Positions 1 to 64,000 of a stretch of DNA of 64,000 nucleotides are shown piece by piece. The DNA is taken from contig OZ022501.1 of NCBI GenBank assembly GCA_963989385.1, positions 85,668,979-85,732,978 of the forward strand, in the 5' to 3' direction. A program made the translations under genes and the position numbers. Each line of letters begins with the position of its first letter. The first letter of the stretch is position 1. This stretch comes from Ctena decussata (Eukaryota > Mollusca > Bivalvia > Lucinida > Lucinidae). The notes under the pieces were generated by a model that was given only the letters and a program-made list of their open reading frames with translations, ran no database searches and was not told the DNA's origin.

Positions 1-488
1 AGGGTTTATTCCGATTAAAGTAAATAGGAAACCGGGAAAACGGCATCAAGATGCCAAATCGCAAATTCTTGTGAACTGGCAAATGGCAGCTAAGGATACC
101 TGCAAACGACATCCACATGCCAAATCGTTAATTCTTGTGAACTGGCAACTGCCAGGTCATATGTCAATTCGATTTGATAGGGTATCAGACGATTAAAGCT
201 ACATAAGAAACCGGTAAACGGCAGTCATATGCCAGTTCGCTAATTCTCCTGAACTGGTAACTGGCAACGAGATGACAATTCGATTTGAGAGTGTTTCAGA
301 CATTTAAAGCCATGTAGGGAACCGGCAAACGGCAGCCAAATGCAAATTCGCTAATTTTTACGAATTGGCAACTGGCAGCCAGATGCAAATTCATTTTGAG
401 AGGGTTTATTCCGATTAAAGTAAATAGGAAACCGGGAAAACGGCATCAAGATGCCAAATCGCAAATTCTTGTGAACTGGCAAATGGCA
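1..488 (+). repeat. Recent higher-order duplication within the satellite
   Basis: Bases 1-88 are identical to 401-488, an offset of 400 bp, while neighbouring units are clearly diverged. Another multi-unit block recurs around 1235-1320, 1665-1770 and 2243-2330, marked by the rare variant AAGGCGGTAAAAGC. Unequal exchange of three- to five-unit blocks would produce this. Confidence 0.8.
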
Positions 489-3345
489 CTTAGATGCCAA
501 TTGGATTTGAGAGGGTTTCAGACGATAAAAGCTACATATTGAACCGGTAAACGGCAGCCAGATGCCAATCCGAATTTTTTTTTTATGAATTTTCAACTGG
601 CAACTGGCAGACAGATGCCACTTTTATTTGAGAATGTCTGAGACGATAAAAGCTAAATAGGAAACCGGCAAACGACATCTAGATGCGAATGCGCAAATTC
701 TTCTTGTGAACTGGCAATTGGTAACTGGCAGTCAGATGCAAAATTCGATTTGAGAGTGTTTAAGACGATTATAACTGAATAGGAAACCGACAGACGACAT
801 CGGGATGCCAGTTTGCAAATTCTTGTGAACTGGCAACTGGCAACTGGCAACCGGCAGTCAGATGCCAATTCGAATTTAGACGGTTTCAGACGATCAAATC
901 TACATAGGAAACCGGCAAACGGCTGCCAGATGTCAATTCGAAATCTTTTATGAATTGTCAATTGGCAGCTGGCAGCCAGATGTCAATTCGAATTGAGAGT
1001 GTCTTAGACGGTAAAAGCTAAATCGGAAACCAGCAAACGACAATCAGATGCCAATTCGCAAGTTCTTGTGAACTGGAAATTGGCAACTGGCAGTCAGATG
1101 CCAATTCGAAATGAGAGTGTTTAAGACGATTCAAACTGGATAGGAAAACGACAAACGTCATCCAGATTCATATTTGCAAATTCTTATGAACTTGCAATTG
1201 GCAGTCAGATGCCAATTCGAACTGAAAGTGTCTAAGGCGGTAAAAGCTAAATAGGAAACCAAGAAACGACACCCAGATGCCAATTCTGAAATTCTTGAGA
1301 ACTGGCAATTGGCAATTGGCAATTGAGACAGTTTCAGACGATAGTAGTTAAATAGGAAACCGGTAAACGACATCCAGATTATTCGCAGATTATTGTGAAC
1401 TGGCAACTGGCAGTCAGATGCCAATTCGATTTGAGACGGTTTGAGGATTAAAGCTACATAGGAAACCGGCAAACGGAAGCCAGATGCAAATTTTCAAATT
1501 CTTTTGAGCTGGCAACTGGCAACTGGCACCCAGATGCCAAATCGATTTCAGACGGTTTTAGACGACGATTAAAACTTCATAGGAAACCGGTAAACGGCAG
1601 CCAGATGCATATTCGAAATTTTTATGAATTGCCAACTGGCAACTGGCGGCCAGATGCCAATTCGAACTGAAAGTGTCTAAGGCGGTAAAAGCTAAATAGG
1701 AAGCCAGGAAACGACACCCAGATGCCAATTCGGAAATTCTTGAGAACTGGCAATTGGCAATTGGCAGGCAGATGCCAATTCGTCTTGAAAGAGTGTTTGA
1801 GACGATTTAAACTAAATAGGCAACCGACAAACGATATACAGATGCCTATTCGCAAATTCTTCTGAACTGGCAACTGGCAGTCAGATGCCAATTCGATTTG
1901 AGACGGTTTCAGACGATAGTGGCTAAATAGGAAACCGGCAAACGACATCCAGATGCAAATTCGCAGATTATAGTGAACTGGCAACTGGCAACTGGCAGTC
2001 CGATGCCAATTTGATTTGAGACGGTTTCAGATGATTAAAGCTACATAGGAAACCGGCAAACGGTTGCCAGATGCAAATTTTCAAATTCTTTTTAACTGGC
2101 AAGTGGCACCCAGATGCCAAATCGATTTCAGACGGTTTCAGACGACGATTAAAGCTACATAGGAAACCGGTAAACGGCGGCCAGATGCATATTCAAAATT
2201 TTTATCAATTGTCAACTGGCAACTGGCGGCCAGATGCCAATTTGAACTGAGAGTGTCTAAGGCGGTAAAAGCTAAATAGGAAACCAGGAAACGACATCCA
2301 GATGCCAATTCGGAAATTCCCAATTGCCAATTGCCAGTTCTCAAGAAATGGCAGGCAGATGCCAATTCGTCTTGAGAGTGCTTTAGACGATTTAAACTTA
2401 AAAAGGAAACCGACAAAGGACATCCAGATGCCTATTCGCAAATTCTTGTGAACTGGCAACTGACAATCAGATGCAAATTCGATTTGTGACGGTTTCAGAC
2501 GATTAAAGCTACATAGGAAACCGGCAAACAACAGCCAGATGCCAATTCGCTAATTCCATTGAACTGGCAATTGGCAACTGGCAGCCAGATGCCAATTCAA
2601 TTTGAGAGTGTTCAAATCGATTAAAGGTACATACGAAACCGGTAAACGGCAGCCAGATGCCAAAGCAAACAATTTTATGAATTGTCAACTCGCAACTGGC
2701 AGGTAGGTGCCAATTCGAACTGAGAATGTTTGAGACGATAAAACCTAAATAGGTAACCGGCAAATGATATCCAGATGCCTATTTGCAAATTCATGTGAAC
2801 TGGCCCCTAGCAACTCGTAGTCAGATGCCAATTCGATTTGAGACGGTTTCAGACGATTTAAGCTACATAGCTACATAGGAAACCGTCAAACGGCAGCCAG
2901 ATGCCAATTCACTGATTCTACTGAACTGGCAACTGGCAATTGGCAGCCAGATGGCAATTCGATTTAAGAGTTTTAAAGACAATTAAAACCATGTAGGAAA
3001 TCGGCAATCGCCAGCCAATTGCAAATTCGCTAATTCTCTTGAACTGGCAACTGGCAGCCAGATGCCAATTCGATTTCAGAAGGTTTAAGATGATTAAAGC
3101 TAAATAGGTATCCGGCAAAAGGCAGCCAGATGTCAGTTCGCTAATTCTTGTGAATTGGCAACTGGCAAGTGGCAGTCAGATGCCAATTCGATTTGAGACG
3201 CTTTCAGACGATTACAGTTACATAGGAAACCGGTAATTTGCAAATTCTTGTGAACTGGCAACTGGCATTTAGATGCCAATTCGATTTGAGAGAGTTTCAG
3301 ACGATTAAAGCTGCATATGGAACCTGTAACCGGCAGCCAAACAGG
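1..3345 (+). repeat. Satellite array, arm 1 (unit about 115-120 bp)
   Basis: About 28 diverged tandem units. Each contains blocks like GAACTGGCAACTGGCA, CAGATGCCAATTCG, GATTAAAGCTACATAGG and AAACCGGCAAACGGCAGCC. Starts of the AAACCGG block recur near 665, 785, 905, 1026, 1142, 1254, 1365, 1460 and 1577. Units differ by substitutions and small indels, so this is an old array with some younger internal duplications. Open frames inside it look alike in all frames and carry no domain; they are by-products of the repeat. Confidence 0.93.
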
Positions 3346-3480
3346 CATCTGGCTGCCGTTTGCCGATACCCGACATTGTTTTAGTTGTCTTAAGACGTCG
3401 CGCACGGTATTGGGGAACAAATCAATTGGGGCTACTTTTTGCGCCTTTTGAGAATGTTAACCGCAGGGTTCGACTGTCTT
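3346..3480. other. Unique spacer at the satellite inversion point
   Basis: The orientation of the satellite flips here. Left of it units read CAGATGCC-type, right of it GGCATCTG-type. The spacer contains a CpG-bearing stretch (AAGACGTCGCGCACGG) that does not match the repeat unit. It begins just after a short head-to-head join near 3340-3365. No coding signal is visible. Confidence 0.75.
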
Positions 3481-6240
3481 ATATCTTTAATCTATTTAAA
3501 CACTCTCAAATCGAATCGGCATCTGGCTGCCAGTTGCCAGTTCAGTAGAATTGGAGAATTGTCATATGGCTGCCGTTTGCCAGTTTCCTATGTAGCTTTA
3601 ATCGTCTAAAAGCGTCTCAGATCGAATTGGCATCTGACTGTCAGTTGCCAGTTGCCAGTTCGCAAGAATTTGCGAATTCGCATCTGGATGTCGTTTGCCG
3701 GTTTCCTATTTAGTTTTAATCGGCATGAACCCTCTAAAATCGAATTGGCATCTGGCTGACAGTTGCCAGTTGCCAATTCACAAAAATTAGCGAATTGGCA
3801 TCTGGCTGCCGTTTGCCGATATCCTATATGGTTTAAACACTCTCAAATCGAATTGGCATCTGACTGCCAGTTGCCAGTTCAGGAGAATTAGCGAACTGGC
3901 ATCTGACTGCCATTTGCCGGTTTCCTACGTACTTTTAATTGTCCGATACCCTATCAGATCGAAATGGAATCTGGCTGCTAGTTGCCAGTTGACAATTCAT
4001 ACGAAAATCGAATTGGCATCTGGCTGCCGTTTATCGGTTTTCTATGTAGCTTAAATCGTCTATAACACTCTCAAATCGTCTTAGCATCTGGCTGCCAGTT
4101 GCCAGTTGCACGTTCACAAGTATTTGCGAATTGGCATCTGGATATCGTTTGCCGGTTTCCTATATAGCTCAAATCGGCATAAACACTCTCAAATCGAATT
4201 GGCATCTGGCTGCCAGTTGCCAGTTCACAATAAATGCGAAAAGGCATCTTGATATTATTTGCCGGCTACCTATTTAGCTTTTATCGGGATATACACTCTC
4301 AGCTAGAATTGGCATTTAGCTGCCAGTTGACAATTTATAAAATGATTTCGAATTGGAATCTGGCTGCCGTTTACCGGTTTCCTATGTATCTTTAATCTGT
4401 TAAAACACGTCCAAATCGAATTGGCATCTGGCTGCCAGTTGTCAGTTGCCAGTTCAGTAGAATTAGAGAATTGGCATCTGGCTGCCGTTTGCCGGTTTCC
4501 TATGTAGCTTTAATCGTCTGAAACTGTCTCAGGAGAATTAGCAAATTGGCATCTGGCTGGCATTTACCGGTTGCCTATGTAGCTGTAATCGTCTGAAAAC
4601 CTCTCTAATCGAATTGGCATCTGGCTGCCGTTTGCCGTGTATTACATGCCTTAAATTGTCTTTAACACTCATGAATCGAATTGGCATCTGACTGCCTGTT
4701 GCCGGTTGCCAGTTCAGGAGAATTAGCGAATTAGCATCTGGCTGCAGTTTATCGTTTTCCTATGCTGTTTTAACAAATCTAAACCCTCTCAACTCTAATT
4801 GGCATCTGAGTGCCAGTTGCCATTTCAGGAGAATTAGCGGACTAGCATCTGGCTGCCGTTTGCCGGTTTCCTTTGTAGATTTAATCATCTCAAACCCTCA
4901 GAAATCGAAATGGTATCTGACTGCCAGTTGCCAGTTGCACATTCACAAGAATTTGTGAGTCGTTTGCCGGTTTCCTATAGAGCTTTAATTGGCATAAACT
5001 CTCTCAAATCGAATTGGTATCTGGTTTCCAGTTGCCAGTTGACAATTCATAAAGAATTTCGAATTGGCATTAGGCTGCCGTTTACCGGTTTGCTATGAAG
5101 CTTTAATCGTCTCAAACACCATCAAATCGAAGTGGCATCTCGCTGCCAGTTGCCAGTTGCCAGTTCAGTAGAATTATCGAATTGGCATCTGGCTGCCGTT
5201 TGCCGGTTTCCTAAGTAGCTTTAATCGTGTGAAACCATCTCAAATCGAATCGGCATCTGACTGCCAGTTGCCAGTTTAACAAGAAATTGCAAATAGACAT
5301 ATGGATATCATTTGCCGGTGACCTAGTTAGGTTTAAACGCCTTAAACATTCTCATCGCGAATTGATTTAATCGATTTAAACACTCTCAAATCGAACTGTC
5401 ATCTGACTGCCAGTTGCCAGTTCACAAGAATTTGCGAACATGCATCTGGATCGTTTGTCGGTTTTCTATTTAGTTTAAATCGTCTAAAACACTCTCAAGT
5501 CCAATTGCCAGTTGCCAATTGCCAGTTCACAAGAATCTACGAATTGCCATCTGGATGTCATTTGCCGGTTTCCTATATAGCTTTAATCGGCATTAACCCT
5601 TTCAAATCGAATTGGCATCTGTCTGCCAGTTGCCAGTTTACAATTCATAATAATTTTCGAATTGGCATCTGGCCGGCGTTTACCCGTTACCTATGTAGCT
5701 GTAATCATCTTAAAACCTCTCTAATCGAATTGGCATCTGGCTGCTAGTTGCCAGTTGCCAGTTGCAAATACGTAAGAATTTGCGATTTGGCATCTGGCAG
5801 GCGTTTGCCGGTTTCCTATGTACCTTTAATCGTCTTAAACCCTCGGATGTCGAATTGGCATCTGGCTGCCAGTTGCCATATCGCAAGAAGTTTCGAATTG
5901 TCATCTGGATGTCGTTTGCCGGTTTCCTATTTACCTTTAATCGTCTTAATTCCTTTCGAATAGAATTGGCATCTGTCTGCCAGTTGCCAGTTTCCAGTTC
6001 AGAATTAGCGAATTGTCATCTGGCCGCCGTTTGCCGGTTTCCTATGTAACGTTAATCGTCTTAAATCCTCTCAAATCGAACTGGTTTCACAAGAATTAGC
6101 GAATTAGCATCTGGCTGCCAGTTGCCAGTTGACTAGATTTTGCGAATCGGCATCTTGATGCCGTTTGCCAGTTGCCTTTCCACCTGGTTACTCTAAAACC
6201 TTATCGAGTCGAACTGGTATCTAGCTGCCAGTTGGATGTT
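3481..6240 (-). repeat. Satellite array, arm 2 (inverted)
   Basis: About 24 units of the same satellite in the reverse-complement orientation, with recurrent blocks GGCATCTGGCTGCCGTTTGC, CGGTTTCCTATGTAGC and TTTAATCGTCT. Together with arm 1 it makes an imperfect inverted repeat of about 6.2 kb. Divergence between units is similar to arm 1. Open frames here are repeat by-products. Confidence 0.92.
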
Positions 6241-6440
6241 GCCAATTCGCGAGAATTGGCGAATTGGCATCTAGAATGTGAAGTTAGCTGCCATTTGCCA
6301 ATTGCCGATTGAATAGGCAAATGGCAACTGGCAACTGGCAGCCGATTCGCGAGAATTGCCGAATTGGCATCTAGAATGTGAAGTTAGCTGCCATTTGCCA
6401 ATTGCCGATTGAATAGGCAAATGGCAACTGGCATCTGGCA
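6241..6440. repeat. 100-bp tandem duplication at the satellite edge
   Basis: 6241-6340 and 6341-6440 are two copies of a 100-bp unit with only a few mismatches. Each copy includes the block ATCTAGAATGTGAAGTTAGC and an inverted CATTTGCCAATTGCCG / GGCAAATGGCAACTGG pair. It is a derivative of the satellite with its own unit and forms the array boundary. Confidence 0.88.
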
Positions 6441-7065
6441 GGCAACTTCACGAACATAGATAATCCCATTTCTAGTTTTAGGGTTTTCTGATGAATATTT
6501 TCACGTTTATTGTACTCTGCATAGAAATTCCTGCAAGCAAACAATGTAGGCCCTGATCAGACGCCGCGTTTTGCGGCGTCTGAACTGGGTCTGCACTGTT
6601 TGCATAATGTCCCCAAAACGGGTATCCGGTCTAAAAAGGGTTAATCAGGTACTCTCAACATAGATACTTGGTGAAAATAGAAACCTGAGAGCCAGTATTA
6701 TTCATACTACGGTGGTCAGGAAAAGGTAAAGAATGGATTTTTTTAATTAGGCATACATTAAAACAATGCCAAATATCTTAGGCACACACAAAATTCAAGT
6801 CTCTTTAAATAAAGCAGTCGCAGTATTGAGGCTGTTTGGTGAACTTTTCAGTTTTCTGCACCGAAAATCTGTGCTACGTACTGCCGAATGTAACCTTGCT
6901 TATACATGTATCTGCCATTTTTTGCCGAAAAATGTGGGGAGCTTTTGTAGCGCACATGTTTTTCAGCAAAACATATTTGCACACTTGAGTTTAAGTGTAT
7001 TAGAAGACTTAACGAATCCTCGACCAACGACGTTGTTAACTTGGCCAACGACGCTCTGGATACCT
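6441..7065. other. Gene-free stretch with one hairpin and an old MITE fragment
   Basis: There is no coding evidence. 6558-6582 is a short GC-rich hairpin (listed separately). About 6890-7060 resembles a decayed relative of the adjacent MITE: GTGGGGAGCTTTTG and CAGCAAAACATATT parallel blocks inside 7066-7308. Confidence 0.55.
6558..6603 (+). repeat. Hairpin of the variable-stem family, copy 1
   Basis: Arms 6558-6567 and 6573-6582 (CAGACGCCGC / GCGGCGTCTG) form a perfect 10-bp stem with a 5-nt loop. The flank AACTGGGTCTGCACTGTTTG follows. The same flank follows different stems elsewhere in the window. Confidence 0.7.
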
Positions 7066-7308
7066 GGGCCCAGTTGTTCAAAACTAACGACGTCGTTAGT
7101 TAACGTGACGTTAAAATTTCAAACGTTAATATCACAAATATGCCAATATTTTTTGTTGTAAAAATGTGAAAAGCTTTTGCATTGCAAAAGCTTCTGACAT
7201 ATTTTCAACAAAAATATCAGTGTTTTTGGCCATAAAGTCACAAAACACTTAACGAGTTGACCTCTTAACGAGCTCGTTAGGCTAACGATGTTTTGAACAA
7301 CTGGGCCC
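7066..7308. mobile_element. MITE, TIR GGGCCCAGTTGTTCAAAAC, copy 1
   Basis: A 243-bp element whose ends are inverted repeats (GGGCCCAGTTGTTCAAAAC at the left, its complement at 7290-7308). The subterminal sequence CGTTAG is also mirrored, and an internal palindrome AAGCTTTTGCATTGCAAAAG lies near 7172. There is no coding capacity, so it is non-autonomous. A diverged relative lies at 47985-48208. The target duplication is not clear. Confidence 0.8.
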
Positions 7309-7575
7309 TGACCTTTAAGCACATCTGTTTATAAAGTTTATCTGTACTATGTCGTCCTTTTGGCTTTAATTTTCCATTTTAATTTCGCATCCTTGTTATA
7401 AAGTACAATTGTGTCAAATATTGCTATTCCAGTATCATGTTAATTATTTAACAAGACAAGTTACCATCTGCAACCATCCCAGTTGGCTTGTGGTGGTTTC
7501 ATGTAAGCCAATAAATTGATACCGAATAGGTCCTCAACTGAATTTGAAGTTTAACTGATATTCTAACACAGTGCG

Positions 7576-8030
7576 AGTGCGCCTATAGAAGCAATGGAAC
7601 GTTTCCGTGTTTTATTCTGCAACAATTCACTGTCTCGGAGCGCGTGAGTCTAATTCCTGACGTCGCTGGCAATACTGACGTAATTTTGTGACGTTTTGAG
7701 ACGTTAGACAGTGTAACGTCTCTTTATGTTTCTAAAACCGCCATAAAAACGTACATTTACCTTAGATACAGCTAAGAATATTGGCGGGAGCATGAACGCG
7801 CTAGCAGGAACATTGGGAGAGTTTGAATGAAAAGAATACTTTTTCAGCAATTTTGAGTGTTAGAATCGAAATAGTTCAGCCCTAGCATTGAATGGTTGAA
7901 TAATAATTCACTGTTTGTCGGTCAGTTGAAAGTAGATATATTACTCGCGCTCCGCGCTCGTGATATGATCTACTTTACAACTGACCTCCAAACAGTGAAT
8001 TATTACTCAACAATTCACTGCTAGAGCTGA
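7576..8030. repeat. Dispersed repeat family R1, copy 1
   Basis: Begins AGTGCGCCTATAG and shares most of its length with 48617-49221. Common blocks are CAACAATTCACTGT, GTGACGTTTTGAGAC and TTTGAATGAAAAGAATACTT. Its 3' part (7901-8005) folds on itself: AATAATTCACTGTTTG and GGTCAGTTG are mirrored by CAACTGACC and CAAACAGTGAATTATT around a CTCGCGCTCCGCGCTCG centre. It has no ORF, so it is probably a non-autonomous element. Confidence 0.75.
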
Positions 8031-9399
8031 TCTGTTTCTTAAATGAAGATGCAGTGTCTTCTTATTAACTCTGAAGCACCTCATTTTTTTAATGACTGAT
8101 TCTATCAGTCATTCAATGCTGTCACAAGCGTATTTTGGAAAGTGGCCTTCCGCTCAGAAATGAAGTGATCGTAAGGTCATTTCGCTGAAAAACGTCTGGA
8201 ATTGAAAATAAGTTTTGTATGAAGTTAAATGAGAACTTATATAACGTATTCTTGTGAAGGTATAATTATTAAATAGTTTTGTAAAATAAGAAGTATCCAA
8301 CTAATGACATCAGCGGTAAAAAATATAACGAATACAAACTGAATATTAACAAGAAACATCTTTAAAAAAGATAATTGTCGAAGATGAAATTCGTTTTTAA
8401 AGAACAACTTTTTAGTCATGTCAGGACGGATCCACCGCTTCCTGGGTATTATTAGTACTTTTGTAAAGTAAATGTGTCTTGTTCAAAGGCAAAACATGAA
8501 TTCCCGAGTGAGGATTATCGTGATCAGCCTTGGTCGAGTTCGATTACAACTATTGTCTGGCGATAGTATGTCATTGAAGAAGCGGGTCAACTCGGCCTGC
8601 TTTCTATAAGCCTGGGGTCTTCACGGCTCCTGGGTCAACTCGACCGCCATTCAACTCGTCCGGGTCAATTCGGCCTGCTGTCATTTGCATCCTCGCCCCA
8701 ATCTACGAAGATGGGCTGCGCCAGGAATGAACGGAAACATAATAAACGAATAGAGTTTGTTGGGTTGTTGATTTAATAAGAAGTCCTTCGAAATGGTGGA
8801 CAAACCATGAATTAATATAAAGGGCAACCCAATAATCCCTCAACGGATAACTGCAACTGCAGCTAGACTATGGTAACGGGACGTTCCGGGCCTACAATAA
8901 TGCAATGGCGCTGGGATAGCCGGACCAAGGTGCAGGGCAATTATATTTTAATCGTTTCCATAGTGCCGGAGTTTTAAGATTTGGGTCATTTACCCTGTGA
9001 GCTTTTCTGTAGTATAGGGTCGAAATAAGAGCAAGGTTGTTACCATCAGCTAATCATCACAGGTCTCTGAAATGTAAAAATTCCGTTTCTGTAGGTGGGG
9101 GTTGTGGATACAAATAAATGGCGCATAGATATATAACCATGCGGCACCATGGCCAAAACTGATGTTTTTCCCTACTCATTTTCATACAACTTCGATATCC
9201 TAGTTTATTTGCCACAAGTAAGATTTAATGGCATGACTGAACTGCAAAAATACCGATACCTCACCAGGAGCTAGCTGTAACCGGGGGAACACTTATTAAA
9301 AGTCTATTTCTTAGCCTTTTCTGCCTCATATTTTCATGATTTTCCCTGACTTCGTTTGGCCCAATTGCTAAGGGAGTGAATTCGTGAGTTTGTGAGTGA
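8031..9399. other. Gene-free stretch
   Basis: No domain-bearing frame is visible. A short internal repetition of GGGTCAACTCGGCCTGC / GGGTCAATTCGGCCTGC occurs at about 8585-8690. 8085-8115 has a small hairpin (TGACTGATTCTATCAGTCA). Nothing else is supported. Confidence 0.5.
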
Positions 9400-9429
9400 G
9401 TGAGCGTGTATGCAATTGAGCGAATGAGT

Positions 9430-9610
9430 ATCAAGATAAGCCTGCATCGAAATAATTCCTTATCTAGAAAATTTTATCGCCGATGCAATGAATTGGTTTC
9501 AAAACTCAATGTCAGGTTAAAACCACTTTCACATGAAGGCCTATCGGAACCAGAATTTTATCATGACTTCGTATACAAATTCAAAAAGATAGGGGGTATG
9601 TCTGATTTTT
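9430..9610 (+). pseudogene. Fragment of a reverse-transcriptase retroelement
   Basis: In the frame starting at 9400, the stretch encoding FYRRCNELVSKLNV and LSEPEFYHDFVYKFKKIGG parallels the frame at 53842-54075 (FDLVSKYNVGLKKLL, PSEPELYGDLVNKFRKIIG). That second locus lies downstream of a YLDD-type RT domain. This is therefore a short 5'- and 3'-truncated piece of the same retroelement family. The sequence after about 9610 no longer matches. Confidence 0.65.
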
Positions 9611-9696
9611 TGTTCAGCTTCGAAAAAGTAGTTTTTTGTTCTCATTGTAATTTGTTCAGTGCTAGCTCTAACCATCAAAATCAGGAAGTCATATGA

Positions 9697-10545
9697 CTTC
9701 CAAGGTTTGTCATTTGGAAGTCATGCTAAAGGATAGACTTGGTTTCTTCCAGAATGTCAATATTTATATTGCTTTCTCCTTCATTAATGGGTGAAATACC
9801 ATTATTACAACAAATTTAACTCATTATTTAAGTCAATATTCACTTTATAAATGGTAGGTTATGATAAAAATTGGAAGTCACTGACTTCCTGGCATTCAGT
9901 TTTAGAAGACCCCCACTAGTGGAAGCACTGTTTGTTTCTTTGTAATTTTAGTTAGAAATACGTCAGTTGTTAAAGAAGACTGATTTCTGGCGCGGCAGAT
10001 CGGAAGCGCGGTGCGGTTATGGCTTTCATACTAGACCTTTAAATACACGATTGGAAAACTCGAAAGCGCCTGATCTACGGCTGCTCAAACGGGTCATGAA
10101 ATTTGCAAATACACTTTTCGTCATTCGTTATTATTGAATAAAATACGTCTATCCGCAAATAACGGCGATTAAATTAAAAAGGAAACGAAGCTAAAATAAA
10201 GTTTATATTCATAAAACGTCATTTTAAAACTGTTTCTTTTCACAAATGGTAGATTGTGTTTATTATCCCCCGTACAATAAAAACCCGGATGCAGGTCATG
10301 CATGCTCTGATATGTCTACGACAAAAAATCAATCCGCCAATTACCGTATTAGCCCGCTCTTCAAGCGCCCCTCATATTTGATCAAGTAAATAAATCAGCT
10401 GCCGCTGAAAAAAAGACTGTTTTACATTTGTACACTTGCCTAAAACAGTATTTCGAGCACGTCAGTCATTGCAGAGCATGTAATGTAAAAGAAATTCTGT
10501 AGGTTTATCCACTTATCTAGCAAGTGATATACTGGACATCATGCG
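9697..10545. other. Gene-free stretch
   Basis: A GGAAGTCATATGACTTCC-like word recurs around 9682-9725 and again near 9871 as GGAAGTCACTGACTTCC, which suggests a small degraded inverted repeat. No genes or RNA signals are seen. Confidence 0.45.
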
Positions 10546-10821
10546 GGCCTACTTCGCTTGGGGCTAAATCCGCGGCTATAGCCGCTGTTCCAATAATTAG
10601 TCAGTTCCCACGTAAAGCATCTTCCAATCAAATGTTAGCGACCATTTGCGTGATCTTCCGACAAGGTTTGATACATATTCACTGATTGGTCAAAATTTCT
10701 CATTCGGGTATTTTTTGGCTACAGCCGCAGCCATTCTCAGAGGTATGGTCCGAGCTATAGCCCCAACCGAAAATCAGTAGCTCGGCTATAGCCGTGGAAT
10801 TAGCCCCAAGCGAAGTAGGCC
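10546..10821. mobile_element. MITE with long TIR GGCCTACTTCGCTTGGGGCT
   Basis: A 276-bp element. The first roughly 38 bp (GGCCTACTTCGCTTGGGGCT, then CGGCTATAGCC) are the inverted complement of the last roughly 38 bp (GGCTATAGCC, then AGCCCCAAGCGAAGTAGGCC). GCTATAGCC palindromes occur several times inside. It has no coding capacity. Confidence 0.82.
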
Positions 10822-11818
10822 ACGGTAATTGTGTGTTTATCGGTGGCTATTTATAGAATTGCCATATTGTAAACATTGGAGTAGACTTCCTCGTGGTCCA
10901 TAGGTAATGCGAAATACCGCAAACACTGAGTGCTTTAAAGTCAGTGAAAAGCATTAACCGTTGTCAGGATTCAAATATTACTTGTGTACAAGAGATAGAA
11001 TTTTTGCAGGTGCATTAAGTGTTTGCGCTAAATAACTTATTTATATTAATGGAGCTGGACCATTAACAACAGGACTGAAGTTTGAAATTAGTTTGAGCCG
11101 ATGTAGCATGACTTTATTCTGATAGAATCAGTCATTTCAGGGCCATTGGCCCTTTGATTCTGCTTGTAATATTTTTCGCCGCGCAGCCCACATTATTGCT
11201 ATTGTCAATAGAAATTATTGGTGTTTTTTTAAATCAATTATACACATATTTGTTGTAATATAGGAGCCACGGTAGCAGCAGCTCCGGTTCGAAATTGCCG
11301 TGGAGGCGAAAGTCTTTTCAACCAAAAACGGGGTTCCACTGCATACAGCCTTTCATCAGCTCTCTGTGACTGAAATACTGATAAAAGGGCCTTAAAACTG
11401 CAAGTACATGTAATCCATCTATCTATGTTGCTTTTTCAGCTTGGTTTAGATTTTAGCTCAGTTGACTACTGATAGCCAACAGTTTTAATTTCATATTGTT
11501 CATTTTATGGGTCTTTTTCTGTTGTTGCTGTTTTCTTTTTGGAATGATATAATTCTGATCAAGGTTAAATGACTATAAATCGCTATATCTAAGGGTGAGT
11601 CTTAGTTTTCGACTTTGAACATTTTTAAGGGTAGCCTCCCTGCCATCGGCTGGGAAAGAGCCGACCTCTTGGCTTTTCGCTTGTACTGTTGGTGTTTAAC
11701 CCTTAAAGCGCCAAAAAAGCAGACGACAAAATTTACGTCAGCAGAATTTCAAAAAAAAGTTTTTGTCCAAGCGATACAAATGTATCATATTGAGAATTCG
11801 AACACTAGAGGGCAAAAA
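10822..11818. other. Gene-free stretch
   Basis: Nothing is supported as a gene. A small hairpin lies at about 11111-11135 (TGATAGAATCA core) and resembles the one near 8095. The frame at 11615-11824 has no recognisable domain. Confidence 0.45.
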
Positions 11819-11875
11819 GTGTAGATTATGAGGTGGCTTATTATGAGCCTCCTCATCTGGATCTACACTGTTTGC
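11819..11875 (+). repeat. Hairpin of the variable-stem family, copy 2
   Basis: The outer stem is GTGTAGAT (11819-11826) with ATCTACAC (11861-11868). The inner stem ATGAGGTGGCT pairs imperfectly with GAGCCTCCTCAT. The downstream flank TGTTTGC matches the other copies. Confidence 0.65.
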
Positions 11876-11936
11876 AAACTTAACTATTTCAATTTTTTAA
11901 TCTTTAAGGGTTAAGACAGTTTGCGGAAATAGATTG

Positions 11937-12247
11937 TTTCGATTTCTGATTTGTTTCGATTTCTGATTTGATTTGATTTGATTTATCTTTTGCTTTACGT
12001 CCACGGTAAATGGCTATGGTCATTTCGGGACCGTCAGTTAACCTCACCACACTATTCGTGGACAGGCTTAGACCTCCTAAGCGGTTAACCACTACTAAGT
12101 GCGCATATTTTCGCCTGTAACTGACAACTGCCCTTCTTGAATCAGCGGAAGGAGAAACGAAAGTATGTGGCTAGACCGGGTATCAAACCCAGGACCTCTG
12201 ACTTATAAGTCAGGTGCCCTACCGACTGCGCTACGCGATCCGGCCCG
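11937..12247 (-). mobile_element. tRNA-derived SINE, family S1, copy 1
   Basis: On the minus strand the head at about 12245-12165 is tRNA-like, with a box A (TAGCGCAGTCGG) and a box-B-like GGGTTTGATACCC. A tRNA-unrelated body follows, then a tail of (AAATC)n-like repeats at 11938-11985. The same body and head occur on the plus strand at 63312-63555. The anticodon arm is not that of a normal tRNA, so this is a SINE, not a functional tRNA gene. Confidence 0.85.
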
Positions 12248-12343
12248 ATCTCTGATCATAGCAGAGCTGCTGATAATGGATGCACTGCTCTAGACACTGC
12301 CTTGACTTCCTTTCTTTCTCATCTATCCTGACCGACCAGAGTA

Positions 12344-12526
12344 CAGTAGAACTTCATTGGCTCGAACAGGCTTGGGACCATGAAAATTAGTTCCTGCCAA
12401 GGGCAGTTCTAACCATCCAGAGTTAGTTTCCATATACATGTAAAAGGACCTCTAGGGACCAAGAAAAGAGTTCTAGCCAGGCATGGTGAACGAGCCATCA
12501 GGGTTCAAGCCGTTGAAGTTCTACTG
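12344..12526. mobile_element. pogo/Tigger-like MITE with TA duplication
   Basis: 183 bp beginning CAGTAGAACTTCATTGGCTC and ending with an inverted counterpart (GAAGTTCTACTG), flanked by TA on both sides (12342-12343, 12527-12528). CAGT ends with a TA target are typical of pogo-group Tc1/mariner MITEs. There is no transposase. Confidence 0.8.
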
Positions 12527-12555
12527 TATATGGCCTGAACATCCCAGCCCTTAAA

Positions 12556-12644
12556 TCCAGCGGGCACAGGGCGTCTCGGTGGCCTCGCACTGACGTCAAT
12601 GGGACGTCAGTGTGACGTCACTGCGACATCATGTGCCTGCTGGG
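12556..12644. mobile_element. GACGTC-rich MITE, TIR (C)CCAGCRGGCACA, copy 1
   Basis: A short element with ends CCAGCGGGCACA and TGTGCCTGCTGG and an interior dominated by GACGTC/GACATC words. Two further copies are at 34233-34340 and 60087-60197. Too short to code. Confidence 0.78.
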
Positions 12645-12660
12645 AAGGTACATGTGATTA

Positions 12661-12682
12661 GATCATTGTCTTATTTCTATGA
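12661..12682. mobile_element. Retroelement tail split by the Polinton (left piece)
   Basis: GATCATTG (12661-12668) recurs at 28229-28236 just after a (GAATT)n tail. 12669-12682 and 28160-28228 (less the duplicated CTATGA) together look like a 3' stub of a non-LTR element or SINE, with GATCATTG as its target duplication and the Polinton inserted inside it. Confidence 0.5.
12677..12682. repeat. Polinton target-site duplication, left (CTATGA)
   Basis: CTATGA lies immediately before the left terminus and recurs at 28160-28165 immediately after the right terminus. Six bases is the duplication length established for Polintons. Confidence 0.95.
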
Positions 12683-12721
12683 AGTAGAGTAAAAATAGGG
12701 GTTTTACAATATACTATTAAT

Positions 12722-12900
12722 AGTTAAGCCAGTACAAACCAAGACCAGGCTTAATTTCACAATATATGGTACATATGTTTTATGATTAAGCCAGTAGAGA
12801 CCAAGACCAGGCCTTATTTCAATAGTATATCGTACATATGTTTATAATTAATCCAGTACAAACCAAGACTAGGTCTAATTTCATAGTATATCGTAAATTT
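12722..12900. repeat. Three subterminal 62-bp tandem repeats, left end
   Basis: Units start near 12722, 12784 and 12846. Each has a TTAAGCCAGTA-like start, CCAAGACCAGG (third copy CCAAGACTAGG) and a TATATNGTACATATG-like block. They are mirrored at 27942-28120. Iterated sites next to a replicating, integrase-bound end suggest protein-binding sites, which is an inference. Confidence 0.8.
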
Positions 12901-12937
12901 TAAGGTTCGCGAATATGGATATCAAAATTTGAATGGA

Positions 12938-13868
12938 TTAATAAATCTCGTAAATAAGTAGAGCAACTAGTCCTACAACGACGCCCCCGACTATCAGTGC
13001 TGTTTTGTGGTTTTCATGTTCTTCAGCAACAGTTTTTGGTGTGGAACTCAGTACTGGATGTGTGTCAGGTTTTGGTATTTGATGTAGGTCAGGTTTTTTC
13101 AATGACTTTTGTGAGTCAGTCATGACATTTTTTGTGATAGCCTCATGTTTTGTTTTATATATCTTCTGTGCCTGTTTCTCGGTGGGTATCGTTATTGGCA
13201 TTCCAAGTGCTCCTATTATGGTTTTACCCTGGGCAGCTAAAGGGATTGATCCAGGTTCTACATCAACCTTTGGTTTGTGTGTTGGGGTCCCACTCACATC
13301 AGTGTAAGATGTGGCATTGGCAGGAAGGTTTACGGTTTTGTTCCACCATAACTTTTGATTATGAGTAGAGAGTACAATCTCGTTGTTGTAATTTTTTATT
13401 GTCCCGATTTGCAATTCCATATTGCTTGGAGCCATGTAAAGGCCATAGCCAAAAACATAGTCAACCTTGCTCCGGGCGTACTTCAAAGTATTTTGATAAC
13501 GGGTAATTTGACTTGGTAAGTCTATTGGCATTTGGACTCCATCTTCAACGTTTGCAAGGAATTCCTTCTGGGCATAAAAAGCTGAGCCTATCCCTAGTAT
13601 GTCAGATTTAATCTGAGACTGAGAGCCTAGAATGGCCCAACAGTAAGTCCTTATTGAGTCATTTATTCGTTCAACGCCGGGTCTTGTAAAGCCATCTGAT
13701 TTGTCGAGAATAAATGTAGTCCAGGCCTTGGGAAAACTTTGTGCAATGTAGTCAATGTGATAAACGTTATCAGGATGATTTCTTGAGAATGAATATATTT
13801 TATTATCATATTCACCTACACCTTTGACCGCCTGGTACCCAGTGTTTGTTACATACCAGTATATAGTC
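12938..13868 (-). pseudogene. TIR-borne 3' fragment of the 485-codon gene
   Basis: The minus-strand frame is open from the inner TIR edge to a stop at 12938. It encodes the same sequence as residues about 177-485 of the gene at 26447-27904, with two visible amino-acid differences (Tyr for His in the IKN-NNEIV region, Val for Ile in the terminal membrane segment). It lacks the first 176 codons, and the first in-frame ATG is only at 13531, so a product would be a 197-residue C-terminal piece ending in the membrane anchor. It is best read as a passenger of TIR expansion, not a gene. Expression cannot be excluded. Confidence 0.85.
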
Positions 13869-13890
13869 GTAAAAAGGCTTACGGCCTATT

Positions 13891-14160
13891 TAGACAACTA
13901 TATTATTTTTTAAAAGATGAAACACTGCAGACTTTGCGAACTTTTGAAAGACGAAGAATTGTTCACAAAAGGTAAAGGCGTATGCAAAAAATGTCGATCA
14001 AATCAGCAGAATATCAAAAACAAGAGGGCGCGTGCAGAGAAAAGGGTACTCAGACAAATACAAGATAATTGTGAACCAGCTGGTGTTGGCCTGTTTTGAT
14101 AGAATTTTTTGTTTTGGATTTTCTAGGTAAAAACATAGACAACTATCCTATTAGACAACT
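13891..14160 (+). promoter_or_regulatory. Repeated TAGACAACT words before the early genes
   Basis: TAGACAACTA occurs at 13891-13900, TAGACAACTA again at 14136-14145 and TTAGACAACT at 14151-14160. The copies precede the zinc-knuckle gene (start 13917) and the polymerase gene (start 14181) by 16-45 bp and are not seen before the structural genes. A shared promoter element for a replication class is a reasonable guess, but only the repetition is observed. Confidence 0.4.
13917..14099 (+). CDS. Small zinc-knuckle protein (60 aa)
   Basis: This 60-residue protein has two CxxC pairs (C4/C7 and C23/C26) spaced like a treble-clef or zinc-ribbon knuckle, followed by a lysine/arginine-rich helix (residues 27-46). 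Such small fingers are seen in front of phage endonuclease VII-like proteins and in other virus proteins, so nucleic-acid binding is likely; no catalytic residues are visible. It lies 48 bp inside the left TIR edge and 81 bp before the polymerase on the same strand, so the two may be co-expressed. The start is the first ATG, after an AT-rich leader. The function is not known. Confidence 0.6.
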   Translation: MKHCRLCELLKDEELFTKGKGVCKKCRSNQQNIKNKRARAEKRVLRQIQDNCEPAGVGLF

Positions 14161-14180
14161 GATTAGTATTAGAAAAAGAA

Positions 14181-17100
14181 ATGTCAGAACACGTTCAAAA
14201 ACTTCTTATGCTTTATGACAATGGAGTTATTGACGGTGGTGCCTTAAACAATGCATTGAAAGCATTGAACAATGCACCACAGGCGTCGCAGCCTCAAGAA
14301 AAAACCCAAGAAAAAACTCTCATAGACAAGGTGAGAGAAAAACGACGTAGAAAAAAGAAATTAAGAAAACAAAGAAAGGCAATTGCTGAGAAACAGAAAA
14401 ATGTTATAAATGAACTTAAAGAAAAAATTAAAGCTGTAGAATCGCCATTTCGGCTTGTGGACAAAACCAAATGTGGCTATCTCAGAGCGCATGAAATTTC
14501 CGTTAAACGATACAAAGACCCCATAAAAATGTTTCAAGATAAGAAAACTATTATAAAAAACAAGCTCACCGCTGAATTGCAAGAACTATCCGGTCTGAAA
14601 TGGCAATTTGGGCTTATTGTTGACTTTTTCAAGGATAAAAAGAATATACAGGGAACATTTTACAGCAATCAATATGCCACATTGTCTCCTCAAGAAATTC
14701 TCGCGTTTTACGATGAGGCAGTTTCGGCAATTGAGCAGAAAATCGAAAAATTCACTAAGGAAGGCTCAGGCTGGATGCTTGATAGATGCAATACATTGTA
14801 CCTTAACATCGCTAAATATGAGCCACTCAAGGGCTCATCATATTTTCCACTTCCTGAGGTCTTGGCTAATAAAAAGGCAATAATCAATGTGAAAAATCAA
14901 GATCAAGAATGCCTTAGATGGGCCTTAAGGTCAGCTTTATTTCCAGCTAAAAATAATCTCAACAACCCATACAGCTATCCAAAACAAGACAATTTAAACA
15001 TGGAAGGAATTGACTTTCCTACACCAGTATCACAAATTTACAAAGTAGAGAAACAAAACAATCTCGCCATCAATGTATATGGCTATGAGCAGACAGTTGT
15101 CCCATATCATATTTCTGGGCAGCCGAGTGAAATGCCACGGATCAACCTGCTGTTGCTCCATGACAAAAAAGACAATTACCATTATTGTTGGGTAAAATAC
15201 CTGTCCAGGCTGCTATACGACCAGAACAAATACAAAGGTAAAACATACTTCTGCGACCGCTGTCTCTACGGGTTTTCCCGTGAAGACCTACTAATCAGCC
15301 ACAAAGATGAATGTTACGGCATCAACGGCAGAGCAACTAAGATCGTAATGCCAGCCCCAGGGGAAAAAATAAAGTTTAAAAATTACCATAAACAGATGCA
15401 GGTGCCTTTTGTCATATATGCCGATTTTGAAAGCATAATAAAACCGCATCAAGTGGCAGCTGGGGATAAATCTGAAATCAAAAGCAAACACCAAGCATGT
15501 GGTTACGGATATCAGGTTGTTAGATATGATGGTGCATCATCTGGTGTAAGAATTTACAGAGGTGAAGACGCCGTAGAGCAGTTCTTGAAATCCCTGAAAC
15601 GGGAAGTAGTCAATATAAATAATAATGTATTTGCAAAGCCGAAGCCCCTACACATGTCGGAGAAAAATGAGAAGGATTTCCAGTCTGCAACGCAATGCTG
15701 GATCTGCCAGAAAGAATTCAACGATGAAAAAAATCCCAAAGTACGCGATCACTATAGAATCCTAGGCCACTTTAGAGCTGCTGCTCATAAACTCTGCAAC
15801 CTTAAACTTGCTATAAAACCGTGGGTAACACCCATCCCTGTTGTTTTGCACAATCTCAAAGGATATGACAGCCATTTAATCATGCAAGAGATTGATAAAA
15901 TCTCGGGCAGATTATCGTGCATTCCAAATAACACAGAAAAATACATCTCTTTCAGCGTTGGTCAACTTAAATTTCTGGACAGCTTTCAGTTTATGGCATC
16001 ATCTTTGGCAAAGTTAGTTGATGCAACTGACAAAAATGACTTTAAAATCACCCAGAAGACATTTAATCCCCAGCCAATCAAGAAAAGACTTTACGGCAGC
16101 TTTAGTTCTGAAGATAGTCGACCCATCATTCTGCGGGAGTGTGTCGACAGGCGTAAGCTAGCCTACATATTAGATCACAGCAACCAGTTTGACCTCGGCA
16201 GCAGTTTCCAGGATGGACAAAATACTGACAAGGAAACTCAGCTGAGCTTGCTTCGTAATTATCTCTCCATGTTAAACCAGAATGGAGAACGACCAATGTC
16301 ATACCGGCAGCGACATGGGTTTGGTCGATACTGGACAGCTGAAAAGCTAGGCATTCAAAATATGAGCCGGAAAATCCGTCATACAATATGCAAGGACAGC
16401 ATGTTTGACATCGACATGAAAAATGCGCACCCAACGCTACTTTCCTGGTACTGTCACAAACACGGGATAAACTGCGCAGCCCTGGATGCTTACATCAAGC
16501 ACCGTGATCCCATGTTGCAGGATATCATGAAGAACCGTGGCATCACCCGGGATGAAGCAAAAAAATTCTCTTAGCAATAATGAATGGCAAGCAAGAAAAT
16601 CTGCAGCCAGATGATCCACGGTGGTTCATCGATTATTATACTGGAATGCGCAGTATCATAAACGCTGTTGTCCAGCTTAATCCGGAGATGTATGAACATG
16701 CACAGAAAACAAAACATACAAATTACAATCTGGAAGGATCCACGATTAACCACATACTGTGCCGGTTGGAAAACAAAGCGTTGATGGCTGCTTTCGATTA
16801 CTTAAATGGAAAAGGCATCGAGGTTGCTTCTCTTATTTTTGATGGACTTATGATTTACAAGACTAATGTGTCCGATATTGCTGGTATTCTTAAAGGTTGC
16901 TCATCAAGTGTTGGCCATGTGTTAGAAGGTTGCGGCATCGAGTTCACCTTAAAAGAAATGGATGAAGGTTATGATATTCCCGGCCCAACCGGAAACCACC
17001 AGTCAACAGACATTGATATATTATTACAAAAGGGCGTTTACCCATACGAATATATGGATTCATTTGACCGGTTCCTGGAGACTCAGCTGCCGCCTATTGA

Positions 17101-18754
17101 GAAATTCCACAGCAGCCTAACAGATGAGGGTATATCCGAGAAAGATTACGAACATGCCCAGAAAGTATGGGAAACTTTCAGCTGCGAGACGCTGGGAGAT
17201 TACCATGATCTCTATCTAAAAACAGATGTGACTCTGCTGGCAGACGTATTCCAAACATTCCGTAGAACTTGTATAAATGCATACAAACTGGATCCGCTGC
17301 ATTATTATACAGCCCCCGGCTTATCCTGGGACGCTTTACTCAAATACACCGGTACTGAACTGGAGCTCCTGACTGACTACGATCAGCATCTATTCATAGA
17401 AAAAGGGATGCGTGGCGGTGTCAGCATGACTTCAAAAAGACACGCTAAGGCTAATAACCCTAGCGTGCCTGGATATAATCCAAACGAACAGCACAACCAC
17501 ATCATGTATTACGATGCAAATAATCTCTATGGCTGGGCTATGAGTCAGCCCCTACCTTATTCTGGTTTTAAATGGGTTGATAAACCGCCGCATGAACCAG
17601 GTAAGGGCTGCATCTTAGAAGTAGACCTAGAGTATCCAGCCGAGCTCCATGACTTGCATAATGACTACCCACTTGCCCCGGAGCGATTAAAAGTAAAAAA
17701 AGAATGGTTGTCTGATTACCAGTCATACCTTCTTGAAAATAACAGTATGCTCAACACCGAGAAGCTGGTCCCAAATCTCAGAGACAAAAATAAATATGTT
17801 TTGCATTACAGAAATCTGCAGCTATACCTGTCCCTCGGAATGAAACTCAAGAAAATCCACAGAATATTAGAATTCAACGAGGCGCCGTGGATGGAACCAT
17901 ATATTCGCATGAACACAGAATTCAGAAAAAAAGCCAAATCACCCTTTGAGAAAGACTTCTACAAACTCATGAACAATTCGGTATTTGGTAAAACTTGCGA
18001 AAACCTCCGGAAGCGAGTTGATATAAAAATTGTCCGAACAAATGGCGGTGATAAAGAAAAAGAGCAGATAAGAAAAATAATCGCTAAACCCAATTACAAC
18101 CGGGCTGTCATATTTTCTGATGAATTATCAGCCCTGCATACACACAAGACTCGCTTGAAACTAAACAAACCAGTATATGTTGGCATGTGTGTCTTGGACT
18201 TATCCAAGCATCTGATGTATGACTGGTATTACAATACACTGAAACAGAAGTACGGCAGAAACTGTACTTTGCTGTACACCGACACAGACAGCCTGCTGGT
18301 CGACCTAAAAACGCCAGATGTATATGCTGATATGGCAACCATGAGGACCCAGTATGACTTCTCAGATTACCCCAAGGATCACCCGCTCTATAGTGAGCAA
18401 AACAAAAAACTAATTGGAAAGTGGAAGGATGAATGTCAAGGTACCCCAATAGCTGAGTATGTCGGGCTGCGTCCCAAGATGTACTCAATTCTGCTGGCTG
18501 ATGAGCAGCTGATAAAAAAAGCAAACGGTGTTAAGAAATATGTCATCAATAAACTAATCAACTTTGCAAACTACAAAGATGCACTATTCAACCGGAAAAC
18601 ATACAGCCACGAAATGAATATGCTAAGAAGCCAAAAGCACCAGATCTACGGCCTTACAATTAACAAAACAACACTCTCGCCGCTGGACACAAAACGCTGG
18701 ATAGCCCCAGACGGCATCACGACATACGCGTTTGGGTATCAGCAGGAACAATAA
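14181..18754 (+). CDS. polB: Protein-primed DNA polymerase B, in two frames (14181-16574 and about 16565-18754)
   Basis: This replicates the element from a protein primer. First frame (797 codons): a basic, coiled N-terminus (residues 1-80), Exo I YADFES (D415, E417), a zinc/HNH-like CWIC (506-509), and Exo II with D563. Second frame (724 codons from 16580): Exo III Y212/D216, motif A YYDANNLYGWAM (D312), motif B KLMNNSVFG (462-470), motif C YTDTDS (D568, D570), KxY at 633-635. All catalytic residues are present. The frames are offset by -1; the first ends at TAG 16572-16574, just after the A-run 16559-16565. About 320 residues (16056-17015) that do not belong to the family lie between Exo II and Exo III (separate entry). 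The total of roughly 1520 codons is longer than usual for Polintons. The 3' end overlaps the convergent integrase. Confidence 0.93.
16056..17015 (+). other. Inserted palm-like (TV-Pol-like?) domain inside the polymerase exonuclease domain
   Basis: Family-typical sequence stops near residue 626 of the first frame and resumes at GVYPYEYMDSF in the second (residue about 150). The stretch between contains MSYRQRHGFGRYWTAEKLG, a motif-A-like FDIDMKNAHPTLL (D743, D745, H750, P751), a lysine helix at the frame break, and a motif-C-like SLIFDGLMIYK (D88-G89 of the second frame). D-x-D-NAHP plus FDG resembles TV-Pol, the family A-related polymerases of transposons, virophages and plasmids. That assignment is from memory of motif style and needs a profile search. 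The frame break lies within this domain. Confidence 0.6.
16559..16574 (+). promoter_or_regulatory. Candidate -1 slippery site / frame break in polB
   Basis: 16559-16565 is seven A's lying in the first frame as A AAA AAA, the canonical X XXY YYZ register. The zero-frame stop TAG follows at 16572-16574. The continuation is in the -1 frame. No strong stem is visible within 10 nt; a weak one (GATGA/TCATC with CCA/TGG) sits about 45 nt downstream. Loss of one A from the run explains it equally well. Confidence 0.45.
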
Positions 18755-19620
18755 GCAGTTCTTCTGTTACGAAACCTCTCTGCGGAGCTGGCGGCATTAA
18801 ATAATAAAACCTGATGCCCATGCAGAACAATGTGATGACTTATCTTATGAATACTGGCACTCCATATTGGGTCCGTGGCACGGCGTACGCCCCCTTCTTG
18901 TTCTCCAGGTTGATATAAATATCTTACAGTGGCATCAGGACAAATAGGGTTCCCTACAGTCCGTTTCTGTTTCACTGGAGGGGTTTTTTTCGTCTCCGCA
19001 TTTATGGCTTTGATCACTTCCGGTAATCTTTTTACCCATTCTCTGTTGCGTTTGTGCGGATTTTCCAATTCCTTCGCATACTGATAACCAAAAAGCCTTT
19101 CAGCCAGTGTCCTGTTGAACCTCTCAACCAAAGCTTGGTCACTGTGGATCTCTTTCCTGCCACGTCTGATACTTACGTTGTGTTTCGCCATCAGCTGTGT
19201 CACAGAGCCCATGAACTCCCTGCCCGGATCTACCTGTAGAAGCTTGGGAAAGTTCAGCTTTCGCTTGTAAATATTTTCAAACGCCTTCGCAACTTCTTTG
19301 CTGTCTTTTGAAGTCAGAGGCTCCGCCTCTTTATATCTGCTTTCAATATCAACGACTGTCAGCGCATATTTGTATGTCTTGCGGTTGACTGTATCATGCG
19401 GCAAAAACAACAAATCTGCCTGATGAATTTCATTTGGGGTGGACGCATCAAACCTGGGCCGTATTATTTTCTTTGGTGCGGGTAAATATATTTGCCACAC
19501 CGCCTGCTTTTTTAAAAATTCAAGCGCCTGCTTTTTACTGACTTTTGCTTCTTTTGCTAGTTTCTCTACTGCGGGGAGCCCTTTCCAGAACCCCTTTGGG
19601 CTGTAGTAAATCTTTTCCAT
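18739..19620 (-). CDS. int: Retroviral-type (DDE) integrase, C-terminus out of frame
   Basis: This inserts the element DNA and generates the 6-bp duplication. Catalytic triad: D69 (HQADLLF), D131 (QVDPGREFMG), E166 (ALVERFNRT), i.e. the usual D-D-about35-E spacing. The N-terminus (GFWKGLPAVEKLA) is the non-zinc helical domain of Polinton integrases. Family-like sequence continues through RYLYQPGE and RRATDPIWS; the last roughly 14 residues (RFRNRRTAYCSC region) are out of register. A neighbouring frame, entered at the GAGAGG run near 18772-18780, carries family-like sequence and would end at 18717. Loss of two bases from a GA repeat fits. The core is intact, so activity may persist. It is convergent with polB, overlapping its 3' end by 16 bp (38 bp in the alternative frame). 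Confidence 0.92.
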   Translation of the reverse strand: MEKIYYSPKGFWKGLPAVEKLAKEAKVSKKQALEFLKKQAVWQIYLPAPKKIIRPRFDASTPNEIHQADLLFLPHDTVNRKTYKYALTVVDIESRYKEAEPLTSKDSKEVAKAFENIYKRKLNFPKLLQVDPGREFMGSVTQLMAKHNVSIRRGRKEIHSDQALVERFNRTLAERLFGYQYAKELENPHKRNREWVKRLPEVIKAINAETKKTPPVKQKRTVGNPICPDATVRYLYQPGEQEGGVRRATDPIWSASIHKISHHIVLHGHQVLLFNAASSAERFRNRRTAYCSC

Positions 19621-19661
19621 TATTTTTTTATTCCAATTTTAAGACTAAAAAAATAATAAAT

Positions 19662-20087
19662 TTATATCAACTTATAAGCCAAAAACCCGGTTGCTGCCAT
19701 CCCCGCAACAATAAACAACAATTCACGGTTTTGCTGATCTGGGGATGGTGCATAATAATCACTCAACTTTGGCTCCTGAGGAAGTGGGTCAAGTTTTTTG
19801 CCAGTAATGTAATAGTATTGTTTCATAGCCTGATCAACATTGTCAAACGTCTGCTCAGCATGATGTTCTTTTTGTATTTCCTCATTGATAAAATCCAATC
19901 TCTGGGTTCTTTTTTTGCTCCAAGCTGCTTGAGCCGCTTCTAATTGTTCGACTGCTTTATCATGCCTTTCTCTTTCCGCCTCAGCATCGGTGTTTTTTCC
20001 CAATTTTGAGAATAAAAAATTACTTCCTGTGAACGCCAAGGCATTGACCACGGCACCTCCTAACATCATCGCTACTGCACTAGCCAT
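19662..20087 (-). CDS. Conserved Polinton small protein, two membrane segments (141 aa)
   Basis: Layout: an N-terminal small-residue hydrophobic helix (MASAVAMMLGGAVVNALAF), a long charged helical middle (about residues 30-85, rich in E, K, Q and A, probably coiled coil), a proline-rich linker, and a C-terminal hydrophobic helix (LLFIVAGMAATGFLAYKL) ending the protein. I recognise the type as recurrent in animal Polintons but know no function; a membrane-associated virion or assembly protein fits. It lies 41 bp upstream of the integrase on the same strand with an A/T-rich leader, the first of a run of four small genes read toward the integrase. No defects are visible. Confidence 0.75.
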   Translation of the reverse strand: MASAVAMMLGGAVVNALAFTGSNFLFSKLGKNTDAEAERERHDKAVEQLEAAQAAWSKKRTQRLDFINEEIQKEHHAEQTFDNVDQAMKQYYYITGKKLDPLPQEPKLSDYYAPSPDQQNRELLFIVAGMAATGFLAYKLI

Positions 20088-20122
20088 TTTGTTTATCGTG
20101 AAAAAAAAGTTTAAAACAGAAA

Positions 20123-20356
20123 TTATTTCATAATATCCGCTGGAATAATACCCTGCTTAATCAACATATCGCGTGTGGCCATCGCCAGCAGTATATCAAT
20201 AGAAAGCATTCCAATATCACCCATATTAAAATCCACTTTTGGTGCAGGTCTTCTCAAGAGTTTCTTGCCAAGTTCTGAGTACCCAACAGTGAGAAGAGTT
20301 TCTACTCCGGCGTGATAAAGCATGTTTGCAATTTGTTTACCGTCAATGGCTGCCAT
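20123..20356 (-). CDS. Conserved Polinton small protein (77 aa)
   Basis: 77 residues: an amphipathic N-terminal half (GKQIANMLYHAGVETLLTVGYSELGKKLL), a short basic proline stretch, then MGDIGMLSIDILLAMATRD with a hydrophobic helix. There is no known domain. It lies 35 bp from its downstream neighbour and 33 bp from the next gene upstream, all on the same strand, so transcription with the small-protein cluster is likely unless the AT-rich gaps (CTATATTTTCACAAAAAA before this ATG) each hold a promoter. The conserved look and tight packing make it a real gene; its role is unknown. Confidence 0.65.
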   Translation of the reverse strand: MAAIDGKQIANMLYHAGVETLLTVGYSELGKKLLRRPAPKVDFNMGDIGMLSIDILLAMATRDMLIKQGIIPADIMK

Positions 20357-20389
20357 TTTTTTGTGAAAATATAGTTTTTTTAATTTTAA

Positions 20390-20803
20390 TTATCTCATTT
20401 CAAAAGGGTCTATCGACGTTTGTATCTCAGGTATTTTAGGTTTTGATTTAGGTTGTGATTGAGGTTGTTTTATTTCAGTTTTACTGTAAATCATGTAAAT
20501 ACCAACGCCTACAGCTCCGATCATCACACAGAGCGGAATATAGTTCTTATAAACAGTCACTGTTGGTTGCCGCTCTGGTAGCTGTGGCTCTCTTGTTATT
20601 TTGATTGGTTCAGCTTCCAGGGTTTGGGCTTGTTTTTGTTTCCATCTGGCTTCAGCGCCTTTTTTACCAGCCGCGACACGTTTTTGGTTTTTTTCTTTTA
20701 GGGGTTCTTCACGTTTTTGTGGACCTTCACTTTTCTGGGGTTCACTCTGGGGTTCACTCTGGGGTTCTTGAGTTTTCTGAGCTTCCTGAATTTCCTGATT
20801 CAT
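20390..20803 (-). CDS. Basic, single-pass membrane protein (137 aa)
   Basis: The N-terminal third is low-complexity Q/E/P/K with short repeats (QSEP twice), followed by a basic patch RVAAGKKGAEARWKQKQ (about residues 43-59) that resembles the KGG-type basic motifs of stress and DNA-binding proteins. A transmembrane helix (PLCVMIGAVGVGIYMIY) follows near residue 90, with a polar tail. A basic face plus an anchor could tie DNA or capsid to a membrane, but this is conjecture. Its first 50 nt overlap the 3' end of the upstream gene in another frame, so the true start could be slightly internal. No recognised family. Confidence 0.6.
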   Translation of the reverse strand: MNQEIQEAQKTQEPQSEPQSEPQKSEGPQKREEPLKEKNQKRVAAGKKGAEARWKQKQAQTLEAEPIKITREPQLPERQPTVTVYKNYIPLCVMIGAVGVGIYMIYSKTEIKQPQSQPKSKPKIPEIQTSIDPFEMR

Positions 20804-21263
20804 TTTTTTCTATGGCATTTTTATTTTTGTTAAAATTAATATGCTTTGCAGTTGTTAGCATTGCTGTAAATGGAGCCAGGTACATCCCATACTTATAATA
20901 CAGCTCACAGCAAACGCTTGTCAGAGCATGATTGATAAATGGGTCTTCTTCTAGATCTTCTAATAACTTGGGTGGGTTTTCCACATGGAAATACTTTAAC
21001 ACCCCCATGACATATAAATTAATAAAAGAATTGCCCAACGTCTTAGTCATACTTGCACCAAGCCTGGCTTCATATCTACAGTAAAGCTTATCAACTTCTT
21101 GGGGCGTCATTTCATCTATGTCTGAGAGTTGCAACTCACGCCCTAAATATTGCCGACTTCCACCTCCGGCTATAATGGCTGAAAGTCTCACTCGTTTTGG
21201 CACATCTTGGCGTTCAGCTGGTGTATCTAGTGAAATATTTTCTAATAGATCTTCAGCGTTCAT
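20754..21263 (-). CDS. Conserved Polinton protein, RLSAI/RYEARLGA type (169 aa)
   Basis: I prefer the start at 21263 (MNAEDLLENISLD), giving 169 residues. The frame is open to an ATG at 21401 (215 residues), but the extra 46 residues are a hydrophobic leader out of keeping with the family and the AT-rich promoter-like gap lies just before 21263. Features: basic PKRVRLSAIIAGGGSRQYLGRELQLSDIDEM, helical LYCRYEARLGASMTKTLGNS, a mostly helical middle, and HALTSVCCELYYKYGMYLAPFTAMLTTAKH near the end. No named domain; a virion-associated role is a guess. It overlaps the next gene by 50 nt. Confidence 0.7.
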   Translation of the reverse strand: MNAEDLLENISLDTPAERQDVPKRVRLSAIIAGGGSRQYLGRELQLSDIDEMTPQEVDKLYCRYEARLGASMTKTLGNSFINLYVMGVLKYFHVENPPKLLEDLEEDPFINHALTSVCCELYYKYGMYLAPFTAMLTTAKHINFNKNKNAIEKNESGNSGSSENSRTPE

Positions 21264-21471
21264 TTTTATATTTTGGAAAATATATTTTAACTTAAAATAA
21301 ATGAAAAAAATCAAACATCCGACTGAGATATTAACAGCGGCAGAAGCAATTGTTATTAGTTCGAGTATCATTTTTAGTATTGCTATTTTTGTTTTAAGCA
21401 TTGCTTTTTGCTTAAAGCATTGCTATTTTTGCGCTATATTTTGCTTTAAGCATTGTTATATTTGCTTTTAG

Positions 21472-22146
21472 CTAATCCATTAACCAATACCCAGTTGGTT
21501 GGTCAGTTTTTAATATTAATTTACGGTGTTTAACCTCAGATAGTTCTTTTTTTATTTTCTGCCTTTCATCCGCAGGAACAACATCATTTTCCCTCAAGCA
21601 ATGTTCAAAACTATCTCTGTCCTTGGTGTAAAACATACAGACCCATTTTGCCTGCTCTCGAAGGTCTTTCAAGACAGAAATATATCTTTGAGAAATGACC
21701 CAGACGCTTTGCTCTGCGTGTCTGACGGAAAATGCTAGCTGTGAGAGCATGTCTTTTTTCTTTGTAAGTTCTTTTGTTGCAGAGCAGTCATCGATGATGT
21801 ACAATGTGGGTCGGCCAGCAAAATTATCAAAAAAATAACGCAGCAGTTCTTGGAGTCTTTCTGTTCCATCTGACATCACAGGATTTACTATAATTATGCT
21901 TTTGTCTTTTGGACGCCGCACGTCACCAATCCAGCTCCTGGTTTTGTAGGCCTTGTTCCACTCAATGGTGGGGCAAAGTATGACTATCTTTTCAAACACA
22001 CCTCTGTATTCTTTTTCAAGTAAATCTAGGACAAACAAACTCTTACCACGTCCCGTTTGACCCGAGATGACAGCTGAGTGTGGATATTTTGGAAACTCAA
22101 TATTTGACTTCACTAAATCTTCCATCTTCAAAATGGATTTGCGCAT
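21472..22146 (-). CDS. FtsK/HerA-type genome-packaging ATPase (224 aa)
   Basis: This is an ATP-driven motor that would pump the element DNA into capsids (A32-like family of viruses with double jelly-roll capsids). Walker A GQTGRGKS at residues 29-36, Walker B LYIIDDCS with D119/D120, and a downstream polar sensor ISQRY around residues 152-156. Length matches Polinton and virophage ATPases. The first ATG (22146) lies inside the capsid gene, overlapping it by 50 nt; M8 (22125) is an alternative start. It directly follows the major capsid gene on the same strand. All key residues are present and no breaks were seen. Confidence 0.93.
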   Translation of the reverse strand: MRKSILKMEDLVKSNIEFPKYPHSAVISGQTGRGKSLFVLDLLEKEYRGVFEKIVILCPTIEWNKAYKTRSWIGDVRRPKDKSIIIVNPVMSDGTERLQELLRYFFDNFAGRPTLYIIDDCSATKELTKKKDMLSQLAFSVRHAEQSVWVISQRYISVLKDLREQAKWVCMFYTKDRDSFEHCLRENDVVPADERQKIKKELSEVKHRKLILKTDQPTGYWLMD

Positions 22147-23362
22147 CTTGTATTATAAAAAGGTAGATATTTAAATTTTCATCTGCTCCTTGTTCTTTTT
22201 CAATTTGTTTTGTTATCCCTTCACTGGCATTTTCAATCCTTCTGCCGCTGCCGTGCAAGGTGTTGTCATCCGTGGAACGCAAGTCAAGCCATAAAGCGAA
22301 TCTTTTGGTGAGATATTTTTCAATGTTAGTGTCGCTGAAGTATAAGTCTTTTGCAACTTTATCGGTTTCTTTGTCGCGTTTGGATGTCAGCGCAAAGTAT
22401 TTATTGATTTCGTCCCACTGTTGGTACTGCCGCATGCCTTGGCTGTACAGTTGATTCGGTATGCCTTCTATTGTCATTTCAACTTTTGTGATTTTAGGAT
22501 TGTAAAAATCTTCAGTGGTTGTCCTGTCCGGGTCTTCAAACAACATTAAAATCCCCTTCATGCTTCTTGCTGGGACATTCAAGTTGATATTCCACAGAGT
22601 ATCAGACTTTTTCTTTGTGATTTTTCTGTGCCGCAAAATACGGTCATACAATATCGCCATTCTGCCACTGACCTGTTGTCTGATTGTTCGTGCAAGTTCT
22701 GAGTCGGTTACCATGTCGAATTCTAAACAGATATTGCTGATGGCATAACTGCTGTCGGCATCCGTTGAGTTGATTACTTTGTAATAGTCATTAAATGTTA
22801 ATTCATACTCTAGCCTATCACCGAGCCCGGCCTGGTAAAAGGGCATATGCGTCTCTAGCAGTTCAAAGTCCAGTGGGATGCAAAACCTGTTCTTGAAGGC
22901 GCCAGCAATGGCCTGGTCTTCAGCGTCAGCTGTTGCGTTTCCTGCCCCGACTCTGTGTTTTAACATGTTTGATTTGCCGATGCCTTGGTAGGCCATGTTT
23001 ATCCGCTCAGATGGGGATTTCCATAAGTCAACATAACAGTGAAATATGTCGCTGTCATCTATTGACATGACTTCATTGCCGCTTATTTTAATGGTTGTTT
23101 TCTTCACGATGGCTCTACCAAGATTTTGAAAGATTGTCGCATTGGGATCTTTGCTGGTCAGTTCAATAGTGAAAGCGAGACGTGCAGTTCTTGGGACGAT
23201 GACATCATTATTACTTAGATTTGGAAATCTCACAAGCAACTGCTGGTTTTGGTCGATAGTGCTGGGGTTGTTAGTGATTACTACGCTTTGTCGAATTCCT
23301 TTCGCACCAAAAGGTTCTCGTAGTTTTCTATAAGGATCCAGTTTACTTCCGTAGGCTGACAT
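22097..23362 (-). CDS. Major capsid protein, double jelly-roll (421 aa)
   Basis: The predicted main shell protein of a Polinton virion. Family-like landmarks in order: VRFPNLSNNDVIVPRTARLAF (residues about 44-64), the KTTIKISGNEV strand, CIPLDFELLETHMPFYQAGL (about 166-185), LEFDMVTDSELA, NVPARSMKGILMLFEDPD, YNPKITKVEMTIEGIPNQLY, LWLDLRSTDDNTLHGSGR (about 361-378), and the end IFIIQDAQ-type strand with SEVKY. Alternating strand-rich halves suit two jelly rolls. The gene is intact over its whole length. It starts 42 bp from the divergent 23404 gene, so the AT-rich gap probably drives both, and is followed by the packaging ATPase. Confidence 0.93.
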   Translation of the reverse strand: MSAYGSKLDPYRKLREPFGAKGIRQSVVITNNPSTIDQNQQLLVRFPNLSNNDVIVPRTARLAFTIELTSKDPNATIFQNLGRAIVKKTTIKISGNEVMSIDDSDIFHCYVDLWKSPSERINMAYQGIGKSNMLKHRVGAGNATADAEDQAIAGAFKNRFCIPLDFELLETHMPFYQAGLGDRLEYELTFNDYYKVINSTDADSSYAISNICLEFDMVTDSELARTIRQQVSGRMAILYDRILRHRKITKKKSDTLWNINLNVPARSMKGILMLFEDPDRTTTEDFYNPKITKVEMTIEGIPNQLYSQGMRQYQQWDEINKYFALTSKRDKETDKVAKDLYFSDTNIEKYLTKRFALWLDLRSTDDNTLHGSGRRIENASEGITKQIEKEQGADENLNIYLFIIQDAQIHFEDGRFSEVKY

Positions 23363-23403
23363 TTTTATTTGATAAAAATATATTTTTATTCAATAAATAA
23401 ATA
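23363..23403. promoter_or_regulatory. Bidirectional AT-rich promoter with AAAAATATATTTTT core
   Basis: The only 41 bp between two divergent ATGs contain AAAAATATATTTTT, which reads the same on both strands. Near-matches precede other structural genes: AAAATATATTTTCC before 21263, TATAAAAAATC / GATTTTTTATA between 26408 and 26447, and CTATATTTTCAC before 20356. TATA-like elements with 5' leaders under 40 nt suit viral late genes; function is inferred. Confidence 0.5.
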
Positions 23404-24740
23404 ATGGCCGAAGGTTACGATTTTGAGAATCCTACATTTGACGATGATTATGATGACGTCGATAACATAGATGACAGATTACCGATGGTGCCGGATGAAA
23501 CCGATCAGCGAATCATTTTGAATCAAAGTGGGGCAATTGATGATTTAAGGGGTGAACTCCGAAAGTCTGCAGTTGAAGACCGCAAAAAACGACTTGTTAA
23601 AACATTTTATGATGAAATAGGAAAGCGATACAAAATGGCCCCGAGCAAGATAGATTACAACCAGTTTAGGATATCAAATGATGGCAAGACACTGTTATGG
23701 AGTGTTGGTGACAAAGAAATCAGAATTACTGCAAAACAAGGTGGTGCAGAGTTTCTTTCTCTTGGTACTCTGGCAAATGAGTATAATAAGGTTGTTGGCT
23801 CAGGAGGCACATTAGCAGTGCGGCAGTATTTGAATTTACCAGATTACAGGAGTAAAACACAGCTATCTCAGCAAGTACGGCAGGCTTTGGAAAGCTCACG
23901 AAATGACATGGATCTAGAGATGTCAGGTGGCACTGAACTGCAAGATTTAACAAATACGGTAATTGGTGCAGAGACGGCCGTTAAGTCACTGGAAACATCA
24001 CTTACTGATTGGGTACACACTGACACACAAACAGAGGGTCTAACACTGCGGGAACTTCAAGGATTAGACAAGGCATTGCAACGCACCCGCGGTGAGCTTA
24101 CAAATAATTTGGCAAAACTGACCGAGCTTGATAAAGACATTGCAAAAGAAAACAGGAAATTACAAGAGGCTGAGGATGAAATCAGTAAAAATGATATAAA
24201 GGCTCGTTTAAAAATTTAGAAGATGAAAGAGCCGCAAGACTGGAGGCTGCCAGTGCAAACAAAGAAGCGTTGCGAGGTCAAATAAACAGGATAAAAGAAA
24301 CAATTGACAAAGTCTTAAAAAAAGATACGACATTGTGTGAGCGGTTGAAAACATTATTCAAAGAGCAAGGTATAACGATAGTTAGTATTTTGACGGCTCT
24401 TGGCATGATTATTGGTGTTATAGTTGAAGCTGTAATTCCAACTTCTGGAGGCGGTGGTACAACACCCAAACCAGCACAAGGTGGAGCGAAAGAATGGGTT
24501 AAAAAACAACTTCATAATCTTGCTAGACTACTTGCAAATCTTGCTGGAAAAGCGGCTGCTGCGTTGCCGGGTATAATTGGATCAATTGTGGCTTGGCTGC
24601 TGTCTGCAACCGGTAAGGTTGTAAACTGGTTTGGTAATAATCTGTGGGCTGTTGTTGTGCTTGTTGCTGGGTTGGTATATGCGGCAGCTAAAGAATGGAT
24701 TTTGAAAAAAAAAATAAGTAGGTCAACCGGAAGTGTTTAA
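23404..24740 (+). CDS. Conserved Polinton coiled-coil/membrane protein, in two frames
   Basis: First frame 23404-24219 (271 codons): an acidic N-terminus (residues 1-35), a globular part with TLLWSVGDKEIRITAKQGG, then coiled coil from about residue 180 to the end (LDKALQRTRGELTNNLAKLTELD). The second frame, -1 relative, is open through 24740 and continues the coiled coil (from about 24213), then EQGITIVSILTALGMIIGVIV (membrane helix), a Gly/Thr/Pro linker, the small-residue helical segment NLAGKAAAALPGIIGSIVAWLL and a last hydrophobic helix (LWAVVVLVAGLVYAAA). In related elements these parts form one protein, so I call one gene of roughly 445 codons with a break at 24207-24219. The second part has no nearby ATG of its own. 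Likely a membrane-active structural protein; function unproven. Confidence 0.8.
24207..24219 (+). promoter_or_regulatory. Candidate -1 slippery site / frame break (T TTA AAA)
   Basis: 24207-24213 is T TTA AAA in the zero frame, a canonical X XXY YYZ heptamer, with the zero-frame stop TAG at 24217-24219 and the family-like continuation in -1. A weak 5-bp stem (ACTGG/CCAGT) begins 25 nt downstream. A one-base loss in the A5 run gives the same picture. Confidence 0.45.
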
Positions 24741-24792
24741 TTTTGATATTTTGGTGGTGGATCATTCACAAACACAAATTTGTTGAACAAAA

Positions 24793-25368
24793 TTATGTGG
24801 CGCTTATCTTTTTTTTGATTAGCTCTAGCGCTTTGGCTTCTCCTTTGTCTATCAAAGCTTGTTTTTCTTGCTCACTCAGACCAGACTGTTTGGTGTGTGT
24901 TTTATCTTTTAAATCATTATATCTGTCCAGCTCATCAAGAACAATCTTAAATTCTTGTTCTGATATCTGTCCATCATTTAAGGCTTTGGAAATCAAATTT
25001 TTAACAGAATTCAACTTACTTTCTCCAAGAGTTTTAATCTCATAGTGCTTTTGTGCCTTTGACATTAATTTACGTCTCACCAATTTCACGCAGGCGCCCA
25101 TGCATCCGCAGACAATTGCAACAATTTCTAAAGGCAGCATCACTGGCACTGCCAGGCCTATCCCAGCCATAACGACACTTGCAGAAATCAATGCAGTATC
25201 AACGCCGTCTGTGAGGTTGACTCCGCGTTTATATTTTTTATATAAAGCCTTTCTAACATCTTTTTCTCTTATTAATTGCTTTTCTATTTCTGATAGTTTT
25301 TGTAAGCGATAATTTTGCCCATCTTCAGTAGGCAACTCTGGATAAATTGGAGCCGTCGGCTGTTTCAT
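24793..25368 (-). CDS. Conserved Polinton membrane protein (191 aa)
   Basis: The N-terminal third is charged and helical (NYRLQKLSEIEKQLIREKD, then ALYKKYKRGVNLTDGVDTAL). A broad hydrophobic region (residues about 62-93, VVMAGIGLAVPVMLPLEIVAIVCGCMGAC) makes one or two membrane helices. A basic stretch and a polar helical C-terminus (SKLNSVKNLISKALNDGQISEQEFKIVLDEL) follow. The type recurs in animal Polintons; no biochemical role is known to me. Its 3' end faces the 23404-24740 gene across 52 bp, and its start is 3 bp from the stop of the fibre-like gene upstream. Intact. Confidence 0.75.
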   Translation of the reverse strand: MKQPTAPIYPELPTEDGQNYRLQKLSEIEKQLIREKDVRKALYKKYKRGVNLTDGVDTALISASVVMAGIGLAVPVMLPLEIVAIVCGCMGACVKLVRRKLMSKAQKHYEIKTLGESKLNSVKNLISKALNDGQISEQEFKIVLDELDRYNDLKDKTHTKQSGLSEQEKQALIDKGEAKALELIKKKISAT

Positions 25369-25371
25369 TTT

Positions 25372-25746
25372 TTATTGTTTTTTATTTTTTTCCAAATTAT
25401 TAATACGTTTATTAAACTCGTTTAGTAAATTCGTTATGGTCGGCAACCTCGATGTAATATAGGCTTGATTTACTGCATCATCAGGATTAACAGGACTCGC
25501 AAGACCAGAAATTCGATGCTGGGTCATATCTAATCTGCCGTTCATGACATTATCAGTATGACGTTGTAACACTTCATGTAACAAATGTTTTCTAAAATCA
25601 TTTAAAGCCTTTGCTGTTACCACGTCACCGCCAAACGCCGCATTTTCATCTGGGTCTCGAGGGTAAGCTACATTGACTATGCGTTTACCATCCATATTTA
25701 GAGTTGTTTCTAAAACATCTTCTCTCTGTTTTCCAAAGATGCTCAT
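25372..25746 (-). CDS. Fibre- or stalk-like protein (124 aa)
   Basis: Two copies of a repeat typical of trimeric tail-fibre and adhesin stalks: LNMDGKRIVNVAYPRDPDEN with a following GGDVVTAKAL (residues about 16-48), and LDMTQHRISGLASPVNPDDA with AVNQAYITSRL (about 72-101). The pattern is L-[DN]-M-x(3)-R-I-x-[NG]-[VL]-A-x-P. A short helical end (LLNEFNKRINNLEKN) may trimerise. By analogy with phage fibres it could be a vertex spike or receptor-contacting protein, and it sits directly beside the minor capsid (penton) gene. This assignment comes from the repeat pattern and is an inference. The frame is intact. Confidence 0.6.
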   Translation of the reverse strand: MSIFGKQREDVLETTLNMDGKRIVNVAYPRDPDENAAFGGDVVTAKALNDFRKHLLHEVLQRHTDNVMNGRLDMTQHRISGLASPVNPDDAVNQAYITSRLPTITNLLNEFNKRINNLEKNKKQ

Positions 25747-25764
25747 TATTATAAAAAATGAAAA

Positions 25765-26408
25765 TTAAATTATTTCTAAAACACAACTCATGGGCAAACC
25801 ATGATTGTCTACCGTGTTTTTATTTTCATCTTTAACAACTAGTTTCAATTCAGATAAGGCCCCCGTCTTTAACGGCTTGAGTTCTGGGTGTTCAAAGCGT
25901 ACAGTCACAATATCACCAAAGCTTTTATTTTCAATGGGAATGACTGCTAATACATCACTCGGTGAGCCATTAAAGTAATTATATGATAAATTTATTTCCG
26001 ACAAATGAACATACAAAGATTTTATAACAGCAAAGTCCAGCGGCTTTTCACCTTGATAAATGTTTTTTGGAAAAAACGGCCTTTAATCTGGAGTCCAAGC
26101 ATTGTCTTGAGTCTTTTGCTTATTTTTAACTCAATAGGTGTAGTCAAAGTCACTATTCCGTTGGTTTCATCTACAGACATACTGATTTTATGGCTGCGAA
26201 ATATATCTGCTAACTGCTGAAAACTATAATACCCAGGCGTTATGCGAACAGGAGTCTCGCCTTGTTTTTGAATGACTTCATTATGAACATTATACCAACC
26301 CAAACAGTATGTAAAACTGTTTAATCCCACCCGCTTGAATCCATCTCTGTTGTCAATATACTGTTGCAGGATTACAGGATTGCTCATATCAGAAATTATG
26401 AGATGCAT
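25765..26408 (-). CDS. Minor (penton) capsid protein, broken into two frames
   Basis: First frame 26022-26408 (128 codons): MHLIISDMSNPVILQQYIDN, GWYNVHNEVI, TPGYYSFQQLADIF and GIVTLTTPIELKISK match the N-terminal half of Polinton single jelly-roll penton proteins. The second frame (open to 25765; its first ATG is at 26016) carries the C-terminal half: LSYNYFNGSPSDVLAVIP, FGDIVTVRFEHPEL and DNHGLPMSCVLEI. The match changes frame in the stretch around 26040-26050, where one base appears to have been lost; there is no canonical slippery heptamer. The gene would be about 214 codons. As it stands it yields only a truncated product. It diverges from the 485-codon gene across a 38-bp AT-rich gap. 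Confidence 0.88.
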
Positions 26409-26446
26409 TTTTTTATTTGATAATATAAAAAATCATTGTTATAAAA
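26409..26446. promoter_or_regulatory. Bidirectional AT-rich gap between penton and 485-codon genes
   Basis: 38 bp separate divergent starts at 26408 (-) and 26447 (+). The minus strand reads ATTATCAAATAAAAAA before the ATG, matching TTATCAAATAAAA before the major capsid ATG. The shared ATCAAATAAAA leader next to both capsid starts supports co-regulation. Confidence 0.45.
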
Positions 26447-27904
26447 ATGGTGCAAATCAAAGCATTTTCGTACAACCCCAACGCACAATATCAACCATCT
26501 GGAGTTTACAACACAAAAAACCTAGACATCATTAACCAAACAATAGAAGTCAAACAGGCCTCAGACAGTCCAAGCGGCTTTGATGTGAAATTCCCTGACA
26601 TCTTCGCAAAATACGTGCTGCCCTACGTTGAAAGTGATGCCATCGTACAAAATTGGCGTTCACGCCAAATGCAGTTTTGGCAAAACCAGATAAATTTTGC
26701 TTTGTGGTGCGCAACTACAGGATGCGGCGTTTCCATGCAGGACCACCTGACAGGCACTATTCCACTGTTTGCACGTTCATTGTTTTTGTTTCATGTGTAT
26801 TATCAAACGCGAAGAATATTATTCGAAATGAAAGTGGCATTACCAACAGATGACAGCTGGAATGCGTTTGACAACAGTTATGACAAGAAGGCCTATGAGA
26901 GGATCTGTGACGAGTTTGGAGTCTCAGTTCATACCGACTGGAGGCAAAACCAAGATGACAATGGCGGATTAGGGACTATATACTGGTATGTAACAAACAC
27001 TGGGTGTCAGGCGGTCAAAGGTGTAGGTGAATATGATAATAAAATATATTCATTCTCAAGAAATCATCCTGATAACGTTTATCACATTGACTACATTGCA
27101 CAAAGTTTTCCCAAGGCCTGGACTACATTTATTCTTGACAAATCAGATGGCTTTACAAGACCCGGCGTTGAACGAATAAATGACTCAATAAGGACTTACT
27201 GTTGGGCCATTCTAGGCTCTCAGTCTCAGATTAAATCTGACATACTAGGGATAGGCTCAGCTTTTGATGCCCAGAAGGAATTCCTTGCAAACGTTGAAGA
27301 TGGAGTCCAAATGCCAATAGACTTACCAAGTCAAATTACCCGTTATCAAAATACTTTGAAGTACGCCCGGAGCAAGGTTGACTATGTTTTTGGCTATGGC
27401 CTTTACATGGCTCCAAGCAATATGGAATTGCAAATCGGGACAATAAAAAATCACAACAACGAGATTGTACTCTCTACTCATAATCAAAAGTTATGGTGGA
27501 ACAAAACCGTAAACCTTCCAGCCAATGCCACATCTTACACTGATGTGAGTGGGACCCCAACACACAAACCAAAGGTTGATGTAGAACCTGGATCAATCCC
27601 TTTAGCTGCCCAGGGTAAAACCATAATAGGAGCACTTGGAATGCCAATAACGATACCCACCGAGAAACAGGCACAGAAGATATATAAAACAAAACATGAG
27701 GCTATCACAAAAAATGTCATGACTGACTCACAAAAGTCATTGAAAAAACCTGACCTACATCAAATACCAAAACCTGACACACATCCAGTACTGAGTTCCA
27801 CACCAAAAACTGTTGCTGAAGAACATGAAAACCACAAAACAGCACTGATAGTCGGGGGCATCGTTGTAGGACTAGTTGCTCTACTTATTTACGAGATTTA
27901 TTAA
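26447..27904 (+). CDS. Conserved large Polinton protein with C-terminal membrane anchor (485 aa)
   Basis: A full-length copy of the gene whose 3' part lies in both TIRs. The N-terminal 140 residues (aromatic/polar, PDIFAKYVLPYVESDAIVQNW, SLFLFHVYYQTRRIL) and a central domain (AYERICDEFGVSVHTDWR, TTFILDKSDGFTRPGVERINDSIRTYCWAILGSQ, FDAQKEFLANVEDG) are strongly conserved in style across Polintons. A Pro/Lys-rich spacer of about 100 residues leads to a single membrane helix (ALIVGGIVVGLVALLIYEIY) at the very C-terminus. Function is unknown to me; a virion surface or membrane-associated protein fits. The inner TIR boundary (26974) falls at codon 176-177. It is intact and is the rightmost gene. 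Confidence 0.8.
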   Translation: MVQIKAFSYNPNAQYQPSGVYNTKNLDIINQTIEVKQASDSPSGFDVKFPDIFAKYVLPYVESDAIVQNWRSRQMQFWQNQINFALWCATTGCGVSMQDHLTGTIPLFARSLFLFHVYYQTRRILFEMKVALPTDDSWNAFDNSYDKKAYERICDEFGVSVHTDWRQNQDDNGGLGTIYWYVTNTGCQAVKGVGEYDNKIYSFSRNHPDNVYHIDYIAQSFPKAWTTFILDKSDGFTRPGVERINDSIRTYCWAILGSQSQIKSDILGIGSAFDAQKEFLANVEDGVQMPIDLPSQITRYQNTLKYARSKVDYVFGYGLYMAPSNMELQIGTIKNHNNEIVLSTHNQKLWWNKTVNLPANATSYTDVSGTPTHKPKVDVEPGSIPLAAQGKTIIGALGMPITIPTEKQAQKIYKTKHEAITKNVMTDSQKSLKKPDLHQIPKPDTHPVLSSTPKTVAEEHENHKTALIVGGIVVGLVALLIYEIY

Positions 27905-28159
27905 TCCATTCAAATTTTGATATCCATATTCGCGAACCTTAAAAATTACGATATACTATGAAATTAGACCTAGTCTTGGTTTGTACTGGATTAATTATAA
28001 ACATATGTACGATATACTATTGAAATAAGGCCTGGTCTTGGTCTCTACTGGCTTAATCATAAAACATATGTACCATATATTGTGAAATTAAGCCTGGTCT
28101 TGGTTTGTACTGGCTTAACTATTAATAGTATATTGTAAAACCCCTATTTTTACTCTACT
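26974..28159. repeat. Polinton right terminal inverted repeat (1186 bp)
   Basis: Reverse complement of 12683-13868, ending CCCCTATTTTTACTCTACT. Subterminal 62-bp repeats lie at 27942-28120. It contains codons from about 177 onward of the 485-codon gene plus 255 bp of non-coding DNA. Confidence 0.96.
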
Positions 28160-28165
28160 CTATGA
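28160..28165. repeat. Polinton target-site duplication, right (CTATGA)
   Basis: An exact copy of 12677-12682, abutting the right terminus. Confidence 0.95.
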
Positions 28166-28236
28166 TGTGTTGTAGATGCGCTAAAATGTATTTGGCAATC
28201 TGAATAAAGAATTGAATTGAATTGAATTGATCATTG
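28166..28236 (+). mobile_element. Retroelement tail split by the Polinton (right piece)
   Basis: AATCTGAATAAAG followed by four AATTG units (28209-28228) looks like the 3' end of a non-LTR element or SINE. GATCATTG at 28229-28236 repeats 12661-12668 and would be its 8-bp target duplication. Without the Polinton the body is only about 77 bp, so it was heavily 5'-truncated. Confidence 0.5.
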
Positions 28237-29345
28237 CCTTCTTGTCTAATTTCATTTTTTTACTAGAGGGCTCGACTGTTCACATCGAGTTTTCTTAACA
28301 GGTGCCCGATCAGAGAATGATTATAAAACGTTTAATGGTCCACTGCTTGGGTGGTAAAAAGGTGTGTTGCAGTAGCTTTCGGCTTCGGGGCGCAAGTGTT
28401 GATTGCAAAAGAAGGGGCCTGTTATGCTTGCAAACTTGGTAAAGGATTGGGTGGTTATTCCTTTATTTCACACTTTTTCTTTCTTCCACTCTCTCGGAGA
28501 CTGCTCGATATACATGTAGTCTGAAATACATATTACTACCGAAAGGGTTGTGAGGCAAAGTTTATCAAAGGATCAATTTGTTTCGATCCAAAACGGATTC
28601 AGCTCAAGAGTCAACGATAGAGACACTGGTTTCTTCGCCGTCTAAACGTTTTGTAAAAGTGGAAAGTGGGAAAAAGTGGATACTTCGGAAAGCAAGAAAA
28701 ATACTAAAAGCATGAAAATAGCAGATTTGGCATGTTTTGAGTCTGTTCGAAATCAGAATTGTTTAATGTTGATACGTTCAAAGACAATCATTCATCAGGA
28801 GACAATCATCCACCAGGAATAACCAGTAACATACAGTGCAACAGAGCTGCACTAACCGGTGCTGACGTTTTCGAGCACCGGTTTGAGCATACATCTAGTT
28901 CCAAGACGACTCGAAAGGGTTCTCCTGGCACCAAAGGAACGTAACATACACAAAATAAACACTGTTGTGAAGTTTCTTGCTTCCGAAAGAGACACTGCTG
29001 ATCGTCATTGCGATTGTACATGTAAATTTACTTGTTTTGAATAAATACTGTTTACTCCAATATCCACCTTTATAAGCGTATTTTACGAGCACAAACAGGC
29101 AGCTTAAAACACGACCAGGTGGGAATAGATTCTCGCAAAATTATTAGTGGTGCCCGTTCGACCTTTCAATGCTATGAAATAAACTAGACTATACTAGGGA
29201 GTACGGAGAGTACTCCGGTCTACCAGTATCAGCCTGATTCAATAGCTTGTTATAAAGTACGTGTTTTAAGGCGAATATATACACATTCAGGAAAAGCAAC
29301 TCTACCAGTTTCTTTTTTTGCCTCCCTTTTTAAATTGAGTCAATC
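28237..29345. other. Gene-free stretch
   Basis: No domain-bearing frame. 29030-29060 has an AATAAA signal and 29150-29162 reads AGTGGTGCCCG, which could suggest an LTR end beside a primer-binding site, but no second LTR or coding part was found. Nothing is supported beyond that. Confidence 0.45.
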
Positions 29346-29393
29346 CTTAAAAGAAAGAATTTGCTCCTGCAGGAGCAAATTCTTTCTTTTAAG
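29346..29393. repeat. Perfect 48-bp palindrome, CTGCAG centre
   Basis: CTTAAAAGAAAGAATTTGCT followed by CCTG is mirrored exactly. Single arms (AGCAAATTCTTT, AAATTCTTTCCT) recur near 33627, 32965 and 46712 beside a shared GTTGACTCC/AGGGCT context, so the palindrome is a head-to-head form of a dispersed repeat. Confidence 0.75.
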
Positions 29394-29707
29394 TGTTGAC
29401 TCCATTTGAAGGGCTATGTCGTCCAGGACAGCAAACAAGAAGTCATAACAGTTACCCCCTTTGTAAAAGATATTTTCAAAAACATGGAGATATACCCATA
29501 CACCTTAAAAGTTAAGTGGTTCTGTTCAGTAATGAACTTTTATTTGTAATACTAGGAGATCTAATTGCAGCGATCTAAGTGGTTGCAAAAACACCATATT
29601 TACAAGAAATATTCATACGGTATTGTTTGGGCAAACAGTTAAGGTGTATTGATACATAACTCTTTTGTTTTTACAAATTTCACAAAGGGGAGCAACTTTC
29701 GTGATTA

Positions 29708-29940
29708 GAGCCACGACAAAACCAACAAAGTGGCATGTTCGCCCAGCGAAGACTCAGATCAGCCTCAGTATCTGTCCAGTATGATTCGAGTCCATGCTGT
29801 CCGCATGGAGCTAGCTTAGACCCTTAGCTACCCTTTAAGCGCATAGCAAGGACTCTGATTAGACTGGGCGGATGTCCAGGCTGATCTGAGTCTTCGCTGG
29901 GCGCACACGCCACGTTGTTGGTTTTGTCGTGTCGCAGCTC
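29708..29940. mobile_element. Palindromic MITE family M1, copy 1
   Basis: Ends GAGCCACGACA and TGTCGTGTCGCAGCTC. The arms AGACTCAGATCAGCCT and AGGCTGATCTGAGTCT mirror each other around a central TAGCTTAGACCCTTAGCTACC. No coding capacity. Ten copies lie in this window, all right of the Polinton. Confidence 0.88.
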
Positions 29941-30269
29941 ATTTCTTGTTTTCTATGTTGGGCGATACAGCGCATCTAAAAAGGGGTCTACTCATGAAAG
30001 GCAGAAGTTTGTCTTGGACGAACAAATTGCATATGTGTGCTTTAAGAGATAATTCCTGTTGAGAACGGAGGCAAAAATGCACCCCCCTTAAAGCGTATTT
30101 ATGCACCATAATACCTATATCAGGCGTCTTAGAATGCTGTCTGATCGGAGTCTGCATTGTTTGCCAACATTACCGTTTACTGTTCTGAATAGAGCAACTT
30201 AATAGATGGCAATGGTTCAGGCGAATGTCTTTCGGGCTTTTGAGCTCACCTGAGCTTTTAGGCTCATAG
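29941..30269. other. Gene-free stretch
   Basis: 30145-30170 carries a decayed relative of the variable-stem hairpin flank (TGTCTGATCGGAGTCTGCAT). 30238-30275 has an inverted GAGCTCACCTGAGCTTTTAGG / TAGGTGAGCTC pair. Otherwise nothing is seen. Confidence 0.45.
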
Positions 30270-32065
30270 GTGAGCTCAGAATCTGCTTAAACGAAAGTTT
30301 GTTCGCGATGTGTTGGTCACATGACAAAGATGACCGCTTCGCCCATATAATTATGTCTAAATTCTTGAAAAAAAAACTTCTTCACTAGAACCGATAAGCC
30401 AATGACATTGAAACTTAATTTGGAGCATTGAGGAGTCAGGCCCGTCATAGTTTGATCAAATAATGTTCCTGCGTTGACCTGGACCTAAATTATGGCAAGG
30501 CCTACTTCGGTGCATTATGCATTTAATAATATATGGGAAAATGGTTAAACAGTAGATTTCTCAGAAAACTATTTTAGTCTAAAGTACAATATATTGTATA
30601 TATGGTTAACAAAATAAGCAGGTAAGGAACTCGCACTTTGTATGTTGCATTGAGGACTCGGACCCTTTGTAGTTTGTTCACTTGATAACGCTGAATTGAC
30701 CTTGACCTAAATGATGGCTATTTCAATTTTGTTGCGTTATGCATTTAATGGGAAAAATGTTTTAACAGTCGATTTCTTAGAAACTATTTAGAATCTATCA
30801 GACCAGCACACATGCCGATATTCTTTAGTCTCAGTCATTACCTTTACTATAGCATGTAAACCTGCTAACAAAGATCACTGTACAAGATTTTTACATTTTT
30901 TGATCGGGATATGCTGTGGACTGCTATTTAAGTTTGAGGTAGAATATTTGCTACATATAGTTAACTAAATAAGCAGATGGAAACATTACGTTGCAAATGG
31001 TCAAAATTCATTCTTTAATCTTTGTCCAAGGTCACAGATTCTGTCGCCCGTCAACATTTTCAAATATCTAAATATCTTCTCCGCTGAGGCCACCCGGGCC
31101 GATTGAAGCCATATTCAATGTGGAGTCTCCCTGGGTCAGGTGGACGAAAGTTTATTCAGTTTGTGTTGGTCACAGTACCAAGGTGGCTGCCTTGACAACA
31201 TATGATACAAATAAAAGACCGTTTAAAATCTTCTTCCCCAGAACCGAAATGCCAGTGACCTTGAAACTTTGTATGTTGCATTGGGGACTCAGGCCCTACA
31301 AAGTTTTTCAACTGATGACTCTGCGTTGACGTTGCTTGAATTAATGGCAAGGTCCACTTTGGCTCGTTATGTTTTTATATGGGAAAATGCTTAAACAGTA
31401 GATTTTTCAGACACTATTTAAGTCTAAGGTATAATATTAGGTATAGATGATAATCTAAATGTGGAGACGAAGACATTATGTTACTAACGCTCAAGTGTTA
31501 TTTTTTGACCGTTGCTCCAGGTCACCGAGATTCCGTCCCCTGTCGACAATTTCAAAAGTCTTCTCCCTTGAAGCCACTTGGCAGATTGAAGCCATATTTC
31601 ATGTGGAGCCTTCCTTGGTCTGGTGAACGAACGTTCAGGATGTGTTGGTCACACGGCCAAGATAGCCACCACGCCTGTATATGGTAAAAATTCTTTAGAA
31701 ATCTTCTACTCCAGAACCGAAAGGCCAATGACCTTGAAACTTTTTATGTAGCACTGGAGGCTCATGTTCATCATACTTTGATCAAATGATGACTCTGCAT
31801 TGACCTTGGCCTAAATTATGGCAAGGTCTATTTTGGCGTGTTATGCGTTTATATGGCAAATGCTTATACAGTGGCTTTCTCATAAACTGTTTAAGCCTTA
31901 CGTATGATATGTGGTATAAATGCTTTACTCATAGAGCAGATAGAAACATAATGTTTCAAAACATCAGGGTCATTTTTTGACCTTTGTTTCAGGTCACTGA
32001 GAGTCTATTGCCCGTCAACATTTTCAAACATTTTTTCTGCAGCCACTAGGCCGACTGAAGCCATT
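30270..32065. repeat. Tandem repeat, period about 478 bp, roughly 3.7 copies
   Basis: The anchor TGTGTTGGTCAC occurs near 30309, 31162 and 31641, TTGAAACTT...GCATTG near 30409, 30636 (truncated copy), 31262 and 31737, and ATTGAAGCCATAT near 31100 and 31585. Full units are about 478 bp and the second copy is internally deleted. Frames inside are short and differ between copies, so no gene is called. Confidence 0.8.
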
Positions 32066-32690
32066 TTTTTTATTTTATAGAAACTTGATCAAACTTGCTG
32101 ATAACCAGGATAGGCATAAGCTCTTCGATGAGTTCGAAATTCGACAATATTTTACTTTTTTTCTTGGAGTTACTTGCCCTTAAGTACTTACATAGCACAC
32201 ATTTGATCCTGTCACGGGCATACTGACTTTAATTTTTCTCATCAAACTTGCCGATAACTAGGACAGGCATCAAATATCAAACAAATTCATTATTCATCCA
32301 TATTGTAATATTCACCTTCGAGTTACTTACCACTGAATGCAGAGGATGAATGGACACATGTGAGCTACAGGACCAATGGTCCTCTGGTTTAAAACGGAGG
32401 CAACTTTTATGAATTCCTGTCTGCGAAACCCTTTACTGAACTTTACTTTATCGAAGGAATTTGTTCCTAGTGTTGACCCATTTAGAAGAGAGGCAAACAT
32501 AAAACAGTATATTTGCTTCCCCTTAAAATGTACCTATTGACCTTTGACCCCAGATAAAACTTCTTTCAGAGCAGTCTGATCGGGTTCTACATTGTTGGCA
32601 CTGTTCTGGATAGTTGACATTGAATTTACTAGATGGAAGCGGTTAAGATGACTGATTATGCACATACTTCCATAGGGAACACTACTATTT

Positions 32691-32912
32691 GAGCCGCGAC
32701 ACGAGAAAGCCAACAAAGTGGTTGTGTGCCCAGCACAGACTCAGATCAGCCTGGGCATCCGCCAAGTCTGATCAGAGTCTTTGTTGTCTGCATATAGGTA
32801 GCTTGGACCCATAGCTACCTTTTAAGCGCTTAGCGAAGAGTCTGATGCCCAGGCTGATCTGAGTCTGCGCTGGGCGCTCAACCACATTGTTGGTTTTCTC
32901 GTGTCGCGGCTC
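32691..32912. mobile_element. Palindromic MITE family M1, copy 2
   Basis: GAGCCGCGACACGAGAAAGC ... TTTCTCGTGTCGCGGCTC, with near-perfect ends. It is about 222 bp, slightly shortened in the second arm relative to the 235-bp copies. Confidence 0.9.
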
Positions 32913-34232
32913 ATTTTGTTTTTGCCTGCTTTCTCAACTGAGCTCAGCATTACTCCTCTGAGAGAAATTCTTTCCTTTACGAGTTGATTCCTTTCGCGGA
33001 AGGGCTAAATATGCAGGAAAGCAAACAGTAGGTCCAAAATGATGTTTCACTTTGAAAACTAGCTGGAAAAGATGTAGGTGTACCCATACACCTTGATAAT
33101 TGCACCGTTAGAGAGTCCGAATGCTTATGAAAAACACTGTAATTAAGGTTATCTCAATATCTTCGCATCTTACAAACAAGTTATCCAATACTTTTTAAAT
33201 AATGTATGATATATGAGTAAAGTATATCTCGGCAATTAGTAATGTCAGTTATAGTAAGAGGCGCTATAAGCGGTCTTTGCAATAGTTTTCTCAGGGGGGT
33301 ACAAGGAAGTACTTAGGCATCATCATTCGTGTGACAAGAAACCATACAGCAAACATTTCGAAAAGTGGGCCCCTGATGTTTTACTATATATGTTTAGCTC
33401 AATAACATGTAAGCGCTTTGTGGCGGCCGTATAATAAGAGTGTAGTCTTTATATATACTGTATATATGGTTTCCCCCTAATGGGTCTTGTAAGCAATTTA
33501 GAGTCAGTTTGAAAGTAAAGTCCTGGTCATAACGGTGCTAGATAGAGCAGGGACAGTGTTATACTTCAGGAGAATCAAGTCTGCAACTTCTACCTCTCTT
33601 CCAGTAGGGTTGACTCCGGTAGGAGCAAATTCTTTAGTAAAACCCATTTTCGGAAGGGTTTATTCAGGAAGTAAACAGCAAGCTGTCAAGTTGTTACCCT
33701 TCGTGGTTAAAATGAAGAAGAAAAAAAATTGGTGTACATGTATATCCATAACCTTTCAATGCTCATAGTACGCATTCGATTTTAGCTCGCGTAAACAAAA
33801 ATGCAGGAAGAGAAGATACCTGCCTTGGTGCAGTAGTCAATGTTAGCTCAAATGCGTACGTGGCTTGTTCAGACTTGTCCGAACGTTTATTGATACCCGA
33901 TATCTTTCTGAGCAAAACAAGCCTTATATTCTCTGTTTTCCCCGTTTGTTTATTTGATAACATGAATTGTCTTAGAATTTATATGCAACAGCGGGTGTTA
34001 ATTGATTTTTCATCGATCCTGCGACAGCAATTAAGTTAAACAAATATATAATTGAGAGCAAATGTAATCTACTGAACTATTTCTGTTTGTCATGCGAAAA
34101 GAGTTTGCAAGGATTCCGTAGACAGCATCTGTGTTTTGTTATTCGAAACTTAGGCTGTATTGGTAAATGTTTTTTTTTTTGTTTTTTTTCTTCATTTTTT
34201 AACAAAGGGGAATTGTTTTTGTGACATGACAT
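32913..34232. other. Gene-free stretch with dispersed-repeat fragments
   Basis: 32955-33050 and 33610-33720 share the AAATTCTTT / GTTGACTCC / AAGCAAACAG context seen near 29346, i.e. pieces of one dispersed repeat. The frames at 33535-33768 and 33763-33963 have no recognisable domain. Confidence 0.45.
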
Positions 34233-34340
34233 CCCAGCATGCACATGACGGCAAAATGACGTCGAACTGACATCGCTGCGACGTGATGACGTCGCATCGA
34301 TTTCAGTCCGTCGTCATTTTGACATCGTGTGCATGCTGGG
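34233..34340. mobile_element. GACGTC-rich MITE, copy 2
   Basis: 108 bp from CCCAGCATGCACATGACG to CATCGTGTGCATGCTGGG. The ends are inverted repeats and the interior is GACGTC/GACATC-rich and partly palindromic. Confidence 0.82.
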
Positions 34341-35692
34341 ATCCTATCTGCTTTCCTGCACGACAAAGGCCTTGGAAAAATTTCAGCACTGAAAGAAAAG
34401 GATTTGCCATTAGGGCAGCAATTTGTTTCCTTAAGACAAGTTCTCTCATGTTTAAGGCTCAGATCATTTGCGACTTCTCGATTGGCAAGATGTTTCTAGC
34501 CGGACTAGTAAATTTACTACTTTTCATACAAGAAAGTTAACGAAAATGATGGTGGAACATGTAACAAGTAGATCAGACTGAAGGTACTGGATTTGTTTTA
34601 TTAAATTAGTTTGAAAATCGTATCATTATTGAAACATCTTATGCAATAAATAATTAAAGTGTACTGAGGAAATAAAGAGTGTAAACAACTAACAAGTTTT
34701 TATTTTAATTTATTCCATACATAATTATTCTTTATACTTGATTTCAAACTTGTTAATTTCAGAATGATTTAATCTTATCAAACTGTAATATAGTTGCGTT
34801 GTAATACTTTTTAGTTTCCAATACACTTTTTGGCAAGATAAAGGCTGGTACATGTATATTCATGCTGATGTAAACTTTACATCTGAGATTGGGTAAACCA
34901 CACTTCTATGTTTTTTTTTTGGTTGGTAACAGTTTTCAAGATAATATTTGATATCAACTTTAGATGCTTTACCTTTTCTTGCAAAAACGATTATGAACTG
35001 TTTACTGAGGTACGTGACATTCAAAGCTACATATATATGTGTTAATACTTAATTGAACAAAATACAATCTACAGTGTAAACCTAGAATTTTATTCGTTTG
35101 AATCGCTACCCTGACAGGCATTTGTAGTTTTCAATTTATCTGTCTATCTCTCGATACTGAGACGATCATTTTCTGATCATCACCTCAGGTAATTGAAACA
35201 GTTCGTAATCTGAATTCTCGCTTTTACCTTAATAAAATCCAGTGTCTGATACTTTTTATAGTCTATCAGCCTTGAAAGCATGTGCTACTAATGTTTCTTT
35301 TTTTCTTTGCAAATGGCCACCACCGTCTAGAAGTCTGCTAACTGCTAAAACTCATGCAATTTTAATGATTCGCAACAGGCATTGCAACCTTCATTCTTTT
35401 CAGAAGCTAACATATGTGCATAACCAATGAACATGCGTAATAGAATTGTAAAAACAAGTTAGTATACAGCATATACAGGCAAATATATCATTACATAAGG
35501 AAGTTAACAAATGATATTAACCGCACCACGACAATAGTTGCGAACTCTGTTAAGTTTGTACACCGGATCAAAAACCGTTGTGAAATTCTCAATGTAAAGT
35601 TTTACTCTTTAATTTCATAAAGCAGCGCTATTGATATCGCATTTTTATCAACGCATTCCGGGTTGGAATCTCGACGAAGTTCATAGCAATGC
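34341..35692. other. Gene-free, AT-rich stretch with part of a local duplication
   Basis: 35345-35560 (ACTCATGCAATTTTAATGAT, then CGCAACAGGCATT and later ACCGCACCACGACAATA) resembles 36700-36870 (ACTCATGCAATTTTAATGTG, GCAACAGGCGTT, ACCACGCCGCGAGAAAGA). The two are diverged copies of one segment in the same orientation. No gene is seen. Confidence 0.5.
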
Positions 35693-36088
35693 TTATGAGG
35701 TTGAGTCGGTGCGTTGTATAAGAATGGTTGCTCCCCCTTCCACTACTTTTAGAATTACGTTCCTTGGATTTTTTACTATGTTTGTGCGGGCCATTACTTG
35801 GTAATCGTTTGGGATATATTGATGAAACTTATAGGCTGCACTCCACAGTTTTTTTATAGCTTGGTGACTCCACAGGGGGTCAGCCAAACAAAGAGACATT
35901 CCAGCCTGATTGAATGCATAAACTATTCTTTTTTTTCTCTTTGAATGAGCTGTACATAGGCCTAAATACACTTTATAGCCATTTATAACCCCTATAAGGT
36001 CCTTATATGAGTATTGTTGCAGAGAAAAATGACATCCCACACACTTTTTGGGGCCAGAAAATTTCTTAAGAATTGCATTATCACCCAT
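35693..36088 (-). CDS. Uncharacterised ORF, possibly real or repeat-borne (131 aa)
   Basis: This is the longest open frame outside the Polinton that is not obviously a repeat by-product. It begins MGDNAILKKFSGPKKCVGCH, has C16/C19 followed by later C and H residues (LGLCTAHSKRKKR) that could hold a metal, a middle rich in K, W and Y, and ends VVEGGATILIQRTDSTS. I do not recognise a family. It lies between two copies of a duplicated segment (35345-35560 and 36700-36870), and the DNA near 36500-36560 (GGTAGCTCCCCCTTAC) echoes that near 35727-35745 (GGTTGCTCCCCCTTCC). It may therefore be carried by a mobile or duplicated unit, or be a terminal exon. No splice structure could be confirmed. Confidence 0.3.
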   Translation of the reverse strand: MGDNAILKKFSGPKKCVGCHFSLQQYSYKDLIGVINGYKVYLGLCTAHSKRKKRIVYAFNQAGMSLCLADPLWSHQAIKKLWSAAYKFHQYIPNDYQVMARTNIVKNPRNVILKVVEGGATILIQRTDSTS

Positions 36089-37067
36089 GCTCTACTCAAG
36101 AGCAGGAAAATTTTTTCGCTTAAAGCCTACAGATTTACCTAGATGGCTTACAGATGATCACTGTCAACTGCAACTGAATACCTGCCAGCCGTTCAGATTT
36201 TCTGCTATTCTTAATTGAAAATGAGCACTATCATTTTCAAAATTGTATTTCGTGCTTTATTAATGCAGCCATAGTTTCGCATCCATGCCGCATAGTGATT
36301 GGATGGTTTTCGAGGTTAGAAATAAATTCAAATTTTACTTTCCTGACACATGCTCAGTCAAAGGGAGGAAAAGTTTCCTGCATATAAGGAGCTAAAAAGA
36401 TTTTATAGCCCAAGATACAATCCAACCCTCAAATATTAGCATTTTTGTCCCTGGCCAAAAGTGCGAAACTGTGATTGGCAACCTATAAGCAATCTGTATT
36501 AGATTGAGACTGTGGGTTGAGTAGGAGGATGGTAGCTCCCCCTTACTTAACTTTGGAGGGTACTGACGGGTGTATATTGTCCCGCTTGCGGTGCTCTTGT
36601 TAGTCCATGTAATCAAAATTGATATTGCTGAACGTAAAAGCTGCCACTGGTTCGAAACAGATTTTTAAAGAAAGAGATAAAAGACAAGAAATTCTGATTG
36701 CAAAGACTCATGCAATTTTAATGTGTCGCAACAGGCGTTTTATCCTTAATGTGTTCCTGGAGCTCACACTAATGTATAATAAATGAACATGCGCGTAGAA
36801 TAATAAAATAGATGATGTGAGAATTATTATACAGCAATGAACAATAATAACCACGCCGCGAGAAAGAATGTCTTACAAATCTTACAAATTGAAGCCCCAA
36901 TGTCTGCCCCACACTCCCAGTATTTTATGATAATGTCCTTTCCATGGCGCAAACTTCTGATACAGATCCCAATTGTTGTATTTTCAAGCATTGGGGGTTT
37001 TCCACTGTACTGCCGTCAACTTTGCTTTCTGTTTTTTTGGTTTGGTCTGAAATAGAAAGTAGGTAAA

Positions 37068-37255
37068 ATCGAGTGAGTGAGTGCGTGCATGAGTGAGTGA
37101 ACTCGGGTTTTAACTTCCCACCAACAACTAGCTCATACGGAGATTGGACCTCGGTTTAAAGCCTTATCCGAAAGACCGGAGAAGCGGGTGATCGATATTG
37201 CGATCCCTGGATTGGTAGTCCAGCGTGTTATCCATTACACTACCGCCGCTCCTAG
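37068..37255 (-). mobile_element. tRNA-derived SINE, family S2
   Basis: On the minus strand a tRNA-like head (37255 downward: GGAGCGGCGGTAGTGTAATG, then CTGGACTACCAATCCAG as an anticodon-arm-like stem) is followed by a body and a tail of (CACT)n-type repeats next to 37068. The T-arm is degenerate and the loop triplet is not that of an ordinary tRNA, so a SINE is favoured over a tRNA gene. Confidence 0.7.
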
Positions 37256-37626
37256 GTAAAATTGAAGATCTGTATGTTTGATACTTTTATGGTTTTTAAT
37301 TTCTGTTGCACATGTACTGACGTATCTAGACAAACCCCGTCAAAACATCACTATACTGACTTCTCATTGGCGTGAGCAGGTAAAATTGTAACCAATCAGA
37401 ACTTATGCGATCGTTTTAAATAGAGCAGGATTTTTAACTATCGTTTTAGAGACGGGATTTGTACATGTAACTTATCGTTTCTTTTGTATTATCGTGTAAC
37501 TATCTGGCTCTTCCGGTCTAACTCTGTTTGGATATTGTCCTTGGTCTAAGAAACAAAAGTGGAGAAATACAGTCAGGTACAGTATTTTAAATTGATTTCA
37601 AACAATAGTGTGAACAATAGAAAAAT

Positions 37627-37753
37627 GAGCCACGACACGAGAATACCAACAATGTGGCTGTGCGCCCAGGGCAGACTCAGATCAGCCTGGGCATCGGATC
37701 TGAGTCTGGGCTGGGCGCACAGCAGCATTGTTGGTTTTCTCGTGTCGCGTCTC
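37627..37753. mobile_element. Palindromic MITE family M1, copy 3 (short form)
   Basis: Only 127 bp. The outer arms are intact (GAGCCACGACACGAGAATAC ... TTTCTCGTGTCGCGTCTC) but the centre is missing, so GGGCATCGGATCTGAGTC joins the arms directly. A hairpin-tip deletion of the palindrome would produce it. Confidence 0.88.
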
Positions 37754-40700
37754 ATTAATGAATAATAGAAACCTGCCCGGTGTTAATCGATGTTTGATGA
37801 AAAGTTTCAGCCTGTGGAAATGCCATTATAGAATAAGCAGACATGGCGACTCAGTTATTTCCTTTCAAATACAGGAACATGCTGATAATCTTTTGTATGC
37901 TTTGTTTTCTCTCCTACTGTTTCGTTTATTCAGTAACATGCCATTTTCTCCTAAGTTTCATGATATAAAAGAACTGAAATTGATTTTACTTTGAATCTGC
38001 AAGACTTAAATAAAGTAACAATTACAAGACTAACTGTCTTAGCCTCATGCATAAGAGCTTGAAAAGTTTACGTCTTCTTAGCCTCATATGTATGATGCTA
38101 AAAAGAGAGAAACTCTTCTTTTCAAGTGTGCTTATTTCGTTGCTAACAATTACACTCGCTTTCAGTCGATTCGGTATATTATGTGTCATGACTCACTGAC
38201 TGACTGACTGATAGATGGCTAGCTAGCTAGCTAGATAGATAGATAAAACAGTAGTTCCGGCTACCACAGACATGGAAAAAGAGTCAGAAGACAAGACGTA
38301 ACTTGTAAATACTTAAGAAACATATTCCGTCCCGTATCCTCGCTTGTGCAAACGCCTCAAAGCCGAAACTTTCAAGCCATCTACACTCCTCCCTCGGATG
38401 TTATTGCAGCTACGACTGTCATTGACAGTAGCCATTGATATGCACCAGGTACACCACGCGAGAACGGTAAGAAATGAAATGTATTGAAATAACAAGTCTT
38501 TCTCTTCTCACCGCTCTCACTGGGAGACCACGCGATATAGACTGAGCTAATGTCTGGGGGGGGGGGGGGGGGGGGGGGGGGGCGTTTAACCCTTAACAAC
38601 CACCCAACCAAGCATAATGTCTGCTTTTAAGAGCTCCTGTATGAACTGCACCTGGTACACGTACAGGACTGTCAGAAATTAATTGAGCGAGGTTTTTATT
38701 GCCATTAGAATGCGAAGTGTCTGTTAAAACGTATCCGCTAAACTCGACGTAAATACAATGTACTGTACACAGGAAATTCCATCATTTTATTGAATTAATT
38801 TTCACAAACATATTTTGTAGGAGCACCACAGAGTGGTCCCAAGTACCACGTATTTATACTGGCGATTTCTGGTCATGTTTAAAAAACAAAAACAATTGTT
38901 TAACCTTGCAAGGTCGTTGGAGCATCACAGATGACTTTACAACAATCTCTATCCACCTTGAGTAGTACTGTCTTCAGCTGCCATATTTGTACTAACAAAG
39001 TCCATTCCTATCCTCTCTTTAATATTGTCTTCCCACCTCTATGTCTACCTCTTCTTCTTTTTCCTTTCACAGTGCGCTTAAGAGTCATAGTATAAAGCCA
39101 GAAGACCTTGAGATGAGGCCAAACTACCTTAGTTTCCGTTTTTTAACCATTGTCAGGAGTTTGTCATATTCTCCAATATGTGTTTGGATTTTTCCGCGAA
39201 CATTTTCATAAGTAACATGGTCCTTGTATGAGATACTCAGTAACCTCCGGCAGCATCTCATCCCAAAGGTCTGCGTTCTTTTCTCTGTTTAATATAAACA
39301 GTGCAGTCTCACAAGAAATCTCTATACAGTAGCTTCAAAGGGATTCAGAAGAAAGTCTTAGAACTTAAAATAAAATCTATATCCAACCGTCAACGTATTT
39401 TATTTAATGAATAACAAATGATTTGAAGCATATTTCTTCCATGTTAAAGTTTGTAAATAGAACGCTTAGGGGAGTTGAAATGAAAGTGAAAAAAATTACA
39501 ACGAAATAGACAGTGTAGAAAATTTATATTTCATTGGTACTAATACGCACTCTCAAAAAGAAAGCGAATGTATTGTTTCCGGTTCCTTGAAGCTCCATGA
39601 GGAATGGAAAAGTAATTGCAAACACATATTCTGTTTTGCCTGTAAAGATGAGACAAACACATAGTCGTCATGAAAAGTTTTGGATATAATTTATACAATC
39701 ATATACATGTACGACATTGAAAAAATGTCATCGGCAGTTATGTTACAAAAAGACTATTATATGTACTTAATTTCAATTATTCATGTCTTCTCGCATTATG
39801 CAATTTCAAACCGTTTAGATTTTTATCAAAATTCTTGTACATCTATGAATATTTGTCGGTTGTCAATATTAGTCAGTTGTTCATTGCCGAAACAGACGTA
39901 TATATACAGAAGGCTTACAAGTAGGAGTGGTTTCACTAAAATATTATAATAATAATCGCGTATTGAATCAACTATGCTTGTTTTCTAGCCTTTCCCTATG
40001 AAACTCGAATCATACATGTACATACGTGTGTCAGTCACCTTCAAGATACTAGACTTACCATCAGGAGTCGTTCCAACAACGTTTGTATTCGAAAAAGGGC
40101 CAGTATTGCACTTGGAGATCACATAAACGATGCTATTTAAAGTCTCCATAGTCCTACCAGCGGTAAAAAACGCCTAAACTCAAATCATTGTAAAAAGCGG
40201 TTCAACCTTCACGTTTGGTAATGAAATGTGGGTTGGTGTGCATTTATTGAGTTATATAACTGGCAAAGAGTAGAGTAAACACGTTTTTGAAAAATAACAA
40301 ATCACTCCACAAAATGCAATTTCCTGTTCTGGTTTTCTGTCTAGCAACGCTATATAAACATAGGCGGGATAGTGATTGGGACGCCACGCCTGTACATTGT
40401 ATTTTTACCATTTTATGAAATCGAAAGTAGGTCATTTTAGTTGCTAACCAAAATGACCCAAATAAGAATTCAAACTCTTTTTATGTGGAACTCGAGGATG
40501 TTCTATTTTTTAAAGCTGGCTAATCACGGTCATTTACAAGTACGAAACTATAGTGAGAAGCTTGCAGTGATACCTCATGATAAAAATTTCCTGCCGATAG
40601 AGCAATGAGGCCTTTAAGCGTTCCAGTTTTTCTTGCATTTGAACTTCAAGTTGATGCTGGTAGTCATTAATCAGTTGTCCTGTCTTCTTTTAGATTCTCT

Positions 40701-40929
40701 GGCTAATTAGCAAATCCTCACCTGGTGTTTTGGCTCTGATTACAAAACGACTGATTTAAAAAGACATTTCTTTCCCTCGAAATGTCATCGTCTCCGAAAA
40801 TAAAGTAGAGGTGTACCCTGCTGTCGTAGGTTTTTAAACTGAGGCAATGCTGATACACATGGATTAATAAGTCGACACACCAGATATCAATTTGCAAACG
40901 GTGCTGATCAGGAATACGACCGGATATTT
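37754..40929. other. Gene-free stretch with simple repeats
   Basis: 38216-38245 is (CTAG)n grading into (ATAG)n. 38556-38582 is a run of 27 G. The frames at 38313-38611 and 39680-39949 cross simple or AT-rich DNA and show no domain. Confidence 0.5.
38556..38582 (+). repeat. Poly-G run (27 G)
   Basis: 27 consecutive G's, able in principle to form G-quadruplexes and prone to length errors in sequencing. Confidence 0.9.
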
Positions 40930-41149
40930 GAGCTGCGAGACGAGAAGCATGTGCGCCCAGCGATGACTCCGATCATCATGGCCATCCGCCCAGCCTGATC
41001 AGAGTCGTTGTGATGCGGGTTGCCTAGACGCTTAGCTTATCTTTATGCGCACAGAAAAGACTCTGATGAGACTGGGCGCATGCCCAAGGCTGAGCTGAGT
41101 CTGCGCTGGGCGCACGCGACATTTTGTTTGTTCTGTCGTGTGGCAGCTT
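40930..41149. mobile_element. Palindromic MITE family M1, copy 4 (diverged)
   Basis: The ends are weaker than in other copies (GAGCTGCGAGACGAGAAGC / TGTCGTGTGGCAGCTT), but the arms TGCGCCCAGCGATGACTC and CTGAGTCTGCGCTGGGCGC are clear. An older insertion. Confidence 0.8.
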
Positions 41150-41997
41150 AATTATACATGTACTGGCTCATTTTTATCTAGTTGGAATGCTCGCTGCCTG
41201 CCGGGCTTACCCATTACATTCTTTCTTTCAAACTTTTGGGAGTTGGCGACGCTGAAATAGTTTAATACAGAAACGCACGTCTGTCGCACTAAATTTAGCA
41301 AAGGTACGTTATATAAAATAATCTTATTTATATTCTTTGTTAAAACATTTTCATCATGCTCATATCTTTAGAATGGCAATTTAATGGCATTTTAATGACA
41401 TGCCATTAATTCATTAATGACAGCCGGAGGGGCTGGAGATATTTAATTAAATTAAATGGTAACAAGGAGTTGTAAATCAGTTCTTGGTACAGGATTTGAT
41501 ATGCAAATTACAAGGTACATTTTCATTGAAACTACTGGGCCGATGTCAGTGCTGGTGGACCATTTATCCCCGGCCAGTAACTGGTGCTTTAGTACTTAGT
41601 GTGTTTTTCTGCTTTGAGAACGGTACTAACATACTGATTTCTGACAACCTTATTAACATGTTTCTTGCAAAATTGTCTAAAAAATCTAAAAAATAAAACT
41701 GACTTGTCAAATCGATGTGAATCTTAGCGGAGTTTGGTTTCCATTGTTTATGTTGTTTTATTGGGTTTTTTTGCCTGTCAATTGTTCTAGTTCAAGGCAG
41801 CTCGTTACTGGTGTACTTGCCTTTCGTCTTTCTTCGGTCATGGTGTTAAGGCAGATGAGTGGGGGACGCCGCATTCGCGATTAAATACGTAGGCGTCTCA
41901 AACCTGATGCCTGCGAATGCTGCGACTCGCCGACTGCGTCCCTTAGAGAGGCATGCTCCCTGCCAATCGGGACCTGCCAATTACTTGTTTGTTTTAT

Positions 41998-42040
<43 letters not shown>

Positions 42041-43214
42041 TGTGTGTGTGTGTGTGAAGGGGGGGGAGAGGGTAGGGGTGTTAAGATATACTGAAGATAT
42101 TAGAGAAATGTGCATTTATATGCGTATTGGGTAATGAATAATTATGTTCCTACTGCATTAAAACTATCGTTAAAAATATGAAATTTAAACCAGGTTCGCC
42201 TTTTGTCAGTCGAGCCATATCTGGACTTAATTGTTTTTTAAATTCTACTATCAACTGGCGAGCATGTCGCCTTTACAATAAAAAATATGAATATTCCGTT
42301 TCCCTTGCTATCATAGGTTTTACATTGAAGTAATTTCGACACACATGCTAACTCGACACACCAGCTAGTAAACATTTGCAAAAATGCTGATCTAGATGAG
42401 AACTGAACCTAAATTGTTTGTTGGCAATTCACTTATTGCTTCAATAAGAGACCACTTTTCTAAATAATTGAATTATTCAACCCAAAAGATGGAAGGACCG
42501 AACCAATTGCTTACATATAAATGACGAAATGGTTGAAATTCTCACCATGCAGTTTTAATGAATTTGAAGCAAAACTTATGCATAAGCAATAATTTATAAA
42601 ATAGAATGATATAAGTCGAGGCATTCAAAAAAAAAAAAGAAAAAAAAAAGGCCGTTGGTTAGCGAATTTTGTGAAAATGCAAAGACAAGGTCAGCCTACA
42701 CACTTGTCTGTTCTGGACAGAGCCTTTTTGCTGATTTGGACTTTCAGAACGCTAAAGGAGGGCGCAATGAGCATTGTAAAGTTCCTTGATACACCATCTG
42801 ATTCATCCTGATGATAGCAACTCTAAAACTTTTCGGCAGCTTACACAAGACATGCAAGGTAAAACTACTCTGAAATAGTTGGATATTGTTCGATCTGCTT
42901 TGACATATATTGACTCAGTAAAAGCAGAGATTCCTGACGAGATGGAGAAAACTTGTCGCAGTATTTGCAATAAAGTTTCCTTAATACGTCTATACCGCCA
43001 TGAAGAGTAATATGTTTAACTACGACAGCAGGACAACAAATACAATGTATCTTATTTTATTTGGTTAACTCTTTTTGAAAGTGGCAAACTTTAATCAATT
43101 TTAGTTAAACTTGAAAGAAAAAATATCCCCCGTACTTGTTGGTCTCATGAATCTTTTATTGCGGACGGCAATTAAGTTTAATTACCTTCCACGTAGGGAA
43201 CTACATAGTAAACT
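41150..43214. other. Gene-free stretch with a dinucleotide repeat
   Basis: 42001-42056 is an interrupted (TG)n microsatellite followed by a G-run. The frame across it is low complexity. 42628-42650 is an A-rich run. No genes are supported. Confidence 0.5.
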
Positions 43215-43451
43215 GAGCCGCGACAGGAAAAAATACAACAAAGTGGTTGTACACCCAGCACATACTCAGATCAGCCTTGGCAACCACCCAATCTGATCAG
43301 AGTCTCCGCTGTTTGCATGAATGTAGCTCAGACCCTTAGCTACCCTATTAGCGCTTAGGAAAGACTCTAATCAGACTGGGCGGATGCTCAGGATGAGATG
43401 AGTCTGCGCTAGGTGCACAACCACTTTGTTGGTTTCCTCGTGTCGCGGTTC
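43215..43451. mobile_element. Palindromic MITE family M1, copy 5
   Basis: GAGCCGCGACAGGAAAAAAT ... TTTCCTCGTGTCGCGGTTC, 237 bp, with the central TAGCTCAGACCCTTAGCTAC intact. Confidence 0.88.
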
Positions 43452-43975
43452 AAATATGAGATAAAAAGATTGCACGAGCCTGGGATCGTTAAAATACTAC
43501 AGATAGGCGTAAAAGGCATATTTATTTTATACTTTTGTTTATAGGTTTCAGATGTTGAAAACGTGAATGAGATGGGTAGAGAATCGAGTTCCAGATCAGT
43601 CGTTATTACGTAAATACTCCTATTATGATAAAAGTACCTTACAAAGGCCGTAAAATGTTTTTTATTTATCAGAAAATACGTGTAATATATGGATCAACCA
43701 TGCTTTTTCGAGCAATAACACTGGCCGGGTTTCGATTAAGGTGTTTGAATACAAGCCCGCAGGGATGTCATGGTTATCGCCATTCTTCATTTTATATCAG
43801 GATTCCATTGAAAAAAGACTTGTCGAATATGCATAGAAAATCTTAAAAAATAAATGTCGTTCAAAGTGTCTGTATCGTGAAGTTATTCCGCGAAACAAAA
43901 TAGAATGGTTTTGACGTTAATAATAATGTACATGTAGCTTATCCCAGGGCGGCAATATAACGTACGTTACATGTA

Positions 43976-44481
43976 CAGCCAAGTGTCAAAAGTCTTTCCC
44001 CAAAAATTAATTTTCCATAGACTTCAATACATTTTCAGGTGTAAGGGGAATTTTGCTGCTGCAATATTGCTTATCGTATGATATTAAATTTTATATGATT
44101 AGAAAGAGCAATAATATTGGCAACACCTAATAACTTTGATTTGAACTCTAATTAATAGCTCTTTTAGAAATATGCTTTTATAGGCAACACCAGTACTTTT
44201 TTCTTTGGCATCAAATTTTGGACAATGTCACCACTGACGTCAATATAAAACTGTGTTTCTGAAAATTTTATTGAAGTTCAAACATGTTTAGTTTAAATTT
44301 AATTAGATTGAGCGCAAACTAACAATTATTTTATATTTCAGAAATCTTTAAGGTTTTTAAGCATGCAAAAGTTATTATAAACATTCAAACACAAGTCTGA
44401 CAGTAAATTTTCTTGCACACTTGCAAATGCACTAAAGTCAATGGAAAAATATTTTAGGGAATTACTTTTGACTCTTGGCTG
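43976..44481. mobile_element. TA-flanked MITE, TIR CAGCCAAGTGTCAAAAGT
   Basis: 506 bp. The left end CAGCCAAGTGTCAAAAGT matches the right end ACTTTTGACTCTTGGCTG inverted, with TA on each side (43974-43975, 44482-44483). The mirror continues inward (TTTTCCATAGACTT / AAGTCAATGGAAAA). A Tc1/mariner-type non-autonomous element is likely; no transposase frame. Confidence 0.75.
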
Positions 44482-47168
44482 TAGCTATGTCATGTACAAG
44501 TTACGGCCAGGAGTGTGAATAAGCGAGCCTAAAACGATGTTCGGTCAGCATAAGATCATTGAGTTTTAGGACCCCAACATGAGCTCAAACAGATGCATGT
44601 ATGCGTGTAGAAATCTATGCAAGAATTTTGTGATATTTTTCTTATGTCTTTTCAAAACATCAACTGAAGACATTCCTTAGAACGAGTATCAACAATGTAT
44701 GGGTTTTTTTTATCAAAACTAACAAAACAAATATGTTTGACCCTGCAAACCCTAGTGTCTCTATATTATAAGGGGATGGTTGGTTCTTCATCAGAAGGAC
44801 TGGTTATATTAGCATTCACAAAACGGAATAAGGGAAACCTACTTGAAGTATTTTTAAGTCAAGATGAACTATTATTATATTGTTACAATGTTTTTTGGTG
44901 TGTTTTTGTCTTCCATTTATACATTTATTTATTTTTTAATTTTTTATGAATATTATTATAATGTTTGCTTTATGTTTTTTTTTTTTTTTTTGCAAGGGAA
45001 AGCTTTTCGCTCGCAATATTCATGTTTAGATTCCATGTGTGCATCTTCTTTGTACGTACACGCATGCGTATCAGTGTTGACCAGTGAAATAGCAAACGTT
45101 TATTTCCGCATCCACGTTGTAATCGAAAATAATTTGATCTTTCACGCACATGGACCAGCACAAACCATATTTTGTAGCTGCACGATCTTCTTGTCTGTAG
45201 TCTTGAATTACCTTTATTAAGTCGGATCTACTCAGTACTTATATCTATTTTTCTCACTACATATATATGTCCAAAGATCGGATATAAGGCCAGGATCATC
45301 ATTTGACTAGGCTGATACACAACACAATAGGCCAAAATTGCAGTATACTTAATTTCATTGTCATCGGCAATGCGATTCTAGAGAAGTAGGTTTCTCAAAT
45401 ATGGGAAGTATTGCCATCTTGGTTATAAGACAACAATATTCAAAATAATTTCCATTACCTCGACCCATAGAGGCTTCGTTTGAAATTTGGCTTTAATTGA
45501 CCAAACAGCTTTTGAATACAAGATGTTTGAAATTGTTGAACTCTGCGAAACTTTAGATAAAAGTCACTGAATGACGTTGACTTTTGGTACGCATAAATCT
45601 TTATGCACTCATTTATTTAGATGGTAAATAGACCAAGTTCTATACCCAAAAAGCGTCAATGGTTCCTTAGGAATCTTCTGTGTAAGCTTTTTGGCATATA
45701 GCATATACATTGTAGGGGAGAAAAAATTGTCAATGCCGTAAAATACCAAGGCCAAACCAAAGAGATCATTTAAACAAATTTCATAGTACTCCAGTACACA
45801 GTGATTCGTACCAAGATTTATGTCATCTTTTCTTTTGTTCCGGGGAAGAAGACTTATAAAGAGTTTTACCTTATATGGGCGTGGCCTCAAGGAAGATTGG
45901 TTCGCCAATTGAGTTACCCTTTTTAAATAAAGACCTTACTTACTTATATAAGGTAAAACTCTTTATCAGTCTTCTGTTTTGGTCTTATGGCTAGTACCGT
46001 TTGACTAAGCCGATCCATAAATTGGTTTTAATCGGCTCAGCTGTTTCGTCGGAAAATTTATTTGGAAAATGTTGATTAATAGACGGACGACGGACGAAGA
46101 AGTACGACGGCGGCTGCTTATTCTATTATATCCCTCGGCTGATCTCAAATTCCGGCGTGTACTAACAAATGCCTTTAATGTTTTAAACGAAATAATGGTT
46201 TTCTGGGTGCTGTTATTTAACGAAGATTTACACTTCCCATTGCTAAAGCTTTCAAGTCATTGGCGTAGAAATGCTGGCTGATAATCATTTCAGTTAAAAG
46301 CAACCTATTTTATCATTTAATTCGAACTACCATGCTGCTAAGAGACATTATGACAGTAATATAAATGCATGAGCATGGTTAATGACATCTTTAAGACTAA
46401 TCTGACAAGAAATAGATTTCTTTGTCCTTAAATCACACAATCGAAAATGACATGTTTTAAGTTCATTCTCATTTCCTTTATTAGGTCAACTGGTTCTATA
46501 TTTTATGCTGCCATATATCTGTCACTAGGTTTCAAGACGTTGTGTGTGTATACTTGTAGTCATCTAATTACTATTAGGTGGGTGGCTGCAGCTGTTTTTA
46601 AAGTTGATTTAAAGTGAGTAGATTCTTTTTCAGGGTAAGAAACTCGTTCCATTTTCATTTTTGCCTCCATTTCATAAGGGTCCATGCCAAAGGAAGCAGT
46701 TGCATCTCTCCAATTAAATTCTTTCCTACAAAAATAAGCCTGTTTTTGGAATGGTTTCGTCATATAGAGAAGCAAATAGGGAATCGCAAAATGCATCTCC
46801 CTTTGTAAAATTTGAAGTTATACCAATACATCTGAACTGCTTTAATGCCTATTTGTATCTGGATTTGTACAAAGACTTATCTTTGGTATTTGTTTGTTGG
46901 TCATGTATGCTGAAAAATTTGTTCTGAAAGGCAAAATATCTGTTTTTAAATTATCATGAATGATTTTCTGTTGGAAATTGGAAGTACTAGTAATTTTTCC
47001 ATGCATTTGTCACTTTTCTTGCGTCTTCCCTATGCTCTTGCGGTAATGTTATCTAAAATACTGGAGCAATTCATCCAAGTATCCCATTTATGACAATTGT
47101 ATACATCTACATTATACCTGGCTCTTTGAACAAGTCAGTTTAAACTTTAAGGCGTGCCTGGTTGATTT
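44482..47168. other. Gene-free, AT-rich stretch
   Basis: 45600-45950 ends in a 3'-tail-like AAATAAAGACCTTACTTACTT, suggestive of an old retroelement end. 44980-44996 is a poly-T run. 46615-46730 shares words with the 29346-type dispersed repeat. The frames at 44864-45220 and 45609-45908 have no recognisable domain. Confidence 0.45.
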
Positions 47169-47404
47169 GAGCCGCGACGCGAGAAAACCAACAAAGTGGT
47201 TGTGCGCCCAGCGCAGACTCAGATCAGCCTGGGCATCCGCCCAGTCTGATCAGAGTCTTCGCTGTCCGCATGAATATAGCTTAGGCCCTTAGCTACCCTT
47301 TAAGTGCCTAGGGAATACTCTTATCAGACTGGGTGGAATCCCAGGCTGATCTGAGTCTGCACTGGGCGCACAACCACATTGTTGGTTTTCTCGTGTCGTG
47401 GCTC
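47169..47404. mobile_element. Palindromic MITE family M1, copy 6
   Basis: GAGCCGCGACGCGAGAAAAC ... TTTTCTCGTGTCGTGGCTC, 236 bp. One of the best-preserved copies, with both arms close to the consensus. Confidence 0.92.
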
Positions 47405-47452
47405 ATTTCATTTTTACTAATTTATCATAAAGAGGCAAACAGTGAGACTGTC

Positions 47453-47500
47453 ATCAGATGCCACATTTGTGGCATCTGATCTGGGTCTACATTATTTGAT
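47453..47500 (+). repeat. Hairpin of the variable-stem family, copy 3
   Basis: ATCAGATGCCAC (47453-47464) pairs perfectly with GTGGCATCTGAT (47469-47480) around a 4-nt loop, followed by CTGGGTCTACATTATTTG. It sits 50 bp from an M1 MITE. Confidence 0.7.
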
Positions 47501-47984
47501 AATATCATTTTATTGGTCTACAGCCATGAATAGACTATTATTGCACCTCGGTGTCCCCATGGTTAGGACTTTATGGTAGTCCGAAGTTACGTGTGAAATG
47601 TCTCCTAAGAGCAGCACTCATTCAATGTTATTTGTTTAATAACACGCAGTTGACTTTAACGTTGTTTGCAGCAAAGAGCTTTAATTGATTCCATCGATTC
47701 TGCGACAGCAATTTCGTAAAACAAATATATAAATAATTGAAAGTATAAATGGTGCGAAAGTCTGTTAAGCAACATATCATTAAGCACATGCCTCCTCGTG
47801 AACTGTGCTTCGCTGAAAGGCTTAAAGCACTTTCTATGAAATAATGGATATTAAACAGGATATACCCTAAAAGAGAAGGTGAATGTTTCTTTAATATCTG
47901 TCAGTTAAATTATTTTGAAATATTTTGTAGGAATTCTCTCCATAGGAAATTATTGACAGCATCAATATTTTTTAATATCGGTCT

Positions 47985-48208
47985 CCTGGGCCAAACAACA
48001 TCGTTAGTTAACGAGACGTTAAAATATCAAAAGGTACTATCTTAAATACGCCAATATTTTTGTTGAAAAAATGTGAGAAGCTTTTGCACACATTTTCAAC
48101 AAAATATATCAGTGTATTTAGCTATTAAGTCGTAAAACAGTGTTATAAAAAAGTCGACCTGTTAATGAGCTCATTAGGCTAATGATGGTGTGAATAGCTG
48201 GGTCCCGG
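47985..48208. mobile_element. Relative of the GGGCCCAGTTGTTCAAAAC MITE, copy 2 (decayed)
   Basis: Shares CATCGTTAGTTAACG, GACGTTAAAATATCAAA, CGCCAATATTTTTGTTG and the AGCTTTTGCA block with 7066-7308. The ends are eroded (CCTGGGCCAAACAAC, GCTGGGTCCCGG). Confidence 0.72.
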
Positions 48209-48234
48209 TCTTTATTCTAAATCAAACTACATTT

Positions 48235-48470
48235 GAGCCGCGACACGAGAAAACCAACAATGTGGTTGTGCGTCCAGCGCAGACGCAGATCAACCTGGGC
48301 ATCCGCCCAGTTTCATCAGACTCTTTGCTAAGCTCCTAAAGGGTAACCAAGGTCCTAAGCTACCTCCATGCGGACAGCGAAGGCTCTGATCAGACTGGGC
48401 GGATGCCCAGGCTGATCTGAGTCTGCGCTGGGCGCACAACCACATTGTTGTTTTTGTCGTGTCGAGGCTC
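48235..48470. mobile_element. Palindromic MITE family M1, copy 7
   Basis: GAGCCGCGACACGAGAAAAC ... TTTTTGTCGTGTCGAGGCTC, 236 bp, only 26 bp after the previous MITE relative. The centre is slightly rearranged. Confidence 0.9.
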
Positions 48471-48616
48471 ATTTTTCACAGCTGCCCCTCCATTACTCGT
48501 CAAATCAACGTTGTTTTTACCGTGTAATGAGGGCGCAGCTTTGAAACATGTAGAAACATCATTGTTGCCACAGTGTTTTTCCCAGTAAAATGGAGGTGGA
48601 GCTGCGAATGATGAAC

Positions 48617-49221
48617 AGTGCGCCTATGGAAAGCAATGGAAAGTTTCCGTGTTTTATCCCGCAACAATTCACTGTTTCGGAGTGCGTGATGCATATTACT
48701 GACGTCACTGGCAATTACTGACGTAATTGTGACGTTTTGAGACATTAGACGGTGTAACGTCTCCTTTTCTGTCTAAAATCGTAATAAAAACATACATTTA
48801 TTTTGGATACAGTTACTACTGTAAGCGGGAGCCTGAACGCGCTGGCACACAGGTTGCGAGAATTTGAATGAAAAGAATACTTTTTTAGCGTTTTTGATAG
48901 ACTGGTGTCAGTCCATTAAATAAAACAAGATCATAAATGAATACATGAAAATGAATATTCATATCATACTCTATCACTACATTTCGAAAGATGTTGGATT
49001 TAATGTATTTCAGGAATGGGCAAGTAATAAAACATCTTGGTGAAAGTAATGTACCGGTTTTGTATCTTACCATACACAAATACATGGGCCGAATGCCAGG
49101 CTACGTTTTTGAGTGTTAGGACCGAATTAAGTCAGCTCCAGCATTGAATTTTTGAGTAATAATTCACTGTTTGTCGGTCAGTTGTAAGTAGTTATATCAC
49201 TCGCGCTTCGCGCTCATAACG
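48617..49221. repeat. Dispersed repeat family R1, copy 2, interrupted
   Basis: Matches 7576-8030 from CAGTGCGCCTATGG through TTTGAATGAAAAGAATACTT. The match breaks at about 48888 and resumes at about 49112 (TTGAGTGTTAGGACCGAATT), so roughly 225 bp were inserted here or lost from copy 1. It ends at the TCACTCGCGCTTCGCGCTC hairpin loop; the second hairpin arm is missing. Confidence 0.75.
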
Positions 49222-49613
49222 TTTTTTTAAATGTAATTTAGGTGCAGTTGTGAAACATGTGAACACAACGTTGTTGTCAAAGTGTACCGGAGGGCAGCTA
49301 AAATGTAGTCTGATGTTAGCATTCATAATTTGATTCTTTTTGATAAAGGCCAGGAACCCTAAACTGGAAATAAAGTGATATTAATTAAAACCTTAGCTTA
49401 TTTTAGATAAATTATCATTATTATTATTTCAGCTTTTTTTTTAAATTTCTAGTCGACTTTCATGTTACCGTTCATTGCCACAAACGGTCTCTATGGGCAC
49501 ACACTGTGTATCCCCGTAAATATGGACAATGTTTTAGCTCCATTACCATATAATTACTAGAGAGTCAAACTTTCCGTTTCTTTGCTACATCCGAGGACGA
49601 GATCGAAGCATTA
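49222..49613. other. Gene-free stretch
   Basis: AT-rich DNA without a coding or repeat signal that I can support. Confidence 0.4.
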
Positions 49614-49970
49614 TGTATGCCTTTGCACACCAGAATTGATAGTGAAATGGCCTGTGTTTGAAATGTAACATTATACACTGTATGCCCTTGCACGGCGGGA
49701 TTGATAGTGACATTGTCATATTGTATTTAATGGTACATTATACAGTGTATGCCCTTGTACAGCGGAATCGATAGTGAAATAGTCAGTGTATGTATTGGTA
49801 CATAATACATTATACGCCCTTGCAAAGCGATATTGATAGTGATATATTCATTGTATGAAATGGTACATTGTACAGTGTATGCCCTTGCAAACTAGAATTG
49901 ATAGTGAAATAGTCATTGTATGAACTGGTACATGTACATTATACATTGTATGTCTTTACGCAGAGGATTT
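49614..49970. repeat. Minisatellite, period about 66 bp, roughly 5.4 copies
   Basis: TATGCCCTTGCA-like starts occur near 49616, 49681, 49748, 49812, 49878 and 49946. Each is followed by GAATTGATAGTGAAAT and TGTATGAAATGGTACATTAT variants. Confidence 0.85.
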
Positions 49971-50303
49971 GGTAGGGAAATTGATATTTTCAAAACTGAT
50001 TATCTTTGACAGAGATTGTTCTTAATTAATTTTATATAGTGATTTAAATATTTTTTTTCAATTTTCCTGGGGGTATATGTATCAGATGCATTATATTAAA
50101 AATATGTAACATCTGTATAGCCGCCATCCTTGAGAAATCGTAAAACTGGCTGCCGCCGGAAGGTGACAGCTACTGGTATTTTTACAAGACACCTTGTGTT
50201 TTACAATGATTGTGTTGTATTCGGTTAAGGTAGGCCACATGGAAGAGTGGCTTGCAGATAATTGTGTTTATTTCTTCTTGTTCATTTTTTTCACCTTTTT
50301 CTC

Positions 50304-50350
50304 ATTATTATTATTATTATCATCATCATTACTATTATTATTATTATTTA
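50304..50350 (+). repeat. (ATT)n / (ATC)n microsatellite
   Basis: An interrupted trinucleotide run. The two overlapping frames here are low-complexity isoleucine or leucine stretches and not genes. Confidence 0.8.
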
Positions 50351-50625
50351 TATTAAATTCATATATGGTATATATAACCATAAACAAAAACTGGGTAATT
50401 TAAACAAGAAGGCGCTGAATCGCTTTTCTTTTTCGCGCAGCAGCGTTGGAAGGGTAGATGTTTTAAATTGTTGAATTATGAGTGAAATAATGACCTTGGC
50501 CCCTGGTACTCCAAAATCTTCAGAAACTCATTTAGTTTTACATACATATAAGCCAACTTTCATACTTAAGTCGTCAATATTTCCATGAAATCTAATATTA
50601 TTGCATATTCTCAAACGAAAATATA

Positions 50626-51980
50626 CAGGGTGTTAAGAAAGTTCGAAGACATTACAATACTGCTCCTAACTGCAGAAGTTACATTCATTAAATCTTAAAA
50701 CTTTACAGGTTTCAAGAACTATTCAATATTAAAGGATCCACAATGTGACAACTTTTACAACCGCCTTGTACCGTAATAAAATTAGCATTCCATACCCATG
50801 GTGTCAAAGTGGCCTGCTATTTATTATGGATTTTACGCATATAGGTGTGCCATATTAAACTGTTCTTAGTGAATCCTCATTTTAAAACTTACTTAAGTAA
50901 CAGAGACTATGCCAAACAATATTTTAATAGTTACAGCCTGTAAGGAATCATAGACAACATGCACATTTTGACAGATGATTCAGTGACATAAAAAAGCAGA
51001 TGAGGCATTGATATTTTTGCAAGGGGGTGGGGGTAAAGAAATAACATCTGGAATGAAACTTGAAATCCAAAGTTGACATAAAATCATTTATATCATGGAG
51101 TGGGTCTTAAAAGGAAGGGAGACAAGAATAAAATTTCGAAATATTTATGGTGTATCAGTAAATTATCATATATTTGAAATTTTACCACCAAAAAGTCAAA
51201 TTATGCAAATGTGTTGATAAAATAGCGTTTCTGCTTCAAAAATGCATCTAAATGACAAGAAAATTCGTTAATTACATGGGTTTTTACCCCAGTATAAAGT
51301 ATTTCAAGAGTTTCCTAAACAATGTCATATTCTTACCTACTTTGTTTCAAAACAACGAGGTTTTAGTGCAAAAATCAATGAAAAATGAATCTGAAGATAA
51401 ATCTAAAGAGGAATTTGTTAACTGTGATTTTGCAAAAAAATTTAAAAACAAAATTCTGATCAAATGTTTATGCTGCATGTTAGAACAAATCTATTAATAA
51501 GAGACTAAAAGAAATCTGCAAAATGCCTCTGTGTTTACAAATACTGGTATAGATTCTTTCCCTACCCCCTAAAATGTAAAGTTTAAATGAGAATTGGGGT
51601 ACCCTTTCCATTTAGTCAGAAATTCCGTAGTAAACCATCGAAAAATAATAAAAACTTTATGAAAAATCCCGAAAATATTTCCTGCAATACCAGTAATATT
51701 ACATCTTAAATATTTCTACTAGTTTTGGAAAACCAAGTTCTAAAGATCCTGCTCTCTAATGCAAGTCAAAATTTTGCCTTCACCATTATTCAGCCCTGTA
51801 GAGGGTGTGTCCATGGCAATTCAGATTTTCTCGTCATTTTTAAAGCAGAAAAGAATTTATATGTTGCATATCTTTGGTATTGCTTCCTATAGTACACTTA
51901 CAAAGTTTTGCCAAAATTATACCATTACTAAGCTTTCAGTGTAAGTTTAAATAATGTCTACGAACTTTCTTAACACCCTG
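50626..51980. mobile_element. TA-flanked 1355-bp element, TIR CAGGGTGTTAAGAAAGTTCG
   Basis: The left end CAGGGTGTTAAGAAAGTTCG and the right end CGAACTTTCTTAACACCCTG are perfect inverted complements over 20 bp, flanked by TA (50624-50625, 51981-51982). This end type and the TA target match the mariner group. The length suits a full mariner, but the interior is AT-rich with no DDE/D frame; the longest frame (81 codons at 51252) has no recognisable domain. Either a decayed mariner or a large non-autonomous derivative. Confidence 0.82.
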
Positions 51981-51982
51981 TA

Positions 51983-52524
51983 TAATGCAATTTTGACCTT
52001 GCAGTAAAAATAGTCTCGGTCAACCCAGAAGGTCATTTGAACAAATTTGATATAAACTGAATCTCCAATACTACAAAGTTTCATGGCCATTGGATCTTTG
52101 GTTCTGGAGAAGAGGGTGTGTTAAAGTGTTTACTATATTGGTATATGCGGCAATCTTGGACATGTGGCAACACCCGTACGAAGCCACTTTCATTCCCTTA
52201 TTTCTCATTTAAAGTACAAGGAAGCAAATTCGACATTGCTATGGGGCCTGGTTACTCTTCATTCGTGCTCAAAGTACCAGTTACCATTTTCCATGACGTG
52301 GATGAAATACGATATGTCTGGTGGAAAGTGCACGCTCTGCAGAAAGCATTTAGCAGGGCGCTATATTGCAGAATTATCTTTATCATAATTGTAAGTAAGA
52401 AGTGCTTCGTTAATAAGGCAAATTATTTGTCTGCACTTTATACTTATATCAAACAGACTGGCTACATATTCAAATGGCACGTTAACGCCTAAAGCGCAAC
52501 CAAAATAGTTGAATTTGCAACAGC
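51983..52524. other. Gene-free stretch
   Basis: The frame at 52118-52492 (124 codons) has no domain that I recognise and its region lacks codon-like periodicity on inspection. Left uncalled. Confidence 0.4.
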
Positions 52525-52580
52525 GTAGATCAAGATAAGGCGGCTCATGATGAGCCGCCTCATCTGGATCTACACGGTTT
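52525..52580 (+). repeat. Hairpin of the variable-stem family, copy 4
   Basis: AGGCGGCTCAT (52538-52548) and ATGAGCCGCCT (52550-52560) form a perfect 11-bp stem. An outer GTAGATC / GATCTAC pair and the flank CATCTGGATCTACAC match copy 2. Confidence 0.7.
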
Positions 52581-52954
52581 TCTCTCTAGGCTATGAAAAG
52601 CTTGAATGAAACATTTTTTTTAAATTTTCCAAACGTAAATTCTTTTTGTCGGCTCTTTGGCGCTTTCGGGTTGATATGCAGATCTGTAAAGACGGCAGGG
52701 AGTTGGTGCTAGCTACAGCGGCTCATGCAAATTTTATTGTATTTAAAAGGAAATTTCGTGGAACTAAAAGAAGTGTAAAGCAAACGGCCTTGACGAATCT
52801 GGTGGTGTAGATACATTTCCTTCAAGCATGACTTGAATATTAGTGCAAATAGGTAAAGGTAAAACAAAATTTGGAAAAGAGCAGTACAGAAGAGTGGATT
52901 TACACGGGGGTGAATACACACAGGTGGCAATAACAGAGCTTTTAATTGTAAAAA

Positions 52955-53236
52955 CTAAGGTAAAGCTTTCCCATAGCCTAGTATATAGCCGTAGGGGCAG
53001 TGGGGGTTAGAGACCCACTGTATCTTGGGCACAGCTGATGAAAGGCGGAGCCCATTTCTCTCCTTTCGCTGCCTTATCCTTCCCTGATTCGATAAAGGTA
53101 CCCATTTACTGCTGGGCTGACAGAGAGAGTTTTCCAGTCGTCGGATGGCGACGGTGAGCAGCGAACTCACGACCTTCCGGCAATTTTCTGCACCATAACC
53201 GAGTCCTTCTTACCACTCGGCCACCGCACCTCTCCT
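52955..53236 (-). mobile_element. tRNA-derived SINE, family S3 (Ser/Leu-like head)
   Basis: On the minus strand from 53236: GGAGAGGTGCGGTGGCCGAG, with a type-II-tRNA box A (TGGCCGAGTGG) and a box-B-like GAGTTCGCTGCTC. A body with CAGCAGTAAATGGGTACC follows, ending toward 52955. The acceptor ends do not pair as in a working tRNA. Confidence 0.72.
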
Positions 53237-53366
53237 TTCATTGTATCAACGGGTAAACATGCATGAACTTTGAGGCGCATATTTTAAGGACCCATCGGAC
53301 TATGTCATTTGCCTGATCAGTTCTTCCAGACGCATTTAGACCCTGATTTAATGTACCCAGCCAGGA

Positions 53367-54130
53367 ATGCTACAGCTCACTAAAATTGGCAATTCAGAGA
53401 ACACGCGATCTGAAATTATTGAAGCTTTCATTTCTCATTCTAGGTATCTGGATGACCTATTGAATATTGACAATAACTTCTTTGATAGCCTGGTCAATCA
53501 AATTTACCCTTCTGAACTTCAGTTAAATAAGGCCAGCGTCTCAGATATCGAGGCCTCATTTTTGGATTTACATTTATCCATAACGGATAGTTTTGTTACG
53601 ACTAAAATTTACGATAAACGAGTTGATTTTGATTTTTATATTGTTAATTTTCCATTTTTAGATGGTGCTATTCCTCGTTCTACATCCTATGGTGTTATAT
53701 CTCTCAACTTATTCGTTTTGCTAAATTGTCCAGTCATGTTGATGACTTTTGAATATTCGTATAAAAGTCTTGACAGCAAAAATTCCCAAACAAGGTTATA
53801 GATATCATAAACTTCGTTAAGCGTTTTCAAAATTTTTATCGATGCATTTCGACTTAGTTTCTAAATATAATGTCGGATTGAAAAAACTTCTTCTGCAAGG
53901 CCCTTCAGAACCTGAACTTTATGGCGACTTGGTGAATAAATTCAGAAAAATAATCGGTCAAAATGACGTTCCTTATCATTTTAAGAACATAACAGTTCGA
54001 TATAAAAAGATTGGTTATAATATGGATGTTTTGCGACAAACTGCATGCTTGGTGGTTAACCCAATTAAGGTTTAAAAGCTTTGCTTACCTCTTCGATTGC
54101 ACGACGGTGTGTCGGGCCTCAGACTTTATG
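53367..54130 (+). pseudogene. Reverse-transcriptase remnant of a Penelope-like or related retroelement
   Basis: The first frame (53367-53801) carries SRYLDDLLNI, an RT catalytic YxDD-type motif, then LNKASVSDIEASFLDLHLSI, KTKIYDKR-like TTKIYDKRVDFDFYIVNF and PRSTSYGV, all downstream RT/thumb sequence. A shifted frame (53842-54075) continues with FDLVSKYNVGLKKLL and ends RQTACLVVNPIKV. Between them at least one shift and in-frame stops occur (e.g. after the HVDDF codons near 53745). The N-terminal fingers are missing, so it is a truncated dead copy. Assignment to Penelope-like elements rests on the single-ORF layout and the repeated 3' segments; another RT class is possible. Confidence 0.75.
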
Positions 54131-54365
54131 AAAGCGCAACCTAAACCCAACTTAATACTAACACAGACGGCTGGCACCTGACACCCGTTCCGGGACGTCT
54201 TGGGTCGGGCCCACCGTGGTTTAACTGGTAGGTTTCTCATGCTCCTGCATTTCAGTGTTGCTATTTCTATGCGTCCTCATGTTTATCTTAGTTTTCATTT
54301 TGATTTCAATGTTCCTAGGATATAACACTAATGAGCTAGGTATTCCACCCACACCGAACAATTAA

Positions 54366-54886
54366 GTGTCTGATGAACCAAGCAGAACCCAGGGCTCGAC
54401 CGCAAACCGGTTAAGTCTCCCAGTAATTTCGTTGCTGGCCGTCCCAAGGCGGCACTTCTGTTTTGGTTCTTCTTGGTTGTTTCATGTGTTGTTTGTTGCT
54501 TTGGCTGTCTTAATATATGTTTTGTTATGTTAAGGCTAGCCCTGATATTAAAAAAATGAAAATAGGTAAAAACAGATGTTTAATGTTTTACGTATAATTT
54601 GTTATTATTGTCAGGGTTGGTGCTTTTTGTAAGACTGTTGTGTGGACGGTGGTTGTTTTTATTGGGTTGAACAACTACGTATCTGATGAACCAAGGCAGA
54701 ACAAAGGGCAAAAGTTGGTCGACCAAAGACCGGTTAAGCCCCCCCCCCCCCCAATTTCATTACTGGCCGTCCCAAGGCGGCAGTTCTGTTTTGGTTCTTC
54801 TTGGTTGTGTTATGTGTTGTTAGTCGCTATATGTCTGTTCAAGACTGATATATTGTTGTGATGTTACGTCTAATCTGAAAAAAGAA
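54366..54886 (+). repeat. Two tandem copies of the retroelement 3' segment
   Basis: 54366-54559 and 54678-54886 share CTGATGAACCAAG, ACCGGTTAAG, CTGGCCGTCCCAAGGCGGCA and TTCTGTTTTGGTTCTTCTTG. The second copy contains a poly-C run (about 54739-54752). Tandem terminal segments are common in Penelope-like insertions. Confidence 0.75.
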
Positions 54887-55055
54887 AGAACGTTTGAAGT
54901 TTGAAGTGAAGGGAACATCCACAATTCGAAAAAAAGCAGATTTGCTGATTTATTAACGATTGCAAAGCTAGAAATAATGCATTGACTGTTTAGTATTCGC
55001 ATATCACAGTCAATTAGCATTGTTTTTACGTGTTGTGGCTCTTTTAGCTCTCTAT

Positions 55056-55289
55056 AAGCCGCGACGTGACAAAACCAACAATGTGGTTGTGCGCCCAGCG
55101 CAGACTCAGATCAGCCTGGGCATCCGCCCAGTCTGATCAGAGTCTTCGCTGTCCGCATGGAGGTAGCTTAGACCCTTAGCTACCCTTTGAGCTCTTAACG
55201 AAGAGTGATCAAACTGGGCGAATGCCGAGGCTGATCTTAGTCTGCGCTGGGCGCACAACCACATTGTTGGTTTTCTCGTGTCGCGGCTC
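55056..55289. mobile_element. Palindromic MITE family M1, copy 8
   Basis: AAGCCGCGACGTGACAAAAC ... TTTTCTCGTGTCGCGGCTC, 234 bp, with well-kept arms. Confidence 0.9.
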
Positions 55290-58200
55290 CTATGTACATG
55301 GTGGATGGATACACATCCTCAGTTTGGATGCCCCCCTACAAGAGAGACAACTTCAAAGAAACAGAAATCCCTTACTTGGTGAATCTTTTCCCCAAGCAAA
55401 TTCTTTTCTTTGACAGTGGCCTTATTTGAGATGAGGGCGAGCTCATTTAGAGATACACTGTGTTTTGAAACATGTTGTATAACCACAAGCGGATGCAGCG
55501 ACTAGTAAAGTTTCCTTATGAATCGCTAAGAAAACACCGGAAGAATTCCAAGAAGCATTGGTTTCGCCATTGTTTCTCGTGACATGCAATATTCTCTATA
55601 GGTCTCTGAAACAAAAGAACTAAATTTAACTTCCCATCGATTTTGCGATAATGGACACCCATTCTGTTTCGCAGGTCATGTGTGAAGTTTCATTTATTTA
55701 GCGGTTTGTACTTACTTGGCAGAGCGTAAGTTTCTGCATTGCGAGTTCATTGGTTTCAGTGAAAACATTCTTCTTTTGTATTGCGTAAGTTCGGCGGAGA
55801 ACTATAAACCATATTGCTGTTTTAGTATTGAATGGCTCTTTGCATACTAAATGACAGAAGATATATCGACATGGTACATGTAAAACACAAGAAACTTCAC
55901 CTGCTTTTTTTCGAAACAATGGTACAATGACGAAAATGCAACTTGTTATAAAGCTGGTATGAACCAATCGCCTATTTCCGCACAGTCGTCTGTCTGTTGT
56001 ATTAGCCCACTGTCTGCGGACTCAGGCCAATTCGAAATACCTCGGACCTGTATATGTGACTAGGCTGGTACAAATACATTTTAGCTTTATGTTATTGATA
56101 CGCCATGCAAACATTCAAATATTTACACTCGTCGACGATCTCCTATACTGGGATGACGATGGCCATACATCCATGAACAACACTCGTTCACGCGACGTTA
56201 CGCGTAAGCGACGTCACAAATAATTCAAGTAGTTGAATGGCCGACGTAACGTTCGATATACGTCATGTTATAGTGACGGCTGTTGAACGTAAGAACCAAA
56301 CACGTTGGTTGATAATTATTCTTCGTCCTTTCCTTGGTGTTAAATAACCCAAAACTTCACGAATAAGTAACAAAATTGATGCGAAAACATAGTATAAATA
56401 TAAAAGATAAATTTTATTTTTTCGGAAGTTCGTGGAAATATGAACGCAGTTGGTATCATGCAAAGTTAACGTGACGCCCTTCGGACGTCACTTACTTTAC
56501 ACGGAACTCATTGCGTTCATACTTCAATGAACATCCGAAAAATGACACTTATTTCTTGAATGAATTCTCGAAGTTACGATCCTTTAGAAGCACTGAAAAC
56601 GCCAAAGAAGCTAAAATAGCAACATCGGTTTGATTGAGTTTGTTCATGTCCAGTATAGGCTATTTGCTGTCTATAAAACAAGACATGTTTCAGATTTTCT
56701 CATTTATTACTAGGGATAAAAATGATTTTCTTTCTCCACTGGTATTTTCTAACTAATACATAACTGGGAACTGACATCCAGAATTTTATCATGTCATTTT
56801 CTTGCTCTTGTCTATTAGTCTAAATCTATAACAAAGTTTTAAGCTTTAGTGAAGGGGGGTACAGTAATTTAATACAACAGCCAAAAATCACGCCCTTTTA
56901 TGCATCACAATCAAGAAGATCAACAGTTATACAGATGTCACTGAATGCAACTACGCTGGTAGAACATCAAATAGTGCAGAGCAAATTTTTTATTGCTTCT
57001 TTCCCAACATTTAGGCACAATATGGAAATAAATTACAAATATTTACACATAAACGGTCAACTCGTGCTATTGAACATTAGAACATGCGTTGTTGATTTCC
57101 CATGAGGACAATTGTAGTTGATGTCGTGACATTACCGTGTTTCAATGACTAATTGGGCACCACCATAACATTTTAGGCCCTTCATTTTTTTCCTCAGTCT
57201 TGAAATGGACAAGATAATTTTGTCTTTTCAGAAACTGTGTCAAAATATTCAAACCCTGGCCGGACTGCATTATGAGCATCGGATATGAAAATTTATTGTT
57301 TATTGGGGGTATTTTCTGTCCCATCTTGTAGGAAATATATAATAGCTATCTGCTGCAGCTATCAGTCATCTGCAACAAGTTATTATTCAAGATTGCAAGT
57401 CATAATTGCGACGTATGTCTATGATGGGTTTGCTGACAGGATTTGGTTGTACAATACATAGATTTGTAGTTATACTCTTGTGCCATAAAAGTTCTAAGTA
57501 CTGGGAGAGATAGGTATGGGCATACAGAGCAGGCCCAGACTAGACTGCACCCAAAAGATGCAGTCAGATCATGGTCTCCCAATTTTTAGAAATTTTACGG
57601 TAAGTTACTGAAAGATTTTTTGTCCTATGGTATGTCTTGGATAAAGATTCGCGCATGGGTAACGTTTAACGTTGCGAATGTGTTTGTGTATCTCAGTTCT
57701 CGTAACGATGTTCCCCACGCACCGCAGCGGAGCAGTAAGAGGCACCGTTCGTCTTGAATGGTCTTAGGTGTTTAGATTTATAATATAAATGAGCTTGTCG
57801 AAAATTCAGTATTTACTTAGGGGTGTTATACCAACTCCAGATGCATTACAACGTTTCATGGTAAAAAAATCTGCGAATATTTCTTGCTTTTGCATTCGTT
57901 TGAAATGGGTTACTGTATGCAGTTTAAGATGCTCAGAGTCGACACACTCTTGACATATATAGGCCGAATTCTGTGGGTGGGGGTTGTATGGACAATTTTT
58001 CTCTCGTCTATCGTTCCTCTCTTCTTTCTCCTCTTTGTGGGAGACAGTCCTATATAGACTGAAATACTGTCTCAAAGGCCGTTAAGCGCAAAACAGCTAA
58101 CCAAGCAGTCTTATTGCTCAACAAAAGTATACGAGGTAGCCCCTCATATCTCAGTGAGGCACCACCAGCTCTCCATTAGAAGAGAGGATTTTTTTTTATC

Positions 58201-58560
58201 AGAATGATCTCCCGTAGCAGTATAATTAAATCCTGCAAGAAGCGTTGTGCTGTTTCTGTGTAAGCTCTGAATTTTCTTTTTGTTCTGAAAAAAAGGCAAT
58301 TTTATCCGCTCCTCAGGTAACAGTCACTTGAATTTCATTGCATAACCGTGTTCCACAAAAAATAACTTGTTGAACATGCAAATAGAACAGACCCACCAGC
58401 TGTTTGAAGAACCATTTACCTGGTGTACCATAAAAATTCTAAAAATTGGGACACCTACAAGAAATTCCGAAAATGTCGAAAAATGTTGAACAGTTTGGTT
58501 TTTACAATGCAGTTATGCTTCCTAAGATGCAGATGGAGTGGGACACATTGAAGTCCCTGG
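55290..58560. other. Gene-free stretch
   Basis: No domain-bearing frame. 56180-56290 is CpG-rich with repeated ACGTNACG-type words. The frame at 57806-58075 has C/H residues (CPYNPHPQNSAYICQECVDSEHLKLH), which is weakly reminiscent of a B-box-type finger but isolated; it is noted, not called. Confidence 0.4.
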
Positions 58561-58609
58561 TCAGACTGCTCCTTTGGGAGCAGTCTGATCTGGGTCTTCA
58601 CTGTTTCCC
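58561..58609 (+). repeat. Hairpin of the variable-stem family, copy 5
   Basis: TCAGACTGCTCC (58561-58572) and GGAGCAGTCTGA (58577-58588) form a perfect 12-bp stem, followed by TCTGGGTCTTCACTGTTTCC. Confidence 0.72.
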
Positions 58610-59449
58610 AGACCTATCTGTCCCGATACTTTGAATCTTAAAGGTTATAGCGGAACAGCGGCTAGACGTGACAAGTTAAGATCCAACTGGAATGCCAGTC
58701 TCACCAACATGACAATTTGGTTTCGGAAGTAGCAGCTGCTTTCAGAGTACGCTTTATTAAAACATTTTTGTACGTATGCATTTAAACTGACAATGGCATA
58801 CTGAACTTGTATGACGCAGGTGGGTTTTTCATATTAAATTGAATTATCAGAAAAGGACGTGTTTATTAGTTCTAAACAAATCCAAATAACTTCAAACTAC
58901 TTTCGAAAAGTAGGAGAGTCTAGGTTAGTCTGATCCATTTAAAATGAAAGTGACTAAGGACTCGAGATTGACGCGTCTCACCGAGAACAAAACGTCAAAA
59001 TGACGTTGTTTCGAGTCATCAGGACTTGCTGACTCAAAATGACTGATCAGGCTTGCTTAGAGTAAATAGCACACTTAAAGGGGAAAAACTCTGCCATCTT
59101 GTTTCCTTTCTCAAAAGGGTTCAGCTGTTAAAAATAATTCATATTATTTCTTTTAAGATTTTGACAGGCTTTCATCGCCCAGGGAAGCAAGCAGGGAGTC
59201 ACAAAAGTCGTTGCCAGTAGTAAAAATGGCAGAACAAACATGGAGATTGTCCATATGGCTAAAGCTTGTTATAAGAATGGAGGCGCGGTCGCAAACGTTA
59301 ATCACCACCAATAGTCTCTTTGCTGGTAAATCGGCAAACCTCGTATGATTCCGTTACCTTTCGTCAGATGATGCATGGATATCGGAGTCCTACGGTGTTC
59401 AAGGTGGACATCGTGCGTCACGGTCACGTGTTAATAACGGTAAATATCT

Positions 59450-59691
59450 GAGCCGCGACACGACAAAACAAACAAAATGACATGTGCGCCCATCTAAGAC
59501 TCAGATCAGCCTGGGCATCCGCCCAGTCTCAGCAGTTTTCGCTGCCCGCATGGAGGTACATGTAGCCTAGCCCCTAGGCTACCCTTTAAGCGCACAGTGA
59601 AGACTTTGATCTGTCTGGGCGGATGCCAAGGCTGATCTGAGTCTTCGCAACTCGCACATGTCACTTTGTTTGGTTTCTCTTGTCGCGGTTC
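59450..59691. mobile_element. Palindromic MITE family M1, copy 9
   Basis: GAGCCGCGACACGACAAAAC ... TTTCTCTTGTCGCGGTTC, 242 bp. The outer arms differ from the consensus (CATGTGCGCCCATCT), so it is a diverged copy. Confidence 0.87.
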
Positions 59692-60865
59692 ATCTTGTGT
59701 TTCAAAAGGAAACAACCACAGACCAAGGTATGAAAGTGAGTTATCTCTCAAGTCTTACAAGGCCAATAAAGCCCATACTCCGTGCTAACGTCTTTGTCTG
59801 AGGCAGTTGTCATTTGTTTATGAAATGAAGCCATTTACCAGGATAACATTTGGTATAGACAAAGGACCTCAGTGCAGGGTAACTGCGCTCTAGGACATAA
59901 AAAATCAACTTTTAAGATCTGGGATAAGCTGATTTTCTAATTTAATTCGAGATTAATTTCTTATGGAACCCAAGCTATTACCGTAATAATCACGCGACGT
60001 GACGTGGGTTTTCCGCTTTGATGTTTGCCGATTGCTTTGTTAGTGTTTCTCTTATTGCAAGGTTTTGCGGTCCGTGTTCGACTTTTCCCAGCAGGCACAT
60101 AATGTCGAAATGACGCCGTACTGACGACGATGCGACGACGTCATTACGTCGCATCGACGTCATTACGACGTCATTTTAACGCCGTGTGCCTGCTGGGTTC
60201 TTTCGGTGTCTAAGGTCACTTGTGCTTGTGATTATGAGTTTTTCTGAGTACATGTAATTTCCTTTCTGCGTTCATATCTGTAATAATACAGGCTCGGACC
60301 AGAAGCAAGATAGTCCGATAATACATGTAAAATTAAACAAAACTTAATTATTGATTCATATAATGCTAAAACGACCTATGTTTGTTAACTGAATGATCGT
60401 ATGTCGTCAAATTAGTGCTGAAAACCGAAAGCGGTACTGTATATACAGTATACATAACATTCAACAAAACTTAATTATTGATTCATATATTGCTTCAATA
60501 ATAACAAATATTTACATTAAAACAACGATAGGTTTGTTGTATTGAATAATCAAACATAGGCTAGTAATTTCCTTTGAGAATATGGTGCTGGATTGATAGA
60601 CTTTGAAGTTGTGGAATTATGACTTTTACTGCAAATATCAATTATCTGTAACAAGTTTTAATTGAACAGTAGGATATGAAATATTCTGACAAAGTACCAC
60701 ACCTCAGTAGGAGGAAAAATAGTATGGACGGCAACCTAAAGTTACAGTCGGTTAATACGTAGGTGTATAAGGTATGAATATACTGGCGATACATCAATGC
60801 ATAACACGGTGGTCATATAATAAACATGATAAATGTTTCTAATAGAATTTCATAGTACGAGTAGG
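59692..60865. other. Gene-free stretch with a small duplication
   Basis: AACAAAACTTAATTATTGAT occurs near 60338 and again near 60462, followed in both by TCATATA and later GTTTGTT, giving two diverged copies about 125 bp apart. The MITE at 60087-60197 also lies here. Confidence 0.5.
60087..60197. mobile_element. GACGTC-rich MITE, copy 3
   Basis: 111 bp with ends CCCAGCAGGCACATAATG and GTGTGCCTGCTGGG. The interior has GACGTCATTACGTCG-type palindromes. Confidence 0.84.
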
Positions 60866-60943
60866 TGGAATGCAATGCACAGAGGGCCATTATTTTCGCA
60901 ATCACGATTGTGAAAATAATGGTCCTCTGTGTATTGCATTCCA
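60866..60943. repeat. 78-bp near-perfect palindrome
   Basis: TGGAATGCAATGCACAGAGG pairs with CCTCTGTGTATTGCATTCCA at the far end, continuing inward through CCATTATTTTC / GAAAATAATGG with only a few mismatches. Confidence 0.82.
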
Positions 60944-61839
60944 TTTTATGATATAATCCTACCACGTTTGGGTGATAAAGAGACCATGAAACTTTTCATT
61001 TAACTGCGTAGTTACAATGTAACAACAATAGTTTTGATATCATGACTCTCGACTCTCCTTTTCTTGTGAATATTGAATCACCGACATATTTAATCAATTG
61101 CTGCTCAAACACTGCGTTAAGCTGGAAGTTCTTTCTAACCTTCGGATAAGATTTGAGTAGACAACCTGCATGAAGTAATCAAGTCAGTTGCCCTTTAAGT
61201 AAAAGTGGTCAAAGTACCAAAATCATAAATCTAAACTCGTAAATCATATAAGCATTGACGATATCGAAATGTTTTAGATATTTTAGACATGGATCCCAAA
61301 ACAGAGGTGTGATCAGGTCTTCGCAAGTAGTAAGCATCAGCTGCCTATTATAATACACCCGCCATATCTATGTAACTGTAGAATGAGTCAGTGACAATGA
61401 AAGTCAGGAGTTTGGAAGTCCTATTTAGCTTCGGCTGAGGCCATCAAATCGGACAATAAGTTTAGAGACAGCCACATTGTAGGGATCAAAGAGGTCATGG
61501 TGTCTCCCTGTGTAAGAAGTAAAAAATATCAGTCAACTGCAACAAAAAATATTTGTCTCTATGAAAAAAGTCATTATGCTTATGAGGTTATGATTAGTAA
61601 AACTCGGATTCAGGAATCTGATATGTTGCCATACGCTGTATATAGAACTAAAGGAAGCTGTCATAGCCAAGTTGGTACACAACCATGACACAACATTGAA
61701 TCAAGGTTAATAACTGCTGTTTCAGCGTTTTGTGCTTCTTGGGATATATACAGCATCCACATACAAGACTATATGTTTAACTTTGATCTGAGTATATCAC
61801 CAGAAGACATGTATAAGAAAATGTGAAAAAATAATAATA

Positions 61840-62063
61840 CAGTCCACTCCCGATATCTCGAACACTGATATCTCAAAATATCTTCTTATATCAAAGAATA
61901 TGTTTTTTTATTCTATTTCTATTCTATTTTATTTTATTTCTGTTTTCACCTGTTATTTCAAACTACTGATATCTCAAAGTAAATTTTCTGGTACCAGAAA
62001 ATTTACTTTGAGATATCAGTAGTTTGGACTGAAGTTCGACTTCGAGATACAGAGAGTTGACTG
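61840..62063. mobile_element. pogo/Tigger-like MITE containing a 68-bp perfect palindrome
   Basis: Left end CAGTCCACTCCCGATATCTC and right end GAGATACAGAGAGTTGACTG are imperfect inverted repeats, flanked by TA (61838-61839, 62064-62065). No transposase. An exact palindrome occupies 61959-62026. Confidence 0.78.
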
Positions 62064-62911
62064 TAATATTCAAGTTGTATATGTATGACTTGTCCACCGT
62101 CAGTCTACTACATGTAATAGGATTCTTCTGCTCTTCATGTTTGTAGCTGTCAACTATTGGCTTTTATAACTACATGTATCATTCTTCATGTTTCCTCCCG
62201 TCTTCTCTTGACTATCTACAACACTGAAGTTTTGCCCAGCAATCAACATATCGGAAATAAGGTATCACTAATCAAACAGAAGTATCTTGAGCAATATCTC
62301 TTTTTTTCTTGTCCCAGGAATTGACTTCAGAATCCTATCTCATTAACAGCACCTGATGACCACAAGCTGCCATAGAAAAAGGAACTGTTGAATGAGTTAG
62401 TATGTATTCTCATTAATGTTATAATAATTCTATATAGCACAAAGGAACTGTTGAATGTGCTAGTATTCTCATTATTGCTGTAATAATTGTATATTTACAC
62501 TTGGACGGGAATATTGTGGAATTGAACACTACAACATATACGCTGTTAATTTCCCTGGAGAAAGTGTTGCTGAATACCGTTAGCTACTGGGTGGTGGGAT
62601 AATGTTCAAAGGAATATGGCAGACCCGGATCAGAGGAACAGTCTGATTAGAGCCTGCACCATTTTCCGTTGTAGAACAACTGAAAGTATGCAAGTATATG
62701 TACATGGAATAGCAACTTAGTGTAATCGGTGGTCAAATTTTTAGGTGTCCAGATACGTAGGGTTTATTCAGTGCATAGCTTTTGATGCTCTAGCATTTGA
62801 GTTCAGTTTCAGCCATGAATCATAATATCAGTAAAATGGACTATAAATACTGGCGATATGAAATGCATGTTTCGTTTTCTATACAGCAAAAACAATATGC
62901 ATTGTATAAAT
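62064..62911. other. Gene-free stretch
   Basis: 62380-62450 has a short direct duplication (AAGGAACTGTTGAATG twice). 62628-62670 holds a decayed relative of the variable-stem hairpin (CAGTCTGATTAGAGCCTGCA). No genes. Confidence 0.45.
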
Positions 62912-63147
62912 GAGCCGCGACACGAGAAAACCAACAATGTGGTTGTGCGCCCAGCGCAGACTCAGATCAGCCTGGGCATCCGCTCAGTCTGATCAGAGTC
63001 TTCACTGTCCGCATGAAGGTAGCTTAGACCCTTAGCTACCCTTTGAGCACTGAACGAAGAGTCTGATCAGACTTGGTGGCTGCCCAGGCTGATCTGAATC
63101 TGGGCTGGGCGTACAACCACTTTGTTGGTTTTCTCGCGTCGCGGCTC
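62912..63147. mobile_element. Palindromic MITE family M1, copy 10
   Basis: GAGCCGCGACACGAGAAAAC ... TTTTCTCGCGTCGCGGCTC, 236 bp, well preserved. Confidence 0.92.
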
Positions 63148-63311
63148 AAATATGAATTTGGACAATAGTTTATTCCACGGTCATCTACAACCTCAGTTGG
63201 AGAATAAAGAGTACTTTTATTCCACAGTGGTATATAAAGAGCTCTGGAAATGTACTATTTACATGCATTTATACTAACTGGAATATTAAGATTTACTTCA
63301 AGCTTCCCTTC

Positions 63312-63555
63312 GCAGCCGGTAGGGCACCTGACTCATAAGTCAGAGGTCCTGGGTTCGAAACCCGGTCTGGCCACATACTTTCGTTTCTCCTTCCGCTGAT
63401 TCAGAAAGGCAGTTGTCAGTTACAAACGAAAGTATGTGCACTTAGTACTGGTTAACCGCTCAGGAGGTCTAAGCCTGCCCAGGAATAGTGTGGTTAGGTA
63501 AACTGACCGTTCCGACATGACCATAGTTGTTTACCGTGGACTTTAAGCAACAAAT
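63312..63555 (+). mobile_element. tRNA-derived SINE, family S1, copy 2 (5'-truncated)
   Basis: Starts inside the tRNA-like head (GCAGCCGGTAGGGCACCTGA), with anticodon-arm-like CTGACTCATAAGTCAG and box B GGGTTCGAAACCC. The body matches 11937-12247 reversed (CACATACTTTCGTTTCTCCT, GGAGGTCTAAGCCTG, TTTACCGTGGAC). The acceptor 5' half is missing. Confidence 0.85.
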
Positions 63556-63712
63556 CCATCCAATCCAAATCTTCTTCCCTTCTTCTTCTTGTTACATGTA
63601 CATGTACCTGTACTATAATTATTACTGGTGGTTAACTTATTTCTTCTGACATAAGACGGGGATCTTTCCCTACTAAAATAATCTAAAAACCTAGATCCGT
63701 CTTTAAAACCAA

Positions 63713-63921
63713 GGGCCGTATTCATAAAGCCACTTAAGTCGTTGCTATGCGGTTGCTAAGGCTAAATATCTATAAAGGAGATTCCCTACAACTATGAAAT
63801 TTGGTCTGGAGGAACAGTCTTACAAAGACAAAGATTTCATACTTGTAGGGAATCTCCTTCAAAGAAATTTAGCCTTGGCAACAGCATAGCAACCACTTAA
63901 GTCGTTTTATGAATACGGCCC
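63713..63921. mobile_element. MITE with TIR GGGCCGTATTCATAAA
   Basis: 209 bp. The terminal GGGCCGTATTCATAAA and the inner ACTTAAGTCGTTGCTATG, GTTGCTAAGGCTAAAT and GGAGATTCCCTACAA blocks are all mirrored at the other end. A small folded element without coding capacity. Confidence 0.82.
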
Positions 63922-64000
63922 AGTAGGTCCGTCGTGTAAGACGGATGTTTGAGCTTGTTTTAGGAGGGAAAAGCTATCTCATGGCAGAACTTTATACGGC

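Follow-up and report, generated by a model that had tools for sequence, protein, structure and literature searches.

What is the long stretch of residues that separates Exo II from Exo III in the DNA polymerase of a Polinton from the bivalve Ctena decussata? The window analysed here (64,000 nucleotides, contig OZ022501.1, positions 85,668,979 to 85,732,978) contains such a polymerase, and a sequence-only reading had proposed that the extra residues form a second palm-like domain nested inside its exonuclease.

The element and its genes

The element shows the hallmarks of a Polinton/Maverick, namely a protein-primed PolB, an rve-type integrase, long TIRs, a 6-bp target duplication and a packaging ATPase. 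Its features are as follows, in window coordinates.

12677–12682: target-site duplication CTATGA, left
12683–28159: Polinton element, TIR end to TIR end, defined by the inverted arms and by CTATGA on both flanks
12683–13868 and 26974–28159: TIR arms, 1186 nt, complementarity 99%
14181–16574, + strand: first open frame of pPolB (ORF1), 797 aa, ending in TAG
15417–15434, + strand: Exo I of PolB (YADFES)
15858–15875, + strand: Exo II of PolB (KGYDSH, D563 of ORF1)
16580–18754, + strand: second open frame of pPolB (ORF2), 724 aa, carrying the rest of the insert, Exo III and the three palm motifs (A–C)
17213–17230, + strand: Exo III of PolB (YLKTDV, Y212/D216 of ORF2)
17507–17524, + strand: PolB palm motif A (YYDANN)
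17963–17980, + strand: PolB palm motif B (KLMNNS)
18275–18292, + strand: PolB palm motif C (YTDTDS)
18739–19620, − strand: rve-type integrase (PF00665, E 9.9e-9)
21472–22146, − strand: A32-like packaging ATPase (PF04665, E 3.9e-7)
22097–23362, − strand: weak candidate for the major capsid protein (PF16903 Capsid_N, E 0.006, below cut-off)
28160–28165: target-site duplication CTATGA, right

ORF1 comprises an N-terminal region, weak zinc-finger-like and endonuclease-VII-like matches (Pfam), Exo I, Exo II and the first half of the insert. Exo I–III and palm motifs A–C of the PolB are complete at the residue level. A Pfam scan of 15 ORFs found no helicase family at cut-off in the element; helicase-named matches were confined to the A32-like ATPase and were all under cut-off, the best being HerA-like (E 0.0098).

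Two further features of the window may be mentioned. A 485-residue gene (26447–27904) ends within the TIR, so that the other arm carries a further ORF (12938–13531) duplicating the C-terminal part of that gene. Positions 1–6185 are occupied by a long array of diverged units of about 111–118 bp, which run in one orientation to about 3300 and in the opposite one from about 3480 onwards, so that the array makes up large imperfect inverted repeats.

Position and conserved motifs of the insert

The extra stretch is real. Junction sequences and the spacing of profile matches place it at about 16065–17014, close to the 16056–17015 given earlier. It begins just past ITQKTF (ending at 16064) and stops just ahead of ILLQKGVYPYEY (starting at 17018), where PolBs without the insert have a short Exo II–Exo III loop, for example ITKSQFGDKTDLLLRKGVYPYEY in P0032.

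16065–17014, + strand: insert relative to PolBs without it, about 315 residues
16098–16979, + strand: TV-Pol / family A polymerase core, with approximate edges transferred from residues 281–566 of the relative P0011
16404–16442, + strand: TV-Pol motif A FDIDMKNAHPTLL, with D743 and D745 of ORF1
16548–16562, + strand: TV-Pol fingers motif RDEAK (RxxxK), with R790 and K794 of ORF1
16829–16861, + strand: TV-Pol motif C SLIFDGLMIYK, with D88 of ORF2 (codon 16841–16843)

Motifs A and C are those picked out by the sequence-only reading, and the lysine-rich helix that it also described is probably the stretch holding the fingers motif. The P0011 equivalent of D745 aligns to T7 D475, and those of R790 and K794 align to T7 R518 and K522. 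In an alignment of 43 proteins the D-x-D of motif A and the fingers lysine are invariant, and the aspartate of motif C is conserved in at least 90%; the fingers arginine is replaced by lysine in some helicase-linked relatives. Each of the catalytic-motif residues inspected is kept in 48 or 49 of 50 loci in the host genome.

A GRY motif is similarly conserved (glycine invariant and arginine in at least 90% of the 43 proteins; motif kept in 49 of the 50 host loci). It is flanked by strands on both sides in the predicted model, and its arginine probably corresponds to the conserved β-hairpin arginine of TV-Pol described by Iyer et al. The predicted model starts with helices, which may correspond to the two antiparallel helices of the TV-Pol thumb.

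Family assignment

The segment is a TV-Pol-like, family-A-related polymerase, an assignment supported by homology, by the family A matches of two AlphaFold models and by the conserved motifs, and one that bears out the earlier suggestion of a TV-Pol-like module. The insert contains homology to the catalytic core of family A polymerases, and is homologous in sequence to polymerase-helicase proteins of the TV-Pol type. When each half was searched in its own frame, relatives were matched by both (51 by the first half and 52 by the second, among 160 proteins).

In the AlphaFold models, which are of two relatives, the insert matches family A polymerases: in two VIA-align comparisons, every row listed other than phi29 polymerase is family A. 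The best structural match of the P0011 model is phi29 polymerase, and Foldseek run with the whole model listed 48 family B and 2 family A structures among 50 entries, while for the second model family A alone appeared among the entries listed. None of the listed structural matches of the insert is of the AEP type, which argues against the primase-type module that had been offered as an alternative. The models do contain a polymerase fold, as the term palm-like domain implied, but the fold is a whole minimal polymerase core, which is more than a palm.

Other comparisons gave less. A profile comparison with nine phage family A polymerases was weak (P 0.047, with controls at 0.54 and 0.41); its local form halts before motif C and its global form misregisters motif C. 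A PolB-palm profile, run as a control, did not match the nested domain. Sequence searches of the insert halves against solved structures produced chance matches alone (best E 0.3 and 0.44), and the search of PHROGs with the insert produced nothing better than E 0.24. The profile of alignment A2, compared with solved structures, matched the helicase portion of some members and four origin-binding proteins, with one further match due to chance. No Pfam model reached cut-off anywhere in the insert, whether in the window, in P0011 or in P0026 (a sub-cut-off match to RFXA_RFXANK_bdg overlaps the start of the P0011 insert), and the nested domain can therefore escape routine annotation. DNA_pol_B_2 is precomputed for many of the listed PolBs and for a few that bear the insert (P0009, P0016, P0020); it gave no match to P0011 or P0026 at E 0.5 or better. 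A tree of the insert did not recover the branching of PolB-borne versus helicase-borne forms.

No relative was found in the prokaryote genome collection, nor in the viral collection with single-protein queries. An alignment query of the viral collection found three loci, two of them at opposite ends of one contig. The two ends of the 41.7-kb contig IMGVR_UViG_3300033571_024423 (L062, L063) are inverted copies of each other, identical over 10,837 bases, and this stretch takes in the TV-Pol-helicase gene; the ends are either very long terminal repeats or a palindromic assembly.

Relatives with and without the insert

The insert has a match in 32 of 139 proteins compared and none in the other 107. 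Of the 32, 25 were found with the insert as query and 7 belong to the 114 proteins that were added by a PolB search; these 114 were drawn from the top 120 listed of 6,722 matches, so the sample leans to close relatives. Within it, the view that Polinton PolBs do not generally carry the segment holds for 107 of the 114. In 90 of the 107 insert-free proteins the exonuclease and PolB matches lie 4–21 residues apart. The remaining 17 have either matches that break off early or a short insert of a different kind. Four proteins without TV-Pol (P0033, P0036, P0038 and P0068) have a cysteine-rich stretch of some 50 residues at the Exo II–III site, and this loop is a possible hot spot for insertions.

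Exonuclease, insert and PolB matches are all present in 13 of the 160 proteins. The longest of these 13, P0026 (1,538 aa), P0039 (1,644 aa) and P0057 (1,559 aa), are 47–67% identical to P0011 over the best aligned stretch, which indicates that the nested arrangement is old. The insert was therefore not acquired by this single element, as had been suggested, but is an old feature common to related PolBs.

The nearest named matches are from Mytilus coruscus (P0014) and from a MAG of Thiodiazotropha (P0012), which we take to be a symbiont of lucinid clams. P0014, named in its source as a MAM domain-containing protein, is a gene model with both a MAM and a TV-Pol domain, the latter possibly a Polinton fragment absorbed into the gene model. 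Most of the insert relatives found outside PolB are helicase-fused: in P0022, P0023, P0153, P0155 and L062 the TV-Pol precedes a PF19263 or PF08706 domain, both presumably S3H/D5 helicase domains.

Copies in the host genome

A search of the host genome (1.66 Gb) with the insert's first half gives 112 matches, with some copies counted as two pieces, and 6 of the 112 have open frames of at least 1,529 residues. The 50 loci examined consist of the 30 best genome matches and 20 picked for divergence or frame length, and so are not a random sample; 35 have one frame across the insert, 9 have the same offset as the window and 6 have another offset. Since database relatives also read through, the two ORFs, which are as originally described, are really one gene broken inside the insert. 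The catalytic sets had both been called intact, and this is true of the residues but not of the reading frame: the window copy is unable to make the whole protein from one frame, and other copies can. A programmed frameshift at the break was considered and set aside, given the 35 loci in one frame and the offset copies, which show no clustering on DNA trees (each of two trees needs 4 changes, versus 4.2–4.3 with shuffled labels). The break is more simply explained by recurrent decay at a homopolymer.

An insert-free PolB is present at two host loci, one of which (L051) has an open frame of 1,228 residues. Such related PolBs thus persist in the same genome, and the domain is not essential to every such element. 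At L031 there is a diverged TV-Pol in a 731-residue open frame, with no PolB match within 1,555 bases downstream.

Selection and exchange

The two halves of the insert have pN/pS values of 0.35 and 0.46 among 44 young copies, versus 0.25 in both flanks. Comparison against L032, L035 and L036, whose identity in the insert is 93–97%, gives 0.32–0.62 in the insert and 0.11–0.26 in the flanks. Both results point to weaker recent constraint on the insert, or to decay of the copies after insertion. Against the strongly diverged L031, L033 and L034 the insert pN/pS is 0.15–0.22, with 64–78% of synonymous sites changed in the insert and 17–25% in the flanks (L031 has no PolB palm for comparison). Purifying selection acts on the insert against these strongly diverged copies.

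The TV-Pol of L033 and L034 is approximately 74% identical to that of the window (about 68–76% over most of 16000–17000). Identity is 73–86% in the bordering 15900–16000 and 17000–17200, and mostly 88–98% in the farther flanks, with a dip to 78–81% at 15500; the match of L034 to the window starts only at about 15400. This pattern indicates that the TV-Pol cassette was replaced together with short PolB flanks.

The presence of the insert in 11 rows of the PolB tree requires 5 changes, and well-supported branches call for at least 4. P0030 has the TV-Pol and P0033 has the cysteine-rich insert at the same site, and the two are 93% identical over 413 PolB residues and 72% identical in the exonuclease part. 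The domain-free P0037 retains, by eye, both apparent linker stubs, which suggests loss of the domain.

Possible function and alternative explanations

On the basis of the insertion at the same site, the homology to TV-Pol, the family A models, the conserved residues, the purifying selection and the replacement as a cassette, we think it likely that a TV-Pol, a minimal family A polymerase, is nested in a loop of the 3'–5' exonuclease of a Polinton protein-primed PolB. The nested domain is very probably catalytically active. An unbroken gene would then give a single chain with two polymerase sites of different families and one proofreading site, and the dual polymerase suggested earlier would be a property of that chain. 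Protein-primed synthesis would displace a single strand, on which the nested domain could start new strands; it could also restart stalled synthesis, with hand-over to the PolB part for extension and proofreading. We give such a role as primase-polymerase a little under an even chance. The fuller picture is more tentative: a two-headed replicase with a family A primase-polymerase in the proofreading domain of PolB, and a cassette exchanged between Polintons. If true, it gives the element two ways of starting DNA strands. Several observations tell against the proposal of a nested, active TV-Pol as a whole: published TV-Pols are often helicase-linked, and the window element has no helicase at cut-off; constraint on the insert appears weaker than on the flanks in the young and less diverged copies; the phage family A profile comparison is weak; related PolBs persist in domain-free form; and the window copy is frame-broken. 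In addition, the staphylococcal TV-Pol CcPol by itself only extends primers, and requires its partner MP for making them de novo, as far as the available text of the two papers goes (PMC7581432, PMC10061031).

The behaviour of CcPol without its partner (PMC10061031, available text) is also the best argument for the main rival, an active family A polymerase restricted to elongation (gap filling, help with strand displacement or lesion bypass) while the terminal protein initiates. The retained catalytic residues also fit it, but TV-Pols accompany D5-like helicases where primases otherwise sit, a published argument for priming (PMC2579912), and most non-PolB relatives found here are helicase-fused; we regard restriction to elongation as rather unlikely, though a serious contender. 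The patchy presence of the insert, with its 5 changes on the PolB tree, the differing inserts of P0030 and P0033, the divergent TV-Pol between the more similar flanks of L033 and L034, and the weaker constraint in younger copies could all be accounted for by a recombining cassette that behaves like an intein or homing element, kept mainly by its spread among PolB genes while the Polinton gains little from it. However, the conserved catalytic residues and the low pN/pS against three strongly diverged copies point to selection for enzyme function, no intein or Hint family was found in the insert (by Pfam scans, nor among 25 of 38 families listed), the Endonuclease_7 match is upstream of it, and the exchange in L033 and L034 takes in some PolB flank, like ordinary recombination. 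We consider this explanation improbable.

A non-catalytic clamp or DNA-binding module is less probable again: a site within the exonuclease domain could guide DNA, but the invariant motif A aspartates and fingers lysine, and the retention of each inspected residue in nearly all of the host loci, would not be expected of it. The D-x-D spacing does recall other palms, and primases had been left open; nevertheless, the VIA-align rows are all family A besides phi29 polymerase, and with the PolB-palm control unmatched there is very little room for an AEP primase, a reverse-transcriptase type or a second copy of the PolB palm. The split of the window copy over two frames could suggest an assembly or gene-model artefact, but this is ruled out by independent copies, with several of the 112 genome matches in continuous long frames and the three parts shared by 13 database proteins.

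Relation to known replication proteins

The TV-Pol family of mobile elements and small DNA viruses (Iyer, Abhiman and Aravind, 2008; PMC2579912) was described as having a minimal family A core, with an RxxxK in the fingers and a pair of aspartates in the palm. Its members stand alone, come after a helical domain at the N-terminus or lie ahead of a D5-like helicase, and were said never to be linked to nuclease domains (PMC2579912); they are often fused to a helicase or encoded beside one (PMC2579912, and the available text of PMC4642659). The window domain shares the core, the aspartates, the RxxxK and sequence homology with this family, but is embedded, between Exo II and Exo III, in a nuclease domain belonging to a different polymerase. 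It belongs to the same polymerase domain family as the PolA(TVpol)-S3H proteins of virophages and polinton-like viruses, which, in the available text (PMC4642659, PMC12220804), have a helicase partner and no PolB, whereas here the partner is a PolB and there is no helicase domain at cut-off.

Polinton pPolB is presented in the accessible part of PMC11071308 as TP-vOTU-EXO-PALM, with PolA-S3H, AEP-S3H and pPolB-S1H fusions listed. Compared on EXO and PALM, the window protein agrees in Exo I–III, palm motifs A–C and a phi29-like model of a relative, and its element in the rve integrase, TIRs and 6-bp duplication; it differs in having an extra polymerase in EXO. Large replication proteins that join PolB to other replication enzymes include the helicase SF1-pPolB of an Oxyrrhis marina PLV (PMC12721341) and the helicase-AEP-PolB replicase GP55 of a lactococcal phage (PMC12205980). 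Their partners are a helicase or an AEP primase, and the available text of these two papers shows no family A polymerase and no nesting.

No description of a family A polymerase inside a PolB was found in the literature searched, a library with a minority of subscription papers; as far as seen there, the parts are known and the arrangement is new. Virophages, polinton-like viruses and Polintons have A-type and B-type replication systems that are treated as mutually replacing alternatives in the available text of the cited work; the two can thus merge in one enzyme, and whether protein-primed elements also prime internally is now a testable question.

It is worth adding that P0154 (1693 aa) has a TV-Pol at residues 586–879 in a different, weakly matching PolB. 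There it sits upstream of the apparent Exo I, as judged by eye from the motif, and not between Exo II and III, and it is possibly an independent second fusion of A with B.
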